A stretch of DNA of 64,000 nt from Opeltia flavorubescens (Eukaryota > Ascomycota > Lecanoromycetes > Teloschistales > Teloschistaceae), in contig KE546979.1 in NCBI GenBank assembly GCA_000442125.1, forward strand, positions 186,001 to 250,000. Reading direction: 5' to 3'. Both the position numbers and the translations under genes were made by a program. Below, one piece after another: positions 1-64,000 of this stretch (position 1 is its first letter; the number at the start of each line of letters is the position of its first letter). The notes below the pieces were generated by a model. The model searched no databases, was not told the origin of the DNA, and saw nothing but the letters and a program-made list of their open reading frames with translations.

Positions 1-721
1 AGTAATACCAGTAGTCGTCCAACAGCCAAAGCCCCACGCAAAACATCTGAAAAACGAAAAAGGGAGCCACCGCATGCTCTTTCCATAGTTCGGTAAAGGT
101 AGGCACGGGTATGTCGAAAGTATTATCGCCGTAATGCTGTCGTAGGTTATCAATCTCCTTCTCCGATTTCAGGCCTTTGGAAGCCTGGAAAGTCTTGATT
201 TCAGGTCTTGGGGTTTTGTCGATGTCGTACGAGAGAGGAGAAAAAGAGTCACGCGCTTCATTGTAAAGAAACCGCCGTTTTTGAAACAGGAACGTGAGGT
301 ATGATTTCCCTCCCCGATTTTCCATGGTCAAGGGGCAAATTTCGGCAGACCCTGAATTGGCGACAGGGATGACCTTGATTTGTTCAGCGATCAAGGCCTC
401 TGAGGCGGATGTAGAGGTGAAAAGTGTTTGTATATTGACGTTCCATTTGGTAGTAAGCCATAACAAAGATTGGACGCTGAAGATGGATCCGGCCCAGACA
501 AAGGTCCACTCAGAACCGTTGATGTACTTGGCGTAGCGCTCTTCTGAGAGGTAGAAGGCAAAGAATGCAGGCCATATGATTAAGAATGGCCAGATATAGG
601 TATGGAGGAACAGAGGAAGGGGGTGGTGAAGACTGGCTGATGCAATCTGGGGATTATCGACGAGACGTGGCCTGGGAAGCTGTCAGCACATATCATAGTC
701 GTAGGATAAAGAGGTTTACAT
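1..721 (-). CDS. SPF1: P5A-type ATPase Spf1 (ER), N-terminal part
   Basis: This is the N-terminal 224 residues of the endoplasmic-reticulum P5A ATPase (Spf1/Cod1, ATP13A1 family), which dislocates mislocalised transmembrane helices and keeps ER ion balance. The gene runs off the left edge. The family shows in the first membrane hairpin (IWPAFFAFYLSEERY), the WTFVWAGSIF segment, the FLFQKRRFLYN motif, and further on FDIPVPTF and EHAVAPFFVFQ before the second membrane region. Exon 2 is 1-671 and is open throughout. In that frame a stop lies just upstream and no Met occurs for about 110 codons, so the start must come by splicing. A 48-nt intron at 672-719 (GTAAAC..CTGAC..CAG) joins AT (721-720) to G (671) and creates ATG CCA CGT CTC, giving MPRLVDNP, which fits the family N-terminus. 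Gene identity is very firm; the split start is inferred. Confidence 0.9.
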
Positions 722-969
722 CTTGTTACACCTGTTCGCAAGATATTCAACACGGATGCTTGTCGAATTATCGTTGTGGTATCATCATGAGAAATGACAA
801 TGGAACTAAACGTTGAGGTCGGCCACACTCTTTCGCCGTCCCATCAGCTGCGTCTTGTTGTATTTAGCCCACCGTACCGCATTCCGCTCCGCTGGCTTGG
901 CAGATTACATGGGGAACATCGAGTCACATCAACAAAAGGCGAATCCCCCTGCCTTTTCAGACACAGACC

Positions 970-2947
970 ATGGAGCACAATGAGGAGAAGACCGCGGAAC
1001 TCCCTGAGAGGACTAAGACTCACAGTGATGCTATTGACGCTCAAAGCAATGCGAAATCAAAGAAAGCCTCCAAACCTGCGAAAGCTCCAAAAGCTGTAAA
1101 GGAACCCAAACCCCCACCGGTCAAGAAGGAGAAAGCCCCCAATGTACCGGCAGCTCCTATCGACCCTGATTCCATGTTCAAAGAGGGCTTCCTCAAGGCT
1201 GTCTTCAATGAGAAGTCATCAGAAAGCGTTGTAACTCGATTCCCCCCAGAACCCAATGGTTTTCTCCATATTGGTCATAGCAAAGCCATTGCCATTAACT
1301 TTGGCTTCGCGAGATACCATAAAGGTGTCTGCTATCTACGGTTTGATGACACAAATCCCGGAGCTGAAGAGGCAAAATACTTCACTGCAATTGAAGATAT
1401 TATCCAATGGCTTGGCTTTACCCCCTACAAGGTCACATACTCGAGCGACAATTTTGGGAAGCTTTACGAGCTAGCTGAATTTTTGATCCAAAAAGATGGG
1501 GCATACGTCTGCCATTGTACAGACACAGAGATAAAACTTCAAAGAGGAGGCGAAAGAGGCACTGCAGGCCCAAGATACCCATGCCCCCATCGCGATCGTC
1601 CACCAGAGGAGTCATTGACAGAGTTCCGAGCCATGAGAGATGGAAAATACAAGCCCAGGGAAGCTCTTCTGCGGATGAAGCAAGACATCACAGACGGCAA
1701 TCCCCAGATGTGGGATTTGGCGGCGTATCGAATACCTGAGAAACCAACACACCACCGTACAGGGGATAAGTGGAGGATATACCCTACATACGACTTCACC
1801 CACTGTCTTTGTGATAGTTTTGAAGACATATCTCATTCTCTATGCACCACCGAATTTCAGTTATCGAGAGTTTCCTACGAATGGCTTTGCGATGCCGTTG
1901 AGATATACAAGCCGATGCAACGAGAGTAAGAGCATGCGAAGCTGGACTTTTCATCACACCTTTTAAGCTAACCCGACGTCTAGGTACGGTCGACTCAATC
2001 TCACAGGCACAGTCCTCTCCAAGCGCAAGCTCTTAAAACTAGTCGAATCCAGCATCGTCCGTGGTTGGGACGACCCCCGCCTCTACACCCTCATCGCCCT
2101 CCGCCGCCGCGGTATTCCCCCCGGCGCCATCCTCTCCTTCGTCAACGAACTCGGCGTCTCCACCGCCCTCACAAACATCCAAATCGTCCGCTTCGAACAA
2201 TCCATCCGTCGCTACCTAGAACAGACCGTCCCCCGCCTCATGCTCATCCTCGACCCCATCCCCGTCATAATCTCAAACCTCCCCTCAGAATACTCAGAAA
2301 CCATCGAACTCCCCTTCTCGCCCAAAGACCCCAGCTTCGGCACCCACACCGTCACCTTCACGAAAACAATCTACATCGACCGCAGCGACTTCCGCGAAAC
2401 CGATAGCAAAGATTTCTTCCGCCTCGCGCCAGGGAAAGCAGTAGGATTACTCAAAGTCCCCTACCCAATAATTGCAACATCCTTCGACAAAGACGAATCC
2501 ACGGGAAAAGTGACCACCATCCACGCTACCTACGACCTCCCCGCCGACGGCACAACCGGATTCAAAAAACCAAAAACCTACATCCAATGGGTCGGGTCCG
2601 AGCACATAGAAGCCAAAGTCCGCATCTTCAACCCCCTATTCAAGTCCGAGAACCCGGATGCCGCAGAAGGTGGGTTTCTCAACGATATAAATCCGAATAG
2701 CGAAGAACTCTACCCGAACGCGAAGATTGAGACTGGGCTCGAGGAGATTCGAAAAAGGGCGCCGTGGCCGGAGGAGGAGGGGGAGAAAGGTGTGAAGAAT
2801 GGGGAGGCGGGGTGGGAGACGGTGAGGTTTCAGGGGTTGAGGGTGGGGTATTTCTGTATGGATGGGTATTCTGGTGAGGGGGAGGGGGGAAAGGTGGTGT
2901 TAAATCGGATTGTGAGTTTGAAGGAGGATGCTGGGAAGGGGAGTTGA
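970..2947 (+). CDS. GLN4: Glutaminyl-tRNA synthetase (GlnRS)
   Basis: Cytosolic class I synthetase that charges tRNA-Gln. Exons are 970-1925 and 1984-2947, with a 58-nt intron (GTAAGA..CTAAC..TAG) splitting a Glu codon in the conserved [13 protein letters not shown] stretch; the product has 639 residues. The HIGH motif is at residues 100-103 and the KMSKS-type loop reads VLSKR near 329-333. [17 protein letters not shown] and LRFDDTNP are typical of the GlnRS/GluRS catalytic fold, and the beta-barrel anticodon domain follows. The first 65 or so residues are Lys/Pro/Ala-rich and replace the roughly 200-residue N-terminal domain of yeast Gln4. Codon use changes towards C-rich in exon 2 and towards G-rich near the 3' end, without any frame break. 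It is transcribed divergently from SPF1, with about 250 bp between the two starts. Confidence 0.95.
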
Positions 2948-3442
2948 GTATCTCGAGGGAGATAAAGGTGAGACATGATGTGTGGGAATAGAAGCATCTT
3001 GCTTTGAAAGAATGGCTTCAGCAGGGAGATTATGTTTTAGGGTGTCGATGATCATGTGCTGGTGCAAACGGGAGGTCGCTCTAGGAGTCTCTTGGGAGAA
3101 TTGATGGAAGGCAGTTCATTCGTAAACCACGTCTACGGGTTGCTTAATCCTCCTTTTTTGCGTCCCGTCGCAGACAGACGCTAGAGACGTCGTAATATCG
3201 TCTGATCAGAGAGCTTAATATCGATCGCTTCCTGTGCTTCGTAAGGTCAATCCATATGTCTAAGCTTTCCCTTCAACTCTAATCTGAAACTCCAATGATA
3301 GACATACCCGGCTCACTCCTGATCACTGAGAAGATGTAACCTCACGAACGCAAGACCCAAACTAGAAGAGAGAGAGCAATGAAATCATATCATCATGTAT
3401 TACTCGCCCCCTACCTATGCTCCATATATGAAAAAGAACCCA
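2948..3442. other. 3'-3' intergenic spacer
   Basis: Space between the convergent 3' ends of the GlnRS and eIF2alpha genes. I see no open frame with coding character; it should hold the two 3' UTRs. Confidence 0.6.
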
Positions 3443-4602
3443 TCATATCGTCTCCGCCACCACCCCCTCATCACTCTCACTCAAACTCTCATCCCCACTA
3501 ACCTCCATATTCTCCCTCTCCCTCTTCTCCATCAACGCCTGCAGCTCCGCATCATCATTCTCCGTCACCGCCTTCGGCGCCATCTTCGTCACACACCCGC
3601 CCCCATTCCCCCTAATATTGCCCTCAATCTCCTTAATCGCCTCCTCCAACGTCGAGATCCCTGTACTTTTTTCCAAACATTGTGAAGTGAGGACGTAAAG
3701 GGGCGGAGAGACGAGTTTCACCTTCACTTGTGTGTCGGGGGTATTTTTTGCTTCGGCGCAGCGGAGGGCGTTTTTGACGGCGTCGATGCCTTCGTAGCCG
3801 AAACAGGTGACTTCGACGTCGGCGCGGACTTTTGTTGGTTGGGGGGTTAGGCGCTTGGAGATGTAGGTTTGGAGTTCGGTTTGGACGACTTGGGAGGGGA
3901 AGTGTACTTCGTTCCAGACTTCGGGGTTGCTATATGTAGAAATGGAGGTTAGCAGCGGGCGCAAAGCTTGATGGGACAAGGGTGAGAGGAATCACGTACG
4001 TGATAGAGAGCTTGAAAGCATCAACAGCGTGCCCGTATTTCTTATTCAATGGCCAGCCGATGTCGGCGTAGAGAGTTTCCATGGGCGTTTTCGTCTTTTC
4101 GGCTACATGCCGCATTATTGACGCTACCATCTTGCCCTTGTTGAACCGTTCTTCGCATTTGATGATGTCTTCGGGTGATACACGACGCTTTGAGAGATCG
4201 ATGTAGCCTTTCATGTCCGTCAGACTTATGAACACCGCAGCGGTGTTGAGGCAGTATACCCTTTTCCTTGTCCACTCGAAGCACAACCACGACTTCATTC
4301 CGCCCGACTCGAATGAGCTTTTGTATGCTTCGTATCCGACGTCTCGAGAGTTCTGAGAGAAGAATCATGCCATCGATATTGTCGTATTCGAGCAATTTGA
4401 CGTATGCGCCCATCTCTGCTATCTGTTCACACTTGAGCACTTGCTGAGCAACGCGAGCGGAGGGTGACTGACTTGCTTGACCTGCAAGAACCATTAGCCA
4501 ATTCTGACGGAAGCAGAGAGATTGTCTGCGTACATTGACCATTACGAAGCTGTCAATCTCGGGGTACTTCTCCTCGTAGAAACGGCAATTTGTTAACGAC
4601 AT
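3443..4602 (-). CDS. SUI2: Translation initiation factor eIF2 alpha
   Basis: Alpha subunit of eIF2, which with GTP brings Met-tRNAi to the 40S subunit and is the target of eIF2alpha kinases. Exons are 4534-4602, 4473-4481, 4260-4422, 4000-4207 and 3443-3929, giving 311 residues, the usual length. The S1-type beta-barrel is followed by the helical domain and the C-terminal alpha-beta domain ([17 protein letters not shown]). The regulatory serine lies in [12 protein letters not shown] and is Ser52 counting the initiator Met (classical Ser51). Exon 2 is only 9 nt (Val-Lys-Gln), between introns of 52 and 50 nt. Skipping it would delete a conserved strand of the S1 fold, and including it keeps Ser51 numbering exact. 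The start gives [10 protein letters not shown], the family N-terminus; an in-frame ATG seven codons upstream is less likely. Confidence 0.95.
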
Positions 4603-5276
4603 TCTGGCGGCTGCTTGGCTCACGAGAACAGACAGAAGTGCGCAGGGTATTCAAGTAGTAGGGGATCTAATTTTCCAACCGGTATATTTGAAGAAGACTC
4701 GATTGTGAAAGGCTTAAGAAGGTTGATCGTCAGGAAGTGAAAGTATGAAGATGTGGGAGTCACAATGGAAAAGGAAGTTTGTCCCGAGCATCCTCGTAGG
4801 GCTGAACTTTGCCCTCGATGCCAGGCCTTGCCTGAAATCCGTTCTCATCGTATTCCATCCTGCACCTAATAATGATCTCTCCTAGATTCTCTACCTGCTA
4901 TATGAACAGAAGACCCAATTTCGATGACTCGCTAGCTCATCTTGGGATTCTTTGCTTCATACAATGTTTTTCGATCTCCGATCTAGTCGTAACAGCTACA
5001 TGCGAAATTTCTCATACCTAGAGCTCATGCGATCGCTAATTCGAAAAATATGCCTTGAGACAGCTTCAGTTCGTAAATAAACAGAGCAGAAACAATCGCA
5101 AAACGGTGTAAGCGACCCATACTTCGCCCCATGTTTCGCAATCTGTTTTGTCGGATATCAGGCCGTTGCATGTTCCCCCAAAGCTTAAAAGCGTTCTTGC
5201 ATCCTCTACATGCCAATGTATTCTCCTAGCGAATGTAAAGCGTGGGGAGGCCTGCCGGCAACCGACGCGTAGTAGA
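4603..5276. other. Divergent promoter region
   Basis: About 670 bp between the divergent eIF2alpha gene and the secreted-protein gene. It should contain both promoters. Short open frames here look like chance. Confidence 0.5.
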
Positions 5277-6174
5277 ATGGCTGCATCTCCATTAATGTAT
5301 CTTCTATCATTTATCATATGCATCGTTTCCCCAATATTAGCATCTCCTGTCAACTATCTCGAGACTGCGAAAAGAGACTTGTTCAAGCGCGCCTACTATG
5401 TATGTACCTTGCAGGATCCATCCATAACCCCGCTGACAAATTCCTAAGGAGTTGTACTGCCCCTTCTTATTACCCAATCCTCCCCCAGCTCCTCTTGTCG
5501 TGAGCCTTGGTATGCGGTCCTTTTTAGACCCCGAGACTGGATTCCTTGCGCTCGATTTGCGTGACTACGCGACCGGGGAGGGAGATATCACAGACATCCT
5601 GTACACAAGCGACCAGTTGTGCGATCGAGCCGGATGCCGTTGTGTTGGCTCCACGATGCTTTGTTCTATCGAAGGCACTCGATTCTACAACTCCGCCATC
5701 AGCGCCCTCTACCACGAGAAATGCGCCTCTCGCTGTCGTTGCGTCGAGGAAATCGATTCAGATCCGGATTCCGATACTACATGGTCATCAGCCGGTTCTG
5801 CAGCGTCATCAGATGGGGAATCCGATGGACAGCCTGGCGGCGGGTCTGATGGGGAAGATAATGGATCCGAATATTCCGACGATTCCATCTACGATCATTG
5901 GGCCCACAACATGGCCGTCATCCGAGCTAACTACGACCATGGAAAGGCGAAAAACCCCGTCCATGACAAGACATGCCTACCGAGCAGACTGGGCCAATGT
6001 AACAGTTGCATGGCTGGACCAGCAGCGGGGTGGACGTTGAAATCCACCGATTGCTGCCCTGAGTATTCTCTAGAGACTATCACCCCGCAAGAAGCCTTCA
6101 CGCAATTTGCGATGCCTGTCAGTATACTTATCACTAATCATATTTCCGTGGGAGTTTGCATGCCGATTGGATGA
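5277..6174 (+). CDS. Secreted cysteine-rich protein, unknown function
   Basis: Exons 5277-5399 and 5449-6174 (49-nt intron, GTATGT..CTGAC..AAG) give 282 residues. The N-terminus is a typical signal peptide (hydrophobic LLSFIICIVSPILA, then Ser-Pro), followed by AKRDLFKR, two Lys-Arg sites of the kind cut by Kex2. The mature part has a Cys-rich section (CDRAGCRCVG, CASRCRCVEE), a strongly acidic Asp/Ser/Gly linker around residues 145-195, and a C-terminal part with LGQCNSCMAGP and DCCPE. I do not recognise a named family. The last codons read through a possible donor (GTCAGT near 6118), so the true C-terminus could lie on a further exon that I cannot place. A secreted or effector-like role is inference from signal peptide and cysteines only. 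Confidence 0.65.
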
Positions 6175-7575
6175 GTGAGAATGCTGGAGGATCTATCGTT
6201 CCTCTCCTCTTCTTGTGTTGAATTTATCGATGATACCACCATTTAGACAAATCGATACCACATTTTAGACACCCTGTGAGTACATGCCTTTGTGCATAAT
6301 TCTCTGCATGATTATCTCTGATTCATAATCATAGCCTGGCGCTCCCCATTTTCAAAGAATAAGAAAGGTGGGAAAGGGCTTCAAAATACGAATCTAGAGA
6401 TAGCACATTGAAATGCGCAGCCATCGAGGAGCTTGTACCAAAACCAGAAGACCACAAACAACGCTAGGGAATAAAGATATTTACCCATTATCCTAAAATA
6501 TCCTTCCTCTAAGTGCCCTTCAGAAAATGTTGCTTGGAGTCAGTTTCTATTACCCCTTTGCCGTATGCAGCCGGTTTCTCGGGTGTCAGCATGCCTCGTC
6601 GAATTCTCCCCAAGGGCTGTTACTCGGAAATCTTATCTCTAGACTCAAGAATTGATCTTTCACAACCTCCTGCAGCATCGAAACGCATTCAATAAATGAA
6701 TGAGGTATATATATATATATATCTGCAAGTGCCCGTTCCGTAGCTTATTTAATATCTCCACAACGCCAGACAAATCTATCCTCGAGTTATCTCCCTTGAG
6801 AAACCTCCTTTTTCGTCAACTTCATTGATCTTCGTAGCTTTGTATATCAGTGTTGCTATATATATTCAGCCAGAGGCCTCTCTTTCATCATCATGTTTTC
6901 AAAAGGTCATACACAGATTCTTGGGGTCAGGAAAAAGGTTCTACCGTTGCTAGCATGGAGATAAACATTATGATCAGAAGAATCCAGTGCGGATTTAGTG
7001 TAGCTGTGGGAGATGTTTATTATGTGTGTGTATTTGGTTTTAGTATGCATACCGGAACGGGCAAGTCTTTAGCAAAGCGAATTAGATCGATTTCGCGTCC
7101 CCTTGAATTTTCGTGGGCGAATGTGCGTAAGGGTATGTGTATGATGCTGGAAGCGTATGTGCTGGATCAACTTAAGGATTTGCGACCAAGTTGGGTTAAA
7201 AGTCCATTGGGGTACTTGGAAGTGATACGTTGGTCTTTCACATGATTCTGTGCTTGCCTAGCTGCCTTACGTATATTACAGAGCGCTATGACACTGCCAT
7301 GGAGGATGTTTCTAATTGCCAAGTTCACGCAATATTGACGAGTCTCATATTCTCACGTACAAGATACTATCTCGCTTATCCTAAGCCGGTAACCCCTTCT
7401 CACAGTCGGAGATTGCGCATCATGGTCAGGTGGCCATTCACAACCCCAGATTGCCAAGACTCCTTCTTCTCTACAACTTGACCTTAGAGTCAAGTCTATC
7501 GAAAACCCAAGGCTGCTTTTCTGGAAAAGCTACCATAGCGACCTAAAATGATCTCTCAGCACAAATTGTCACTAT
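6175..7575. other. Intergenic DNA with an AT microsatellite
   Basis: No convincing gene. A short (TA)n run lies near 6705-6722. The longest open frame (6850-7245, +) shows no family motif, signal peptide or splice structure, and I treat it as chance. Confidence 0.5.
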
Positions 7576-8066
7576 TCAAGAGATCTCGGAAGAGCGAACC
7601 CAGGGCGGATAGATGCGCTCCAACGCCGGCGCGACCGAGAAGTCCTTATTATCTGCAACCAAGATACTTCAGATGGTTAGGTCAGAATTTGGCAGGGAGA
7701 TGCCGAGAAACATACACGAACTTGCCCTCGTCATATTCGTGCTTTTCGATATTGAAATACCGTGTGGTCGTGGTCGGCATAAGTTTGTTGTTCATACGAG
7801 GTTCGCCATCGTAGGAAACATAGGTGCCAGGGTTTGGAAATAGAAATGTATAGCCTTTGCCAGTAACGTACTTGACGCTGATCTGTGCCTATTAGAGCTT
7901 GGACGTTTGGCTATACGTGGGGCTCGGTGGTATGTACTTTCGAGGCGTCTGGCCCCAAAGAGCCCCGAGGGAGTAGACTCAGAATGCGTCCTTCACCTGC
8001 ATTGGTGATGTCGCCACCACCAAAAGGAAGTGAGATAGAGTATAGGCCATCTGGAATTGTAGCCAT
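7576..8066 (-). CDS. Small beta-trefoil-like protein (candidate protease inhibitor or lectin)
   Basis: Three exons are proposed: 7938-8066, 7718-7882 and 7576-7644, about 120 residues. Exon 1 opens with MATIPDGLYSI, and exon 2 has KYVTGKGYTFLFPNPGTYV and RYFNIEKHEYDEGKF. These alternating short strands and the opening I-P-x-G-x-Y recall fungal beta-trefoil inhibitors of the I66/mycospin type. That likeness is from memory and weak. Intron 1 (55 nt, GTACAT..CTAAT..CAG) is good. The second junction is unsure: a strong GTATGT donor exists but breaks the frame with the better acceptor, so I used GTGTAT..AAG, which keeps FSVAPALERIYPPWV in frame. A decayed gene is therefore possible. Confidence 0.4.
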
Positions 8067-9890
8067 TGTGCTTCTAGCGGTGCCGGTAGCGGTGTATGGA
8101 AGGAGGTGAAATAAATTTCTGGGAATCTGGTACTCAAAGGAATGAGTTTAGAGAGGATCACAATACTTGGATGCGAGCTGAATTTGTACATTCCCGGTCG
8201 AGCTCGGTGACGGGTTTGGTTCTTTGACTAGTCTACGCAACATAGCTCGGTCGAAAGTCCCACATTTCGTTGACCATAGCATACCGAGCTCTTTGTGTCA
8301 TAGGCATATGCAATGGTTCCGGCGGTCTCATCCACAACATTTAGATTCTAAAGTATTGGCCTATGTTGCATTGCCATGCATGTCAAAGGCCAGCTAGGGC
8401 TACGGCGCGCAGTAGTTGCGATCGATTGTCGTCGACTCTATATTAGCGCTTCATGATGGGCGAGAAGATCTGTTGAATGCTGCCAGGAACGACGAAGTTC
8501 GGAGTCCTGCAGGATCTTGTTCATCTCGGACATCCTCGCGCCTGTGTTCGATATGCGCCTAATCTTCTAGCGCGCAGCATGCAGGCCGCTGTAGATTTTC
8601 TGGCATGACACATAGCGGATGCTCGATCTGATTCGTTCCATGCAGATATGGCAGACGCCGTCTTACAAAGCTGCCATTGCAACACTCCATAATTATTGGA
8701 TGCGTCGTTCCCCACAAAATTCCACATGATGATCTGCGACGCCCATGATGCCGCACTTGAATGGTGCTTTGCATGCATACCAACCACATGCATGACCCGA
8801 ATGTAGTAAGACTAGTCGATAAGATCACGACTTCTGGGGCTCTCTTCTTGGCCTCTGACTTGGTGAGTGGCAATCTGGTTATTGTACCAGTAGGAACAAA
8901 GTCTTGATGTGTCAACGGTATATGATGTTAGCAAGGCTCGTTTATAGGAGGATACCTCGATTGCGGTATTACTGTCACCCTCATATGTAACGATAGTTCG
9001 AATTGCATCCTAAATTGCTTCGAGGAATCAACATTGCATCAGGGTCAGACATGAGGAAAGTCTGAGCCTGGCCGTGAATAACCCGAAAGATTGAGGCTAA
9101 GGAACAACACATGAAATTGTGATTTCGAGTCTAGGATAGAGACCAGATGGCGGCGGCCGAGTCATTATGCAAAAGACAGCCGAGATTTACCCGACCGCTA
9201 GTCTTTTTTCGGTGATCATCCATCAATAATCTCCAACTCCTTGGCATTGACTTCCCCTGATTCCATCTCGATCTAACGACTCAGGCAAGTCGATACCACG
9301 ACTCCCGAAAATTGGACATGTGTTTTTGATTGGCCATTGTTCATATGACTAGAGCAGTTTCATTTGAGGAATGGTAGAGAATTAATGATTGTCTGTAATT
9401 ATAGGTGAAATTTCTAGGATTCTTGTCACACTCAGGCTTGTTGAAGGTTTAGGTTAAAAACTATGAGCTGCGTCAGACAGAGTTCAGAAGACATCTAAAA
9501 TGCTTGGCTAAATCTACGACAACAGGTTCGTCGTTTTAATTTCTAAACTCTGACGTTCAAGGCGGTCACGTTGCTCTTTGACGGAGTCAGCATGATTCTT
9601 GTCTCATTACACGACGCCATTAATAAGATCCCGAGGAACATTGAGAAGAAAGATGATGGCATTGATTTTCTGTAGACAACGACAGCCGTAGCAGGCGGCG
9701 AACTCATTCTTGGAGCCAATCGCAGCCATTATTGAACTAGGATCAGCGCTCTATGTACACAGGTCTCCATCTGCTCCCTTCCATTCTTGGCTTGTACCGA
9801 TCATTTCGCTTGCCAGGATGTGTCACATAGCCAAAGCAGTTTTCATAGCATCTGGGATCCAAAGCCTCATCCAACGATAACCTCACTGAT
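8067..9890. other. Intergenic DNA, no gene seen
   Basis: About 1.8 kb. Open frames here (for example 8559-8915, -) are short, overlap each other and lack motifs. It may contain decayed sequence, but nothing can be named. Confidence 0.45.
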
Positions 9891-12170
9891 TCACAATATC
9901 CCAAATTTCTCCCTCAAGAACTCCTTAACCTCATTATCGGCTCCACGGTCAAAGTTTCCCAACCGCAAAACCTTCAACCCATCGAGAGACTTGGCTCTCG
10001 AAAGCGCAACATACTCTTGCCCGGCTTCAAAAGACCTTGCCAAATCCACAATCACCCGCGAGAGCGTCATGCCCTGAGATTTATGCACCGTCATTGCCCA
10101 TGCAGCTGCAAGAGGAATCTGAGTTCGAGACAACAGACTATAGGGTTTGGTATCTCCTAGCTCGTTGACCGTGCAGTGAGCGAGGATTATTCGCTCCACG
10201 CCATTGGTGAAACGGACGACGGGCCAAATCTTAAGGTCCTTGTTATGCGAGATGAAACTTTTCATCTGGCGGTCCTTGTAATCTTTGTGCTCGCCAACCT
10301 GCTCGAGAAGTCGTTCGTCGGAGTGGGGTGCGAAGTCAACTATGACCCCTTGACTTCCGTTGACGAGACCAAGACCCAAATCGAGATTTACTAGCAACAC
10401 GACTTGCATGTCCTTTCTTAATCGAATCGTTGGCTCGAACCGGTGCTCGTCCAATGCCCGTAAATGGCCATCTGGTCTCGTTTCTCCCTTGGAGTTAAGT
10501 TGGGGATGCTCCTCATTCCACTTGAAATCATCATGGCTGTCAAAAGGTTGAATCGGGGTAGTCAGGAGTCGGAATTCGCGGTCGTTGAGCTCCCTAACCT
10601 TTTCCCGTGTGGGGAAGAGCCGGACTGCGTTTTGTGTGTCGCACGCATGGCGTAAGAGTATATCCCGGTCGGCGGAGAATAAGGGCTTACCGAGCCGGCA
10701 ACGTTCCAATATACGGATAAACTCGAGATCGCTCTGTCGATGGATACTGGTAAGATTGACATGGGCGAAATTGCACTCCGCCCAAGCTTTGCTCTTGAAC
10801 GCCCATTTGTCAGTATCCAGGAATTTCCCATGCTCGGCACAGGTGTAAATTTCTTCATTATCGGTTTGCAGCGTATTGCCGCAGAGATAACAATACGCAA
10901 ACGGTTTGACTGGAGGCAACTGACAAAAATCGCCTGTAACGATTATTTGGATACCACCAAACGGGGCGGAAGATTCTCGAGCTTCTTTCATGATCGCATT
11001 CAGTCTTTCGAAATGGTGATTCTCAACCATACTGATTTCGTCAATTACCAAAACATCCGTTGATTGCAGCCTTTTTCGAACGAACTTCCCACGGGCGTTA
11101 CGAAGTAGTATAGACAAGGGTCGCTTCATATGATCCGGCGTCCAGCCAGCAAATGTCCATGTGGTTGAGCCATTGATATCCAGGGCGGCTCTTCCTGTCG
11201 GTGCCACAATGTGAACTCTTTTGCCGGCATCCCGGAGTTGTCTGACGAAAGCCTTCAAAACAGTCGACTTTCCACAGCCAGCGGAGCCGGTATAGAAAGT
11301 ATTGCGTCCGCTCAAGATCAGGGAGACTAGATCAGCCTGCTCCTTGCACAGAGGTGGTTCAGTAGCATTAGGAGCGGGCCAAGCATTTGTTAAGAACTCG
11401 TCTAGAGATGCATCATTAAATTCGGCTTCAGCTTTGTCCTCGTCAGACTCGTCGAGCAATATCACATCGCATTTGCTGGATGAACCTTGGTCCTCAATTT
11501 TGCCATTGGCCTTGCCTGATCCTGTCGTCCAGCTGGTACCATTGTCATCGGAGGTGTCGAGGAAAATCACATCGCATGTGCTGGAAGATCCTCCGTTTGT
11601 AATTTTGTTATTGACCTTGCCGGGACCCGTCATGCAACTCGAGTTGTCTGGTCCAGATCTCCCGAGGGCCGGCTCTACGGACTTATGTTCGCCGTTTGAT
11701 ACAGGCTCTTTAATTCGATGTGAGGTCACCGCTTCCTTCGACAGTATCTGTTTACCGTTGGTCGATGTCCTTTTCCGCTTGGAAATGCGCGGGGCATCGT
11801 GAAAGAGGCTCATCTTGGTATACGGAGCATCCGCAATTGGTGATGGATCGCTCCTCTCGGTCTCCTCTTGCCGCAAGCTATTCTGCGCCTTGGTTGGCAA
11901 GTCATCCACGTGACGAAAGCCATCTAGGAATTTCTTGAATTCATCTTCCGCTCTTTTCCTCCCTCCTTCAGCAACGGTGAAGCCACGATAGTTATTTCCA
12001 GGGTATCCATGAACCTGCTCTTGGGTCTCTTTCCTAGATTTCGAGGCGTTAGGACGAAGGCAACAATAGTACAGTGGGGCAAAAGCAGGAAGGTACCAGC
12101 TATTGTAGACGCCCGAGGTGTAGCCACGAAATACGACGTACGCAACTTTTTGGCTCTTGCAACGAGCCAT
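9891..12170 (-). CDS. PIF1-family helicase with N-terminal viroplasmin-like domain
   Basis: Superfamily 1B 5'-3' DNA helicase of the PIF1/RRM3 type. Exons 12097-12170 and 9891-12033 give 738 residues. The 63-nt intron (GTACCT..CTAAC..TAG) has no stop and is a multiple of three. Removing it restores the continuous RNase H1 N-terminal/viroplasmin motif VYNSWKETQEQVHGYPGNNYRGF at residues 1-60, a hybrid-binding domain found ahead of many fungal helicases. Walker A is GSAGCGKS at 274-281, motif II is VIDEISM, a CxxC..C insert (CYLCGN..CAEHG) follows, and motif VI is YVALSRAKSLDGLKV near the C-terminus. Between the domains is a disordered linker with two tandem 34-residue repeats, each ending in a SUMO-interaction-like core (CDVIFLDTSDD, CDVILLDESDED). 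Role in genome maintenance is inferred from the family. Confidence 0.9.
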   Translation of the reverse strand: MARCKSQKVAYVVFRGYTSGVYNSWYLPAFAPLYYCCLRPNASKSRKETQEQVHGYPGNNYRGFTVAEGGRKRAEDEFKKFLDGFRHVDDLPTKAQNSLRQEETERSDPSPIADAPYTKMSLFHDAPRISKRKRTSTNGKQILSKEAVTSHRIKEPVSNGEHKSVEPALGRSGPDNSSCMTGPGKVNNKITNGGSSSTCDVIFLDTSDDNGTSWTTGSGKANGKIEDQGSSSKCDVILLDESDEDKAEAEFNDASLDEFLTNAWPAPNATEPPLCKEQADLVSLILSGRNTFYTGSAGCGKSTVLKAFVRQLRDAGKRVHIVAPTGRAALDINGSTTWTFAGWTPDHMKRPLSILLRNARGKFVRKRLQSTDVLVIDEISMVENHHFERLNAIMKEARESSAPFGGIQIIVTGDFCQLPPVKPFAYCYLCGNTLQTDNEEIYTCAEHGKFLDTDKWAFKSKAWAECNFAHVNLTSIHRQSDLEFIRILERCRLGKPLFSADRDILLRHACDTQNAVRLFPTREKVRELNDREFRLLTTPIQPFDSHDDFKWNEEHPQLNSKGETRPDGHLRALDEHRFEPTIRLRKDMQVVLLVNLDLGLGLVNGSQGVIVDFAPHSDERLLEQVGEHKDYKDRQMKSFISHNKDLKIWPVVRFTNGVERIILAHCTVNELGDTKPYSLLSRTQIPLAAAWAMTVHKSQGMTLSRVIVDLARSFEAGQEYVALSRAKSLDGLKVLRLGNFDRGADNEVKEFLREKFGIL

Positions 12171-12827
12171 TGATTCTGATAGAAGTTACCCTGGAGCCAT
12201 TGAAGCAATCATGTCGAAAACCATGATGTGCGTCCATGATTTCTGTATGTACGTGTTTAGATATTCATTTAAAATGGGGCCGATCACTTTATCTTGGCCC
12301 AGAAGCTCGGGCCACCAGGGCTGACTTTCAAGCTTACTAATCAGCTCTGACAGCGCCAAGCCGGGATGTGCCGAGAGCTACAGACATGAAAATTGGTAAA
12401 TTTTGGCTAGAGACTGTGGTGCCTCGTTCGCCTCTGTTCACACTTATATCCCTGATTCAATCTAGTCTCTTGTAAATGGGTTGCAATGAGAGTCTACAGA
12501 CGCTCGAGACAATTCTAATGACCTTTCATTGTTTTTCTTTGTGCCTGCGCTTGACCTCAAGCTTTATTGCATATGTGCGCCGCTAGTCTCTCACAGTTGC
12601 TGGCAAGCTATGCGCTTCTTTAAACTCTGGCGGTAGAGTGATTTGTGACTGACTTGCAGACATCTTTGGAGGGTTAAGCGTATTTACGCTCTCATTTCTG
12701 AGATTAGGTTACGACGTAAGGTCCCTAATAACTCCAGCACTTCCTATGTTCGTTTCCAACTTTACAGCTCTGTCAAGAATGCCATGGCCCATTGCCAGGG
12801 CGCAAGCAGAATCAACATCCAGGTCGT
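12171..12827. other. Spacer upstream of the helicase gene
   Basis: About 660 bp between the helicase start and the end of the next minus-strand gene. Presumed promoter; no gene seen. Confidence 0.5.
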
Positions 12828-14257
12828 TCAAGGTCCCATACCCTCTATATCTGCCCTCCTCGTCCTGGGATGTGGATCCCAATTCTTCTCAATGTCTAGC
12901 TCAAAGGGACCGCCGAGGGAAACGTCGGTTACAGCTGGCGGCGTATCACTTAATGGTTTGAAATGTCCCGAAATGAAACGCCGAGACGTCGATTTCTTAC
13001 ACCACAGCTTTTTGTCTGATCGTGTTTTATTTGATGATGATGACATACCCTGGACAAGGCCGATGAGCCTCTGGGGGTATATCTTGACGAAGAAGGGTCG
13101 GGAAACTATCAGACAGGCGCTGATGATAGTCATGTTGGACTCGATGACTGTCCAGATGGTTGCCGTAGTGATGTCATCTAGAAGCTCAATGTCAGTGTTG
13201 ATCATTGACTTGGTCTATGTGAGTGTCTCCGGCTGAGTACTGTGAGCTTACAAGTAACGTCCTCTTCTTGGAAGAAGAGGGTGCGATATCTAATACAGCT
13301 GGCAACTGTAGCACTGATGATATCATCAGCTGCTTCTCGTCTTCGAAAACCCAAGGCGATATGTCCATCAACTCACAATCCGCCGAGAAAGAACAGCCCA
13401 GCTAGTCCAAACTTCTGCAATCGAGGTACGTGCAAGGTTCTCAGCATCGGTAATGGCATTATCAGGAGGACAACGTCCGTAAAGATCCCAGCTATCGGAG
13501 GGAGGATGAACAGTAAGTGCTTGTTACCGCAATGACCGGGAGTCTCAGGTTCCCAAAGTTTTCGAACAGGGATGCAGATCAGAGCGTCTCCGAAGAAATT
13601 ACCGAACCACCAGAGGGCGATGAAAATTCCCACAATCCAGGTCCATGTGCCGAATGTCGATGTCACGAAAATACGATGGTAAAGAATTACAATGGAGAGT
13701 TTTGTAACGGCCATGATTGTTGGTTCCAAGAGCCCGACAGTGTAAAAGAGCTGGGATTAATTTAGTTCTAGTCTTTTCTTGGACATGCAGGTCGTCTTGC
13801 GATGGAAGACCTTTCAGCTTCTCACCTTCTGGAAGTCGATGAGTTGATCTGGGCGTAAAGTCAGAAGATGACGGCCCACGCCATATTTGGTAGCACCTTC
13901 TCAACAACAATCAGATGTTCAGCTACTCTGGAAAATCGCGAGGGAGCTCAAACCTATGGCAATGTAGATATTCTGGGCCACACTCAAGATCTGTGCGAGA
14001 AATCTCAGCCAGCTATTCCTTTTTTCCGCGTTTCTATTGAAGGGTGGGACTGCTTTTACCAATGCAACAACGACGAAAATGTCATCAAGACCGATGAGGG
14101 CTTTTTTTTTGGTGTGCCGGGATGTTACCCGAATTACCGTCGCAAAGACTGCAAGCACGGTGAAGATGATGACATAGACATATATCTTCGTGTCATTGTT
14201 CTCGGTCTCGAGAACAGCAATTTGGGCAGGGCTAGGGATAGCTGTCGATAGTGCCAT
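12828..14257 (-). CDS. Rhodopsin-like (PTH11-type) seven-transmembrane protein
   Basis: Plasma-membrane 7TM protein of the large fungal rhodopsin/PTH11-like group; ligand unknown. Six exons: 14060-14257, 13954-13990, 13826-13899, 13377-13750, 13252-13313 and 12828-13177, summing to 365 codons with every phase consistent (364 residues). Hallmarks are an N-terminal helix followed by GLDDIFVVVAL, the IYIAIG and YGVGRHLLTL loop, TKLSIVILYHRIF, and the long TM stretch LWWFGNFFGDALICIPVRKLWEP with its conserved Cys and Trp. The C-terminal tail (about 80 residues) is Ser/Arg/Pro-rich and disordered. The acceptor before exon 3 could equally lie 3 nt further on. The exon 5/6 junction (74-nt intron, CTGAC..CTAG) is chosen because it gives EEDVTYDITTATIWTVIE, typical of the family. 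Confidence 0.85.
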
Positions 14258-15420
14258 GACTTGTTCCCTACAATTTTGGGTTTTTGAACGATCGAAATGT
14301 ACATGAGGTCCTTCAATTCCTACTTGCAAGAAAAACATACAGGAAGTGGAGAGTCTATACGGCGTACACGTGGTGGGGAAGCAGAGCAAGAAGGCAACCA
14401 GCTTGTCTCCCTGTGTTGTACATGATATGCATGTCAGTAATCCGATCTCCTGCCGTCGGACAGGATTCCATTCGATCCTCGATAATGGGACGGCACGCGG
14501 ATGCACGGGATCTCATTCCTTTCCCATGGTTAGCTGTGACAGGCGGATGTGACAGGCGGAAATAAGAGAATGAGGCTCTGTGCTTCAAAGAAGGCATCCT
14601 TGTCGAGTTCGTCAGAGATATCTTACTTTCCTGTGCCGCAGATCAACCATGACTGCTACCGAGGGCTGAGTACTAGCATTATAGATCCGAATCCTTCGAG
14701 CCCTAGTAGTGAAATGATTGGATTGATCGCTCAGTTGCCGACCAATACCGCTGTCATACAAATGGTAACTGAGCTTCGACTGGTTCTCTGGACAGAAGTA
14801 CGTGAAGTTTTGGACCTTCTAGATCAGGGAGAGTCAACGTTGATCTCTGAGCGCCTGGGCGTAAGAGGTTACGGCGCAGCCAGTGACGATATATGCCAGC
14901 AGCATGTATCTTTCTTTGATATTAACTATTGGTGTAGATGCTCTCTCTATGATTGGTACTGCGTTGAGACGTCGCTTAGTGTCCTTCTGCTTGGGAATTA
15001 AGGTTGCTATTTCAGAAAATTATAGCAAGTGTCGTAGAATCCTCGAGGTTCAAATCTTATGGAAGGCATTGCAATAAGGCTACAAGGCAATATTGCGTGG
15101 CACAGATAAGTAGGCAACAAGGCTATATGCGGCGAGGGGCATTTTGTGGAACCTCCAGACCGTCATGTCGTCATCCTGAAGCATTCTTTACAAGCCAAGC
15201 TTTCGGATTAGCACCCTGAATCCTTCGTGGATCGTAAAGCCTTCGATCCAATGTCCACAATGTAGAAAGAAATGTTATTCGAGACTTAGAAACCAGACGT
15301 GGGAAAGAATTAGAGCTGCCGAGGCTACGAAAGTCTCAGATCTTATAACAACAGCCACCGGCCAAGCCATATTATCAGTCTGTTCCTGGACTATTGAGAC
15401 CCACGAAAGAGCATTTCGTC
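14258..15420. other. Divergent promoter spacer
   Basis: About 1.16 kb between the receptor gene and the P450 gene. One 150-codon open frame (14549-15001, +) has no recognisable motif and is probably chance. Confidence 0.45.
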
Positions 15421-17083
15421 ATGTCGTTCGGACAGGTTTTTCTGGCTATAGTACTAGCAACCATCGTGGTATGGTCAAATCTTATCTTCTCTTTTGACAT
15501 CGTTCTCATATGAAGCTATAGTATGGTATCTTCACAGCACTCTACAATCTTTACTCCAGTCCGCTCGCTCGTTTCCCAGGTCCAAAGCTTTGGGCCATAT
15601 CCCGTATCCCATACGCATGGAACTTGGTCACCGGTAATCTGACTCTCCGCACAAAGGAGCTTCACGACCAATACGGCCATGTCGTTCGTCTGGCCCCAAA
15701 TGAATTGTCCTTCACCGATGGACAAGCCTGGCAAGATATATATTCTCACCACCAAGGTCGCCCCAATTTCCCCAAAAATCCCCTCTGTGAGTCTGTCCTT
15801 CACGTTTCAATTTTCTCCAAGCACTGATGGGCCCAAAGGGATGGCTCCTGCCGAAAATGGAATCCACTCCATCTTGAGTGCGAATGATGCTGACCATTCG
15901 CGGTACCGACGGCTACTCTCTCATGCTTTCTCTGACAGAGCACTTCGTCAACAAGAGCCTCTGCTCCTGCAATATGTGGACTCTCTCATCAACCGCCTAA
16001 GGGAACGTGCATTGCCTTCCCGCGACGAGGTTATCGACATGGTTCAGTGGTTAAACTTCACCACTTTCGATATCATAGGTGACCTTAGTCTCGGCGAATC
16101 CTTTGGAAATCTTGAACACGGCCGATACGATGGCTGGATCGCCGTGATCTTTGCTCAATTCAAACTGGCCACTTTAGCGGTTTCATTTCGATTCTTCGGT
16201 CTCGACAAGGTGCTCCGAGCCATGCTTCCCAAAAGCGCCTTGGAGAAACGAAGGCAACATGCCAACACCGCAAACGAGAAGATCAATCGCCGGATAGATC
16301 AAGGGTCTGATGCAGACAGGAACGATTTCATGACTTATGTCTCGATGTACAATGATGAAAAGGGGATGAGTGTCTTGGAGATTGAAGCGACTTTCAGGGC
16401 TTTGGTCGTTGCGGGAAGCGAGACAACAGCGACAGCTCTTACCGGTATTCTGGGAAACCTACTACAGAACCCAGACACCTTTCAAACCTTGGCTACGGAG
16501 ATTCGGCAATCATTCTCAGATGAAAGTGAGATACGGGCAGAGAAAGTCGACAAACTCGAGTATCTCAATGCTGTTATCGAAGAAGGTCTTCGGATGTGCC
16601 CTCCTGTGGCCCTTGGCATGCCTCGGCTTGTACCTGAAGGTAATACTACTGTATCAGGATATCCGTTGCCCGGTGGTGTAAGTCCACATCCCTTCCTCCA
16701 ATCATTCTGTACTACCATTTCAAAATACTGATGACTGAGTATATCAGACCTACGTCTCCGCCTCAGGATACGCATCAAATCGTTCCAAGTCCAACTTCTC
16801 AGAATCCCCATCCAAATTCGATCCATCGCGCTGGCTGCAACCATCGAGTGTATCCAAATCAGGTCAGTCAGCCTTCAACCCATTCTCGCTCGGTCCGCGC
16901 AACTGCCTCGGCCGAAATCTCGCTTACCTGGAATTACGACTGATCCTTTCGCGCCTGATTTGGGCCTTTGACTTTGAGCTAGAGACCAAAGAGTGGAGCT
17001 GGGAGAAGCAAAAAAGCTGGATTCTATGGGAGAAGACGCCTTTGAACGTGCGATTGAGAGATGTGAGAGGTAAAGTCGGATGA
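15421..17083 (+). CDS. Cytochrome P450 monooxygenase (CYP65/isotrichodermin C-15 hydroxylase type)
   Basis: Microsomal heme-thiolate monooxygenase of 495 residues. Exons are 15421-15468, 15522-15786, 15839-16677 and 16748-17083, and all junctions keep frame. Exon 1 plus the start of exon 2 form the N-terminal membrane anchor, then a Pro-rich hinge (LARFPGPKLW). The oxygen-activation I-helix is AGSETT at 296-301, the ExxR pair is Glu353/Arg356, the PERF-like motif is FDPSRWL and the heme loop is FSLGPRNCLG with ligand Cys437. The MAPAENGIHSILSANDADHSRYRRLLSHAFS block is typical of the CYP65 group that includes the trichothecene enzyme Tri11. Substrate is unknown, and no other secondary-metabolism core gene is adjacent, so a cluster role is not supported. 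Confidence 0.92.
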
Positions 17084-18323
17084 TAGTATAGACCGTCATG
17101 TCAAAGAAACAGTGGATCAATTGAGGAGCAGAAACATCGGTCCGGTAGAGAAACCATGAATCTCTTCCTTAATACCCGTAATTGATGATCGATCGCACCT
17201 TGCAATAGGACCAGCGAGCAGGACATCGTCACGAAAAATGCTTTCAGTCAAGGGCATTCATCATAGTCAAGAGGCTAAATCCCCCTTAAGAGAGTGATTT
17301 GCATGTTCCTTGACGTTTGCCACTGCAAGTTTTCTTTTTTCAAAGGTTTTGTCTCATCCTTTTCCGGTCCAATCCGTCATACTCTCCACTATTACGTTGC
17401 TTTCTTGTGCTATTTCCATTTTACAAACTCCCAATTATGGGGTTTCTGCATTCAAGAAGATATGATCTTTCATTCATGGGAAAAAAATCCTACTCTTGGA
17501 AATCACAACAGCAAGGGCGATAATTACCAATACTAAGCTTCCTTAAACTTGGGTATATGTACTAAGGTTGTAATGACTCGAATTTTCCTTGATTGTCATC
17601 ATGGCTATATTGAGCCTCCACTTTTTTCAAGAGTGCACAGCGTTCTTACCGAGGCTATGTCTCAGGTCATGTTCAACCACCCAGTCAAATGACCTGACGG
17701 CTTCAGTCAGTCTATTCATTGACTACTGCAGGTGATAGATACTGACAAGTATCTGATCCAATGAAGACTTTCCGCTTGTATCGTTGCGAAGCTCAATGGC
17801 GGCCGCCCCCACACCATGCGGGAAGTACACTATGAAGTAGATGTAGGACGGCACGCATTGTCCACTAACATGTCACCATGGTTCGAAAGTGGTGTTGCAG
17901 GTCCTGCGATAGACATGCAGACTCTGAAACATGTACGTCACGCATTGTGTTCTGTAATTGAGCTCGTCCTAAGATTGCAGGTCAAGAGAACCATTTGATC
18001 AGATTTTCTCCGATCATCTCGCGATGGTGCATTGCGCCGGGGACCTACTTTCTGAGGTGGATGAAGGTTTGTGCATTTATTTCAAGAGTGATTGGTATGC
18101 CTTTAATCCTGATCTATGCTTCCTTTCCATCTCAGGTTGGCTTCCTAGACCTACCATTCCTAGCCTGAGCATTGAGACACACGGCCATGGTCACGGAAAC
18201 ACTGGAGCTAAAGACGGACTTCTAAGACTTCAACAGGAAAAATGCTTACCAGGTAACGAGAAATCCAGTCGCTCATACCTGTTCAAGAAGCCCTGAGAGT
18301 GCATCCCTATACAAGCCAAACCC
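17084..18323. other. Intergenic DNA, no gene seen
   Basis: About 1.24 kb without a convincing coding region. Short open frames (17294-17536, 17816-17998) lack motifs and splice support. Confidence 0.45.
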
Positions 18324-19822
18324 ATGGTTTCCACATCACCATACGGCCTTATCCAATCCGAGCCCATCAAATGGTGACCACAAGAAGACCATATCGCCAA
18401 CGCTTTCGTCGGCATCAACTACTTCCTCTTCCTCGAAACCCTCTTCGAAATCTTCCGCGTCTTCAAAAAACGGCGTGGCCTCTACTTCTGGTCCCTACTC
18501 TCCTCTGTCATCGCTACCCCAGTCGTCAATACCGCCATCGTTCTGAAATATCTAGCTCCAGGGACTAAGCGCATATGGCCTCTCTTCACATTGATGGCTC
18601 TTGCAGGATAGACAACATATTCCCTTGGACAGTTGGTGGTTCTGTACTCGAGACTTCACCTCGTGGCTGAAAGTCCACGTCTGGCACGTTGGGTGCTTTA
18701 CCTAATCTGCGCATGCGCATTCTTTTTCGTCATCCCCATCTGGATCGTCGTCTGGCCCGCCTGGAGCATCAACGAGGAACTTACGAAACGATGGTCCGCA
18801 CCTGATGGGATCGTGGAGCGCTTCACTCAGCTCGGTTTCACGCTGGCCGAAACTACGGTCTCGGGCATCTACATACACGCCTTGCTCCGTCTCCTGAATT
18901 ACAAACCTACCGTCCGTCAACGGCGCGTGTTTAACGACTTGGTGTACGTTAATGTCATCACGATAGCGCTTGATATCACTTCCACCACCCTCGTTTACCT
19001 GAACCAAACGGGCGTCAGTCATCCCATACAGAATTTTTCCTATATTCTGAAGTTTAGGCTAGGTCAGTATTCACAAATCACGAAGAACCTCCCCTTGTCA
19101 TGTCCGTGTAGCAGAGGTACACTGTACTAACAAAAGTCTCAATCATTTTAAATAGGGTTCCTCGTCCTAAACCAACTCATGGCCGTCACAGCCCGGGGTC
19201 TCCGCCGCGAAACCTTCGGCGAAAAGCGCTACCACAGAAATTGAATTTCCGCCCCCTATACAACGTCCCTCCCCAACAGGCATCACGATGACCAACGACA
19301 ACCTGACCCTCAAGGAACCAGATCAGAATCACCAAATTCCACCCATCAACCCCAACTCAATAGCAACCCACACGAAGCTAACACGCGAGAGCGAATAAAA
19401 GGGGAAACAGAAATCGCCGTCCCTGCGCCGGCACTCGAGGGATTATCCAACAAATCATCTGGTTAATCCGCTTCCACTTCCTCAGACTCCTTTTCACAAA
19501 CACAAGGCCAGGAATCCAAAATCCCGAGCTCCACTACGAACCCAAAAGAAAATCGAAAATATATAACAAAGCGAGAACAATCATTAGGGCACTAAGGCTA
19601 GGAGAGTCTTTTGGGAGTAGAGAGTCAGAAGGCGATGAGAAAGTAGTTAAGTCCGTGCATGCGAAGGGGAGGGGTAGTTATGCTCGCCGAAAGTCGGATG
19701 AGGAGGATGATGACGACGATGAGATCCCACTACATATGTGGGAGAGGAATGGGGAGATTGTGTTGCGGATACCTTGGTTTGAAAGGAAGGAAGATGGTGA
19801 TGGTCGATGCGAGCGAGTATAG
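18324..19822 (+). pseudogene. Seven-transmembrane protein (DUF7703-like), interrupted by nonsense codons
   Basis: The reading frame from ATG 18324 encodes a 7TM protein of a type common in Leotiomycetes: AFVGINYFLFLETLFEIFRVFKKR, then TM helices around VVLYSRLHL, FFFVIPIWIVVWPAW, ETTVSGIYIHALLRLL and DITSTTLVYLNQTG. A 93-nt intron (19063-19155, GTCAGT..ACTAAC..TAG) is intact, and the frame resumes as FLVLNQLMAVTARGLRRETFGEKRY. Two in-frame stops interrupt it: TGA at 18375-18377 (after IKW) and TAG at 18609-18611 (after ALAG), the latter where relatives appear to have Trp. Both can arise by a single G to A change from TGG. The frame ends at TGA 19242-19244, yet coding-like sequence continues in another phase to 19822 (DEIPLHMWERNGEIVLRIPWFERK), as if a long cytoplasmic tail had been lost. 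Sequencing error is the alternative. Confidence 0.7.
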
Positions 19823-20516
19823 GGTTATGTGGAATACAATGAATAACATCTCTGTATATGTACATAATCATAACCCTAAAACTTGTAGCGACCTGCTCAT
19901 CAGTGAGCCATACCCTTAATTTGAAACCTAGTCATCAGTCCGAATTTTTTTCCTGGGGAAGGAAGACGGACGAAGGAAAAGAGGAGGAACTTAATTTAAC
20001 GGCAAGAACCGTTTGCGACCCATCAGACAAGGTGATAGCATGTTCGGATGGATAGAAAGGGGTAGGAAGCACGAGACCAAAGACTGAGTCGAAAACACGG
20101 AATGAGTGAGCGTTTCCACTCAGTACTTCGATTCCTACATTACTAGACGACTCATGCAAAATAACGCGTCGAGAGGTCCTGGGCGATATACGTAGCATTT
20201 TACCTATGGCTGTGTACATGATAAATTACGGAAAATCCGTCAATTACAGTCAATATCGGGAATCCCATCAAGAAAGCGATTCTCACTCATCGCTCAAAGT
20301 CGACAAATCTTCTATGATACACAAAATGCCACAAGCATATAGAGCTCTCTTTATACTACTGCGAAAAAACTGTATCGCTCATCCCTAGCACATAAAAAGT
20401 CCCTGACAACGCCTTCACATGTTTTCGCTCGCTAAATGAGAAACCTTGCATGAAAAACAGGAAAGCCAAGAACAACAACATCTCATCGAGCGAAGTAAGA
20501 TCACTTTTCCGTCCGC
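19823..20516. other. 3'-3' intergenic spacer
   Basis: About 690 bp between the broken 7TM gene and the SEC7 3' end. I see no gene. Confidence 0.5.
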
Positions 20517-23500
20517 TCACCGACTCTTCAAGCTCCCCCTCCTAGAAAAATACCCCCCCGACACACTCCGCGGACTCGTCGGCGTCTGATTTGGCGTACT
20601 CTTCTCCACCGGAACCATGCCGAATCTGACTTCGCCAATGCGTCTCAAAAGCGCTTGCAACCCCAATCTAATATCCGTGCCCAACTCTCTGTTCAAAAGC
20701 TCCACGGCAAGGGGGTAAAAAGTATCGATATGTTTCTCAAAGTCTTCAGGGGGGAAATTGGTATATCCTTCCATGACGTCGACGACGACGGGACGCCAGG
20801 CTTCGATGTTGCGGGGCTGGGTTTCGTCGAGGAGGATGAAGCTGCGGATGATATCTGCGCAGAGACTGTGGGAGAAATATCAGTAAATGATTCCTTTCTT
20901 TGAAAGCGAGGTATAGGGAAGCAAAAACATACGGTATCAACGCCGCCTCCGTCTTCCCACGACTCTGCCTCCGCTCCTCACCCTCATCATGATACATCCT
21001 CACAAGAATATTGATATAAGTAGCCGCACTCCCACTCTCCTGTTTCAGCAGATTCGGCGGCTGCTTCATGAACCCCTCCCGCCAAAGCCTCATCCTCAAT
21101 TCCTTATTATTGTTGAATTTCTTCGCGAACGAGTAGCTGCCCTTGAGCAGCGCCATGAGGCGAAGGAGCTCGGAGCTGGGTATTTGCGCGTAGACTGCGT
21201 CGTTGGAGAAGAGCTCGTTGACGGTTTCTATCATGAGGAGTTGGAGGACACATCTTGTGATGATCTTATTGAAAAGACGTCGGCGGGCGGCTGTGACAAC
21301 TACGGGTTGTTGTTGTAGTCCGGTCGCTGGTCGGTAATCTTCAAGCTCGCCGTCTACAGCCGTTGTACCTTGGGATAGGGTCGGGGAAGTTTTCCTATGA
21401 ATCGAGCCCGTTTCTGCTCTTTCATCACCACGACTGCTGACTGATTCGACCCTCTCTCGAGCTGCTCCATTGGGTAACGGACTTGCTGGTGGTTCTTCTC
21501 CAGAGGGCGTCGTCAATGGTAGACTGGCGCTGTTCTCGCCGCCGTTTGTGATTGGTTTCTGGTCATCTTCAGATATGGTTGACGAGTCGGAGGACGATGT
21601 TGCAGCTGTGAAGAGCTGGTGCGCCGTTGTTCGTTCAAAGAGCTGGACAAAGCATCCCACTATCTTACTCCAGTGCTCAGCTTTGAATTTGGTAACATTT
21701 TGTAAAATCAATTGCTGTAGACAGTTGCTGCCAATACGAGCAATCGTGTCGTTTTCCTGGCATATGCATAGAGCAAGGAGGTCAAGGAAACGGTCGAGCA
21801 TGTACTCCAGGGATTCGAAGTAGTGAGTGAAGAGCAGGATCATGTTACGGAGTGCTTGTATCATCGTCGTCGAGAGCCAAACAGAGAGGTCTTCGTGATT
21901 GGCCACTTTTGACATTTCGGACTTGGATCTGAGGACCATGAAGATAGGATAAAGAAGCTGACGCCAAAGGATATCCCAGAAATCGAGGGGAAAGTCGCCA
22001 CCGTACTTTATGAGAATATCAAAGAGGTAATTGAGGGCAAGGGATCGAACCTCCAGATCGTCGCCCGTCATTAAGACGTCGTGAAATGCAAATAATACGG
22101 GAAACCAGAACTGCTCTTCCTGGGTTTGTCGACTGATTTGTTTCGGTATAGCCATGGCCTCATGGGAAGAGCCATTTGGAAGATTTCCGGCCCGATGGGA
22201 TAGGGGGCATTCTGGTGTCTTAAGCATCTTGGGTACTGTCGACTTGAGTGTCTCGATCGCAGCTAATGATTTCTTCTGAAATCTCAAGTTCTTGGAAAAC
22301 TCAGTCAGACAGACTACCAGGTCAGCAAAAGCCGCTTGTGAAATAATCACTCCGAACCGAGTGTTGTAAATCTGCGTAACGTGATCGAACGCTAGGTTGA
22401 CAATAGCCTCTTTAAGCATATATCAGTCGAGTTCTCCGCTTGAAAATCACACACAACTTACCATATTGCTCTCGTGCTGCCACTGTGAAGACGCCAAACA
22501 TGGTCTTCCACCCAGATCGAATATTTTCTCCGCGTGCTTGGATCATCTGGATCAAGCACCGTAATACCATGTCCTTGACCGTCACCACAGAACTATTGGC
22601 CATGACGTGCTCGAAAGGTTTTAGAAAGTCTTTCTGGAACTTGAACCCAGGTAATTCTTCGATCTCCATGAAGCGCATAGAGAGCTGACGCAGTGAGTCC
22701 AGCGCAAAGAAAACGACGTGAGTATTTGTATGACACCCAACCTCGTTGAAATGCTCGCCAAGTACCTGCCAGATGTTGGTCCATTCGAATCTTACCCGGG
22801 TCATGTTGTAGTAGCTGATCTCCACTAGCTTCTGCAGACTGTAGGTTCGCGGCGATTCACTGTTACCTGAAGATTGAATTTCTTGCCAACTGACCTCACT
22901 TAGTGCGCGGACGAAATGAACGATTGCGTCTCCTGAAAGGTCTGCGGTGCTGGTGAATATACGATCAACGCTCCGGACCATATCTGTCGAGCGACTCTCC
23001 TGAGCTATCTCCGGATGATACTTGGAACGATGAGGCTGTAGAGTAGATCGTGGTCGGCTTGCTTGAGGTCGTCGAGCGGCGCTGCTTCCTGTCCCTGATC
23101 GTGCTTTGGATACATCCGGTATATGCCCTTCGTCAACGCCACCAGATATGAGCTGAAAGCGATCAAGCTGACTTATGCATGTCAGTATCTCTCGCCAAGA
23201 GCCCTTGAGTAGATTGCCTTCGTGTTGGGCAATCTCTAGCAAAATTTTGAGTGCTTCCACGTTCCTAGCCATCATCTCGCTAAGGTTTCCCAGATTGGTG
23301 AACTTCGCTAACGATCTTACAAATGCCTCACGAGCAGTGTCCAGATCGAAAATGCATGCTATTCGAATGGCTAGCCTGAGACCTTCCAAACACGACTTAA
23401 TAATGTCGAGGTTTTGAGTATCTTGCATCTGGCCAGATATTCCCGAGAGGAAGGACATCCAGCTGACGTCGAACATAGGTCCTATATGACGAAAGGATGA

Positions 23501-26500
23501 AGCGAGTATGTACTTCGGAAGGTCCTGCTTTGCCACGGTTTTTCGCTGAGCTCTGATCATACTTCGCAGTCGTTGCTCAGCTTTGGTTGACATCTCCTCA
23601 GATGCCTGGGCGTAGGCTTCTTTTTGGAGGTCCCGTGTTGCTTGGAGGAACACCTGGTTGGCTCTTGAAGCAATGCCAGCCGGAGGCGGCTGAGGTACAA
23701 GCCCCATGGCAGCCGCATGTTCGCGCTCTGTATTCAGAACGATCTCGTTCTGGGCAATCTCCTCGAATATACTCGCCAGGTATTCGTCAGGAAGGTTAGC
23801 GTTATCATTGATACCACGATTATTTTTAATGAAGTCTTCGACCGTCATCCGCTTGCTCTTTAGCTTGCTGCTGTGTTGATCCGTGTTAAGCATTATTACA
23901 GAGTATGCCAGGACGTATGCAGTATCCGCATTGGCAAATGCATTTGGATTACCAGTGATGTATCGCTCAGCAAATTTCAGCATGAAACGATCAATCTTTT
24001 GTGCTTCGCCGGGTAATCGGAAGCTCTGCAAAAATTGTCGCAAGGAATCAACAAATCTTCGCCTAGTAAAGTCCATCGAGTCTACAAATGCGTGCATGGT
24101 CGCTACATTTTGCGGGTCGCCCTCTCCAAGATATTCGCCGATCAAAGCCTTGTCTAGCTGTTCGTGTTGCAGAATGAACGTGGCGATATCATCTGGGGAG
24201 TCGCTCTTGATGAAACCATTGTTCAGTAAGGTTTTGATGCCCCTCTTGGGTTTGAAGTTAAACTGGCGGATGCCGTTCATCAGTGCAGTCTTGCGGAGCT
24301 TGGCCTTCTCAAGTTGACTAGGATCATCTTCAAGCAATGGCGTGGAAGGTGCGGTAGGGGTATCAGCAGCCGACAGCCTCGGAGACCCTGTAGGTCGACT
24401 AGGTTCGAAAGATTCTCGTACTCCATCATGCGAATTTCTAATATCTGGGGCACCGAGTTTGGCTGCTGAAGCCAGAAGGTTGTCCTGAGACCAGTTGACC
24501 ATCGACCGTAGAGTGCGCACTAAACATTCAAGAGCCTGCTGCTTCATCAAATAATCAACCGGCAGATCCCATTCATGGTTCCAAGGGGTATTCAAGCTTG
24601 CTGTGGTCAACGAAGGAGGCATCTTCCCGTGATCATGCCAATCCATATCAGCGTCCATATCTTTGGCATGTTGTTCCTGGTACTGCTGTTGTTGCTGAGC
24701 CGATACCGCCGAGGCCGTACTAGCAATTCGTGACAAATGCTCTATGGTTCGTTGAAACATGTTGTCCAGCGCCGTAGATTCACAGTCGTAATTCAAATAC
24801 ATTTCGACCAAGGCTCGAGGGTCATTCGAGAGACGTTTCAGGATTTTCATGACATACATCTTCTGAAAACTCGGTGCGTTACGTCGTTCGAGTATGGCCA
24901 AATAGATTTCCTTAAGGAAAACCTCGATTTCTCTCTAAGTTGGGTCAGAAATGTTTCCCAATCAAACAACAAAGGTTTGATCTACCTTGAGTAAGACTCT
25001 CATATCCTTCAGTATCAGCCAAAATATCTCACTACACGTCTCGAACACTTGTCGCACAGAGCTGGCACCATTGCGACTAAGACTGAGCCGCAGATACTGG
25101 TTGATTGCTTGTCCGAAGCTAGTCGGCTCGTTGTTAGTGCTGCTTCGAATGACGACCAAAGGTGAAGTAAAGACGGCCATGTTATTATTGAGGAGACTGC
25201 GGATTATGGAGAGAGACACGAGCTTGGAGCGCATGTTGGAACACTTTATGTCTTGCTGCTGATCTTGAGGAAGAATTTTGGTGCTCAGACGACACATAGA
25301 CCGGAACACAAGGAAAGCGTCTTTGACGTATATTTCATCTTCTTCGTCTTCGTCTGGCATGGACCCTTCTTCGTCGCCGTTCGACTGCTGCCCAGATGGG
25401 GTTCTTGATGATCTCTGGGCGTGTTTGAGGCGAGTTACCATAGTCGGTGCATTGTCCCCAATTTTCGCGTCATCAAAGCTTTTGGCATTCTCGAAACTCT
25501 GAAGTGTGAATGCCTCTCCACGGACTTTGTTGACTGGCCGATCCGGAACAGACGTGGAATTCGTCTCCGAACCGTCCACCTCAAGTGGACCGTCTCCCTC
25601 GCTTCCGTCTATCACAGGCGTACTAACGTTCAGCTCCGCTTGACTTGTATTGGCTGTACCCTTTCCCGAAGCGATTCTGGACATATTCAATCTAGCCTCT
25701 TTCATAGACAAGCGGGCAGTGACTCTCTCAAACACGGTTCCAACCATTTGTGTCAACGTTCCTTGTGCGACTTGTTGGTTGGCTGCCGATTTGGATAGTA
25801 AGAAGATATTGTAAACTTGTCGTACGGCTTTGAGCAGTCCAGCACCATGAACGATGATCTTGTCATTGAGCACAGCAGCGAGTAATGATTTCACTATCTG
25901 GAGTTGCACTTCTGCTGGAGTAGCCTCGTCCTGAAAACAATCGCATATTGTCTCTATAGCTCTTTCGATCAATGGTGGTTGTGGCGGTTGTTGGGGCACA
26001 ATGTCCGGGTCAACGGTAGCAGCGGGCAGCGAAAAGTAAGAGTAGCTGATCAGTTTGCCAATGCAATCCAGTGCCGTTGTTGTTAATGGTATGCTTGAAG
26101 TCTCAGTTGCTAGTCGGAGAGGTTCGAAGATATCCTCGGGTGTGAGCGTTGTATCTTGATTTTTGATGCTTGCAAGAACTTTACTGGTACTGTCCGCCAA
26201 CTGTTTCTTTCTTCGCGCCTCTTTCGATGCTGCAATCTGTTCCAACGCGGTGACCACGAAGACCATCGAGCTTAACGGCGTTCTCGAGGCGGTGTTTGTA
26301 CTTCCTGAGGACTGTGTCTCAGATCGGACCATATGCTGAGCAGAAATGCTGTCATTTCTTATGATAGGTAAACTGCTAGTATTTGAAGGGGTTGACGGGG
26401 CATCCGTAGGGTGATCCTTCTCTGGTGGTGGTGGAGGATCGTGGGGAGCTTGGGGGTTGGGAGTGTCTGGGCTTTGAGGGTCTGCTTGAGATGGCTCAGG

Positions 26501-26755
26501 ATCGCCTTGATTATCGTCATCATTCTGCGATGTCTGCGATGGCTCGGCTCGCTCATCAGCTTCTTTATTTTCGAAATCCGGGTTGCCTTCCGCATCACCC
26601 ATCTTGACTGCTGTCCATCCCTGACCACTGTTCAGATCTTCTTTATCATCTTCAAGCGGTGCAACCTCAATCTCCGGCACCTCTGGTTGTACAGGTCTTC
26701 CATTACGATCCTCCGACTCTTTCCTGGAACCCTTGATTTTTTCAGGTTCTGCCAT
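20517..26755 (-). CDS. SEC7: Arf guanine-nucleotide exchange factor Sec7 (BIG family)
   Basis: Large trans-Golgi GEF that activates Arf1 for coat recruitment and vesicle traffic. Four exons: 24986-26755, 22462-24934, 20933-22409 and 20517-20865, totalling 2,022 residues, close to the yeast protein. Introns are 51, 52 and 67 nt, each with a CTGAC- or CTRAY-like branch point. Order: acidic disordered N-terminus (about 1-130), DCB/HUS helical region with the YLAILERRNAPSFQKMYVMKIL block, the Sec7 catalytic domain near 805-1000 (GIKTLLNNGFI; glutamic finger in FRLPGEAQKIDR; YVLAYSVIMLNTDQHS), then the HDS repeats (ISYYNMTRVRFEWTNIW; ALDSLRQLSMRF). The C-terminus ends in a Ser/Arg-rich tail. Gln-rich and DMDADMDWHDH stretches sit between HUS and Sec7. 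It is transcribed divergently from the pyruvate dehydrogenase E2 gene. Confidence 0.95.
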
Positions 26756-27275
26756 AAGCTGAGCGGTCCTGCGACAGCAGCTGGTCGAGTACCTGGTAGC
26801 TTCGGGAAACGGTCCTGAATGATCATGGGTCCAGCTCCGGCATCTTCAATGGTTGTGATGCTCTGTGGCTCAGAAATCCGTTGTTGAGACACTGCACGGT
26901 GACTTTTCCTCATGGAAAGTCGAATAATCAAAGATGCCTGACCAGTCTCGATGATTGGTTCTTGCAGATACGTTTCAATGACTTACCGGCTGAAATTCGG
27001 AGCAATCTCACTTTTAGTTACGGTGACCGATTGAGGACAAAGCACCTTTCTTTTGCCAAGACACTTGAATCAGATCTAATCAAATCTTCGGACATCTTGA
27101 CTAGAAAATCCACCGGGGAAAGAAGCTTGACCCAACATTCAACGGCATTGAAGTTAATCTACCACCCTTTTCTCCCCGATGCTGTTTTCACACTCCAAGC
27201 TGCAATAGCTGCAGTTGTGCCCGACCCACACTTGTTATTTGAACATTTTTCACTACTGCTGGCGAGCTACCAGCC
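26756..27275. promoter_or_regulatory. Bidirectional promoter region SEC7/LAT1
   Basis: About 520 bp separates the divergent ATGs, so both promoters lie here. No specific site could be assigned. Confidence 0.5.
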
Positions 27276-28971
27276 ATGTCAGCAGCGGCCTTAAAGCTCG
27301 CTCCGAGAGCTTGCTTCAGAGCAACTCCTACCGCTGCTTTTCTCCCACCAGCTTCAAGATTAAGACATGGGATTCGGTAAGTTACAAAAATTGTTTTCCG
27401 CACTCAATGTCCGATGTTTCAAGGTCGATTGAATAGGAATGCTAATGCTAGTAATTGGCAGTTCACCGGCCGCCCTCTTGGCCATTGCCCGATATTATGC
27501 CTCAAAGTGTAGGGCGAAGTCAAGGCATGAGTTTTCTTAGAATGTGCTATTAATACCCATACAGCATTTCCTCCACATACCGTCGTCACCATGCCCGCTC
27601 TATCACCGACGATGACATCCGGAAACATAGGAACGTGGCAGAAGTCTGCTGGAGACACAATAGCCCCTGGCGACGTTCTAGTCGAAATCGAGACAGACAA
27701 AGCGCAAATGGATTTCGAGTTTCAGGAGGACGGTGTCCTGGCAAAGATCTTGAAAGATTCGGGTGAGAAAGATGTCGCCGTCGGAAATGTAAGCTCAGGA
27801 TCGCGTTCTCTTGCAAAGATATCTAACAGTGGTTCAGCCCATCGCCGTGATGGTTGAGGAGGGTACAGACGTTGCGCCGTTCGAGTCCTTTACCCTAGAC
27901 GACGCAGGAGGAGAAAAGGCTGCCCCAGCAAAAGAGTCTGGAGAAGAAGCTGCAGAATCATCAGAACCAGCAGATACTGGATCCAAAACTTCTCCATCAA
28001 CGCTTCCTAAAGGCGCCCCGAAGGAGGAATCAACGCCCGAACCTCAGGAAACCGAATCGTCTGGCGGAAGACTACAGACGGCTCTCGAGCGGGAGCCATC
28101 AGCGAGTCCATTGGCCAAAGCGCTGGCTCTCGAGCGTGGCGTGCCAATAAAGCAGGTCAAGGGTACTGGACCAGGCGGGCGCATTACCAAGGGAGACATC
28201 GAAAAGTACAAACCGGCTTCAAGTGCGGCGCCTGCTACTGTTGCCGCAGGCGCTACCCCGACATACGAGGACATCCCAGCCAGCTCAATGCGCAAAACCA
28301 TTGCCAATCGACTGCAGCAATCAATGAACCAGAATCCTCACTACTTCGTGGCCGCTACACTCTCCGTCTCAAAACTCTTGAAACTTCGGCAAGCCCTTAA
28401 TACGTCCGCAGATGGGAAGTACAAGCTCTCGGTGAACGATTTCCTAATCAAGGCTTGTGCAGTTGCATGCAAAAAGGTTCCGACAGTAAACTCAAGTTGG
28501 CGGGAAATCGATGGTCAAGTGGTGATCCGTCAGCACAATACCGTGGATGTCAGCGTGGCGGTAGCAACTCCTATAGGCTTGATGACGCCAATTGTCAGAG
28601 GCGTCGAAGGCTTGGGTCTATCATCCATCTCTGGCCAAGTGAAAGACTTGGGAAAGAGAGCACGAGATGGCAAGCTCAAACCTGAAGAATATCAGGGCGG
28701 AACCTTCACCATCAGTAACATGGGCATGAATCCCGCTATCGACCGGTTCACTGCTGTTATCAATCCGCCGCAAGCTGGTATCTTAGCTGTGGGAACGACC
28801 AAGAAAGTCGCCATACCATCGTCAACGGAAGACGGCAATGGCGTGGAATGGGACGATCAAATCGTCGTAACCGGAAGCTTTGATCACAAGGTGGTAGATG
28901 GGGCAGTTAGTGGAGATTGGATAAGAGAGTTCAAGAAGGTGGTGGAGAATCCGTTGGAGATGTTACTGTAA
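27276..28971 (+). CDS. LAT1: Pyruvate dehydrogenase E2, dihydrolipoamide acetyltransferase
   Basis: Mitochondrial core subunit of the pyruvate dehydrogenase complex; transfers acetyl groups to CoA. Exons 27276-27376, 27462-27508 (47 nt), 27565-27788 and 27838-28971 give 501 residues. The N-terminus ([19 protein letters not shown]) is an Arg-rich mitochondrial presequence. The lipoyl domain spans about 56-130 with lipoyl Lys95 in [11 protein letters not shown]. An Ala/Pro/Glu-rich linker leads to the E1/E3-binding domain ([27 protein letters not shown]), and the catalytic domain ends with DHKVVDG (His474, Asp478). The short exon 2 encodes [16 protein letters not shown], which fits the end of the targeting region. 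It is a single lipoyl-domain form, as in other fungi. Confidence 0.95.
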
Positions 28972-29350
28972 ATTCTATTTCGCCGACAGTTGTGATTTGA
29001 CTTCGCGTTAAGTTGGAGGTGCAGCCCGGTAGGAAAAGCAAGGCTGCTGTAACAGAGGCGTTGTGACCGGTCATGTATGGATCAGAATAGAGGGTCGCCA
29101 TACCAGAGACAATTATTCCACCTATCTGTATTCTGGATAACTGTGAGTCTTGAGGGCTTAACGTCGCGAATGCCATGTGGCATCCGGTACTACAGGCAGT
29201 AGTAGTCCAGCATACCCACCTGAAAATAATGTTTCCGCAACCGTCACATCAAAGCTACGACATAATAAACCACGCTCTATAGCCATTATCAGAAGCTAGC
29301 TAGAGAAACAAGACAAGCCAGATACTACTGTGGCCTCCTGAGGGAGGGCG
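28972..29350. other. Intergenic spacer
   Basis: About 380 bp between same-strand genes: 3' UTR of LAT1 and promoter of the carrier gene. Nothing else seen. Confidence 0.5.
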
Positions 29351-30704
29351 ATGTCCTTGGTCTCCAAGATTGCCAACCTATTCTCACCACTCCAATCTCC
29401 TCCTCTTGCGCCTAACGACAATCCTACGTTACAACCTCAACCCATAATCTCTCGGCACAAACAACATTTGGACACTCGTATACGCAATGCAGAGCCAGAC
29501 CGGAACTTCAACATGGAAGAGGAGGAGGAGAGACGGCACCCGTACATACATGTTAGTTGGACATGGCTTTTTTTTCCTGACGGCGCTGACGGATACTACA
29601 GTGTATGCTGGCGGGCGGAGCAGGTGGTACCTCAGGCGATCTGCTCATGCATTCCATCGATACGGTGAAGACACGCCAACAAGGGGACCCTCATATCCCT
29701 TCCAAATATACCTCCCTTTCCTCATCCTACCTAAAAATATTTCGGCAGGAAGGAATCCGTCGAGGGCTATATAGTGGAGTTACTCCAGCTTTTTTAGGAT
29801 CGTTCCCAGGGACCCTCATCTTCTTCGGATGTTACGAGTACAGTAAAAGACACCTGATTGATGCCGGTGTACATAGTTCATTGGCATACCTCGCGAGCGG
29901 TGAGTAATTTATGCAGCAGAGTTCTTAGGAACCACTAATAAAACCCCAGGCTTCATCGCCGATCTTGCTGCCTCCGTCGTATATGTGCCCTCCGAAGTGC
30001 TTAAGACCCGACTTCAACTCCAAGGTCGCTACAATAACCCGTTCTTCAACTCAGGGTACAATTATCGATCTACGCTCCACGCAACTCGTACGATCATCAA
30101 AGAGGAGGGATTCGCTGCTCTGTTCTACGGGTATAAAGCTACACTTTTCCGGGATCTTCCGTTCTCCGCCTTGCAATTCGCATTCTATGAGCAAGAACAA
30201 AAATGGGCGAAGGAATATGTTGGAGGCAAGGATATCGGACTGGGCTTAGAGATTCTGACGGCGACGACTGCCGGTGGCATGGCTGGTGTCATGACTTGCC
30301 CACTTGATGTGGTCAAAACAAGAATACAAACTCAATTGAATCCAACGGACGATGTACCCAAAAAATTATCTACAAATCAGTCATCTAAGGCACCAGCATC
30401 GAATGCGCATCCTTCTACTGGGCCTGCTAACAGTCTCAAACGATCAATGCGAACAATATCCACCTCCTCTCCCACAACAACATTACCCAAGCAAGGCTCT
30501 GTCACACTCGACACGTCGTCTGTCTTCACCGGCTTGAAATTGGTGTACAAGACCGAAGGCCTAGCTGGGTGCTTTCGAGGCGTTGGCCCACGAGCGCTCT
30601 GGACCAGTGTTCAGAGCGGAACAATGCTGGTCCTTTATCAAGTGCTTCTCCGAAAGCTGGAAGCTTACCCGCTGGTGGCCAGTGAGGGAGCAAGTCCCGT
30701 GTAG
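29351..30704 (+). CDS. Mitochondrial carrier protein, Mme1 (YMR166C)-like
   Basis: Inner-membrane solute carrier (SLC25 family) of 417 residues from exons 29351-29551, 29602-29899 and 29950-30704. The three carrier repeats carry the signature motifs SIDTVKTR, PSEVLKTRLQ and PLDVVKTRIQ, each with the Px[DE]xx[KR] pattern (Ser replaces Pro in the first). The GGAGGTSGDLLMHSIDTVKTRQQGDPH opening most resembles yeast Mme1, described as a mitochondrial Mg2+ exporter; this assignment is from memory and needs a tree. Two unusual insertions are an N-terminal Gln/Pro/Glu-rich extension of about 65 residues and a Ser/Thr/Pro-rich loop of about 60 residues within repeat 3, after TRIQTQLNP. Introns are 50 nt each, with GCTGAC and CTAAT branch points. 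Confidence 0.85.
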
Positions 30705-31149
30705 TAAGAGACAGATGGCGAGCGAGATATTGCATGCGGACACGGTATTCGGATAGCCATCTGTACATTATCAATGGATGGTGCTATGGGCGGTCTTTTT
30801 GTGAGAATCATCGCGTTCATAGCGGCATAGCGAGGGATAGGCTTCTCCACTTGTTTTTCTACTTTGTTTTTCAAAGATACTGTCATGTACGTACTACTGA
30901 TGCATCAGCGGATATCTGTAGAGGACCTTACTTCAGTCCGGCTCGTCATTGGTTGACAGAAAAGCACGCTAAAACATGGTCCGAACCTTCTAGCTCACAA
31001 GACCGTAAACACCCACACGCGCAAAGTAAACACCCAAAACTCCATTAATTCACTCTGCCATTGCGCCTCTTTCTTTGCTTTGAGCTGTTCAATCCTTCTC
31101 ACCTCCCTGTCGCATAATCTACGCGACTCAGAATAGTTCATCCGCAAGG
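30705..31149. other. Intergenic spacer
   Basis: About 445 bp; 3' UTR and promoter sequence only. Confidence 0.5.
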
Positions 31150-32347
31150 ATGTCGACCGTGGCGTACTGGATGCAGAAGCAGCGAAAACCAGACCTTCAA
31201 AATTTGGCCGCCCACGTTGGCATGAAGAAGTACGTACCATATCTGCTTTACCTTGGAGAGAATATTTTGACTTCACCTTCCACTCAAATTGGATTGAATC
31301 GCTATGGCTGACTTCATCGGAGCTTTCCAGCTACGATAATCTCCTCAAAAACGACCTTGAGATAGCCATTGACGATTATCTCCGAGCTAATCAATCCACT
31401 CTACAAAATGATCCTCAGGTCTCCGGCTTCTACAAACGAATAGGATCGCCTGTAAAGCGTGAGAGTGGAGGCGCCACAGCCAACTCCCTAGTGGAGGAGG
31501 TGAAAAAGCCAAAGCAGAGACGACAAACGATCAAAGCGCGTGAAGAATTAGACCAGCCGTAAGTCCTTTACCATTTTACTCATCCCATTCACCAGCCAGC
31601 AAAAAAAATAAGCCACACCCCGAAGAAAGAACCCCGGCTAACAACGACTTAACCTCCCTCAGATCCGACGCCGAACCACCCTTTGCCCTCACCACAACCA
31701 CCAACCCACAAACACCACCCAGCTCCACCCTCTCAGTATCCCGACGTCTCCCCCTCCCCGCCTCCCCCTCCCTCCTCGCCGACCGCATAGAAGAGCAAAC
31801 CACATCCCTAACCCACTCCGCCACAAACCTCTACACCTCCTCCCCCATCCCCTCCACCCTGCACAGCCTCCGCGCAACCTTATCCTCAATCACAAGCATC
31901 CAAGTCCTAATCCTCGCCATCGAAGCTTTCGGTCTATTCCGTCACGTCCTCCCCTTAAAAACCCTTACTATGATCCCTCCCATCCCTGCGCTGGGGATAA
32001 ATGAAGCCACCCCGCTTCCAGCGCCGGATATTTTCGCCATCTTGACGAGTGAGTTTTGGGGGCCGGTGGGGATGTGGGTTGGTACTAGCATCTTTTTACC
32101 CGCTGTGGGGGCTTGGTTTGTGAATCTCAGGGGTATGGAGGAAGGGGGTAGTGGTGGCGGGTATGATCCTGTGGCTTTTGGCATTGTGAAGGGGTTGGTG
32201 GCGTGGATTGTTTACACAAAGGGTGGGGTAGGGGGAGAGAGCAGAGGGGTTGTGGAGGGGAGTGTTCCTGGTGGGAGTGTGGGTATGTTGATTGGAGCTG
32301 GGGTGGCGGTTTTGGGGGGAATGTATGAGGCGGTTTTGAGGAAGTGA
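31150..32347 (+). CDS. Conserved fungal protein with N-terminal SAP/HeH-like helices and C-terminal membrane segments
   Basis: Exons 31150-31229, 31331-31558 and 31663-32347 (introns 101 and 104 nt, donors GTACGT and GTAAGT) give 330 residues. Residues 1-50 (AYWMQKQRKPDLQNLAAHVGMKNYDNLLKNDLEIAIDDYL) look like a helix-extension-helix fold of the SAP/LEM kind, which binds DNA or nuclear partners. A basic linker (SPVKRES, KKPKQRRQTIK) follows, then a Ser/Thr/Pro-rich region. The last 150 residues are hydrophobic, with three or four likely membrane helices (around VLILAIEAFGLF, GMWVGTSIFLPAVGAWF, GIVKGLVAWIVYT, GMLIGAGVAVLGGMY). A nuclear-envelope location would suit this architecture but is inference. 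Exon 3 shifts from C-rich to G-rich codons halfway without losing frame. Confidence 0.75.
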
Positions 32348-35134
32348 AATTTTTTTCTGGTTTCTGGTGGGGTGGAAGATGAGGGTGAGGATGGGGTGGC
32401 TGGGGAGATGGGCCGTGGGTTTCCGTTCCTTATGAATACAGTGATGGCGTTGGAGGGGTTTCTATTTTGCCATGGGTGTTGGAGACGCAGAGGGATTGGG
32501 TATGACTATGCTGCATGTATGTGGGTTGGAGGATGAGCCGTGTATGAAATAAACCTTCAACTTTCTTTCTGCTGAGTCGTTTTATGAGGCGTTTGGGGGG
32601 GCGTATTTACAGCCTAGGTGCGAAGGATATTGTTACATTCAAACGACTTTACGTTTGTACGTTGGTGTCTTATCTCTAAAGGAAGTGGCCTTTCTAGCCT
32701 CACCCTGGTGTTATTCCATGGTCTTCGTGGTTCGATGTATCGAGTACATTTAACCTTATTTCATCCTTCGCAAAATTCATCTGCACCAATAGAACGCAAA
32801 CATCTCGTGTGGGTTTAGAACCAAAGAACCTCCGCCTCCGACGCCTTCATTACCAGATCTTATCTCCACCGCTCTTTTTCTCTCTCGCTTGGCTCTATCC
32901 GCAGCCACCTTATCAATCTCAATCTACGACCATCCCAGAAAAGTGGGCTGGGAATCGTTGAAGAAAATTTTCGTTCCTTACAACCTGTACCTTCGGGAAA
33001 GAATCTCCGAGCGGGAGAGAGATCTTATTCATTATATAGGAGGATTAGAAGGAGGGAGGGAGGGAGGGTCATATTTCTGGGTATGGTTATATGTTTTTGT
33101 GGCTGGGAAGAGGTTTTATCATCTTGACCACGAGTATTTCTCTTCGTTTTCGTATCAAAGCTTCACATCCCATATTATGCCTATCACAAACGCCAAAGTG
33201 CCTGATTGAAAGAAAGATAATGATGTTGTCATAAAAAATAATTTTCCAAATGTCACAAAGTATTTACCCTACCTATCTATTTCAATGAACCAACTCATGA
33301 AGCACACAGCCCATCCACATATATCCCTAGCGCAACCTCATCGACCACGGCAAACCCTCTTGGTGCAAATGAGCAAATTTCCCCAACTTATAAGCTGTGT
33401 AAGGCTTAGTGGCGCAAGCCAGTGACTATAAAATAGGAAAACCCAAGCGGAAGCTATCTTTAGTTTTATGTGTAAGAAGGATGGCACGTGTAAGAGAAGT
33501 GACTTCATGGATAATATACACCTTTGGAATTGTTTCCTTCGTCTAGCGACTTTTGCACATGATTCCAAGGGTTGTACATGGCTTCGTTGGGGTGGTGTTT
33601 GCTCGAGGAAGGAATTGTTATTGAAGCAGCTTGGCTAAGGTCCATTTTTGATGGTGCTTAGAAGTTAATCAGCGGGAGGCTAAGGATCGATGATGATTTT
33701 ATCGCGAACAGCGCTAGAGAACTATATTGTGCTTTTGGCATGGTGTAGGAGTGGATATGATGTGCGTGCTGAGGTCCTTCTTTAGGGTTCCTCTTGATTG
33801 CTTGGTGCACTAATTGCTCATTGAAAATGGAGCTGGGATTGGAGGTGAATGTTGTTGGGGATGGGGATACTAAATTGATCGTCGGAGATTGGGAAGAGAT
33901 TTATTGCATCGACGATCCGATGATACTGCGCTTTGGGGAGAGGAGGCTTTGGTAGTGACTGGATGCACTGCAATGTAAATCCGGTCAGGGCTGACGTGAT
34001 GGGGCGAGAAAGCGGCGCGGTAGGAGAAAAAATTTCGTAGCTTCGTGATAGGAGGATAAGAGAAAGAAGCTTGGATTGCAATCAAGGACAACAATCTCTT
34101 CAGCGTTCATCTCCTCTGTGTTTATTAGCAGGCTCGTGACCGAGAAATTGCCCTCTATTTCTCTTCGTTTTATTGTTTAGTCAACACGGTCAAGTGACAT
34201 TCTAATCTCATGACAATTCAGTCATGCTGGAAATCGCGTCTCCAACCAAGAGTTGAAATAGTAGAGGCCACGTAGGATTTGAAGGATACCACGACAGTAG
34301 TTTGATAACGTTTATTGATTACCGATTCTTGGGTAATAGATCTTGAGTTCATAGACGTATAGACTTCTTGATTTTATTCAGGGGATCAGGTCAGATAGAA
34401 CAGAAGTGAATGCAATGATGCGACTACCCGGTCTTATATCTTTCGCTGCTGATCCTGTCCAATCAAACTTATCTTCTCCTTGCGTGTGGGCTTCTCACTA
34501 GCGGGTCAGCTTCCTAACTAGTATTTCGATCATCGATTCTGATCCCGTGGGTAGTTTCTACCCCATTCCGATAAGAAATCCCCCTTATACTGCTCTGCGG
34601 AATTAGGCTATCAAACCGTAGACCACCATAATGAAAAAGGTGGCGTAGGATTGTAGAAGCGAATAGGGATGGTTTGAGGCTTTACTGGGATCGCGAGGTT
34701 GTTTCAAATGGTCTCGCGTACTGTAAGCTCATTCTTGAACGCCAAGATGTCTTAAGCAGTGGCCCGTGAACCGGAGACCATTCTTGGAAAGCTCCTAAGT
34801 CAATTCGCAAATCTTAGATAGAGTATTTCCCGATTCTATAAGACTTCACGCATCCACGCAGAAGCGGTACCTCGACATCGTGTACAATGGTATCTGTGCA
34901 AAGACAATGCAATATTACTGGCTTGGAGCAGAGGTATGCAAGTAAGTTGTAGATGATAGAGGAAGGAGCGATGGATGAGGAGAAAGAACGTGAATGTAGG
35001 GAAGAGCGAAGCAGTAGAGTGGTGCTCTCAAACATGGTACCGTGAGTTCACCAACCGGCGCAATCTTTCATCCGGAACACTGACAAATCAAGAAGGCGGA
35101 ACAATCAATTCAATCAATACTATAATCCTTCCTC
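32348..35134. other. Long intergenic region, no gene seen
   Basis: About 2.8 kb. A short (GGAG)n run lies near 33050-33067. Open frames (32889-33209 and others) are short and unsupported. It could hold long untranslated or non-coding transcripts, which the sequence alone cannot show. Confidence 0.45.
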
Positions 35135-35487
35135 ATGACGCAAATTCCGAAGTATTGCGTGATCAATGCGGAGATGGTATGTTCTTTCCATCCCGACGCG
35201 GCGGTACATTGAAATGATGCACGGAGCAACGACGAAGTAGCTAACAGCTTTCACAGATGTCAGCAGTCAATAATATGCAGTCCGTTACTGTCGAGTTGCT
35301 CCGCCTGACTCCAAGCACCGCCCAAGAGCTTGTCACTGTCCCGGTCACCTTGACGGCTGCGGAGGAACTTGCCGTCGAGCATTTACTAGATAAGATGGCT
35401 GCCGTCTTGGTGATGCTGGAAGAGGAAGATGCAGCATTACAGGTAGCACTGCAGAAATCTGACGACAGCACAACCAAAGAGAAATGA
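35135..35487 (+). CDS. Small protein of unknown function (90 residues)
   Basis: Exons 35135-35176 and 35257-35487 are joined across an 80-nt intron with very good signals (GTATGT donor, GCTAAC branch point, CACAG acceptor), and the junction is in phase. The 90-residue product starts MTQIPKYCVINAEM. Its second half is Leu/Ala/Glu-rich and should be helical (TAAEELAVEHLLDKMAAVLVMLEEEDAALQVAL), perhaps a coiled coil, with a Lys-rich end. No signal peptide, no membrane segment and no family I recognise. Initiation at the second Met codon, at the start of exon 2, would give 76 residues. Confidence 0.5.
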
Positions 35488-36316
35488 GATGGTGTCATCG
35501 AGCGGTGAGGACACAAGTGGAGATCAGGCCGGCATTGATTACGAATATTCCGACAGGAACATTCCGGCGGAAAGATTTCATGTTTCAGGGTTATTCGGAT
35601 GCTTTCTGAAGAGATGACTGTGAAGGTCGATGGGACGGGCCGGTTTCAAAAATGCCCATGGGGAAGGTCGGGAAAATATGATTACGTGGTATGAGTAACT
35701 CCGTATGGCTTAGTAACAAGATTGCGGCTCTGAAACGGAGCGTTCCGGTAAAGGACCCTGACAAGGATTCTGACGAAAGCCTGCTTGGCCTGGAATGGTG
35801 CCGGGGTACCTGCATTGATGGTGGCATTCAGGTGCATATTTGCTCATCAAAGAGGCGGCTCCCATTGGACTTCTGGGGACTAGCGTACAATGAATTGTCT
35901 TCAACGAAGCTACCTCAAGCATCCAAAGCCTGTATTGAGAAAGAAAAAGCAGTCGAGTACTGGTCAAAATAGGATGAAAATAAGCTTGGAAGAGATGGAA
36001 TCATGGCGCTGATCGAGGGGAAGCTAAATGTCAGGAAACAATGACCAGATGCGGCGATGTTTCAGGGTTAGGGCTGGATAAATCGACGTCACAGGGCACG
36101 TGAGTGTCTGCCTTTTCGAATGATGGTGTGAGGAAGAACCAAAATCACACAATTATTTTCTCCGGCTCCCCCGAATTCTGGGACAATCTTACCAACACGC
36201 TCGGACTCGTCTCCAATCATATACATTCCACTTCTCCGCCTGTTGCTTCTCTAACCATCATCTACCTTTCCTCAACTACAGAAGAAATCACATCATCATC
36301 ACAACAAGTAGCTGAG
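35488..36316. other. Intergenic DNA with one doubtful small open frame
   Basis: The 93-codon frame 35691-35972 (+) is not supported by any motif. The frame upstream of choline sulfatase (36104-36316) is in phase with it but looks like 5' UTR. Confidence 0.4.
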
Positions 36317-38247
36317 ATGGAATCTGTCTATTCTGCTCCCAGTACTCCCCCATCCTCGATCAATAACTCCCCACCTACTGGGCAGTGGCCAGCCGCTGAC
36401 GCCAGGAAGCCTAACATCCTCTTCATACTTGCTGATCAGATTTCCGCTCCTCTCCTCCGTCACAACAATGCAGCCTCCCCGATCAAAACCCCCCACATCG
36501 ATGCATTGGCAGCCAAATCCACCGTCTTCTCCTCCGCCTACTGTGCCTCACCTCTCTGTGCACCCTCACGCTCCTCTCTCGTCACCGGACAACTTCCAAC
36601 CAAGATTGGAGCTTGGGACAATGCCTCTCCCTTGAGCGTCGATATCCCAACCTACGCCCATTATCTTCGAACTGAAGGATATGAGACTGTGTTAGCTGGT
36701 AAGATGCACTTCATAGGAGAGCAATTGCACGGCTTTGAGGAACGCTTGACAAGCGATATCTACCCTGGAGATCTCGGATGGTACGTTTGAAACATTAAAA
36801 GAGCAGGGAAGATGGTGAACAGACAGTTTGCAGAGCTTAGGTTGGCTGTCTTAGGACCAGTACATTCACAGTTGCGAATAACCTTGGCTAAGATATCAAC
36901 TCATTGTATTTAGGTCCGTCAATTGGGATGATCCAGATCGCCGCCTTGAATGGTACCACAATACATCCTCCATCCTCCAAGCAGGTCCTTGCATCCGCTC
37001 CAACCAGCTCGATTTTGATGAAGAAGTCATGTTCCAATCCACACGTTACCTCTATTCTGCCGCCCGCCGCAAGGAATCAGACCGTCCGTTCTGCCTGACT
37101 GTCTCTCTCACCCATCCTCATGATCCTTACACCATTCACAAGCCCTATTGGGACCGTTATGAAGGTGAAGAAATTCCTATGCCTGATGTGGATATCCCTC
37201 AGGAGGAGCAAGATCCTCACAGCCAGCGCCTGCTTAAGGTCTGTGAGTTGCAAGATAAGAAGCCACCCACCGAGGCTGTCCTCCGAGCGCGACGAGCCTA
37301 CTTTGGTGCTGTGAGCTACGTGGATGACAACGTTGGCAAACTGATGAAGGTTTTGGAGGAGTGTGGTATGGCTGATGATACCATCGTTGTCTTTTCAGCA
37401 GATCATGGTGATATGCTGGGAGAGAGGGGCTTGTGGTAGGCATCCTTGAATTTCTCCCGATGTCTAAGATTTTGCTGAGACATCCTCTGGTCCAGGTACA
37501 AGATGTCCTGGTTTGAAGGTTCTTCTCGCATTCCTCTGATCGTTTCTTATACGAAACGATTCTCACCCAAGACTATTTCGCAAAATGTGTCTGCCATGGA
37601 CATCCTGCCAACCCTTGTCGACGTTGTAGGAGGCACGATCGACGATCGTCTCCCTTTGGACGGTAGATCTCTGCTCCCCTACCTTGAAGCACAGAATGAT
37701 TTCCTACCATACCATGACACGGCTTATGGCGAGTATGCCGGCGAAGGTACCATTGCACCTCTAATGATGATCCGACGAGGGCCATGGAAATTCGTCACTT
37801 GCCCAGCCGATCCACCGCAGCTCTACAACTTGGACACCGACCCTAAAGAGCTACGCAACCTTGCCACGAGTGAAGATCAGGAGACTCACAATGTCTTCGA
37901 GGCCTTTGTCAAAGAAGCAAATAAGCGCTGGGATATGAAGAGCATCCATGCAGAGATCTTGGAGAGTCAGCGTCGACGCCGTGTTTGCTGGGATGCGCTT
38001 ACACGAGGGCGCTTTGAGGCCTGGGATTATCAACCTAATGAGAATGCTAGAAATAAGTATGATCTCGACTAATCTCCTTCTTCGAAGTGCGTAGAGAAAA
38101 GCTAACACCTGTTGCCTCAGGTACATTCGCTCGAACGTTCCTCTTGATGAGTTGGAACTCCGTGCTCGCTACCCACCTGTCGATAACATGGGCCGCGAGC
38201 TTCCGCGGGGACGCGCGAAGGGCATTGCTGGCTCTTACAACGAATAG
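36317..38247 (+). CDS. Choline sulfatase
   Basis: Alkaline-phosphatase-superfamily sulfatase that splits choline-O-sulfate to choline and sulfate, a fungal sulfur and osmolyte store. Exons 36317-36780, 36914-37435, 37496-38056 and 38121-38247 give 557 residues; all three introns are in phase 2. The metal-binding opening NILFILADQ is at 33-41. The formylglycine signature CAPSR has its catalytic Cys at 81. The remaining active-site blocks are LAGKMHFIGEQLHGFEERL, SLTHPHDPY and VFSADHGDMLGERGLW. The C-terminal choline-sulfatase tail has PDPPQLYNLD-like sequence (PADPPQLYNLDTDPKELRN) and NVPLDELELRARYPPV. The family is often induced by sulfur limitation; I see no specific site to show it here. 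An in-frame ATG 71 codons upstream (36104) is considered less likely. Confidence 0.93.
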
Positions 38248-38820
38248 TGTGGAAAAGACTTTCAACCGATCCGATAATTCCTTGTGACCGGCATTGACGA
38301 CTATGACTATTGACTGATACTTGCATGTTATGCTCTCTGCATGTCTTTTTTTTTTCACTCAAATTGGCATCCTACTAGCATTCTTCTTTCACGATTGAGC
38401 ATGATGGCGTCTGTCGACGATATCCTTCATGCGTGCGCGTGGGGGTAAGCAAGCGAGCGAGTATCATCAGTTTCTATGGGCATGGTGCTTGACTTGCGAA
38501 GTTTGTTATTGCTTATTGAGCTTGATAGTCATTATGATAATAGAATTACGAACTTGCTATAATTACAGACTGTGCTTTTGACTTGAAGTGCACAATGCTT
38601 TTCTTCGAAATTGAGTTTCAAGGAAATGCAAAAACGCCTGTAGATGGAAAACAGGTTGGTATTTGTGCTTTTGCTTTTGCTTTTGGCCGCCGACTTCTTG
38701 AATGGATGAATGAACAAAACAATTGATCTGCCATCAACGTAGGATTTTGGTGATCTGCTATTACCCCTTCGATTAAAAACCTTATCGATGCTAAAAACGA
38801 TCGAAAGGAACAAGAAAAGC
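38248..38820. other. Spacer at the start of the accessory block
   Basis: About 570 bp; the conserved genes end here. No gene seen. Confidence 0.4.
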
Positions 38821-39568
38821 TTACCATAAATGTTCAAAGATATACCACATGCATGCATGCAGAAATCCGATGACGGTAAGGTCGATGTGTTTTGATTTAC
38901 CAAATTGCGCTGCTTGAGGCGCCGGCTGTTGTAAGGAAAAGTTGGAATTGTTGTCGTGTTGGCGTCAGGTGGTGGCGTGCCGTGATGATGACTGTGTGTT
39001 GTTATCGTCATGGATTTTGAACGTTGATGATGAGGGGGGTGAGGTTTTTGTGTCCTTTCATAGCGATCCCATCAGCTTGAGTTTTTGAATGGAGGTGGGT
39101 GTATCTTACGGACTTTGTCTTTGACGAGCTTTGGGATAGGTTCGTGCTCGAGAATATCGGCCTTTGAGGGTTGAGATATGATGTTGAGTATGCCTGTTGT
39201 GGAAGTTAGATGGGGTCTGATGTTTGGGGGCTGAGGGGGTGGAGCGTACGGACCTGGTCAACTGACGAGCATGAGGGTGGTGTTGTTGCTCGAGGATAGT
39301 GGCCATTCCGGGATGGATTGGGTCGAGGAGGGATTGAGATTGCAATGATGTGTGAATGTGCCTGTCGTTGATATCAGTCTTATTTTTCAAACTAGTAGGT
39401 GGATGTACGGACCTTGTCTCTGACGAGCATAGGGATAGGTTCGTGCTCGAGGATAATGGAACTTGCGGGGCCGGTTGGTAATGAGAGAAATTGGATCGAT
39501 TCGCGATTACCATCATCGTTGGGGAGATATTCATAATCATGAGGTTGTGATTCGAGAGTCTGCGACAT
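38821..39568 (-). CDS. Multi-exon lineage-specific gene with repeated exon ends (model incomplete)
   Basis: ATG at 39568-39566 opens a good coding stretch (MSQTLESQPHDYEYLPNDD.. ending IILEHEPIPMLVRDK) to about 39413. The last exon, 38821-38925, encodes 34 residues ending in a hydrophobic helix (IDLTVIGFLHACMWYIFEHLW) before TAA; its acceptor (TTTTCCTTACAACAG) has a CTGAC branch point. Between them, three diverged copies of a segment of about 55 nt sit at 39405-39459, 39246-39303 and 39107-39160. Each has CTCGAGCA..CTCGTCA and ends in GTCCGTA, a likely donor. The internal exon phases cannot be fixed by eye. Homology is not recognised; a tail-anchored small membrane protein is possible. Confidence 0.4.
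39107..39459 (-). repeat. Three tandem copies of an exon-end/donor segment
   Basis: Copies at about 39405-39459, 39246-39303 and 39107-39160 (spacing about 150 nt) share CTCGAGCA, CTCGTCA and a closing GTCCGTA on the minus strand. Copies 1 and 3 are closest (ILEHEPIP.LV.DK); copy 2 has small indels. They straddle proposed exon-intron borders. Confidence 0.6.
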
Positions 39569-41105
39569 AGATCCTTGTCGTGTTTTATGGAGAAGGTGGT
39601 AGTAGGTATTTGACGTTTCGATGTGTTTGATTTTGATGTTTGATTGCGGTCAGATACCGTTTCAATCGATGGGGAGTTTTGAGAATGGCAGCGGTGTCAT
39701 CGCAACAGCACGGAAGAGGTGTTTTTAGAGATGCTCGGCGGTATTAGTGCTTAAGGTGAGCGACTCAAGAAACACAATGTATGCTATCCGGTCAAAGTAA
39801 GCTCATTCAACGCTGGTTTCAGCGATTGTCGAAGTGGTTTTGGTGAAAGATCTTTAAGCAGACTTCCAATCCCTGATTTGGCTCGGTTTGTATGGTATAT
39901 TTTAATGCGGGATTCAGTCGATACTTAGTGAAGATGTTGCTTCTATAATAGTATAGTTTGTATTTACCCGACGTCGTAAGACTTGTCGACGACATTGAAT
40001 CATTGAGCCGATACGGTGAAGAAGACGGTTGAGTTCATCATGACTCCCATTTTAATGGATGGTCAAAGATGTTTTCCAACATTTCCCTGGACGCGTCGAT
40101 TCAAGCCGAGCCACCATCGAATTTTGATGTGAAGAGATCAATCTAACGCGGAGTGTAAACTTCTAGCAGACATCCAATCCTTGAGATGGTTTTGGGATTC
40201 AGTCGATGCTTGAAGATGGTTTTGATGTTGCGTAGATGAAGTAAGCTTGATGCGCCTTGCAAGATTTGTAGAAGTTGATCTGGATCCATGCTGACAGGTG
40301 AAGAGATATCGGGACATGATTGATAGATGTCATCGTTCGAAAGACAGAATTGTGACATTCAGCAGCAGTGTTAGACCAAAAGCCGAGGTTTGTGCCTATT
40401 GCTTTTGTGGAAGAGCGCTCAGATGTCAAGGTTTGCGCAATGCGCGTCTTTGAAGGAGATTCTTGGTCTCCGCTTCATGAATGCTGATCTGGAGTCATAT
40501 TGGTAGGTGAAGAGATAGCGAGTTATATTCGATCGATATCATCCTTCAAAGTGGATGTGTGATATCTAGCAGCGGTGTCTGACCAGAAGCCAAGATCTGT
40601 GACTGATGAATGCGTGGAAGAGCGCTCAGGTGTCATGGAGTAGGTTGAAACGCGGCTGCCAAGGAGTTTTTTGGTCTCTGCTGTAGGGAGTGTTTGATGA
40701 AATTAATGACACCTCGTGCTGAATCTGAAGCTGTCTTTACCCGTGGCTGAACGGTGGCAAGAGCCCATGTGCGGGATGTCATCGTTGTTTAGGATAATGT
40801 TTTTGACCGATATGAGGCTCGGAATTTGAAGCGCCAGTGTGGGAAATGGTGGGTGTGGATGAGATTCGCTGGAGGATGTTCGATTCCATGATGCCACCAG
40901 TATCTTACTCGTCTTCTCTTCAATTCGCGATTCCATATGGCACTAGCGTTACATTCCTTCGGGACAGCGATACTACTTCTATTTGACTGTTGCAGGCCCG
41001 TGGACTGTAGCCATTTGAGCTTAGAGACCGCGACACTGAGGTGTGATCGAGCGGCTATGGCAGTCGTTGTATGGCAAGGCATTGCAACAGGTGAGCGAGG
41101 TCTGT
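39569..41105. other. Region with diverged local duplications, no firm gene
   Basis: Related segments lie at about 39851-39935 and 40166-40235 (both contain GGGATTCAGTCGAT and a GCAGAC.TCCAATCC block). Another pair is 40285-40440 and 40490-40640 (GGTGAAGAGAT, GTGGAAGAGCGCTCAG). On the minus strand one copy reads DPDQLLQILQGASSLLHL, hinting at old coding sequence, but no whole gene can be built. Confidence 0.45.
40166..40640 (-). repeat. Diverged local duplication
   Basis: Two copies, about 40285-40440 and 40490-40640, share a GGTGAAGAGAT block, a TCTAGCAG/TTCAGCAG block followed by CAGTGTTAGACC or CGGTGTCTGACC, and GTGGAAGAGCGCTCAG in the same order and spacing. Minus-strand reading suggests degenerate coding sequence. 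Confidence 0.5.
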
Positions 41106-43310
41106 TCACCATCCTCGCCGCCGTGTGGCATAGACACCGATTGGAAGAGAATAGCTGAGTCCAGGGGCAGGAATTTTGGCGCTGGGGACTGGGACGCGTT
41201 GTTCGGGTGACCAATCAGTCATTTCAGTGTCCTCAACATACACCTTCACTGATGGTGCATCCACCATCTCCATGTCCTCATCTAAGTCCTCGTCCTCATC
41301 CGTCATCTCAACGTCCTCGTCGTCCGAGTGAATTAATGGAGGAGCGTCGGACATTTCGACATCACTGGGCTGGACATCGTTGGGCTCGAGGCTGGGCGCG
41401 TCAGTGAAGATCGCGTCATCCGACTCGTCCTCGTCGAACGGTTGAGGGGGAGTCAATGGAGAATACGGCGGTGGTGGAGTAGTAGGGGTCTCTGGCTGTG
41501 GTTGTCGAGGGGCTTCCTCTCCCTCTTCGGAGCCAGTTCCCGATTTTGGCGTACCCGGCATGTTCTCGTACGGGTCGAACCCGTAGATCTGCGTCCAATC
41601 GAAGCCATGTTCCCCCGCCGTAGGAATGGAGGGAGGAATTGGGTCAACAGTAGGAGGCTCTTGCGCTTTCTCTGTCACGGATGGCTGTGGAGGTGCTTGC
41701 GTAGTAGCCTGAGAAGCAGGGTGGCTAGACTCATTGTCGGAATGGATGTCACCGTTTGGAGGAGCAGGGCGGTTAGGCTCCTCATCAGAATTGATGTTAC
41801 CGTTCGAGCTCGAAGTACTCTGAGTACTATCAGCCGCGGGCGAAGGCGACGATCTAGCTTCGGCAGTTTTTGCACCATGGTTGGGATCTGGTGGTGCAGC
41901 CCCGGCAGTACCACTCGGGTCTGGAGTGGGAATTGAAGCAGCTGGCGTGGGTTCGGGCGCTGCTTGACTGCTTGCCTCTTGCGGTAGGGGTGTGTTGGCT
42001 GCGTCAGCCAGGAAGTCATCCTCCGTTGGTCCTGTCGGCTCGGGAGTTTCGTCAGTTGGCGTCGTCGCCTGAGGGACGTCACCGGATGGCGACGTTGTCT
42101 GTGGGCCCTCAGGTGGTGGTGCTGTCCCCGAGGCCTCATGGACCGGCGGAGGCGTTTCCGATACCGGCTCAGAAGGCGTTGACGTTCTCGGGGACTGGTG
42201 CCGAGTGTCCCAAGTGCCATCACGCCAGGAGTTGAAAGCGGCGTTGTAGCGCCTTGAACGTTCCTGGTATTGTTGGAACAATCTCTGGGGTGACGGCCGG
42301 AGATTTCGGTGAGGCGAATTGGGAAGTGACGGAGCTGCTTGGGGGATTGATGGTGAACCTCCATTACAGGCGTCAGCCGAAGCTTCAGCCTTCGGAGGGC
42401 AGGGTTGGTGAGGTGGGTAAGTAGCGGATGGGGAGCTTGTAGGAACAGGCCCACTACTTCCCGTATTGGGGTTTGGCCCATCCATTTCCGGATCGGCAGG
42501 TGGCTGCCATCTCCTGGTGACGAAAAATTCATCCAAAAGATCAATGAGCTCATCTAGGCCATCACCACCTGTGCCGTTAGATCCGATCCCATGTTGACTG
42601 GAGTCATGAGGCGCTCCATGGGCAGCAGAAGGTTGATTGTCGAGTCCTGCTGGGGGTAAATCCTGGGCTTCCGATCCGAGAATACTGGCTCTCCTGCGAG
42701 AGATATCTCCAGCATTGCGTACAAAGTTGCCTGCGTTGGCCCTACCAAAGGATTGAGGGATGCTGAAACCTATGACCAAGTTCCAGCTGATCACAATGGC
42801 AGGGGTACTCGAGCTGGCTGATTGATACTCAATGAGGAGTATGACGGGAGAGTACCAGCTGGTTATGACATTTCCAGTGATGGTGGTCGACCAAGTGACA
42901 GCGTGCTGTTCCATTTTGTCAGAGACTTTTTCCCGAACGAGATTCTTCATTTTATTTCCACTTACTGTGGATCTTGAGGTGACACACTTGAGTGCTGTTT
43001 TCGGTTCACGACGGACTACCTTGGCTTTGGCGTTGGTGGTCGAAGCCAGCAGTATCAGGAACGACACAAAACCAAGGTGAAGGACCACCATGAGGAAGCA
43101 AGGAAAGAGGTCAGGGATGGGGTCGAGGTCTTGCACCGCTGCAGAGACACTCGACAGGCGGGTGTAGCATGATTGCATCCATGCCGTTGTCACTGCAATT
43201 CAATGTAAGCATATCGTGGGTGGACTTGAATTTGCGGCTTCTTTACAAGGATAGAGGAGGGAGAGGAGGGCGACTCCCACGCTCGCCAGGAAAGCAACAT
43301 TTTCAGACAT
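41106..43310 (-). CDS. Large membrane-anchored, Pro/Ser/acid-rich protein, unknown function
   Basis: Exons 43247-43310 and 41106-43192 (54-nt intron, GTAAAG..TTGCAG) give 716 residues. Exon 1 encodes a hydrophobic segment (NVAFLASVGVALLSLLYPL, about 5-22) that may be a signal peptide or anchor. A clear membrane helix follows at about 54-72 (FLMVVLHLGFVSFLILLAS), and a weaker hydrophobic stretch lies around 130-165. The rest, from about 190, is disordered, rich in Pro, Ser, Thr, Glu and Asp. Near the C-terminus the pattern [DT]-x-E-M-x-D occurs four times (DVEMSD, DVEMTD, DMEMVD, DTEMTD) among acidic runs. No catalytic domain or known family seen. Topology like that of the neighbouring coiled-coil protein suggests paired roles, which is inference only. 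Confidence 0.7.
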
Positions 43311-45085
43311 GGTGATGATGATAAAGAGAAAGATGGTAATAGGCTGTAAAAGCTGAGTATGAATATCATAAATGTATGTAGTCAATGCTTTCTTAGATGC
43401 GTTTATAATAAAAGGACAAAGCAGGAGAAAAGCTCATTTGCGAGTATACGAGGCAAGCGAGGCTAGCTCGGTGGGGTGTTGATATGTGATGAACTGGGAG
43501 ATTACAGTAGGAGATAACGGGTTTTGCTGTGGCTGGTAATAGATGAAAGATAACAAAGTATCATGCAACACTCGAAAAATTTAAGATAAGCTGATACCGA
43601 ACTTTAGAGAATGCCTCTAATATTCAAAAATTATTCAACGGCATTTATGCCTCGTCAGTAGAATTTGGAGAAAAAGACAGTGGGCCATATGTATTACACT
43701 TTTAAAAGAAAAGGATACTTAGGGTGTCTCATTGTCTCCGAGAGTGTATATACAAGCTGATTCCACCAAAGATGTTTTGTTGTCAGACTTTCCAATTTGG
43801 ACCCTAACAATGAAACGAAGAACACAAGCATATGGGATCGTATAAAGAGGCTCATTGCAGCAATGGCCTAGCTTTAATCCTCAAAATTGACCTTCTGGGG
43901 GCTTTCGAGCGGAAGTTCCATTCTCAGCGATATCTTGGGTGCTTAGAGTATGGCACGAAGTGGTTGTAAGACATGATGAATCTAAGTGCTTGCAAGCTAG
44001 CGATCGTGAACGCTGCCATGTTCCAAGGTGAAGAGCCTCGAGATGGTTCCTGACTCCAAGACTGAATTGCTTATATATGACTGATTGAATTCGCTTGGTC
44101 TTCCGTACATGATATACTATGACCATGGCGGCATTGACAGAGCGGTGGTCGTCGAGTGAAGCTTCAGATGGATCGTCAGGAGCCGCGCTTGCCCAGTTTG
44201 ATCCGGCCTCCGCGGCTTTTAGCGCCCAAGTCTGGAGCGACGTCACCCACGATGTATCACGACACACGAAGCACACAGGCTATTGGAGATCCTGTCTGAA
44301 TAAGTTGAAGTACTCACTGAATGAAGTCTCAAGACGGACTATCATTGCAAGTTAAAGTTTGTTTGAAAGACTTGAGGTAACAGAAGTTGCCTTGGACTGT
44401 TATGTTGGTAGCAACTTATTGTATAAACTATTTACTTGAGCCACAGGATAGAGGCATACTCTCTGCCCAGGAACACAAATAAATAACACCAAGGAATACA
44501 ACGAATGGCGAACAGAAACCGATCGGATAGCATACACAACAGCATTGGAAATTCAAGTCGCATTCGCCACAGTCCAAGAAAAATCCATCAGCCTAGGGAA
44601 GGCTTATCCATTGCAAAATTTCATCGTCAAAACTCTTTCAAACTCTGCAAAATTCTCCGTTGTAAGTGCTATACTGTAAGTGGTATTCGATTGTCGCACC
44701 GCTTTCAATTTGTTCCACGGAGAGTGAATCCTAAAGATTTCCCGTCGTCCGCTTCCAATGGTAATTCCAACCTCTGCCAAACACCTCAATATTCACATGG
44801 AGAGTGAATCGTTGACGATTCGCGTCGTCCGCTTTGAGTGAGTTACTATGGTATGTCAAGATTCCCATCAATTTGGTGGAGACTGAATTGACAAAAATTC
44901 TCGTCGTCCGCCGCGTTTGTGGGGTTTCATGTTCGTATTGAATTATCATAAGTGTACCATGTTTGTGGTGGGGATGAGGGAAAAATATGGGTTGGTCCAC
45001 CATTCATGCGTGCTGGCCTGGAATTTCATCAACCACTGCTAGAAATCTCAGCGTACAGTCCATAAGCTGTAACTATCTGGCTACT
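43311..45085. other. Spacer between the two large membrane-protein genes
   Basis: About 1.8 kb. Overlapping short open frames at 43881-44276 (-) and 44119-44355 (+) cannot be told apart from chance. The 44.68-44.92 kb part holds a tandem repeat (separate entry). Confidence 0.4.
44680..44922. repeat. About 80-bp tandem repeat, three diverged copies
   Basis: Units near 44719, 44799 and 44879 each contain GGAGA[GC]TGAAT followed about 10 nt later by CGTCGTCCGC, and a TCAATTTG.TGG-like lead-in. The period is 80 bp; copies differ at roughly a quarter of positions by eye. Confidence 0.6.
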
Positions 45086-48000
45086 CTACCTCTGAGTGCC
45101 TGGGTCTTCGCCGCCATCAGCTTCTGGTTTAGGATCTTGGTCGAGCGCCCCCATCTTCTTCAACTGCCTCCTCTTGCGCTGTCTTCTGCTAGCCCGCTCA
45201 TTTTGTTTCTGTCGTCTGGAGCGCTCATCCTGTCTAGGTTCAGCGGACTCGATCGGCTCGACAGAATCCACTGACTCATCAGGCTCCATAGGATTGGTAC
45301 TTTGCGGGCTTTTGGTGGAATCGCTTGCCCCCTGAGGAGCTTCGCTATCTTCATCACTACTCGAATCCCCCTCATCTCTCGGTGACCCGATCCATTGTAG
45401 GGTATTGGATGCCTTTGGCCCGTAACCCAAAGCTGTGGGAGAATAGTCGTTTTGTATTGCTGCTAATGCTTGCAATTCGCCATCGCTAATATTTGGCCGG
45501 GGGCCAAGGGTGAATGGAGTCCGGGCCGGTCCTTGCATATAACCCATGCTCACCCGTCCATGGGGCGGGGTGTAAGGTGCAGCCCCATATCTGATTGGGG
45601 AGTGAAAAGAGGTAGGGATCCTGGTATCGACAACCCTTGTAAAAGGGAACGGGTGTTTTGCAGCGGCTGGCGCTGGGGAAGGTTTGGGCTTTTGATCGCT
45701 GAAAGGGCTGAAAATATGGCGCTTTTCTTCCTCAGCCTTCTTCCTTGCCTCCCCAGCCTCCTGGTGAATTATGATAGCCGCATCTATCAAGGGCATTCCT
45801 CTCTTCGGGTCGTTGATCTCAGAGTCCCAGTGCTCCACGGATCTGGAGTAGGCTTCATCTTCAGTCAATCCCGTTGTGTCCAACTTGGGAGGCAGCGGCT
45901 CAGGCGCAGGTTCTGATGTCTTGATATGTTTCTTGCCATTTGCTTCTTCATCCTCATCATCAGACTCAGAGAACTTCCTGCTGACTTTTGTGGCTGCTGG
46001 CTTGTTGCCATCGAGGTCTTGTTGGAGATCTAAGTCTGCTCTAGTAAAGATCGTCAGAGGCAAAGTACGACTCAGGAACCCACCATGAGCAGTGGATATT
46101 GCTTGAATGTAGTTGAACGTACCGCTTGTCTCAAGTGGAAGCGGAGAGTTTCCCAAGGGCGATTCATTTTCGTCCCCTTGCGGCGCATGATTGCCGATAA
46201 ATTTGATCTCGCCATTTTCGACGATAACGCGTGTGGCAAGCTTTGGCGTTCCTGAGACCAAAGACTTCTCCTCAGACTTGATCGGTGTGGTATCATCGGT
46301 CCTAGGGGTATCATCATTAACATTATTGTCATTAGCGGGAGCTTCAGTTCTTTCAAGCTCCATTGAGTTATCATATTGCAGTGGCCCGNTCATTCCCATT
46401 GAATCGATCGCGGTCACAAAGGTGTCGTCAGCAGCAGAGTCTTCATCAATGGGAGTTTCAATTCCGTCATACTCCATTGGAGTATCATGCTGCATTGGCT
46501 CGATCATCGCTCCAGAATCAAACGGACCGGAACTGGCACCATTATTCACTCCTTGATCTCCACCGATCAAATTCATGACATGGTCTGGATCACCAGACGT
46601 CATTGGATCAGAAATGTCCGGTGACTGAACGAAGGTTGCCGTGTCTAGCACATTGAACCTATTACTCAGTTTTGCCCAGTCCACATCATAGTGCGCTTGA
46701 TCGACTTCATCACCGATATTGCCAAGCTCCATCGGCTGAGAATCAATCATTTCACACGTGTTGACGTCCATAACTTTGATGTCAGTTTGAGGAGTGTAGA
46801 AGTCGACTTCTCCACGTCCCTGGTTTTGCTCGCTTGCATTAAGATCCTGGACCACAGCTCCATTGTCCTGGTCGGGGCCAGCGTCGTCGGCTGAGGCTGC
46901 AGAAGTGTTGTCATGGGAGCCGTATCGACGCTTCTTATCATCCGATGTATCAACTTTCAAGTGCTCGATCTGGCCGGCTGTGGCATCATCAGGTTGATTG
47001 TCTGGCGAGGACTTCTTTGCGGCACTGGCTAAGGTAAAGTCGAGTTCGAGTTGCTGGATTTGACGCGCAAGATCTTCTTTCTCAGCCTCAACGACCTTCA
47101 GCTTATCATTGGTCGAGGTGAGCTGCTCATTTGCTGCGTTCAACGCATGGTCCTTCTCTGCCAGCGCTCGTGTATGCTCTACTGCAACCGTAATCTTCTC
47201 TTCTTCATAAGCCTTGACCGTAGCAGCTTCCTGCGCGTCTCGTCTATCGAGCTGTTCGCGACGCGCCGTTTCAATGACTTTGATTCTTTCTTCAAGTTGT
47301 GTAATTTCGTTTAAAAGAGCTGCGTTCCCAGCTATGAGCCTGTCATTTTCTGCCGTCGTCCAGTTGGTGCGAATACGAAATCCCTCTAATACGGGAGTCT
47401 GATAAGCCAGCCGACCTTCAGCGTCTCGCAACGCCTGTTCGAGATATTCGGCTCTCTTTCCATTGTCGGTTCTCTCTGCTGCAAGACGTGAGATTTCTAC
47501 CTCTAGGTTACTGATATTATGATCTTGAATATCGTGCTCATTATTCAGACGTACAACTTCCTGTTTTGAGTGGTCTGCGTCACGAGTGAGTCTGTCCTGT
47601 GTTTTAGACAGGCTGTTGATACCTTTCCTTGCGTCAAACAACTTGTCTCGCAATTCGGAATTAATCTTTCGTTGGTTTTTCAAGATGGCGTTGGTATTGC
47701 ACAGATCTTGGCCAGAACTCGTTAACTTGGCTTTCATATGAGTATTGGCAGCGGAAAGACTGTCAACTTGTGATTGAAGCGATTTCACCTGTGCTGCACT
47801 ACTGTTGGCTTGTTGAAGGAGCTCGCTCACTCCAATGCCGGTATGTTGCTTGCACAAATCAATACTGGCCATAACTTTTGGGTATACTTTCTGCCACCAA
47901 TGACCTATGCACGGTCGTTCGGACTTCTTTCGATTTGGATCTAGAGACTTGGACTTGCGCAATTCTCTGGCGTTGGACCGAAGACTAATGCTTTCAGCGT

Positions 48001-48205
48001 TGAGGCTCACAGGTGCTTGATTGCGACGCGAGATGCAATACTGGATAAATGTATAGAGGCAATACAGGAGTAGAATGACGAGGAGCAGATAAACGAACTT
48101 GGTGAGGATGCTGGATACTCTCGAGAGAAGTGGGTGAGTCAAAGGAATCTCAGCCGCATAGGTCATGGTAGAGTTCAGTGCAGCCGCCGCTGGGAGCGTC
48201 GCCAT
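45086..48205 (-). CDS. Large membrane-anchored coiled-coil protein, unknown function
   Basis: Single open frame of 1,039 residues from the first ATG (48205); the frame stays open about 70 nt further upstream without another ATG, so a small 5' exon is possible. A membrane helix at about 37-58 (FVYLLLVILLLYCLYTFIQYCI) is followed by a basic Arg/Lys cluster, which predicts a cytosolic C-terminal side. Residues about 125-405 form a long coiled coil (LQSQVDSLSAANTHMKAKL, LNNEHDIQDHNISNLEVEI). The second half is acidic and disordered with an internal duplication (EPMQHDTPMEYD.., GPLQYDNSMELE..). It then has a moderately ordered section (LTEDEAYSRSVEHWDSEINDPKRGMPLIDAAIIIH) and ends in a basic tail (RQRKRRQLKKMG). 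One base (46389) is undetermined. A tethering or scaffolding role would suit the build but is inference. Confidence 0.75.
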   Translation of the reverse strand: MATLPAAAALNSTMTYAAEIPLTHPLLSRVSSILTKFVYLLLVILLLYCLYTFIQYCISRRNQAPVSLNAESISLRSNARELRKSKSLDPNRKKSERPCIGHWWQKVYPKVMASIDLCKQHTGIGVSELLQQANSSAAQVKSLQSQVDSLSAANTHMKAKLTSSGQDLCNTNAILKNQRKINSELRDKLFDARKGINSLSKTQDRLTRDADHSKQEVVRLNNEHDIQDHNISNLEVEISRLAAERTDNGKRAEYLEQALRDAEGRLAYQTPVLEGFRIRTNWTTAENDRLIAGNAALLNEITQLEERIKVIETARREQLDRRDAQEAATVKAYEEEKITVAVEHTRALAEKDHALNAANEQLTSTNDKLKVVEAEKEDLARQIQQLELDFTLASAAKKSSPDNQPDDATAGQIEHLKVDTSDDKKRRYGSHDNTSAASADDAGPDQDNGAVVQDLNASEQNQGRGEVDFYTPQTDIKVMDVNTCEMIDSQPMELGNIGDEVDQAHYDVDWAKLSNRFNVLDTATFVQSPDISDPMTSGDPDHVMNLIGGDQGVNNGASSGPFDSGAMIEPMQHDTPMEYDGIETPIDEDSAADDTFVTAIDSMGMXGPLQYDNSMELERTEAPANDNNVNDDTPRTDDTTPIKSEEKSLVSGTPKLATRVIVENGEIKFIGNHAPQGDENESPLGNSPLPLETSGTFNYIQAISTAHGGFLSRTLPLTIFTRADLDLQQDLDGNKPAATKVSRKFSESDDEDEEANGKKHIKTSEPAPEPLPPKLDTTGLTEDEAYSRSVEHWDSEINDPKRGMPLIDAAIIIHQEAGEARKKAEEEKRHIFSPFSDQKPKPSPAPAAAKHPFPFTRVVDTRIPTSFHSPIRYGAAPYTPPHGRVSMGYMQGPARTPFTLGPRPNISDGELQALAAIQNDYSPTALGYGPKASNTLQWIGSPRDEGDSSSDEDSEAPQGASDSTKSPQSTNPMEPDESVDSVEPIESAEPRQDERSRRQKQNERASRRQRKRRQLKKMGALDQDPKPEADGGEDPGTQR

Positions 48206-48828
48206 TCCAACGAATAATTCTTCGTTAGCCGCCACAACGATAGGATCAATTCCGAGCTGTGAGACGACGTTTGTGATTCCTAGTATTATGAAAATGGATT
48301 TGGACAGCAGACTATACTGTTCAGCTATTGCGAAGGTATGTCTTGGTCAAGAAAGATATTCAGGAGGGTCAAAGAACTGCGAACACACTGCCGTCCGTGG
48401 GAGGAAAGGTTGCTAAAATGTTGCTATGAGACTGATACTCGTCTGGCAAAAGCTTGGTAGCGCTTGTTTTGAAGTTCCTGTAGATATGAAGGATTGAAAC
48501 CTGGTGTGCCAATGTATGATGGCAAGATGAATGGATAATGGAACATCCAGGAAGGTAGTAGAATTTGTGGGGGATCTCATTAAGCGAGCTTGAATGTGAT
48601 GAATTGAAGTGAGGATCTTCACTTTGCCACTGTTGATGGATTATCAACATTGGAGATCATCACAAATAATGGGAGTGGCTCAACAGATTTTCTTTGTTCT
48701 ACCACCATGACTATTTATTCTCATGGCAGTTCTCTTTATTCTCCCACTCAACCACTCTGGAGACTCAATAATACGAAATTTAAGGCACGATTTCATTAGA
48801 TCATTCTTCTCAACCCAACTACTTCGCC
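48206..48828. other. Divergent promoter spacer
   Basis: About 620 bp between the coiled-coil protein gene and the first plus-strand family member. No gene seen. Confidence 0.45.
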
Positions 48829-49209
48829 ATGGCTTTACGATATCAACTACCAGACCCCAAGAACCCGAAGCACAAAGATCGACTCCTCGTTCTCGACATA
48901 TCCACCAAGAACAGCGCCGCTCTTTGCGCAACTATGTGCTTGATCAACCAGCATATGGACCATCTGATCAAGCTCCATGGTGAATTCTTCGGCAAGGGAA
49001 GAATCTATGACAGAGCAATGAAGTTATACGCCCATTTCCAAAAGGAATTCGATAGTGGCGTCAGATTGGAAAAATTGGGCGTCGTCTATCACAAGATACA
49101 GTTTCTCATTGCTGTTCGTGACGTCGAGAAGAAGTTGATTGCTATCAGCTCTGACTTTCATAAGATTCGTCTCGAGTGTGCGGACATATACCGAACAATG
49201 CCCTTTTAG
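48829..49209 (+). CDS. Small helical protein, outlying member A of the tandem family
   Basis: Single-exon, 126 residues, no signal peptide. It matches the array proteins in outline: a short N-terminal lead (YQLPDPKNP), then LLVLDISTKNS in the place of the KYxTLD motif. A first helix pair follows, and a C-terminal helix RDVEKKLIAISSDFHKIRLECADIYRTM corresponds to LExKLxDxRxDMxxLxxxCxxRM in the array. It lacks the intron and lies on the opposite strand, about 1.5 kb before the array. Function unknown. Homology to the array is by motif order and is weaker than among array members. Confidence 0.55.
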   Translation: MALRYQLPDPKNPKHKDRLLVLDISTKNSAALCATMCLINQHMDHLIKLHGEFFGKGRIYDRAMKLYAHFQKEFDSGVRLEKLGVVYHKIQFLIAVRDVEKKLIAISSDFHKIRLECADIYRTMPF

Positions 49210-50703
49210 GGCTCAAGGTGTAAGGCTCAGGAGATATTTGCAGTCACGATAGTAGCTTTGGAGTGGCATCTAGGGTGAGAGGATATGGCTTGATGGTGAA
49301 CTTAGGCATTTCTTGTTGGGATAGAAATAGGGAAGTTTCTGACCTAGATGGGGCAGAGTTTCGAAGCATCCATACAATTCAATCAAAGACTCATTGACAC
49401 TTCATTCTATAGCTAGACTGCGTGACTTCAACCCAATATGCTTGAGAAATTGACTCACTGATAATTCTTATCAGAATGGACGGATGAACCCACCACATCA
49501 TCCACGAAACATCCATTGCAGAGATTGAGACCACTTAAATAATACTAAATAGCTGAAACCCTCGGATATCCCATTAGAGAAATCCCTTCACACCGACATC
49601 TTATATCCACGTCTTCCGGTATCTCGACTCCCAGTCTTTGTGCCCGCCTTCTCCACCATCCCCTTACGACAGGTCAAGGCCCACCGAGGGAGTAACAAGA
49701 CTGTACCGATTCCCATCTCCTTCCCACCCTTTAGCTCACAGCCTCATCCACTCGTCTCTGCCGCGCGACCAAATCTTCTACATCCAGCCATATCTCTCCC
49801 TCACTTACCTCCTCCGTCCACCCCGATTCCTATCACTGCCCTAAAATCTCACCTCCTCACCCTCTCCATCTCAAAATCATGCATTCGGCCCAAGTCACGA
49901 CCCGATCATATCTTACTTTCAGAATCTCATCCCACCTCCACGCTCCTAAGTACTCATCCCATCCTTCAATCGACCCACTCCGAAGTAAAACCATCTTATA
50001 ATTCGTCCCCGAGACATATCCTCTGTATAGCCATTTTCTCCAACAGGAGAAAAAGTGGCTGAGCTGATTCCGGAGAGTGTTGTTGCTTAGGGGAGGGTGG
50101 CGAAAGGCAATTGCTTCGGATTTCTTCGGATGATGAACGGCGCGGAAGATAGCAAAGAAGAGGGTGATTGGAAAGTTTTTCCGGGGCTGCGGAAGGTTAG
50201 GTGGTCGTGGTTATGGTTTGGGGGACTTAGAGATGATTATGGGATGTGTGAGATGTGAAGGGTTTGGGGATGGGTCGGATGGGGCTTTGAGTTGAGCCGG
50301 GGATGTCGAGAGGAAGGAGGAAAAGGGGAGGGATGGTCATGTCCGGGGAGCAGATGGGTTTTGACGAGATTGGAGGATGAGGGGGCTTTTGGAGGGGTTT
50401 GGTGTTGCATTGGAGGATTATTGGTTAATGGTCGCTTCCTATGAACCACGGGTTTTAAGTTGATGTGATCATGCGTTTTGGTTTCCTTGATGTGCTGTTG
50501 CTGTCTCTTTCCCTATTCTTAATTTGATGCATACTTCGTTCCTACCACCAGTGACTTGCAGCTAGGTTGCAGCCTCCACTGATGCCACTAGCGACTGCCG
50601 CTTCTCTGCCTAGACGTCTCGGACCACCGCATCTTCTACAATCATACATTCCGATAATTTCAAATGTCTCCATCTCCTGACTCCCATCCCACCAGGCCCA
50701 TTT
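49210..50703. other. Intergenic DNA with strand composition switch
   Basis: About 1.5 kb. From 49,620 to 50,030 the plus strand is pyrimidine-rich; from 50,060 to 50,440 it is purine-rich. The open frame 49640-50062 (+) contains HLLTLSISKS, faintly like member A, but has no other family feature. Confidence 0.4.
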
Positions 50704-51189
50704 CTACCAACGTCTCCCCGCACGAGTAAATTCAACCTCCTTCCACCAATACATGCTAGCGATGATGTGCATGTCGTCCCCTACAGCTTCAATCTTGTTA
50801 TACAGGCTCAACATACTGCTTCCGAACTGTTGCCTAGAATCCCGATTTTTTGTCGCGTTAGGATCCAGAATAATTGTCAAAGGGCAACTAGATTCTGTCC
50901 AAGAGCTACGGAGCAGCCTTCCAAGCTCAGACAGATTACTCCCGTCTGAGGATATCCGGTTGATGAGTTCAAACGCTTCGTCTCGGGATTTGGGGCCGGC
51001 GTCGAGGGTGAAGTATTTTACTCCCTGGTTACAGGTAAGCACGTGAAGCTAGAGTGGTGAAAGAAAGTGGAAAGGTATGAGGTGTGTTTAGACCTTAGGG
51101 TTGGGATCTTGAGACTTTACTGGTAGGTATTGAATCTGGACCGGGGCCGGTATGGTTGCATTAAAGGTAGTGGAAGCCATTGATGACAT
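50704..51189 (-). CDS. Tandem-family small protein B
   Basis: Exons 51094-51189 and 50704-51024, 138 residues. Exon 1 ends PVQIQYLPVKSQDPNPK, and exon 2 begins GVKYFTLDAGPKSRDEAFELINRI. The 69-nt intron has a weak GTCTAA donor but the same phase-0 position as all other members. After two predicted helices the C-terminal part (SLYNKIEAVGDDMHIIASMYWWKEVEF) keeps the helix spacing but has lost the Cys/Arg-Met end. No signal peptide or membrane segment; probably cytosolic or nuclear. A TGACGTCA palindrome lies about 130 bp upstream of the ATG. It is the most 3' of the nine head-to-tail copies and among the more diverged. Function unknown. Confidence 0.7.
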
Positions 51190-51320
51190 AAATAATTTGA
51201 AGTTGTGACTTAGAGGCTTGCCTCTGCTTAGTTGCTGTCCCTTTGAAAAATTCTAAGGTTGAAAGGAAAAAGTCACTTGATCATAGACGTTGAATGCAAA
51301 GTTTCGTATGTAGTTACCGA

Positions 51321-51328
51321 TGACGTCA
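51321..51328. promoter_or_regulatory. CRE-type bZIP site upstream of gene B
   Basis: TGACGTCA, a perfect ATF/CREB palindrome, about 135 bp upstream of the ATG. It sits in a block ATGACGTC[AG]ATT[GA]GGC[TC]GA shared with gene C. Confidence 0.5.
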
Positions 51329-51725
51329 ATTGGGCTGATTGATCAATACACATGCAAGAAAAATTCCTCGCGGATATCTGCACAACAGATGGGAGATCGA
51401 TTAATGATGAATTTTTGAGATAGAGTGATGAAGTTGTAATTCTTTGCCCTCGTTGCACGACCACTCAGCAGCACAGATCTATCACCACTGACTGATCTAG
51501 TCGTGCCCCAATGAGGTGCCTTAGAATTGCTCATGATTTGGACATCATGTTTGAAGGATCTATTTTGCTATGGATCCGCTTTGTACGAGGTCTAACTCTG
51601 GGATTGACGGAGGACAAACCTCAGAAGTCAGGTCCGCCATATCGCCGTATCGCAAATTCCACAGACCATCTTCTAGCTACCCATCGCTCGTTTCTCCTTT
51701 GCGCCCTATCTCCATTATCCCTGTC

Positions 51726-52220
51726 TCAAATTTCACCGATCCTACGCTCACAATGAACCTGCATGTCAACCATATCCCACTCTACCCATGTTAGTTTTTT
51801 ATGTAGTCCTTGCAGAGTTCGGTCAAGATCCTGTATCATTGCCCTTTGCAGCTCCCCATCAAGGGCAGATGAAGAGAGATTAGCATTGAAGCGCGGTGAA
51901 CCAACATTTGTTGAGTCCGGAAACAGCGCATGACGAAAACTCGTAATCTGCCAAAGGAGCTCTTGAACATGTTCAGAGTCGGTGCGTATTTGATTAGGGA
52001 TTTTTCGGATTTCGTCATACGTCTTATCGTGGAGATTGAGCGTGAAATATGTAAATCGCTAGATGTGTGTGAGTGTGAGCAGGTGGATTTGAAAAGTCCA
52101 AGGATCGAGGGGTGATGGTGAACGAACCTCGCGTCTAAGTCGAGCGTTATCAGACTGAACAAGCAGGTAAAGAGGCTTGGTCCTCGACTGTGTGACTGAG
52201 TCGGTGGTAGTGGTAGACAT
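51726..52220 (-). CDS. Tandem-family small protein C
   Basis: Exons 52128-52220 and 51726-52058, 141 residues. Exon 2 contains no early ATG, so it is easily missed without the intron (69 nt, GTTCGT..TCTAG). Exon 1 is Ser/Thr-rich and ends with the KPLYLLVQSDNARLRRE stretch; exon 2 opens RFTYFTLNLHDKTYDEIRKIPNQI, with the pattern of genes D, E and F. A helix with HVQELLWQITSFRHALFPDS follows, and the C-terminal helix QDLDRTLQGLHKKLTWVEWDMVDM ends in CERRIGEI. Belongs to the subgroup C-D-E-F (arginine-rich exon 1, FRYLTLDxH start of exon 2). Soluble, function unknown. Confidence 0.75.
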
Positions 52221-52363
52221 TGCTGACGTGGCTGAATTCGAGTCGGGACTCGTAGTGTACGCGCAAGGTATGTAGCTCTTCTATAAGAAGACTGGTCGTC
52301 GATGCAGGGAAGAAGTCACATGGATATGGAAATTGTTCGCGAACTTTCGGATGTAATTGCCTA

Positions 52364-52371
52364 TGACGTCG
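52364..52371. promoter_or_regulatory. CRE-like bZIP site upstream of gene C
   Basis: TGACGTCG, one change from the CRE palindrome, about 148 bp upstream of the ATG; flanks match those of the gene B site. Confidence 0.45.
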
Positions 52372-52736
52372 ATTAGGCCGACGTATTAGGTTTTGTGCAA
52401 GATATCACTTAAGGACTGATCTACTGGGCTTAAGTTTGAGTCATGTATATTGAATTGAAGTTTGATTTCTGATGATGTTACTATTATGCCCTGCCCTGCT
52501 TTACATGGCCGTCCACGAAGACACATCATCTCAACTTACCTTCTCTTAGAATTTGTCATCGCTCTCCTAATAATGCAGAAAATCAGTCGCCAGATACACT
52601 ACCACTGCTGCTATGATGAGTCATGCTACAGCTAAAACCTGGAAGAAAGAGAGTTGGAAAGGTCTGCCGCCATATCAATCAGCTTTCTGATGAACCTAAT
52701 GTGCTCATTTCTCCTTCATCTCAGTCTTCATCTACG

Positions 52737-53234
52737 TTAACTCTGCCTCTTTAGCTCATCACTCCTGCGCTTAGCAGAATCAAAAAACAACGTGTTCATA
52801 TCCAGCCTCATGTGGCTCAACTTTGCCTCCAAATCCAGAAGAGTTTCCTCGAGATGCGGCACATGTGCCCAATCTACCTTTATATTAACATAAGGAAGAG
52901 CGCTAGAAGAAGTAGCAGTATTCTCTGGGTTAAAAAGGCGCGAGTCTGGGAATATCGTGCGGCGGGACCTCTCAATTTGGTCTATGAGCCACTTCAGCCG
53001 GGTAGAGTCCCAGAGTATCTGGTTGGGCAAGCCGAAGATTTCGTCGCGGCTGCTGTTATGCACGTCGAGAGTGAGATACCTAAATCGCTGGAGATGTGTA
53101 AATATACAGGCCCAGGGATGGAGAGTTGGGGGTGGACCAACTTTGTGGATATAGCCCGCTTCGCCAGGCCTATTTGGCCGGTACTGAGGTTTGACGATCG
53201 TCTGGGCCATTGTACTAGAGGGAATTGTAAACAT
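52737..53234 (-). CDS. Tandem-family small protein D
   Basis: Exons 53142-53234 and 52737-53087, 147 residues. The 54-nt intron (GTTGGT..CTCCAG) has no stop and is a multiple of three, so unspliced transcript would add 18 residues in frame. Its position, directly before RFRYLTLDVHNSSRDEI, is that of the whole family. Exon 1 carries KPQYRPNRPGEAGYIHK. The rest follows the family plan: helix STRLKWLIDQIERSRRTIFPDS, a variable loop, then LEETLLDLEAKLSHMRLDMNTLFFDSAKRR. The ATG used gives the common 31-codon exon 1; the frame is open further upstream. Function unknown. Confidence 0.75.
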   Translation of the reverse strand: MFTIPSSTMAQTIVKPQYRPNRPGEAGYIHKVGPPPTLHPWACIFTHLQRFRYLTLDVHNSSRDEIFGLPNQILWDSTRLKWLIDQIERSRRTIFPDSRLFNPENTATSSSALPYVNIKVDWAHVPHLEETLLDLEAKLSHMRLDMNTLFFDSAKRRSDELKRQS

Positions 53235-53347
53235 TGCTAGCGTAGTTGGATGAACGATAAGAGAACGGGAGATGTAAGGCGTGTGGTACAGAAGAACATA
53301 TAGGAGTCTTAGTATGTGTCGATCGGTGAATTCGGTACATCGTGACA

Positions 53348-53354
53348 TGAGTCA
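53348..53354. promoter_or_regulatory. AP-1/Gcn4-type bZIP site upstream of gene D
   Basis: TGAGTCA about 117 bp upstream of the ATG, in ATGAGTCAT. Confidence 0.5.
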
Positions 53355-53516
53355 TCAATTCCTCTATTGGAATATGCTGATGAACCGCATCACCATTATC
53401 GTCATTTACTGTCCGTATACATGATACATCAGAAGTCAGATTTCTAAGGGACTATCTAAACCATCATCCGCTTCTTTCCCCACAAGCTCACCCGTTCCTT
53501 CATCCCCAGAACCCCT

Positions 53517-54018
53517 TTATGTATTATCCGTGCACAAGTTTGGCCATCCAAAAGGCACATAACATAGACATTCCATCTGTTGTAGATCCCCATGAATCCA
53601 CGCCACTTTGACTTCCAACATATGGAGACTTTCTTCTAGACTAGGTCCTTGCCCCCCTTCCAACTCACTCTTGATACCCCCGGAAGGAACGGAGCCTAAT
53701 GGACCATAGCGCACTGTGTGTGGAAAAAGCCTATCGCGGACGGTGCAAATTTGGCGTAACAGCGAAAAGAACTGGATCCTGTCCCGGTGTACTTGACCGC
53801 TGAGGGAGTATAATTCTTCACGGGTCTTGCCGTGATGATCAAGAGTGAGATATCGCAATTGCTGAAGACACGTAAATGGATGTTTTTGATGGAAGTGTGG
53901 GGGTGTTGGGAGAAGAGGATTGACATACCTTTCTATATTCCGGGTCCGTGGGCTTGACGAGACGGTATTGGGGATTACTCACTACTCGTGGAACTATATC
54001 GGTGCTTGTGATAGACAT
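53517..54018 (-). CDS. Tandem-family small protein E
   Basis: Exons 53929-54018 and 53517-53861, 144 residues; 67-nt intron with a strong GTATGT donor and CTTCAG acceptor. Exon 1 ends NPQYRLVKPTDPEYRK and exon 2 starts QLRYLTLDHHGKTREELYSLSGQV. The helix RIQFFSLLRQICTVRDRLFP and the C-terminal LEESLHMLEVKVAWIHGDLQQMECLC follow, and the end (FGWPNLCTDNT) is not conserved. Closest to F in exon 1 (QYRxxKPTDxEYxK). Its intron has the best splice signals of the nine and anchors the shared gene structure. Function unknown. Confidence 0.75.
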
Positions 54019-54185
54019 TACGCTTGTCCTTGTAGTATAGACTCGTGAGGTTTATGTTTGACCCTTGATGAACTCCGTGGAAGAATAAAGAACGGAGGAG
54101 GAGTGGTACGAAAGAGCGAAAAACATTCACCGTACATGGAAGTTTTATCCTATTCTTGCTTCTAATGTTCCTTGAATCGGGTTAT

Positions 54186-54191
54186 ACGTCA
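54186..54191. promoter_or_regulatory. Half-CRE bZIP site upstream of gene E
   Basis: ACGTCA on the plus strand (TGACGTAT on the gene strand) about 170 bp up from the ATG; the same TGACGTAT form occurs before gene F. Confidence 0.4.
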
Positions 54192-54350
54192 TCAGGGTCT
54201 TGTTCAACCAAAAATTAACGAAGAAGATCATCACTTCTGTTTGATTCATCGGGAAAGAGAATGTCAGACACCACAAATTCTTCGACGACTACCCGCCCTG
54301 TCCTCCACTAATTCACACTTCCTGCACTCCCATACCCAGCTCTCTCAACC

Positions 54351-54851
54351 CTACCCGTCAAGACTCAACATCCTCCGCTCGCAGCGCGAAGACATCAGAG
54401 TCAAATCTCCCTTGATACTCAACACTTTGTTCAACAATCGAATGAGAGTTTCTTCGAGGCAAAATTCTTGCCCCGGTTCTGGCTTAAAATCGAATTCGTA
54501 GCGTGGGGGATGAGACACTATAGTAGGGCGACCCAATTCTGGAAACAGGCTTTGTTGGGTTTTACGGATTCGTCGCATTAGAATATCGAGCTGGGCACGG
54601 TCCGACCGTATTTGCTTGTTGAGCGTGCGCATTTCTTTGGGCGTTTTGATGTCGTGGATGTCGAGGGTTAGGTATTTGAAGGTCAGATGAGGCCGGAGTG
54701 CCTGTTTTTGATGAGAACGAAGGATTTAGGGCTTGTGGGAAGAAGGTGAGCGAACCTTTTGATATTCTGCGTCTGTAGGCTTGATAGGACGGTACTGAGG
54801 TCGACTTCCGCGTGGAGTTTTGTGGGAGTTCATGGTTTGCAATGCTGACAT
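54351..54851 (-). CDS. Tandem-family small protein F
   Basis: Exons 54756-54851 and 54351-54701, 148 residues; 54-nt intron (GTTCGC..AACAG). Exon 1 ends RPQYRPIKPTDAEYQK. Exon 2 has six extra residues (ALRPHL) before the shared TFKYLTLDIHDIKTPKEM, because the acceptor lies further upstream than in its neighbours. Then comes a helix RAQLDILMRRIRKTQQSLFPEL, a Pro-rich loop and LEETLIRLLNKVLSIKGDLTLMSSRCERRMLSL. This retains the full C-terminal Cys-x-x-Arg-Met signature. An ATG six codons downstream (54833) is a possible alternative start. Function unknown. Confidence 0.75.
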
Positions 54852-54948
54852 AGGCGTGATTGAACTTAACAGAACTTGATCACAAATGATCTCTCGGGTA
54901 GATTCAAAAGGGAAAGATGAAGTAAACTGAGTGCAAAAAGCTTAGCAT

Positions 54949-54954
54949 ACGTCA
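54949..54954. promoter_or_regulatory. Half-CRE bZIP site upstream of gene F
   Basis: ACGTCA (TGACGTAT on the gene strand) about 100 bp upstream of the ATG. Confidence 0.4.
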
Positions 54955-55007
54955 TTTTGAAATATTCGAACTAGATCATCGATACTATTTCCAATCAACA
55001 CAAAAAG

Positions 55008-55534
55008 TCAAAGGCTCCAATTCCCTCCATCCGCCATTCCAAAATCACTCAACCCATGTGCGAAGTACAACATCCAACACGAACATTGATCCTCAATGAT
55101 GTCCAAATCATCCCTCACATCCATCAACCTCCTCTCCAGCTCTAGCGTAACCCTCCCAAACCCTAATTCTGCTCTACCAAGGCACCTATCACTGCCCTGA
55201 CGATGGCACTGGCAGCCCCGAGATATCGTGTCGCTAAGGTATTGATTGAATATGCTTCGTGATTCAGAGAGGAGCCGTTCAAGACCGATGAGTTCCTTTT
55301 GATGAATGTGTATTGGTGAGACGAGCCGTATGGCCTTATCTTGTGTTTCGTTTTCGAAGTCAAGAGTGACGTATTTTGCGCCCTGGAAATAAATCAACTC
55401 TTGAAAGAGGGGCAGCGATGGATACAGGACGTTTTGGTAGAACGAACCCTTGCATCGGGACCTTCATGCTGTATGGGCAAGTAGTGAACTTCGGGAAAGG
55501 ATCTGGGAGTGTTGATAGAAAATGAATTAGCCAT
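55008..55534 (-). CDS. Tandem-family small protein G
   Basis: Exons 55448-55534 and 55008-55382, 153 residues; 65-nt intron (GTTCGT..TTCCAG). Exon 1 (29 codons, as in H and I) contains EVHYLPIQHEGPDAR. Exon 2 starts GAKYVTLDFENETQDKAIRL and goes on with KELIGLERLLSESRSIFNQYL, a Cys-containing loop, then LELERRLMDVRDDLDIIEDQC. A short extra tail (LSDFGMADGGNWSL) follows. Belongs to the subgroup B-G-H-I-J (exon 1 with VQYLP, exon 2 with G-x-K-[YH]). Its promoter closely matches that of H over at least 60 bp, so G and H are a recent pair. Function unknown. Confidence 0.75.
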
Positions 55535-55685
55535 GGAGGGCGATATGATCTAGTTGTTGGGTCTGGTAATCAATGTATGGTATTGTAGAGGAGATAGATG
55601 ATAGAGGAAAGAAGTCGGAAAGCATGATTACTTATAGAGCCTCTGAAACAAATTGGCTCGTGATCGGGCTCGGGGTATCGTGATA

Positions 55686-55692
55686 TGAGTCA
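55686..55692. promoter_or_regulatory. AP-1/Gcn4-type bZIP site upstream of gene G
   Basis: TGAGTCA about 155 bp upstream of the ATG, within a GATATGAGTCAC block shared with gene H. Confidence 0.5.
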
Positions 55693-55804
55693 CTAAAACT
55701 CTTTTAGATGAATGTTAAACATCATCAGTACTATCTTCAACGCCACGGAAACCCATGCTAGACCCCCAAGGCTTCACCATATTCCTACGGCCATCCATCT
55801 TTCA

Positions 55805-56296
55805 CTAAGTTCCATTCTCATTCTCCAATTCATACATCCTATTTGCGCATGCGATGAATATTTTATCCATATCCTCCCGTGCATCCAATACTTTCATCTC
55901 CAGCTTCAGGATAGCCCTCCCATATCCAGCTTCATTTTTCCTGAAGAACTCCCCATCATCGTCGATGTGATATTTACAATCCAAAAACCCTGCATTTCTA
56001 ATGTATTCATCAAATTTCGCCCTGGACACAGAGAGAAGACTTCCAAGATCGAGGAGCCGTGGGGAATCTTTTTTGCGTAGTTGCTGGGAAATCTTTTTGC
56101 ACTCGCTCTCGGTCGTGGTTCGGAGGTCAAGAGTGATATATTTTGGGCCCTAGGAACAATTTAGCATGCGTATATAGGAGAAATGAGATCAAGGAAAAGA
56201 GAAACGAGCCTCTGTATCGGTACTCCGATGCTCTACAGGCACGTATTGAACTTCGGTAAAGAAAGGTATGTTTGTGTCAGACGTAGAAATCGACAT
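55805..56296 (-). CDS. Tandem-family small protein H (GC-AG intron)
   Basis: Exons 56210-56296 and 55805-56149, 143 residues. The intron is at the family position and in phase 0, but its donor is GCTCGT where sisters have GTTCGT; a TCCTAG acceptor follows. It is either a working GC-AG intron or a damaged donor. Without splicing the frame from the ATG closes soon after. Exon 1 contains EVQYVPVEHRSTDTE; exon 2 starts GPKYITLDLRTTTESECKKI. Then come LLDLGSLLSVSRAKFDEYI and ILKLEMKVLDAREDMDKIFIACANRMYEL, the clearest version of the C-terminal signature. Function unknown. Confidence 0.7.
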
Positions 56297-56449
56297 TGAC
56301 GGCGAGATGATTCGGTGGTCTTGTTGTTAAATTTAATAAATATCGACGTGGAGAGGATAAATGATGGAAAAAGAAAGTTAAAAGTACTTAAACATTTATA
56401 GAATCTCCGAAACGAGTTGACTCAGGATCTTGCTCGGGGAATCGCGATA

Positions 56450-56456
56450 TGAGTCA
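56450..56456. promoter_or_regulatory. AP-1/Gcn4-type bZIP sites upstream of gene H
   Basis: TGAGTCA about 157 bp upstream of the ATG, with a second site TGACTCA at 56418-56424. Confidence 0.5.
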
Positions 56457-56580
56457 CCAAAATACTCTCATTGACAGACTAATAAATGACGACGATTATC
56501 AATACTTTCCTGACACCGCCAGAAACAAGGACTTGACACCTCAATTCTCCCCTCATCCTATCATCCAGCTTCCACGACTC

Positions 56581-57064
56581 TTAGCTCGAGGAGTTCAACT
56601 CCACCATCCTACTCAAACACCCGTCTGTCAACCAACACATATCTTGTTTCAACTCCATGAATTTCCTCTCCAGCTCCGAGATAGCCTTCCCAATACTTGA
56701 CTCTTCTCTACTAACGCAATATCCATCACGATCAACGGAGTATCGACAATTCCAAGGCTCCAAGACCCTAAAGTATCGATCATATCTCCCTCGAGCTTCT
56801 GCTAGGAGGCTTCCCAGTTGGACGAGTTGACGCTTGTCTCTGCATACCTGTTCCGCGATTTTTAGGGCCTCGGGTCCGGTTGTGTTTCGAAGGTTGAGAG
56901 TGATATGTTTTACGCCCTGGACCCAAATCAAGAGTTGGAGAAGGAGCGATGAATATGTGGAGAACTGGGAGACGAACAGGCAAGTTGGCATTTTGATGCC
57001 ATATGGGCAAATACTGAACTTTGAGACAGTTTGGTGAAGCTGTCTCGGAAGTAGATGCAGCCAT
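56581..57064 (-). CDS. Tandem-family small protein I
   Basis: Exons 56978-57064 and 56581-56916, 140 residues; 61-nt intron (GTTCGT..GTCCAG). Exon 1 has KVQYLPIWHQNANLP; exon 2 opens GVKHITLNLRNTTGPEALKI, with His for Tyr and Asn for Asp in the motif. The helix RQLVQLGSLLAEARGRYDRYF, a loop (CRYSVDRDGYCVSREE) like that of H, and ISELERKFMELKQDMCWLTDGCLSRMVEL follow. An upstream in-frame ATG at 57130 would add 22 residues; I chose the one that gives the 29-codon exon 1 of G and H. Function unknown. Confidence 0.75.
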
Positions 57065-57192
57065 CGAGCGAGACAAGCTGCTTTCAAGAATGGGCTGTAA
57101 TACTCGATATTTTTTTCCCACAGAGGACAAAAGATGGAGGAAAGATCTTCAACGATTTGAGTAATTATGATATGTTCTGAAACGTGAGTTTT

Positions 57193-57199
57193 TGACTCA
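57193..57199. promoter_or_regulatory. AP-1/Gcn4-type bZIP site upstream of gene I
   Basis: TGACTCA about 132 bp upstream of the ATG. Confidence 0.5.
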
Positions 57200-57295
57200 C
57201 AATGCCGTTTGAAAAATTATATTGGGAGTCATAATCTCCCGTCATGACCCTTTGAAGTTTCAACCTTTTTGCCACCGCGAGAACCTCCATATATT

Positions 57296-57818
57296 TCAAT
57301 CCACCGCCAGCCTCTGGAGCTCCAGCATCTTATTCGTACACCTATTTCCCAAAATATGCATATCGATCGTCACACCATCCATCTTCCTCTCCAGCTTCAA
57401 CATGGTCACCGCAAAATTTGATTCGTCTAAGATATACCCTCCCTTCATATCGCACAAGCTGTGCCGACCCTGCCTAAATTTTTCGTCGAATTTCCATCGA
57501 GAGTCGAGAAAGAGGAATCTGAGCTCCCAGACTTGCTCGGCATCGTTGCGTAATTGCGTGGAGATTGTCGTGAGTTCGCCCAATGATTTGTTCTGGATGT
57601 CGAGAGTGATATGTTTGGGGCACTGTAGAGTAGGTCAGTACGCGAGGAATCCAGTGCATGAGGCTAGAGCAATAGGGAAATGATTAAGGGGATCACACCT
57701 TGAGATCACGATCAGGTTCTTGTTGCTCCACAGGTAGGTACACAGGTAGGTATTGAACCTGAGTCACGGCAGACGAACGCGGCTTAGAGAAACGTGGCCT
57801 GGAGGGACGAATAGACAT
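57296..57818 (-). CDS. Tandem-family small protein J
   Basis: Exons 57699-57818 and 57296-57622, 148 residues; 76-nt intron (GTGTGA..CTGAC..CTACAG). Exon 1 is longer (40 codons), Arg/Pro-rich and has the YLPV motif doubled (VQYLPVYLPVEQQEP). Exon 2 starts CPKHITLDIQNKSLGELTTI, followed by VWELRFLFLDSRWKFDEKF and MLKLERKMDGVTIDMHILGNRCTNKMLEL. This is the first gene of the nine-copy run and is divergent to K. Function unknown. Confidence 0.75.
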
Positions 57819-57986
57819 TTCCAGCGGAAGTTTCGGAGAGTTGCGTATTTGAGGTCTGATATTTTGTGGATTCTCTAGGGAGAGATGAAAATTTGGAGGT
57901 GAGGAGAGCAAGAAGGAGGGAAGCGTTGAAAACGTCTGAAGGAGCAACAGGTATTCGGTGTCAATTTACGGAATCATCAAGGACAT

Positions 57987-58004
57987 CGTGATGACGTTCG
58001 TCAC
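57987..58004. promoter_or_regulatory. Palindromic CRE-like site between genes J and K
   Basis: GTGATGACGTTCGTCAC, an inverted pair of TGACG half sites, about 175 bp upstream of both divergent starts. Confidence 0.45.
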
Positions 58005-58178
58005 TTTTTTCTCCATCAGATATATTCCGTTGTGAAGACGGTCATCACGATCATCTTCGAAAGGACAAAAACGCCAGAACCCCTAGAGTACATAAAGTTC
58101 AATCGCATGCTCTTAATGCACCAACTCGAATCCCCTTAGTCCAAACCCAGCCCAGACAAACCACCCCGACCTACATAA

Positions 58179-58649
58179 ATGTACTCCCATATAGGGTATC
58201 GACACCCCGACCCTCGACTCCTCCCCCCCAAAATCCCTCTCACCTACGAAACAACCTCTTCTCCCTCCCATGCCCCCGTAATCCGGGAGAGACGTCTCCT
58301 CGACTTCGACTGTTCTCAAAAAACCTACACGGAGCTCGCGGACATCCGCGTCTCAATGAAGGACGATAGGATCCTTCTTCATGGATTCAAAGTGGAAATG
58401 GAACTTCGCCTGATGACTCTGCAGTCCCAGGATAGGAAAATGAAAAAGGAGAGGTTGGGTTGGCTTGATGAGGGTAGACGCGATGATACCGAGGAGGTGA
58501 TTCGGGCTATGTTCATCGAGCATGTGAGGAAAAATATTGGAGTATTGGTGGAGAAGATAGGAGAAGCGGAGGACGATATTCGAGCACTTGAGGACGAGTG
58601 TTATATAAGGATGTTTAGGATTAGTGGGTATCGTTCGACTAGACTGTGA
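58179..58649 (+). CDS. Small helical protein, family relative K
   Basis: Single exon, 156 residues, plus strand, divergent from J. After a Pro-rich N-terminus, RRLLDFDCSQKTYTELADI stands in the KYxTLD position. A helix RILLHGFKVEMELRLMTL follows, and the C-terminal helix VEKIGEAEDDIRALEDECYIRMFRI matches gene G (DDL..IEDQC) closely. It lacks the family intron. I place it as an older or retro-copied branch; no function is known. Confidence 0.6.
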   Translation: MYSHIGYRHPDPRLLPPKIPLTYETTSSPSHAPVIRERRLLDFDCSQKTYTELADIRVSMKDDRILLHGFKVEMELRLMTLQSQDRKMKKERLGWLDEGRRDDTEEVIRAMFIEHVRKNIGVLVEKIGEAEDDIRALEDECYIRMFRISGYRSTRL

Positions 58650-59145
58650 AGGGAGAGATTAGATAGATGGGGTTTGAATGTGACAAGTGGAAGGTTGTAA
58701 TCAGATAGGAGAGAAGTCTTGGGATGGGTTCTATTTTGGATGGCTGGTTGGCATTGTGACTCTTGACTTTTTTCTAAATGGAACCTGACTGAAAATTTGT
58801 TTGGCCAATCCTTCATGATACCATCGATGCGCTTCAGGTGATTTAATACCGCTGCTGTGGGTCCTCCTAGGATTTCTCCCAAATTATGATGGTCGAAGTT
58901 GCAAGAAAGGACGTCAATCGATAGGAGTAGGATGCTCGCTCTCGATGAAAAGAATGAAAGCGTTGCTGATACAGAGCATGTTGCTAGGGGAAGCAGAATA
59001 CAATGGTATGGCTTCATTCACACAGCGTAAGAAAAGCGATCGGAGCCTGTAGCTTTCGTGAGCATGACAGCGTCCCCGAAGCAGGATATATATCCTACCA
59101 ACTTGTGCTACCATTCTGTCAAGCCATCGCACATTCCCCAGTCAT
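58650..59145. other. Spacer holding a probable family fragment
   Basis: About 500 bp between K and L. It holds the fragment described separately; no whole gene seen. Confidence 0.4.
58787..58912 (-). pseudogene. Fragment of a tandem-family gene
   Basis: A minus-strand frame reads CNFDHHNLGEILGGP..LNHLKRIDGIMKDWPNKF. This lines up with exon 2 of gene D (TLDVHNSSRDEIFGLP..LKWLIDQIERSRRTIF) in length and spacing. No exon 1 with usable splice sites and no C-terminal helix were found, so it is probably a truncated relic. Confidence 0.35.
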
Positions 59146-59628
59146 TCACCTCGTAGCCTCCATTATCAAGTCGGTAACCATTTCAACAACATTGTCTCTA
59201 ACCTCCTGGAGGTCCCTGTTCAATTTTCGAATCTTATCCACCACGCTCCCCACGCCCTCAAGAAAGAGACACCGATAATATCGCTCCGATGCTTCGTGGG
59301 TGCCGTTGTCCCCGTCAAGATCCCGGACCATGCTCCACTCCCACGAAACCTGTGGCTTTTCCAACATCCCATCTCTCTCTGGTCCAACCAATCGTTCGAC
59401 TTGCATTTGATGCTCTGTCTGCTTCTGTGCCCTGAGATAGTCCGATCGCGATTCGAGCTCCTTCCGTAGCGTAGAAAGATGCTCCTGGTCTTCTTTTGCA
59501 GTATTGTTGATCGGGAAGAGCCTGAGATCAAGCACCTGCTGCGGTAGGTTGGGATTACGGGCGAGATACTTGGGGTGTAGAGGTTTGAGGGTGCGGGAAT
59601 ATGGGAGCGATGGGTAGATGACGGACAT
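59146..59628 (-). CDS. Small helical protein, family relative L
   Basis: Single exon, 160 residues, minus strand, at the right edge of the array. VLDLRLFPINNTAKEDQEHL takes the place of the KYxTLD motif, followed by helices STLRKELESRSDYLRAQKQTEHQMQ and VDKIRKLNRDLQEVRDNVVEMVTDLI. The intron is absent. The N-terminus (YPSLPYSRTLKPLHPKYLARNP) is Pro/Arg-rich like exon 1 of C to F. The most diverged relative, so membership is tentative. Function unknown. Confidence 0.5.
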   Translation of the reverse strand: MSVIYPSLPYSRTLKPLHPKYLARNPNLPQQVLDLRLFPINNTAKEDQEHLSTLRKELESRSDYLRAQKQTEHQMQVERLVGPERDGMLEKPQVSWEWSMVRDLDGDNGTHEASERYYRCLFLEGVGSVVDKIRKLNRDLQEVRDNVVEMVTDLIMEATR

Positions 59629-60777
59629 GGTGAAACAACGCTGTGGGCGAGTTCAATTGGTGTGGATGTCGTAATGGGGTTGTGCGGATGAAGGTGACGC
59701 TGATTGAGTCCGCCGAGGATTGAGCAGTCTCAAAGATGGTGGAAAGTTTGATGATCGGTGTGCGCCGGGGGGAAGAGCTCTTGATTCTAAGAGACTGATG
59801 ACGATGAGAATGGAACTGTGATGGAGGGGTTATAGACGGGAAATATGTGTCTTCGATAGAACAGAAAATGCTCTAGTTGTTTCAACGTCTCAGGGTCGCC
59901 CTGGCCTATTGAGACGGTCAAAAATAGAATTGGCAGTTAAGGCAAGCTTTAAAGTCATGATTTTGCACTTGAATGCAAATTGAGAAACGTCCCGGGGTAG
60001 TAGATTGATATCCTACCTGACCATTGTCTCTGATTGGTTTTCAAAGTCTATTCTGGTCGAAACGAAGCTGTATACTCATAATTCTTGGAACTAATCTGGA
60101 TGCTGCTGATGATCTGACATTATTCGAAGCAGCAGGCTATTCAAATACAACCTAAATCACAAAGAGCGCAAACTCCTCTTAGCTCCCTTTCCAGCTTCAT
60201 ATTCTATTTGGAACACGGTATAGGGTGTGAAGCTATGTCAGTGGTATAGCGATTCTGTCGCCGGCGTCATGCACAAGAAGTTCTCGAACACCCGCCTTAG
60301 TCGGCGAGTTCATCCAGCAAAGAACTACGTTCCAGCCACTTCGCAAACGATAGACGATATTCAGCTTTACGATAAAGTGATATACGGAAACGCTCAGTCT
60401 TTGACGGAGAGAGATATTCCCGGCCGGTCCGAAAATGTGGCTTGTTGGCGCCCAGTGTGTTACAAAGAGTGGCTCGGGATTCATGATCGTCCAGTAGATA
60501 TCAGCGCCTGCGTCTAAATCGACATGCCAGGTCTTATTAGTGACGGAACAGTCGTGACTCCATGTATCGAATCGAGGGGCGAACTAGTCGACTGCTCGAC
60601 CGGATCCGATCGTGGGAAGATGTATAGATATTAGTAATTGAATCTATGAGGTAGTATGATCGTGTCGCTATCGTTGAGCTTCTACTGAAGAGGGCGCTTG
60701 TGGCATGGATATCTAGCTCATCAAAGCCACCAGCGAAACCATCGATCACTGCAGGGTATCTCAACAAGCCACTAAGA
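59629..60777. other. Intergenic DNA, no gene seen
   Basis: About 1.15 kb. A 96-codon open frame (60227-60517, +) has no recognisable feature. Confidence 0.45.
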
Positions 60778-61887
60778 TCACAAGGAAACGACAACCTTCT
60801 TCGCCGACACACCCTTCATATTCAAATCCAAAGCCTCCTGCACATGCTCGAGTCCTTCGCCCACAACCTGAGGCTCCGGTGCGGCGCGGTATTTCCCATT
60901 CGCCAGAGCCGACGGCAAAAAGTCCTCGTAGATGATCCGACTCACTTCGTTAGCCATAAGATCGCTACCGAAGATGAATTTCGTAGCGACGCCCTTGCGC
61001 TTTGCTGTGAACCAGGTCGAGATGTTGGACCAGATGAACGAGAACACCAGCCCGATCATACCCATTGTGTTCTTTGGCATCTTTTCGGGCCAATCAACAC
61101 TAGCCTGAGCGACGAACTTTTTCCCCTGGGAGGCACCGATGATGGCAAGACAGGGTGGGATGGAGCGGTTACCGATGGCTATAGCCCCTGCGGATCGTTG
61201 ATTCTGTAGAGCCTTGATAATATCTGGTACGACCGTCGGGCTGTTGTAATCCCAGACCTCTGATGCGCCAAGTCCCTTCACGTAGTCGAAGTTCTTAGGT
61301 GAAGCAGTAGTAAAAACCTTGTAGCCGGACGCGACCGCCAGCTGAATAGCGTTGCTACCCACGCTTGTGGAGCCACCCCAAACGAGTAGGATGTCGTCTT
61401 TTGGCGTAGGATTCATTGAAGGTGACGGCAAGGCCAGATAGTCTTTCTGGTACAGAGCACAAGCGGCTGTGGAAAGGCATAGTGGTAGCACACAAGCAGA
61501 TTCATAGGACATCGAACCGGGAATGGGCGAGGTAAGGTTCGCTCTGGTGACAGTGTATTGCTGAAAGGCTCCCTCGGCAGAATTGTTGCTCCTCTTATCC
61601 ATACTGACTACGTGAGCTAGGACACGATCACCGACACGGAAACGGTCAACACCGGCGCCGACTTCGACGACCTCGCCGGCAAGATCGCTGCCGAGGATAA
61701 AAGGGTACTTGATCCAGGAAAACATCATGTCGCCGATAACTTGCTTGCCCCAGTCGACCGGATTGACAGCGATGGCTCCATTCTTGACGACGATTTCGTT
61801 GGCAGTGGGTGATGTGTAGGGGGCGGATCCGACTTGGAGGGGCTTGGCGGATTTGGCGGATAGCCAGGCTGCGGTATTTGACGGCAT
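60778..61887 (-). CDS. MDR-superfamily oxidoreductase, CipB-like
   Basis: Single exon, 369 residues: a medium-chain dehydrogenase/reductase of the quinone-oxidoreductase/CipB type. It has the GroES-like N-terminal domain (VDWGKQVIG..YPFILGSDLAGEVVEVG) and the Rossmann domain with the nucleotide loop LLVWGGSTSVGSNAIQLA. The structural and catalytic zinc Cys clusters of true alcohol dehydrogenases are absent, so it probably acts as an NADPH-dependent enone or quinone reductase. That is known of the family; the substrate here is unknown. No intron and no clustered partner enzyme except the SDR-like gene 530 bp away, divergent from it. Confidence 0.9.
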   Translation of the reverse strand: MPSNTAAWLSAKSAKPLQVGSAPYTSPTANEIVVKNGAIAVNPVDWGKQVIGDMMFSWIKYPFILGSDLAGEVVEVGAGVDRFRVGDRVLAHVVSMDKRSNNSAEGAFQQYTVTRANLTSPIPGSMSYESACVLPLCLSTAACALYQKDYLALPSPSMNPTPKDDILLVWGGSTSVGSNAIQLAVASGYKVFTTASPKNFDYVKGLGASEVWDYNSPTVVPDIIKALQNQRSAGAIAIGNRSIPPCLAIIGASQGKKFVAQASVDWPEKMPKNTMGMIGLVFSFIWSNISTWFTAKRKGVATKFIFGSDLMANEVSRIIYEDFLPSALANGKYRAAPEPQVVGEGLEHVQEALDLNMKGVSAKKVVVSL

Positions 61888-62420
61888 TGAAAGTATAGGG
61901 TGGGATTGAAGAGGACTGGGAAGACAGTGAACAAGCGTTGTACCGAAATAGCGGGGTTAGGAATGAGGAGGCGCACCGACAAGGACAGGCGATATGATTG
62001 GGGTGTGCAGTGAACCAGGAAGACACTGTGTGGGAGAACTGTAGGATCCGTGCCAGCTCACTCTAAGTTCAATGGGTCGCACACCCTCTTGATTTAAGCA
62101 CGTGTGGGGCACGTGTGTAACCTTGTTGGCGGAGTATTTCTGGCGGAGTTCGGAGAATATCGCGTTGCGGTGTGGTTACTGATTCGTCATTTCGTACGTC
62201 GTATCAATGCACGATAGCCTCATATTTTCTGCACTCGTGGTTTGACCTGCCTATCTTGTCATGTGATGTTGTCCATCTTCTCGCTTACAGCTTCTGCCTC
62301 TTAGAAGGATCAACATTACAATATACTAACCTTTGTCGGCGGACGTTCCCATTTCCGCGTAGCTCAAAGAATTGCACCTATAATCATTTCAAGAGTGAGA
62401 GACTTGGTGGGGTCAGCTCC
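61888..62420. promoter_or_regulatory. Bidirectional promoter spacer
   Basis: About 530 bp between the divergent MDR and SDR-like genes, which could be co-regulated from here. No specific site assigned. Confidence 0.4.
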
Positions 62421-63499
62421 ATGGCCAGCCTTGCGGAAATCGAGTCTTCCAACTCACGCATACCTTCAACTCTTCCTACTAATCTTGTCGCCGTCTTTGT
62501 CGGCGCCACGAGCGGCATAGGTGAATATGCATTGACGCAGTTTGTTGAACACGCACGTCAACCGACCGTCTACTTCGTCGGTCGCTCACAAGAGAGTGCC
62601 ACTCGAATTACCAAGCAATGCCAGAAGATCAATGCTGATGGCCGATACAACTTCATTCGATCCGACACAAGCCTGATCCGGAACGTCGATGATGTTTGTA
62701 ATGAGATCAAAAGCAAAGAGAAAGCCATCAACCTTCTCTTCCTTACTACTGGCACTTTACTCAGTCACACAGGTACGTTCGATGGGCATACTTCACCCAG
62801 TCGGGCGAGTTATCATCAATCCTGACCTTTTCGTTAGAGACCTCTGAAGGTCTGCACTTCGCCACAGCAGTCACCTACTACTCTCGCACTCGTTTCATCT
62901 TCAACCTCCTCCCTCTTCTCCGATCGGCTTCCGACCTTCGTCGCGTCGTCACGGTCTTCGGGGCGGGGAAAGAAGGGCCCGTAACTAAGTCTGATTTCCA
63001 GGCTTGGAAAGTTTCGATGCTCGCACAGAGGGGCCATGTGAGCTCCATGACCACCCTTTCTCTCGAGGCTCTCGCGAAGCAAGCTCCCGAGGTGTCATTC
63101 ATTCACGACTTCCCTGGTCTGGTCAAGACAAATCTGGCACGCGGGGGAGAGGGCCCCGCGATCTACATGTTCAAGCAAATGTTCAAAGTCATCAACCCTC
63201 TCTTGGCCATGTCGAATCGTGAATGCGGCGAGCGTCAGACGTTTTTCGCGACAAGTGCCAGATTCCCGAGCAAGGATACTGTTGCTAGCGGGGTGCCATT
63301 AGCTAGTGGCATGACGGTTGCGCGCGGGACCAACGGTCAAGACGGGAGTGGCGTCTACTCAGTGGACTATGATGGCAAGAATGCAGGGGCCAAGGTGGAG
63401 GCACTCTTGGCAAAATTCAGACAGGAAGGCTTGGTAGAGAAAGTTTGGGAGCATACGATGCAGGAATTCGAGCGTATTACTAGGTCAAAAGCTGCTTGA
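62421..63499 (+). CDS. Short-chain dehydrogenase/reductase-like protein
   Basis: Exons 62421-62772 and 62838-63499 (65-nt intron, GTACGT..CTGAC..TTAG) give 337 residues. The Rossmann loop is GATSGIG at 28-34, followed by the adenine-ribose region (VYFVGRSQESATRI) and DTSLIRNVDDVC. The catalytic Tyr-x-x-x-Lys is altered: TYYSRTRF puts Arg136 where Lys is expected after Tyr132. Many fungal relatives of this subgroup show the same YYSR.RF pattern, so activity may be changed rather than lost. The later part (DFPGLVKTNLARG, TNGQDGSGVYSVDYDGKNAG) is typical of the fungal group. The upstream in-frame ATG at 62172 is unlikely to be used. Confidence 0.88.
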
Positions 63500-64000
63500 G
63501 GTCCTCGCCTCTTCATAAGCTTTAAAATGAGGCTGTGTCAAGTATTGGGGACTCAGGATTGTCTACGGGGGCACCAGGGGAAAGAGATGACGCAATTGGG
63601 GCTCAAGCCTTGGCTTGACTATGGCTTTCACTTCGAATTGCATCACGAGGTATCGAGATGGATGACACTGGCATGCAAGATTGAAGATTCGATTAAGCGA
63701 GACTAGTTGATAGCAAATCGACTAACATGACCACCTAATGAACTTGCCATTATCGCGCCCTCTTAGACCTAGGATGTTTTCGGCATGCTGCTCCAGAATG
63801 GGCAGGCCCGTTTGCACTGTTCCTATTCCAAGAATGGTCTGGGACCACAAGTGTCACCAATCATGGTGTTAATCTGACAATACATGACTACACCCACTCA
63901 CCACGTGTTTCTGGGGGTGGTCTGGATGAGATGACGAGCTTCTGCGGAAATGCCTGACTCAATAGGAATTAATCCTCCGGCCATTCGCTATAAGAAGGCT
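63500..64000. other. Right-edge intergenic DNA
   Basis: About 500 bp after the SDR-like gene; no gene seen up to the window end. Confidence 0.5.

Follow-up and report, generated by a model that had tools for sequence, protein, structure and literature searches.

A tandemly duplicated family of nine diverged two-exon genes with predicted coiled-coil-hairpin products in a probable lichen-forming fungus

Results

Organisation of the array and gene models

The window, that is, the whole stretch of 64,000 nucleotides that was analysed, was found to contain nine two-exon genes (B to J) on the minus strand at 50704-57818, all of them lying where an earlier note had placed them (Table 1). The host is read as a lichen fungus of the Teloschistales, probably Gyalolechia; a 5.8S rRNA search of its genome was negative, and the species was approached through a neighbouring enzyme. 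Each gene contained a short exon 1 and, after a phase-0 intron of 54-76 nt, a longer exon 2 comprising 107-125 codons, and the position of the intron in the protein was identical in all nine. The frames were intact in 9/9 and each product was ended by a single stop codon. The products were 135-153 residues long, and the previously claimed range of 138-153 was corrected for gene B (135). The start-to-start spacing was 0.68-1.04 kb, and 9/9 were adjacent homologous copies on the same strand, forming a tandem family.

Exon 2 of gene C had been described as lacking an early ATG, and its first Met was indeed found at about residue 74 of 110. In gene H no GT donor was present at the homologous place, and a GC-AG intron was the best model. 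The 54-nt intron of gene D was found to read open in frame, so its splicing was assigned from its relatives. Spliced G and spliced E were identical, letter for letter, to P0001 and P0002 of a public protein set, and the introns of these two genes are therefore supported (2/9), the other seven being placed by homology alone. The identity supports expression of G and E if the contigs of P0001 and P0002 are RNA-derived.

Table 1. Genes, relatives and upstream sites in the window
Feature	Coordinates (strand)	Exon 1	Intron	Exon 2	Product	Remark
Gene J	57296..57818 (-)	57818-57699	57698-57623 (GTGTGA..CAG)	57622-57296	148 aa	
Gene I	56581..57064 (-)	57064-56978	56977-56917 (GTTCGT..CAG)	56916-56581	140 aa	
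Gene H	55805..56296 (-)	56296-56210	56209-56150 (inferred GC-AG, donor GCTCGT)	56149-55805	143 aa	
Gene G	55008..55534 (-)	55534-55448	55447-55383	55382-55008	153 aa	spliced product = P0001
Gene F	54351..54851 (-)	54851-54756	54755-54702	54701-54351	148 aa	
Gene E	53517..54018 (-)	54018-53929	53928-53862 (GTATGT..CAG)	53861-53517	144 aa	spliced product = P0002
Gene D	52737..53234 (-)	53234-53142	53141-53088 (open in frame)	53087-52737	147 aa	
Gene C	51726..52220 (-)	52220-52128	52127-52059	52058-51726	141 aa	
Gene B	50704..51180 (-)	51180-51094	51093-51025 (inferred donor GTCTAA)	51024-50704	135 aa	
K	48829..49209 (+)				126 aa	diverged relative, one exon; profile E 3.6e-4 among 890 window ORFs
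L	58179..58649 (+)				156 aa	diverged relative, one exon; profile E 7.5e-4 among 890 window ORFs
M	59146..59628 (-)				160 aa	possible further relative; profile E 0.46, not significant against the nine alone
TGACTCA	56450..56456 (-)					upstream of H
TGACTCA	55686..55692 (-)					upstream of G
TGACTCA	53348..53354 (-)					upstream of D
TGACTCA	52437..52443 (-)					upstream of C
TGAGTCA	57193..57199 (-)					upstream of I
TGACGTCA	51321..51328 (-)					upstream of B
TGACGTA	54185..54191 (-)					upstream of E, looser match
TGACGTA	54948..54954 (-)					upstream of F, looser match

Subgroups and outlying members

In leave-one-out profiles, every one of the nine genes was recovered by the others with E 7e-20 to 3e-32, so the likeness among them is not due to chance. 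The tree was found to contain a split between C-D-E-F and B-G-H-I-J with support 100/99, in agreement with the two subgroups proposed earlier; the branches were long and the order inside each subgroup was not settled by the tree.

The array was larger than first described, two diverged members (K and L) being present beyond its coordinates and a third (M) possibly belonging to it. K contained an exon-1-like RYQLPDP motif followed by an exon-2-like RLLVLDI motif in one frame, with no intron between them, and its profile match was E 5.5e-4 whereas the best of 500 shuffles gave 0.058. For L the best of 500 shuffles reached E 0.2. Among 4082 ORFs, K and L were matched by the profile at E 1.6e-3 and 3.5e-3, respectively. 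A second profile test of M gave E 0.39, with 1 of 500 shuffles better, and a weak L-M similarity was found by BLASTP (E 2.4e-4 in a 12-sequence set).

Further copies and distribution

Eight single proteins (H, D, K, L, M, spliced G, J and C) were used as queries against the same genome, and outside the array only C8:469348-469494 (query C, E 0.0036, 53 residues within a 598-codon frame) and C3:453835-453954 (query M, E 0.165, one internal stop) were found. The copy count is a lower bound, since only these eight of the twelve members served as queries and none of the queries recovered all nine. The motif pattern occurred at nine sites in the genome, six in the array and three elsewhere, and the reversed control pattern at 2; the ORFs around the three outside sites reached a profile E of 0.22 at best. 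Twenty 10-kb pieces of C15 (1-20, 116-186 and 250-360 kb) contained no extra member, the best profile match being E 0.75 with the nine-member and 0.29 with the twelve-member profile.

The family had been called unrecognised, and this was upheld by the database searches. Nothing above the curated cut-off was found in Pfam (12/12 members) or NCBIfam (10/12, all but B and M), and no PHROGs match was better than E 0.09 (12/12 members). The only matches fell well short of the curated cut-offs or had E 0.02-0.2, and they were read as chance. By sequence, the PDB gave no credible match (best E 0.15, coiled coils). The protein set, which holds at least one protein from each of ten named Teloschistales and not necessarily whole proteomes, was searched by shared 5-residue words, a search that depends on gene calls in the relatives; with the array family it gave 480 candidates and, at E <= 1, only G and E themselves, and the K-L-M profile yielded 978 candidates, of which not one reached E <= 1. 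Keyword searches of the literature in general terms, the family having no name, did not bring up this family. The best reading is that the array is narrowly distributed, being undetected elsewhere with the tools used, and the genes look like a real family of narrow distribution.

Predicted structure and localisation

The AlphaFold model of exon 2 of H (12-row alignment) contained helices at 14-55 and 71-113 (pLDDT 84.8, pTM 0.70), which agrees, by prediction for this one member, with the helical proteins of the earlier note. Full-length E (11-row alignment) was predicted to contain strands at 18-20 and 35-37 followed by helices at 44-75 and 105-134 (pLDDT 71.1, pTM 0.61), with a mean pLDDT of only 50-54 over the N-terminal 30 residues. 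It is from prediction alone that the exon-2 product is taken to be an antiparallel hairpin of two long helices with heptads. With low confidence, exon 1 is modelled as contributing a short strand beside the TLD strand that opens exon 2, the pair spanning the splice site. The heptad core was more hydrophobic in helix 1 (0.73 vs 0.23; 13 of 5000 column shuffles matched) as well as in helix 2 (0.81 vs 0.31; 8 of 5000), so that prediction and periodicity together suggest a coiled-coil hairpin.

Foldseek with the exon-2 model gave 338 PDB matches at E <= 10 and 0 at E <= 0.001, and VIA with the model gave generic hairpins. PI3K p85 inter-SH2, the Rad50 hook, the ING4 dimerisation domain, the CHMP4B hairpin and prefoldin likewise contain a pair of long helices, antiparallel and of comparable length. 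Hairpin folds are so widespread that the coiled-coil form tells little about function. A crude scan of hydropathy found no signal-peptide-like or membrane-like stretch in any of the 12 members, the mean hydropathy of the N-terminal 12 residues being at most 0.88 in all. The WxG motif of WXG100 proteins was absent between the helices in 12/12.

Upstream sites

TGASTCA or TGACGTCA, patterns picked after inspection, were found upstream of six of the nine genes, whereas 1000 shuffles gave a mean of 0.56 and a maximum of 4. These sites are presumably targets of a bZIP-type factor. A fourth pattern, TGATGA, likewise picked after inspection, was found upstream of four of the nine genes, a count reached in 6 of 1000 shuffles, and it was the only one of the patterns present upstream of J. 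The looser pattern was absent from K, L and M. Common ancestry of the promoters may be the source of the remaining sharing of sites.

Divergence, selection and alternative explanations

The omega estimated by IQ-TREE, read out for two of the four sets fitted, was 0.525 for C-D-E-F and 0.751 for G-H-I-J. The earlier proposal of tandem amplification with fast evolution is supported. By NG86, applied to the 16 within-subgroup pairs without the 20 between-subgroup pairs, pN was below pS in 16/16, the bootstrap interval excluding zero in 12/16. In the core and surface partition, which leaves out B, the dN/dS of C-D-E-F was 0.13 in the core and 0.91 on the helix surface (1.22 without the conserved polar columns); the heptad core of this subgroup is constrained and its helix surface is near neutral. 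The contrast was weak in G-H-I-J (core 0.38 vs surface 0.45, the surface ranging over 0.45-0.57). Rates were taken from the IQ-TREE fits, NG86 and the expectation curve, with saturation and alignment error as cautions; the Biopython pairwise ML omega was unstable, with values from 0.05 up to 1.42, and for 12 of the 16 pairs YN00 failed.

High omega, the nearly neutral surface of C-D-E-F and a protein search without any homologue beyond G and E themselves would fit young or relaxed orphan duplicates, constrained just enough to fold and drifting without distinct roles. This explanation is considered rather unlikely: the frames are intact in all nine genes, pN is consistently below pS within the subgroups, the heptad core of C-D-E-F is constrained, and upstream sites are common to the copies.

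An improbable explanation is an array in which variation has been selected for self/non-self, alga-fungus or parasite interaction. It draws on the tandem amplification, the fast divergence and the surface dN/dS of C-D-E-F, and also on the lichen-specific genes of the likely host species, which were more often up-regulated early in algal contact (17-18% at 12-72 h vs 6% at 4-6 weeks, PMC9232553). However, no pair or site class among those tested had pN significantly above pS, the surface dN/dS of G-H-I-J was low, no signal-peptide-like stretch was seen in the crude scan, and no HET or NLR domain, amyloid-signalling gene or other recognition gene was found among the 15 neighbouring window ORFs scanned with Pfam. 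The self/non-self or host-interaction role suggested in the earlier note is thus unsupported.

The hairpin geometry of the model resembles that of many folds such as capsid-like, ESCRT-III-like or WXG100-like hairpins, but a known family of this kind (for instance a domesticated one) that has diverged past recognition is regarded as very unlikely. That the frames are not genes at all, but chance open frames or pseudogenes, as the short ORFs, several unusual splice donors and the one intron open in frame might suggest, is hardly credible against the homology, the match of spliced G and E to public proteins and the codon constraint.

Interpretation

The nine genes constitute a locally tandem-duplicated, diverged family with one common intron position, and two of them occur spliced in public data. 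The favoured explanation, tentative and at somewhat less than even confidence, is that this tandem, narrowly distributed family encodes small coiled-coil-hairpin proteins that are soluble and intracellular and probably serve as adaptors, either oligomerising or docking. The array would have arisen through duplication in tandem within the genus or close to it, and would supply proteins working through coiled-coil contacts, each hairpin assembling with itself and its paralogues or docking onto a partner. The fold would be kept by its hydrophobic core together with a small set of conserved polar residues, and the loop and the outer faces of the helices, which differ among paralogues, may decide the binding partner of each copy. 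Several copies are probably co-activated by a bZIP-type factor through the TGACTCA/TGACGTCA sites. A more specific version, regarded as a long shot, is that these are lichen-fungus-specific hetero-oligomerising hairpins in which the variable faces make up a combinatorial code for recognition or assembly, with bZIP co-activation, possibly on algal contact.

Fungal orphan gene families that have been amplified in tandem show a local birth of diverged small-protein paralogues, as in this array, and lichen-forming fungi contain many single-lineage genes, few of which have named functions. The lineage-specific and species-specific genes of lichen-forming fungi in PMC9232553, which covers the species nearest this genome, are of restricted distribution like the array. 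Unlike the array, no tandem family is described in the available part of that paper, the word "tandem" being absent from its main text, and its small secreted proteins have a signal peptide by definition, whereas the array proteins appear to be without one. The expression of the array can be checked at once, since an RNA-seq time course with the algal partner, Trebouxia gelatinosa, has been published for the likely host species, Gyalolechia flavorubescens (PMC9232553). The array provides a compact, well-bounded example of lineage-restricted genes, with gene models, two externally supported introns and a predicted fold class. Should the variable faces prove to have a function, a diversified array of intracellular proteins such as this would be unusual for a mutualist.

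Gene array anatomy and splicing

The minus strand of the window was found by ORF, translation and splice analysis to contain nine genes in head-to-tail order (J first, B last), as the earlier note had claimed. Each is interrupted at a common protein position by a 54-76-nt intron in phase 0. Exon 1 contained 29-40 codons (n=9) and exon 2 contained 107-125, counting the stop codon. The products were of 135-153 residues; the upper end of the claimed range (138-153) stood and the lower end was replaced by 135. Splice sites were taken from a consensus scan, after which homology settled the choice. The homology-based models required a GC-AG intron in gene H and contained a GTCTAA donor in gene B, and the intron of gene D was open in frame.

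Upstream patterns, picked post hoc in sequence already inspected, were counted in the region of at most 250 bases 5′ of each gene. TGASTCA or TGACGTCA preceded six of the nine genes, against a mean of 0.56 and a maximum of 4 in 1000 shuffles. A looser pattern preceded eight (shuffle mean 1.1, maximum 5) and was present in 7% of 200 background windows. Alternatively, the promoters may share these sites by common descent.

Positions of the array, its relatives and other features (window positions unless a contig is named)
Feature	Position	Strand	Observation
Array genes J to B	57818-50704	-	nine two-exon genes
Genes G, F and E	53517-55534	-	possible read-through or merged transcripts
K	48784-49206	+	diverged relative outside the array
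L	58179-58646	+	diverged relative outside the array
M	59149-59652	-	possible relative
Oxidoreductase	60781-61887	-	array neighbour
1039-aa frame	45086-48205	-	apparent hydrophobic N-terminal segment (by eye); weak Taxilin coiled-coil match under the Pfam cut-off
Non-ACGT base	46389		sole one of the window, inside the 1039-aa frame
690-aa frame	41106-43178	-	proline/serine-rich by eye; no Pfam match at E <= 0.1
Sulfatase	36317-38072	+	split over several ORF pieces, with choline-sulfatase C-terminal domain
PIF1-like helicase	9891-12170	-	weak RNase H1 N-terminal-like segment
Match on contig C8	C8:469348-469494		weak similarity to gene C (E 0.0036; 53 residues, 41%), within a 598-codon open frame
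L027 and L028, start of the window's contig (C15)	C15:1-20000		very AT-rich, GC 0.165 and 0.249

Homology within the family

In leave-one-out trials, the eight-member profile recovered the omitted ninth member in nine of nine cases (E 7e-20 to 3e-32). The claimed subgroups C-D-E-F and B-G-H-I-J were separated in the tree with support of 100/99, with long branches and a branch order without resolution within either subgroup. Among the 890 window ORFs, the array profile matched K (E 3.6e-4) and L (E 7.5e-4), each of which outscored 500 of 500 shuffles; K contained motifs resembling exon 1 and exon 2 in one frame, the intron being absent. The match of M was non-significant (E 0.46 among the same ORFs, 0.39 in a second profile test) and was outscored by one of 500 shuffles; M was weakly similar to L. 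Searches of the own genome (34,397,415 bases, 23 contigs) with eight single family proteins found no convincing member elsewhere and one weak match, on C8, and the family profile found no further member in 200 kb of other C15 sequence.

Database proteins matching G and E

The family had been described as unrecognised, and the exon-2 profile, run against about 5.8 billion proteins, gave two matches at E <= 1 (480 candidates), which were G and E themselves: P0001 equalled spliced G, and P0002 spliced E, at every residue, which gives external support to these two gene models; the product of gene F was absent. Both carried the source tag lgn, which we take to denote assemblies of public reads. One contig was listed for P0001 and three for P0002, the longest being of 1954 bases in each case. 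The stretch that begins with the start codon of G and ends with the final sense codon of E measures 2015 bases in the genome versus 1829 with G, F and E all spliced; if a single 1954-base contig bears both proteins, it must therefore derive from spliced RNA spanning three genes. The absence of F counts somewhat against such a shared contig, and read-through or merged transcripts across G-F-E are a guess.

Divergence and selection

The array is diverging fast. In all 16 within-subgroup pairs pN was below pS, and for 12 of them the bootstrap interval lay clear of zero. At pN 0.42-0.48, observed pS was 0.49-0.75 against 0.78-0.82 expected under omega <= 0.2. Codon-model omega was 0.525 for C-D-E-F and 0.751 for G-H-I-J, and pairwise NG86 values were lowest for C-F (0.17) and highest for G-I (0.87). 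In C-D-E-F, dN/dS was 0.13 at the heptad core and 0.91 at the helix surface, or 1.22 after removal of conserved polar columns, with surface intervals that included zero difference; the contrast was small in G-H-I-J (0.38 versus 0.45). For one subgroup this is consistent with conservation of the fold and a surface that is either loosely constrained or diversifying, and is no proof of positive selection.

Host lineage and base composition

Among the best 120 of 3990 matches, the oxidoreductase shared 88% identity with a protein from a MAG labelled Letrouitia leprolyta and 70-77% with those from nine further named lichen fungi, all ten belonging to the Teloschistales. A Teloschistales MAG study describes its L. 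leprolyta sample as misidentified and places it within Gyalolechia (PMC9907504); we infer that the 88% match comes from this sample. The window GC of 48% was above the 41.9% published for Caloplaca (now Gyalolechia) flavorubescens, the likely host species (KoLRI002931; 34,455,815 bases, 36 scaffolds; PMC3757454). A genome average below that of the window is possible because two C15 pieces were found at 17% and 25% GC. These blocks may reflect RIP-type decay.

Predicted structure and standing of the family

The predicted model of H exon 2 contained two long helices (14-55 and 71-113; pLDDT 84.8, pTM 0.70), and that of full-length E contained additional strands at 18-20 (exon 1) and 35-37 (TLD motif), its first 30 residues being of low confidence (block means 50-54). 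Heptad patterning was strong in both helices, being reached by 13 of 5000 column shuffles for helix 1 and 8 of 5000 for helix 2. Fold comparisons returned generic hairpins only, and in none of the 12 members did the hydropathy scan show a stretch resembling a signal peptide or a membrane span. Contact through a coiled-coil face is the best-supported proposal: members would act as oligomers or docked on a partner, and paralogues would differ in the exposed face. The recognition role suggested in the earlier note is possible and gained no support.

In the libraries searched, the family had no match among described families. The array is real and belongs to the tandem orphan families, a kind common in fungi, and its moderate interest lies in its clean anatomy and in the fact that expression data have been published for the likely host species.
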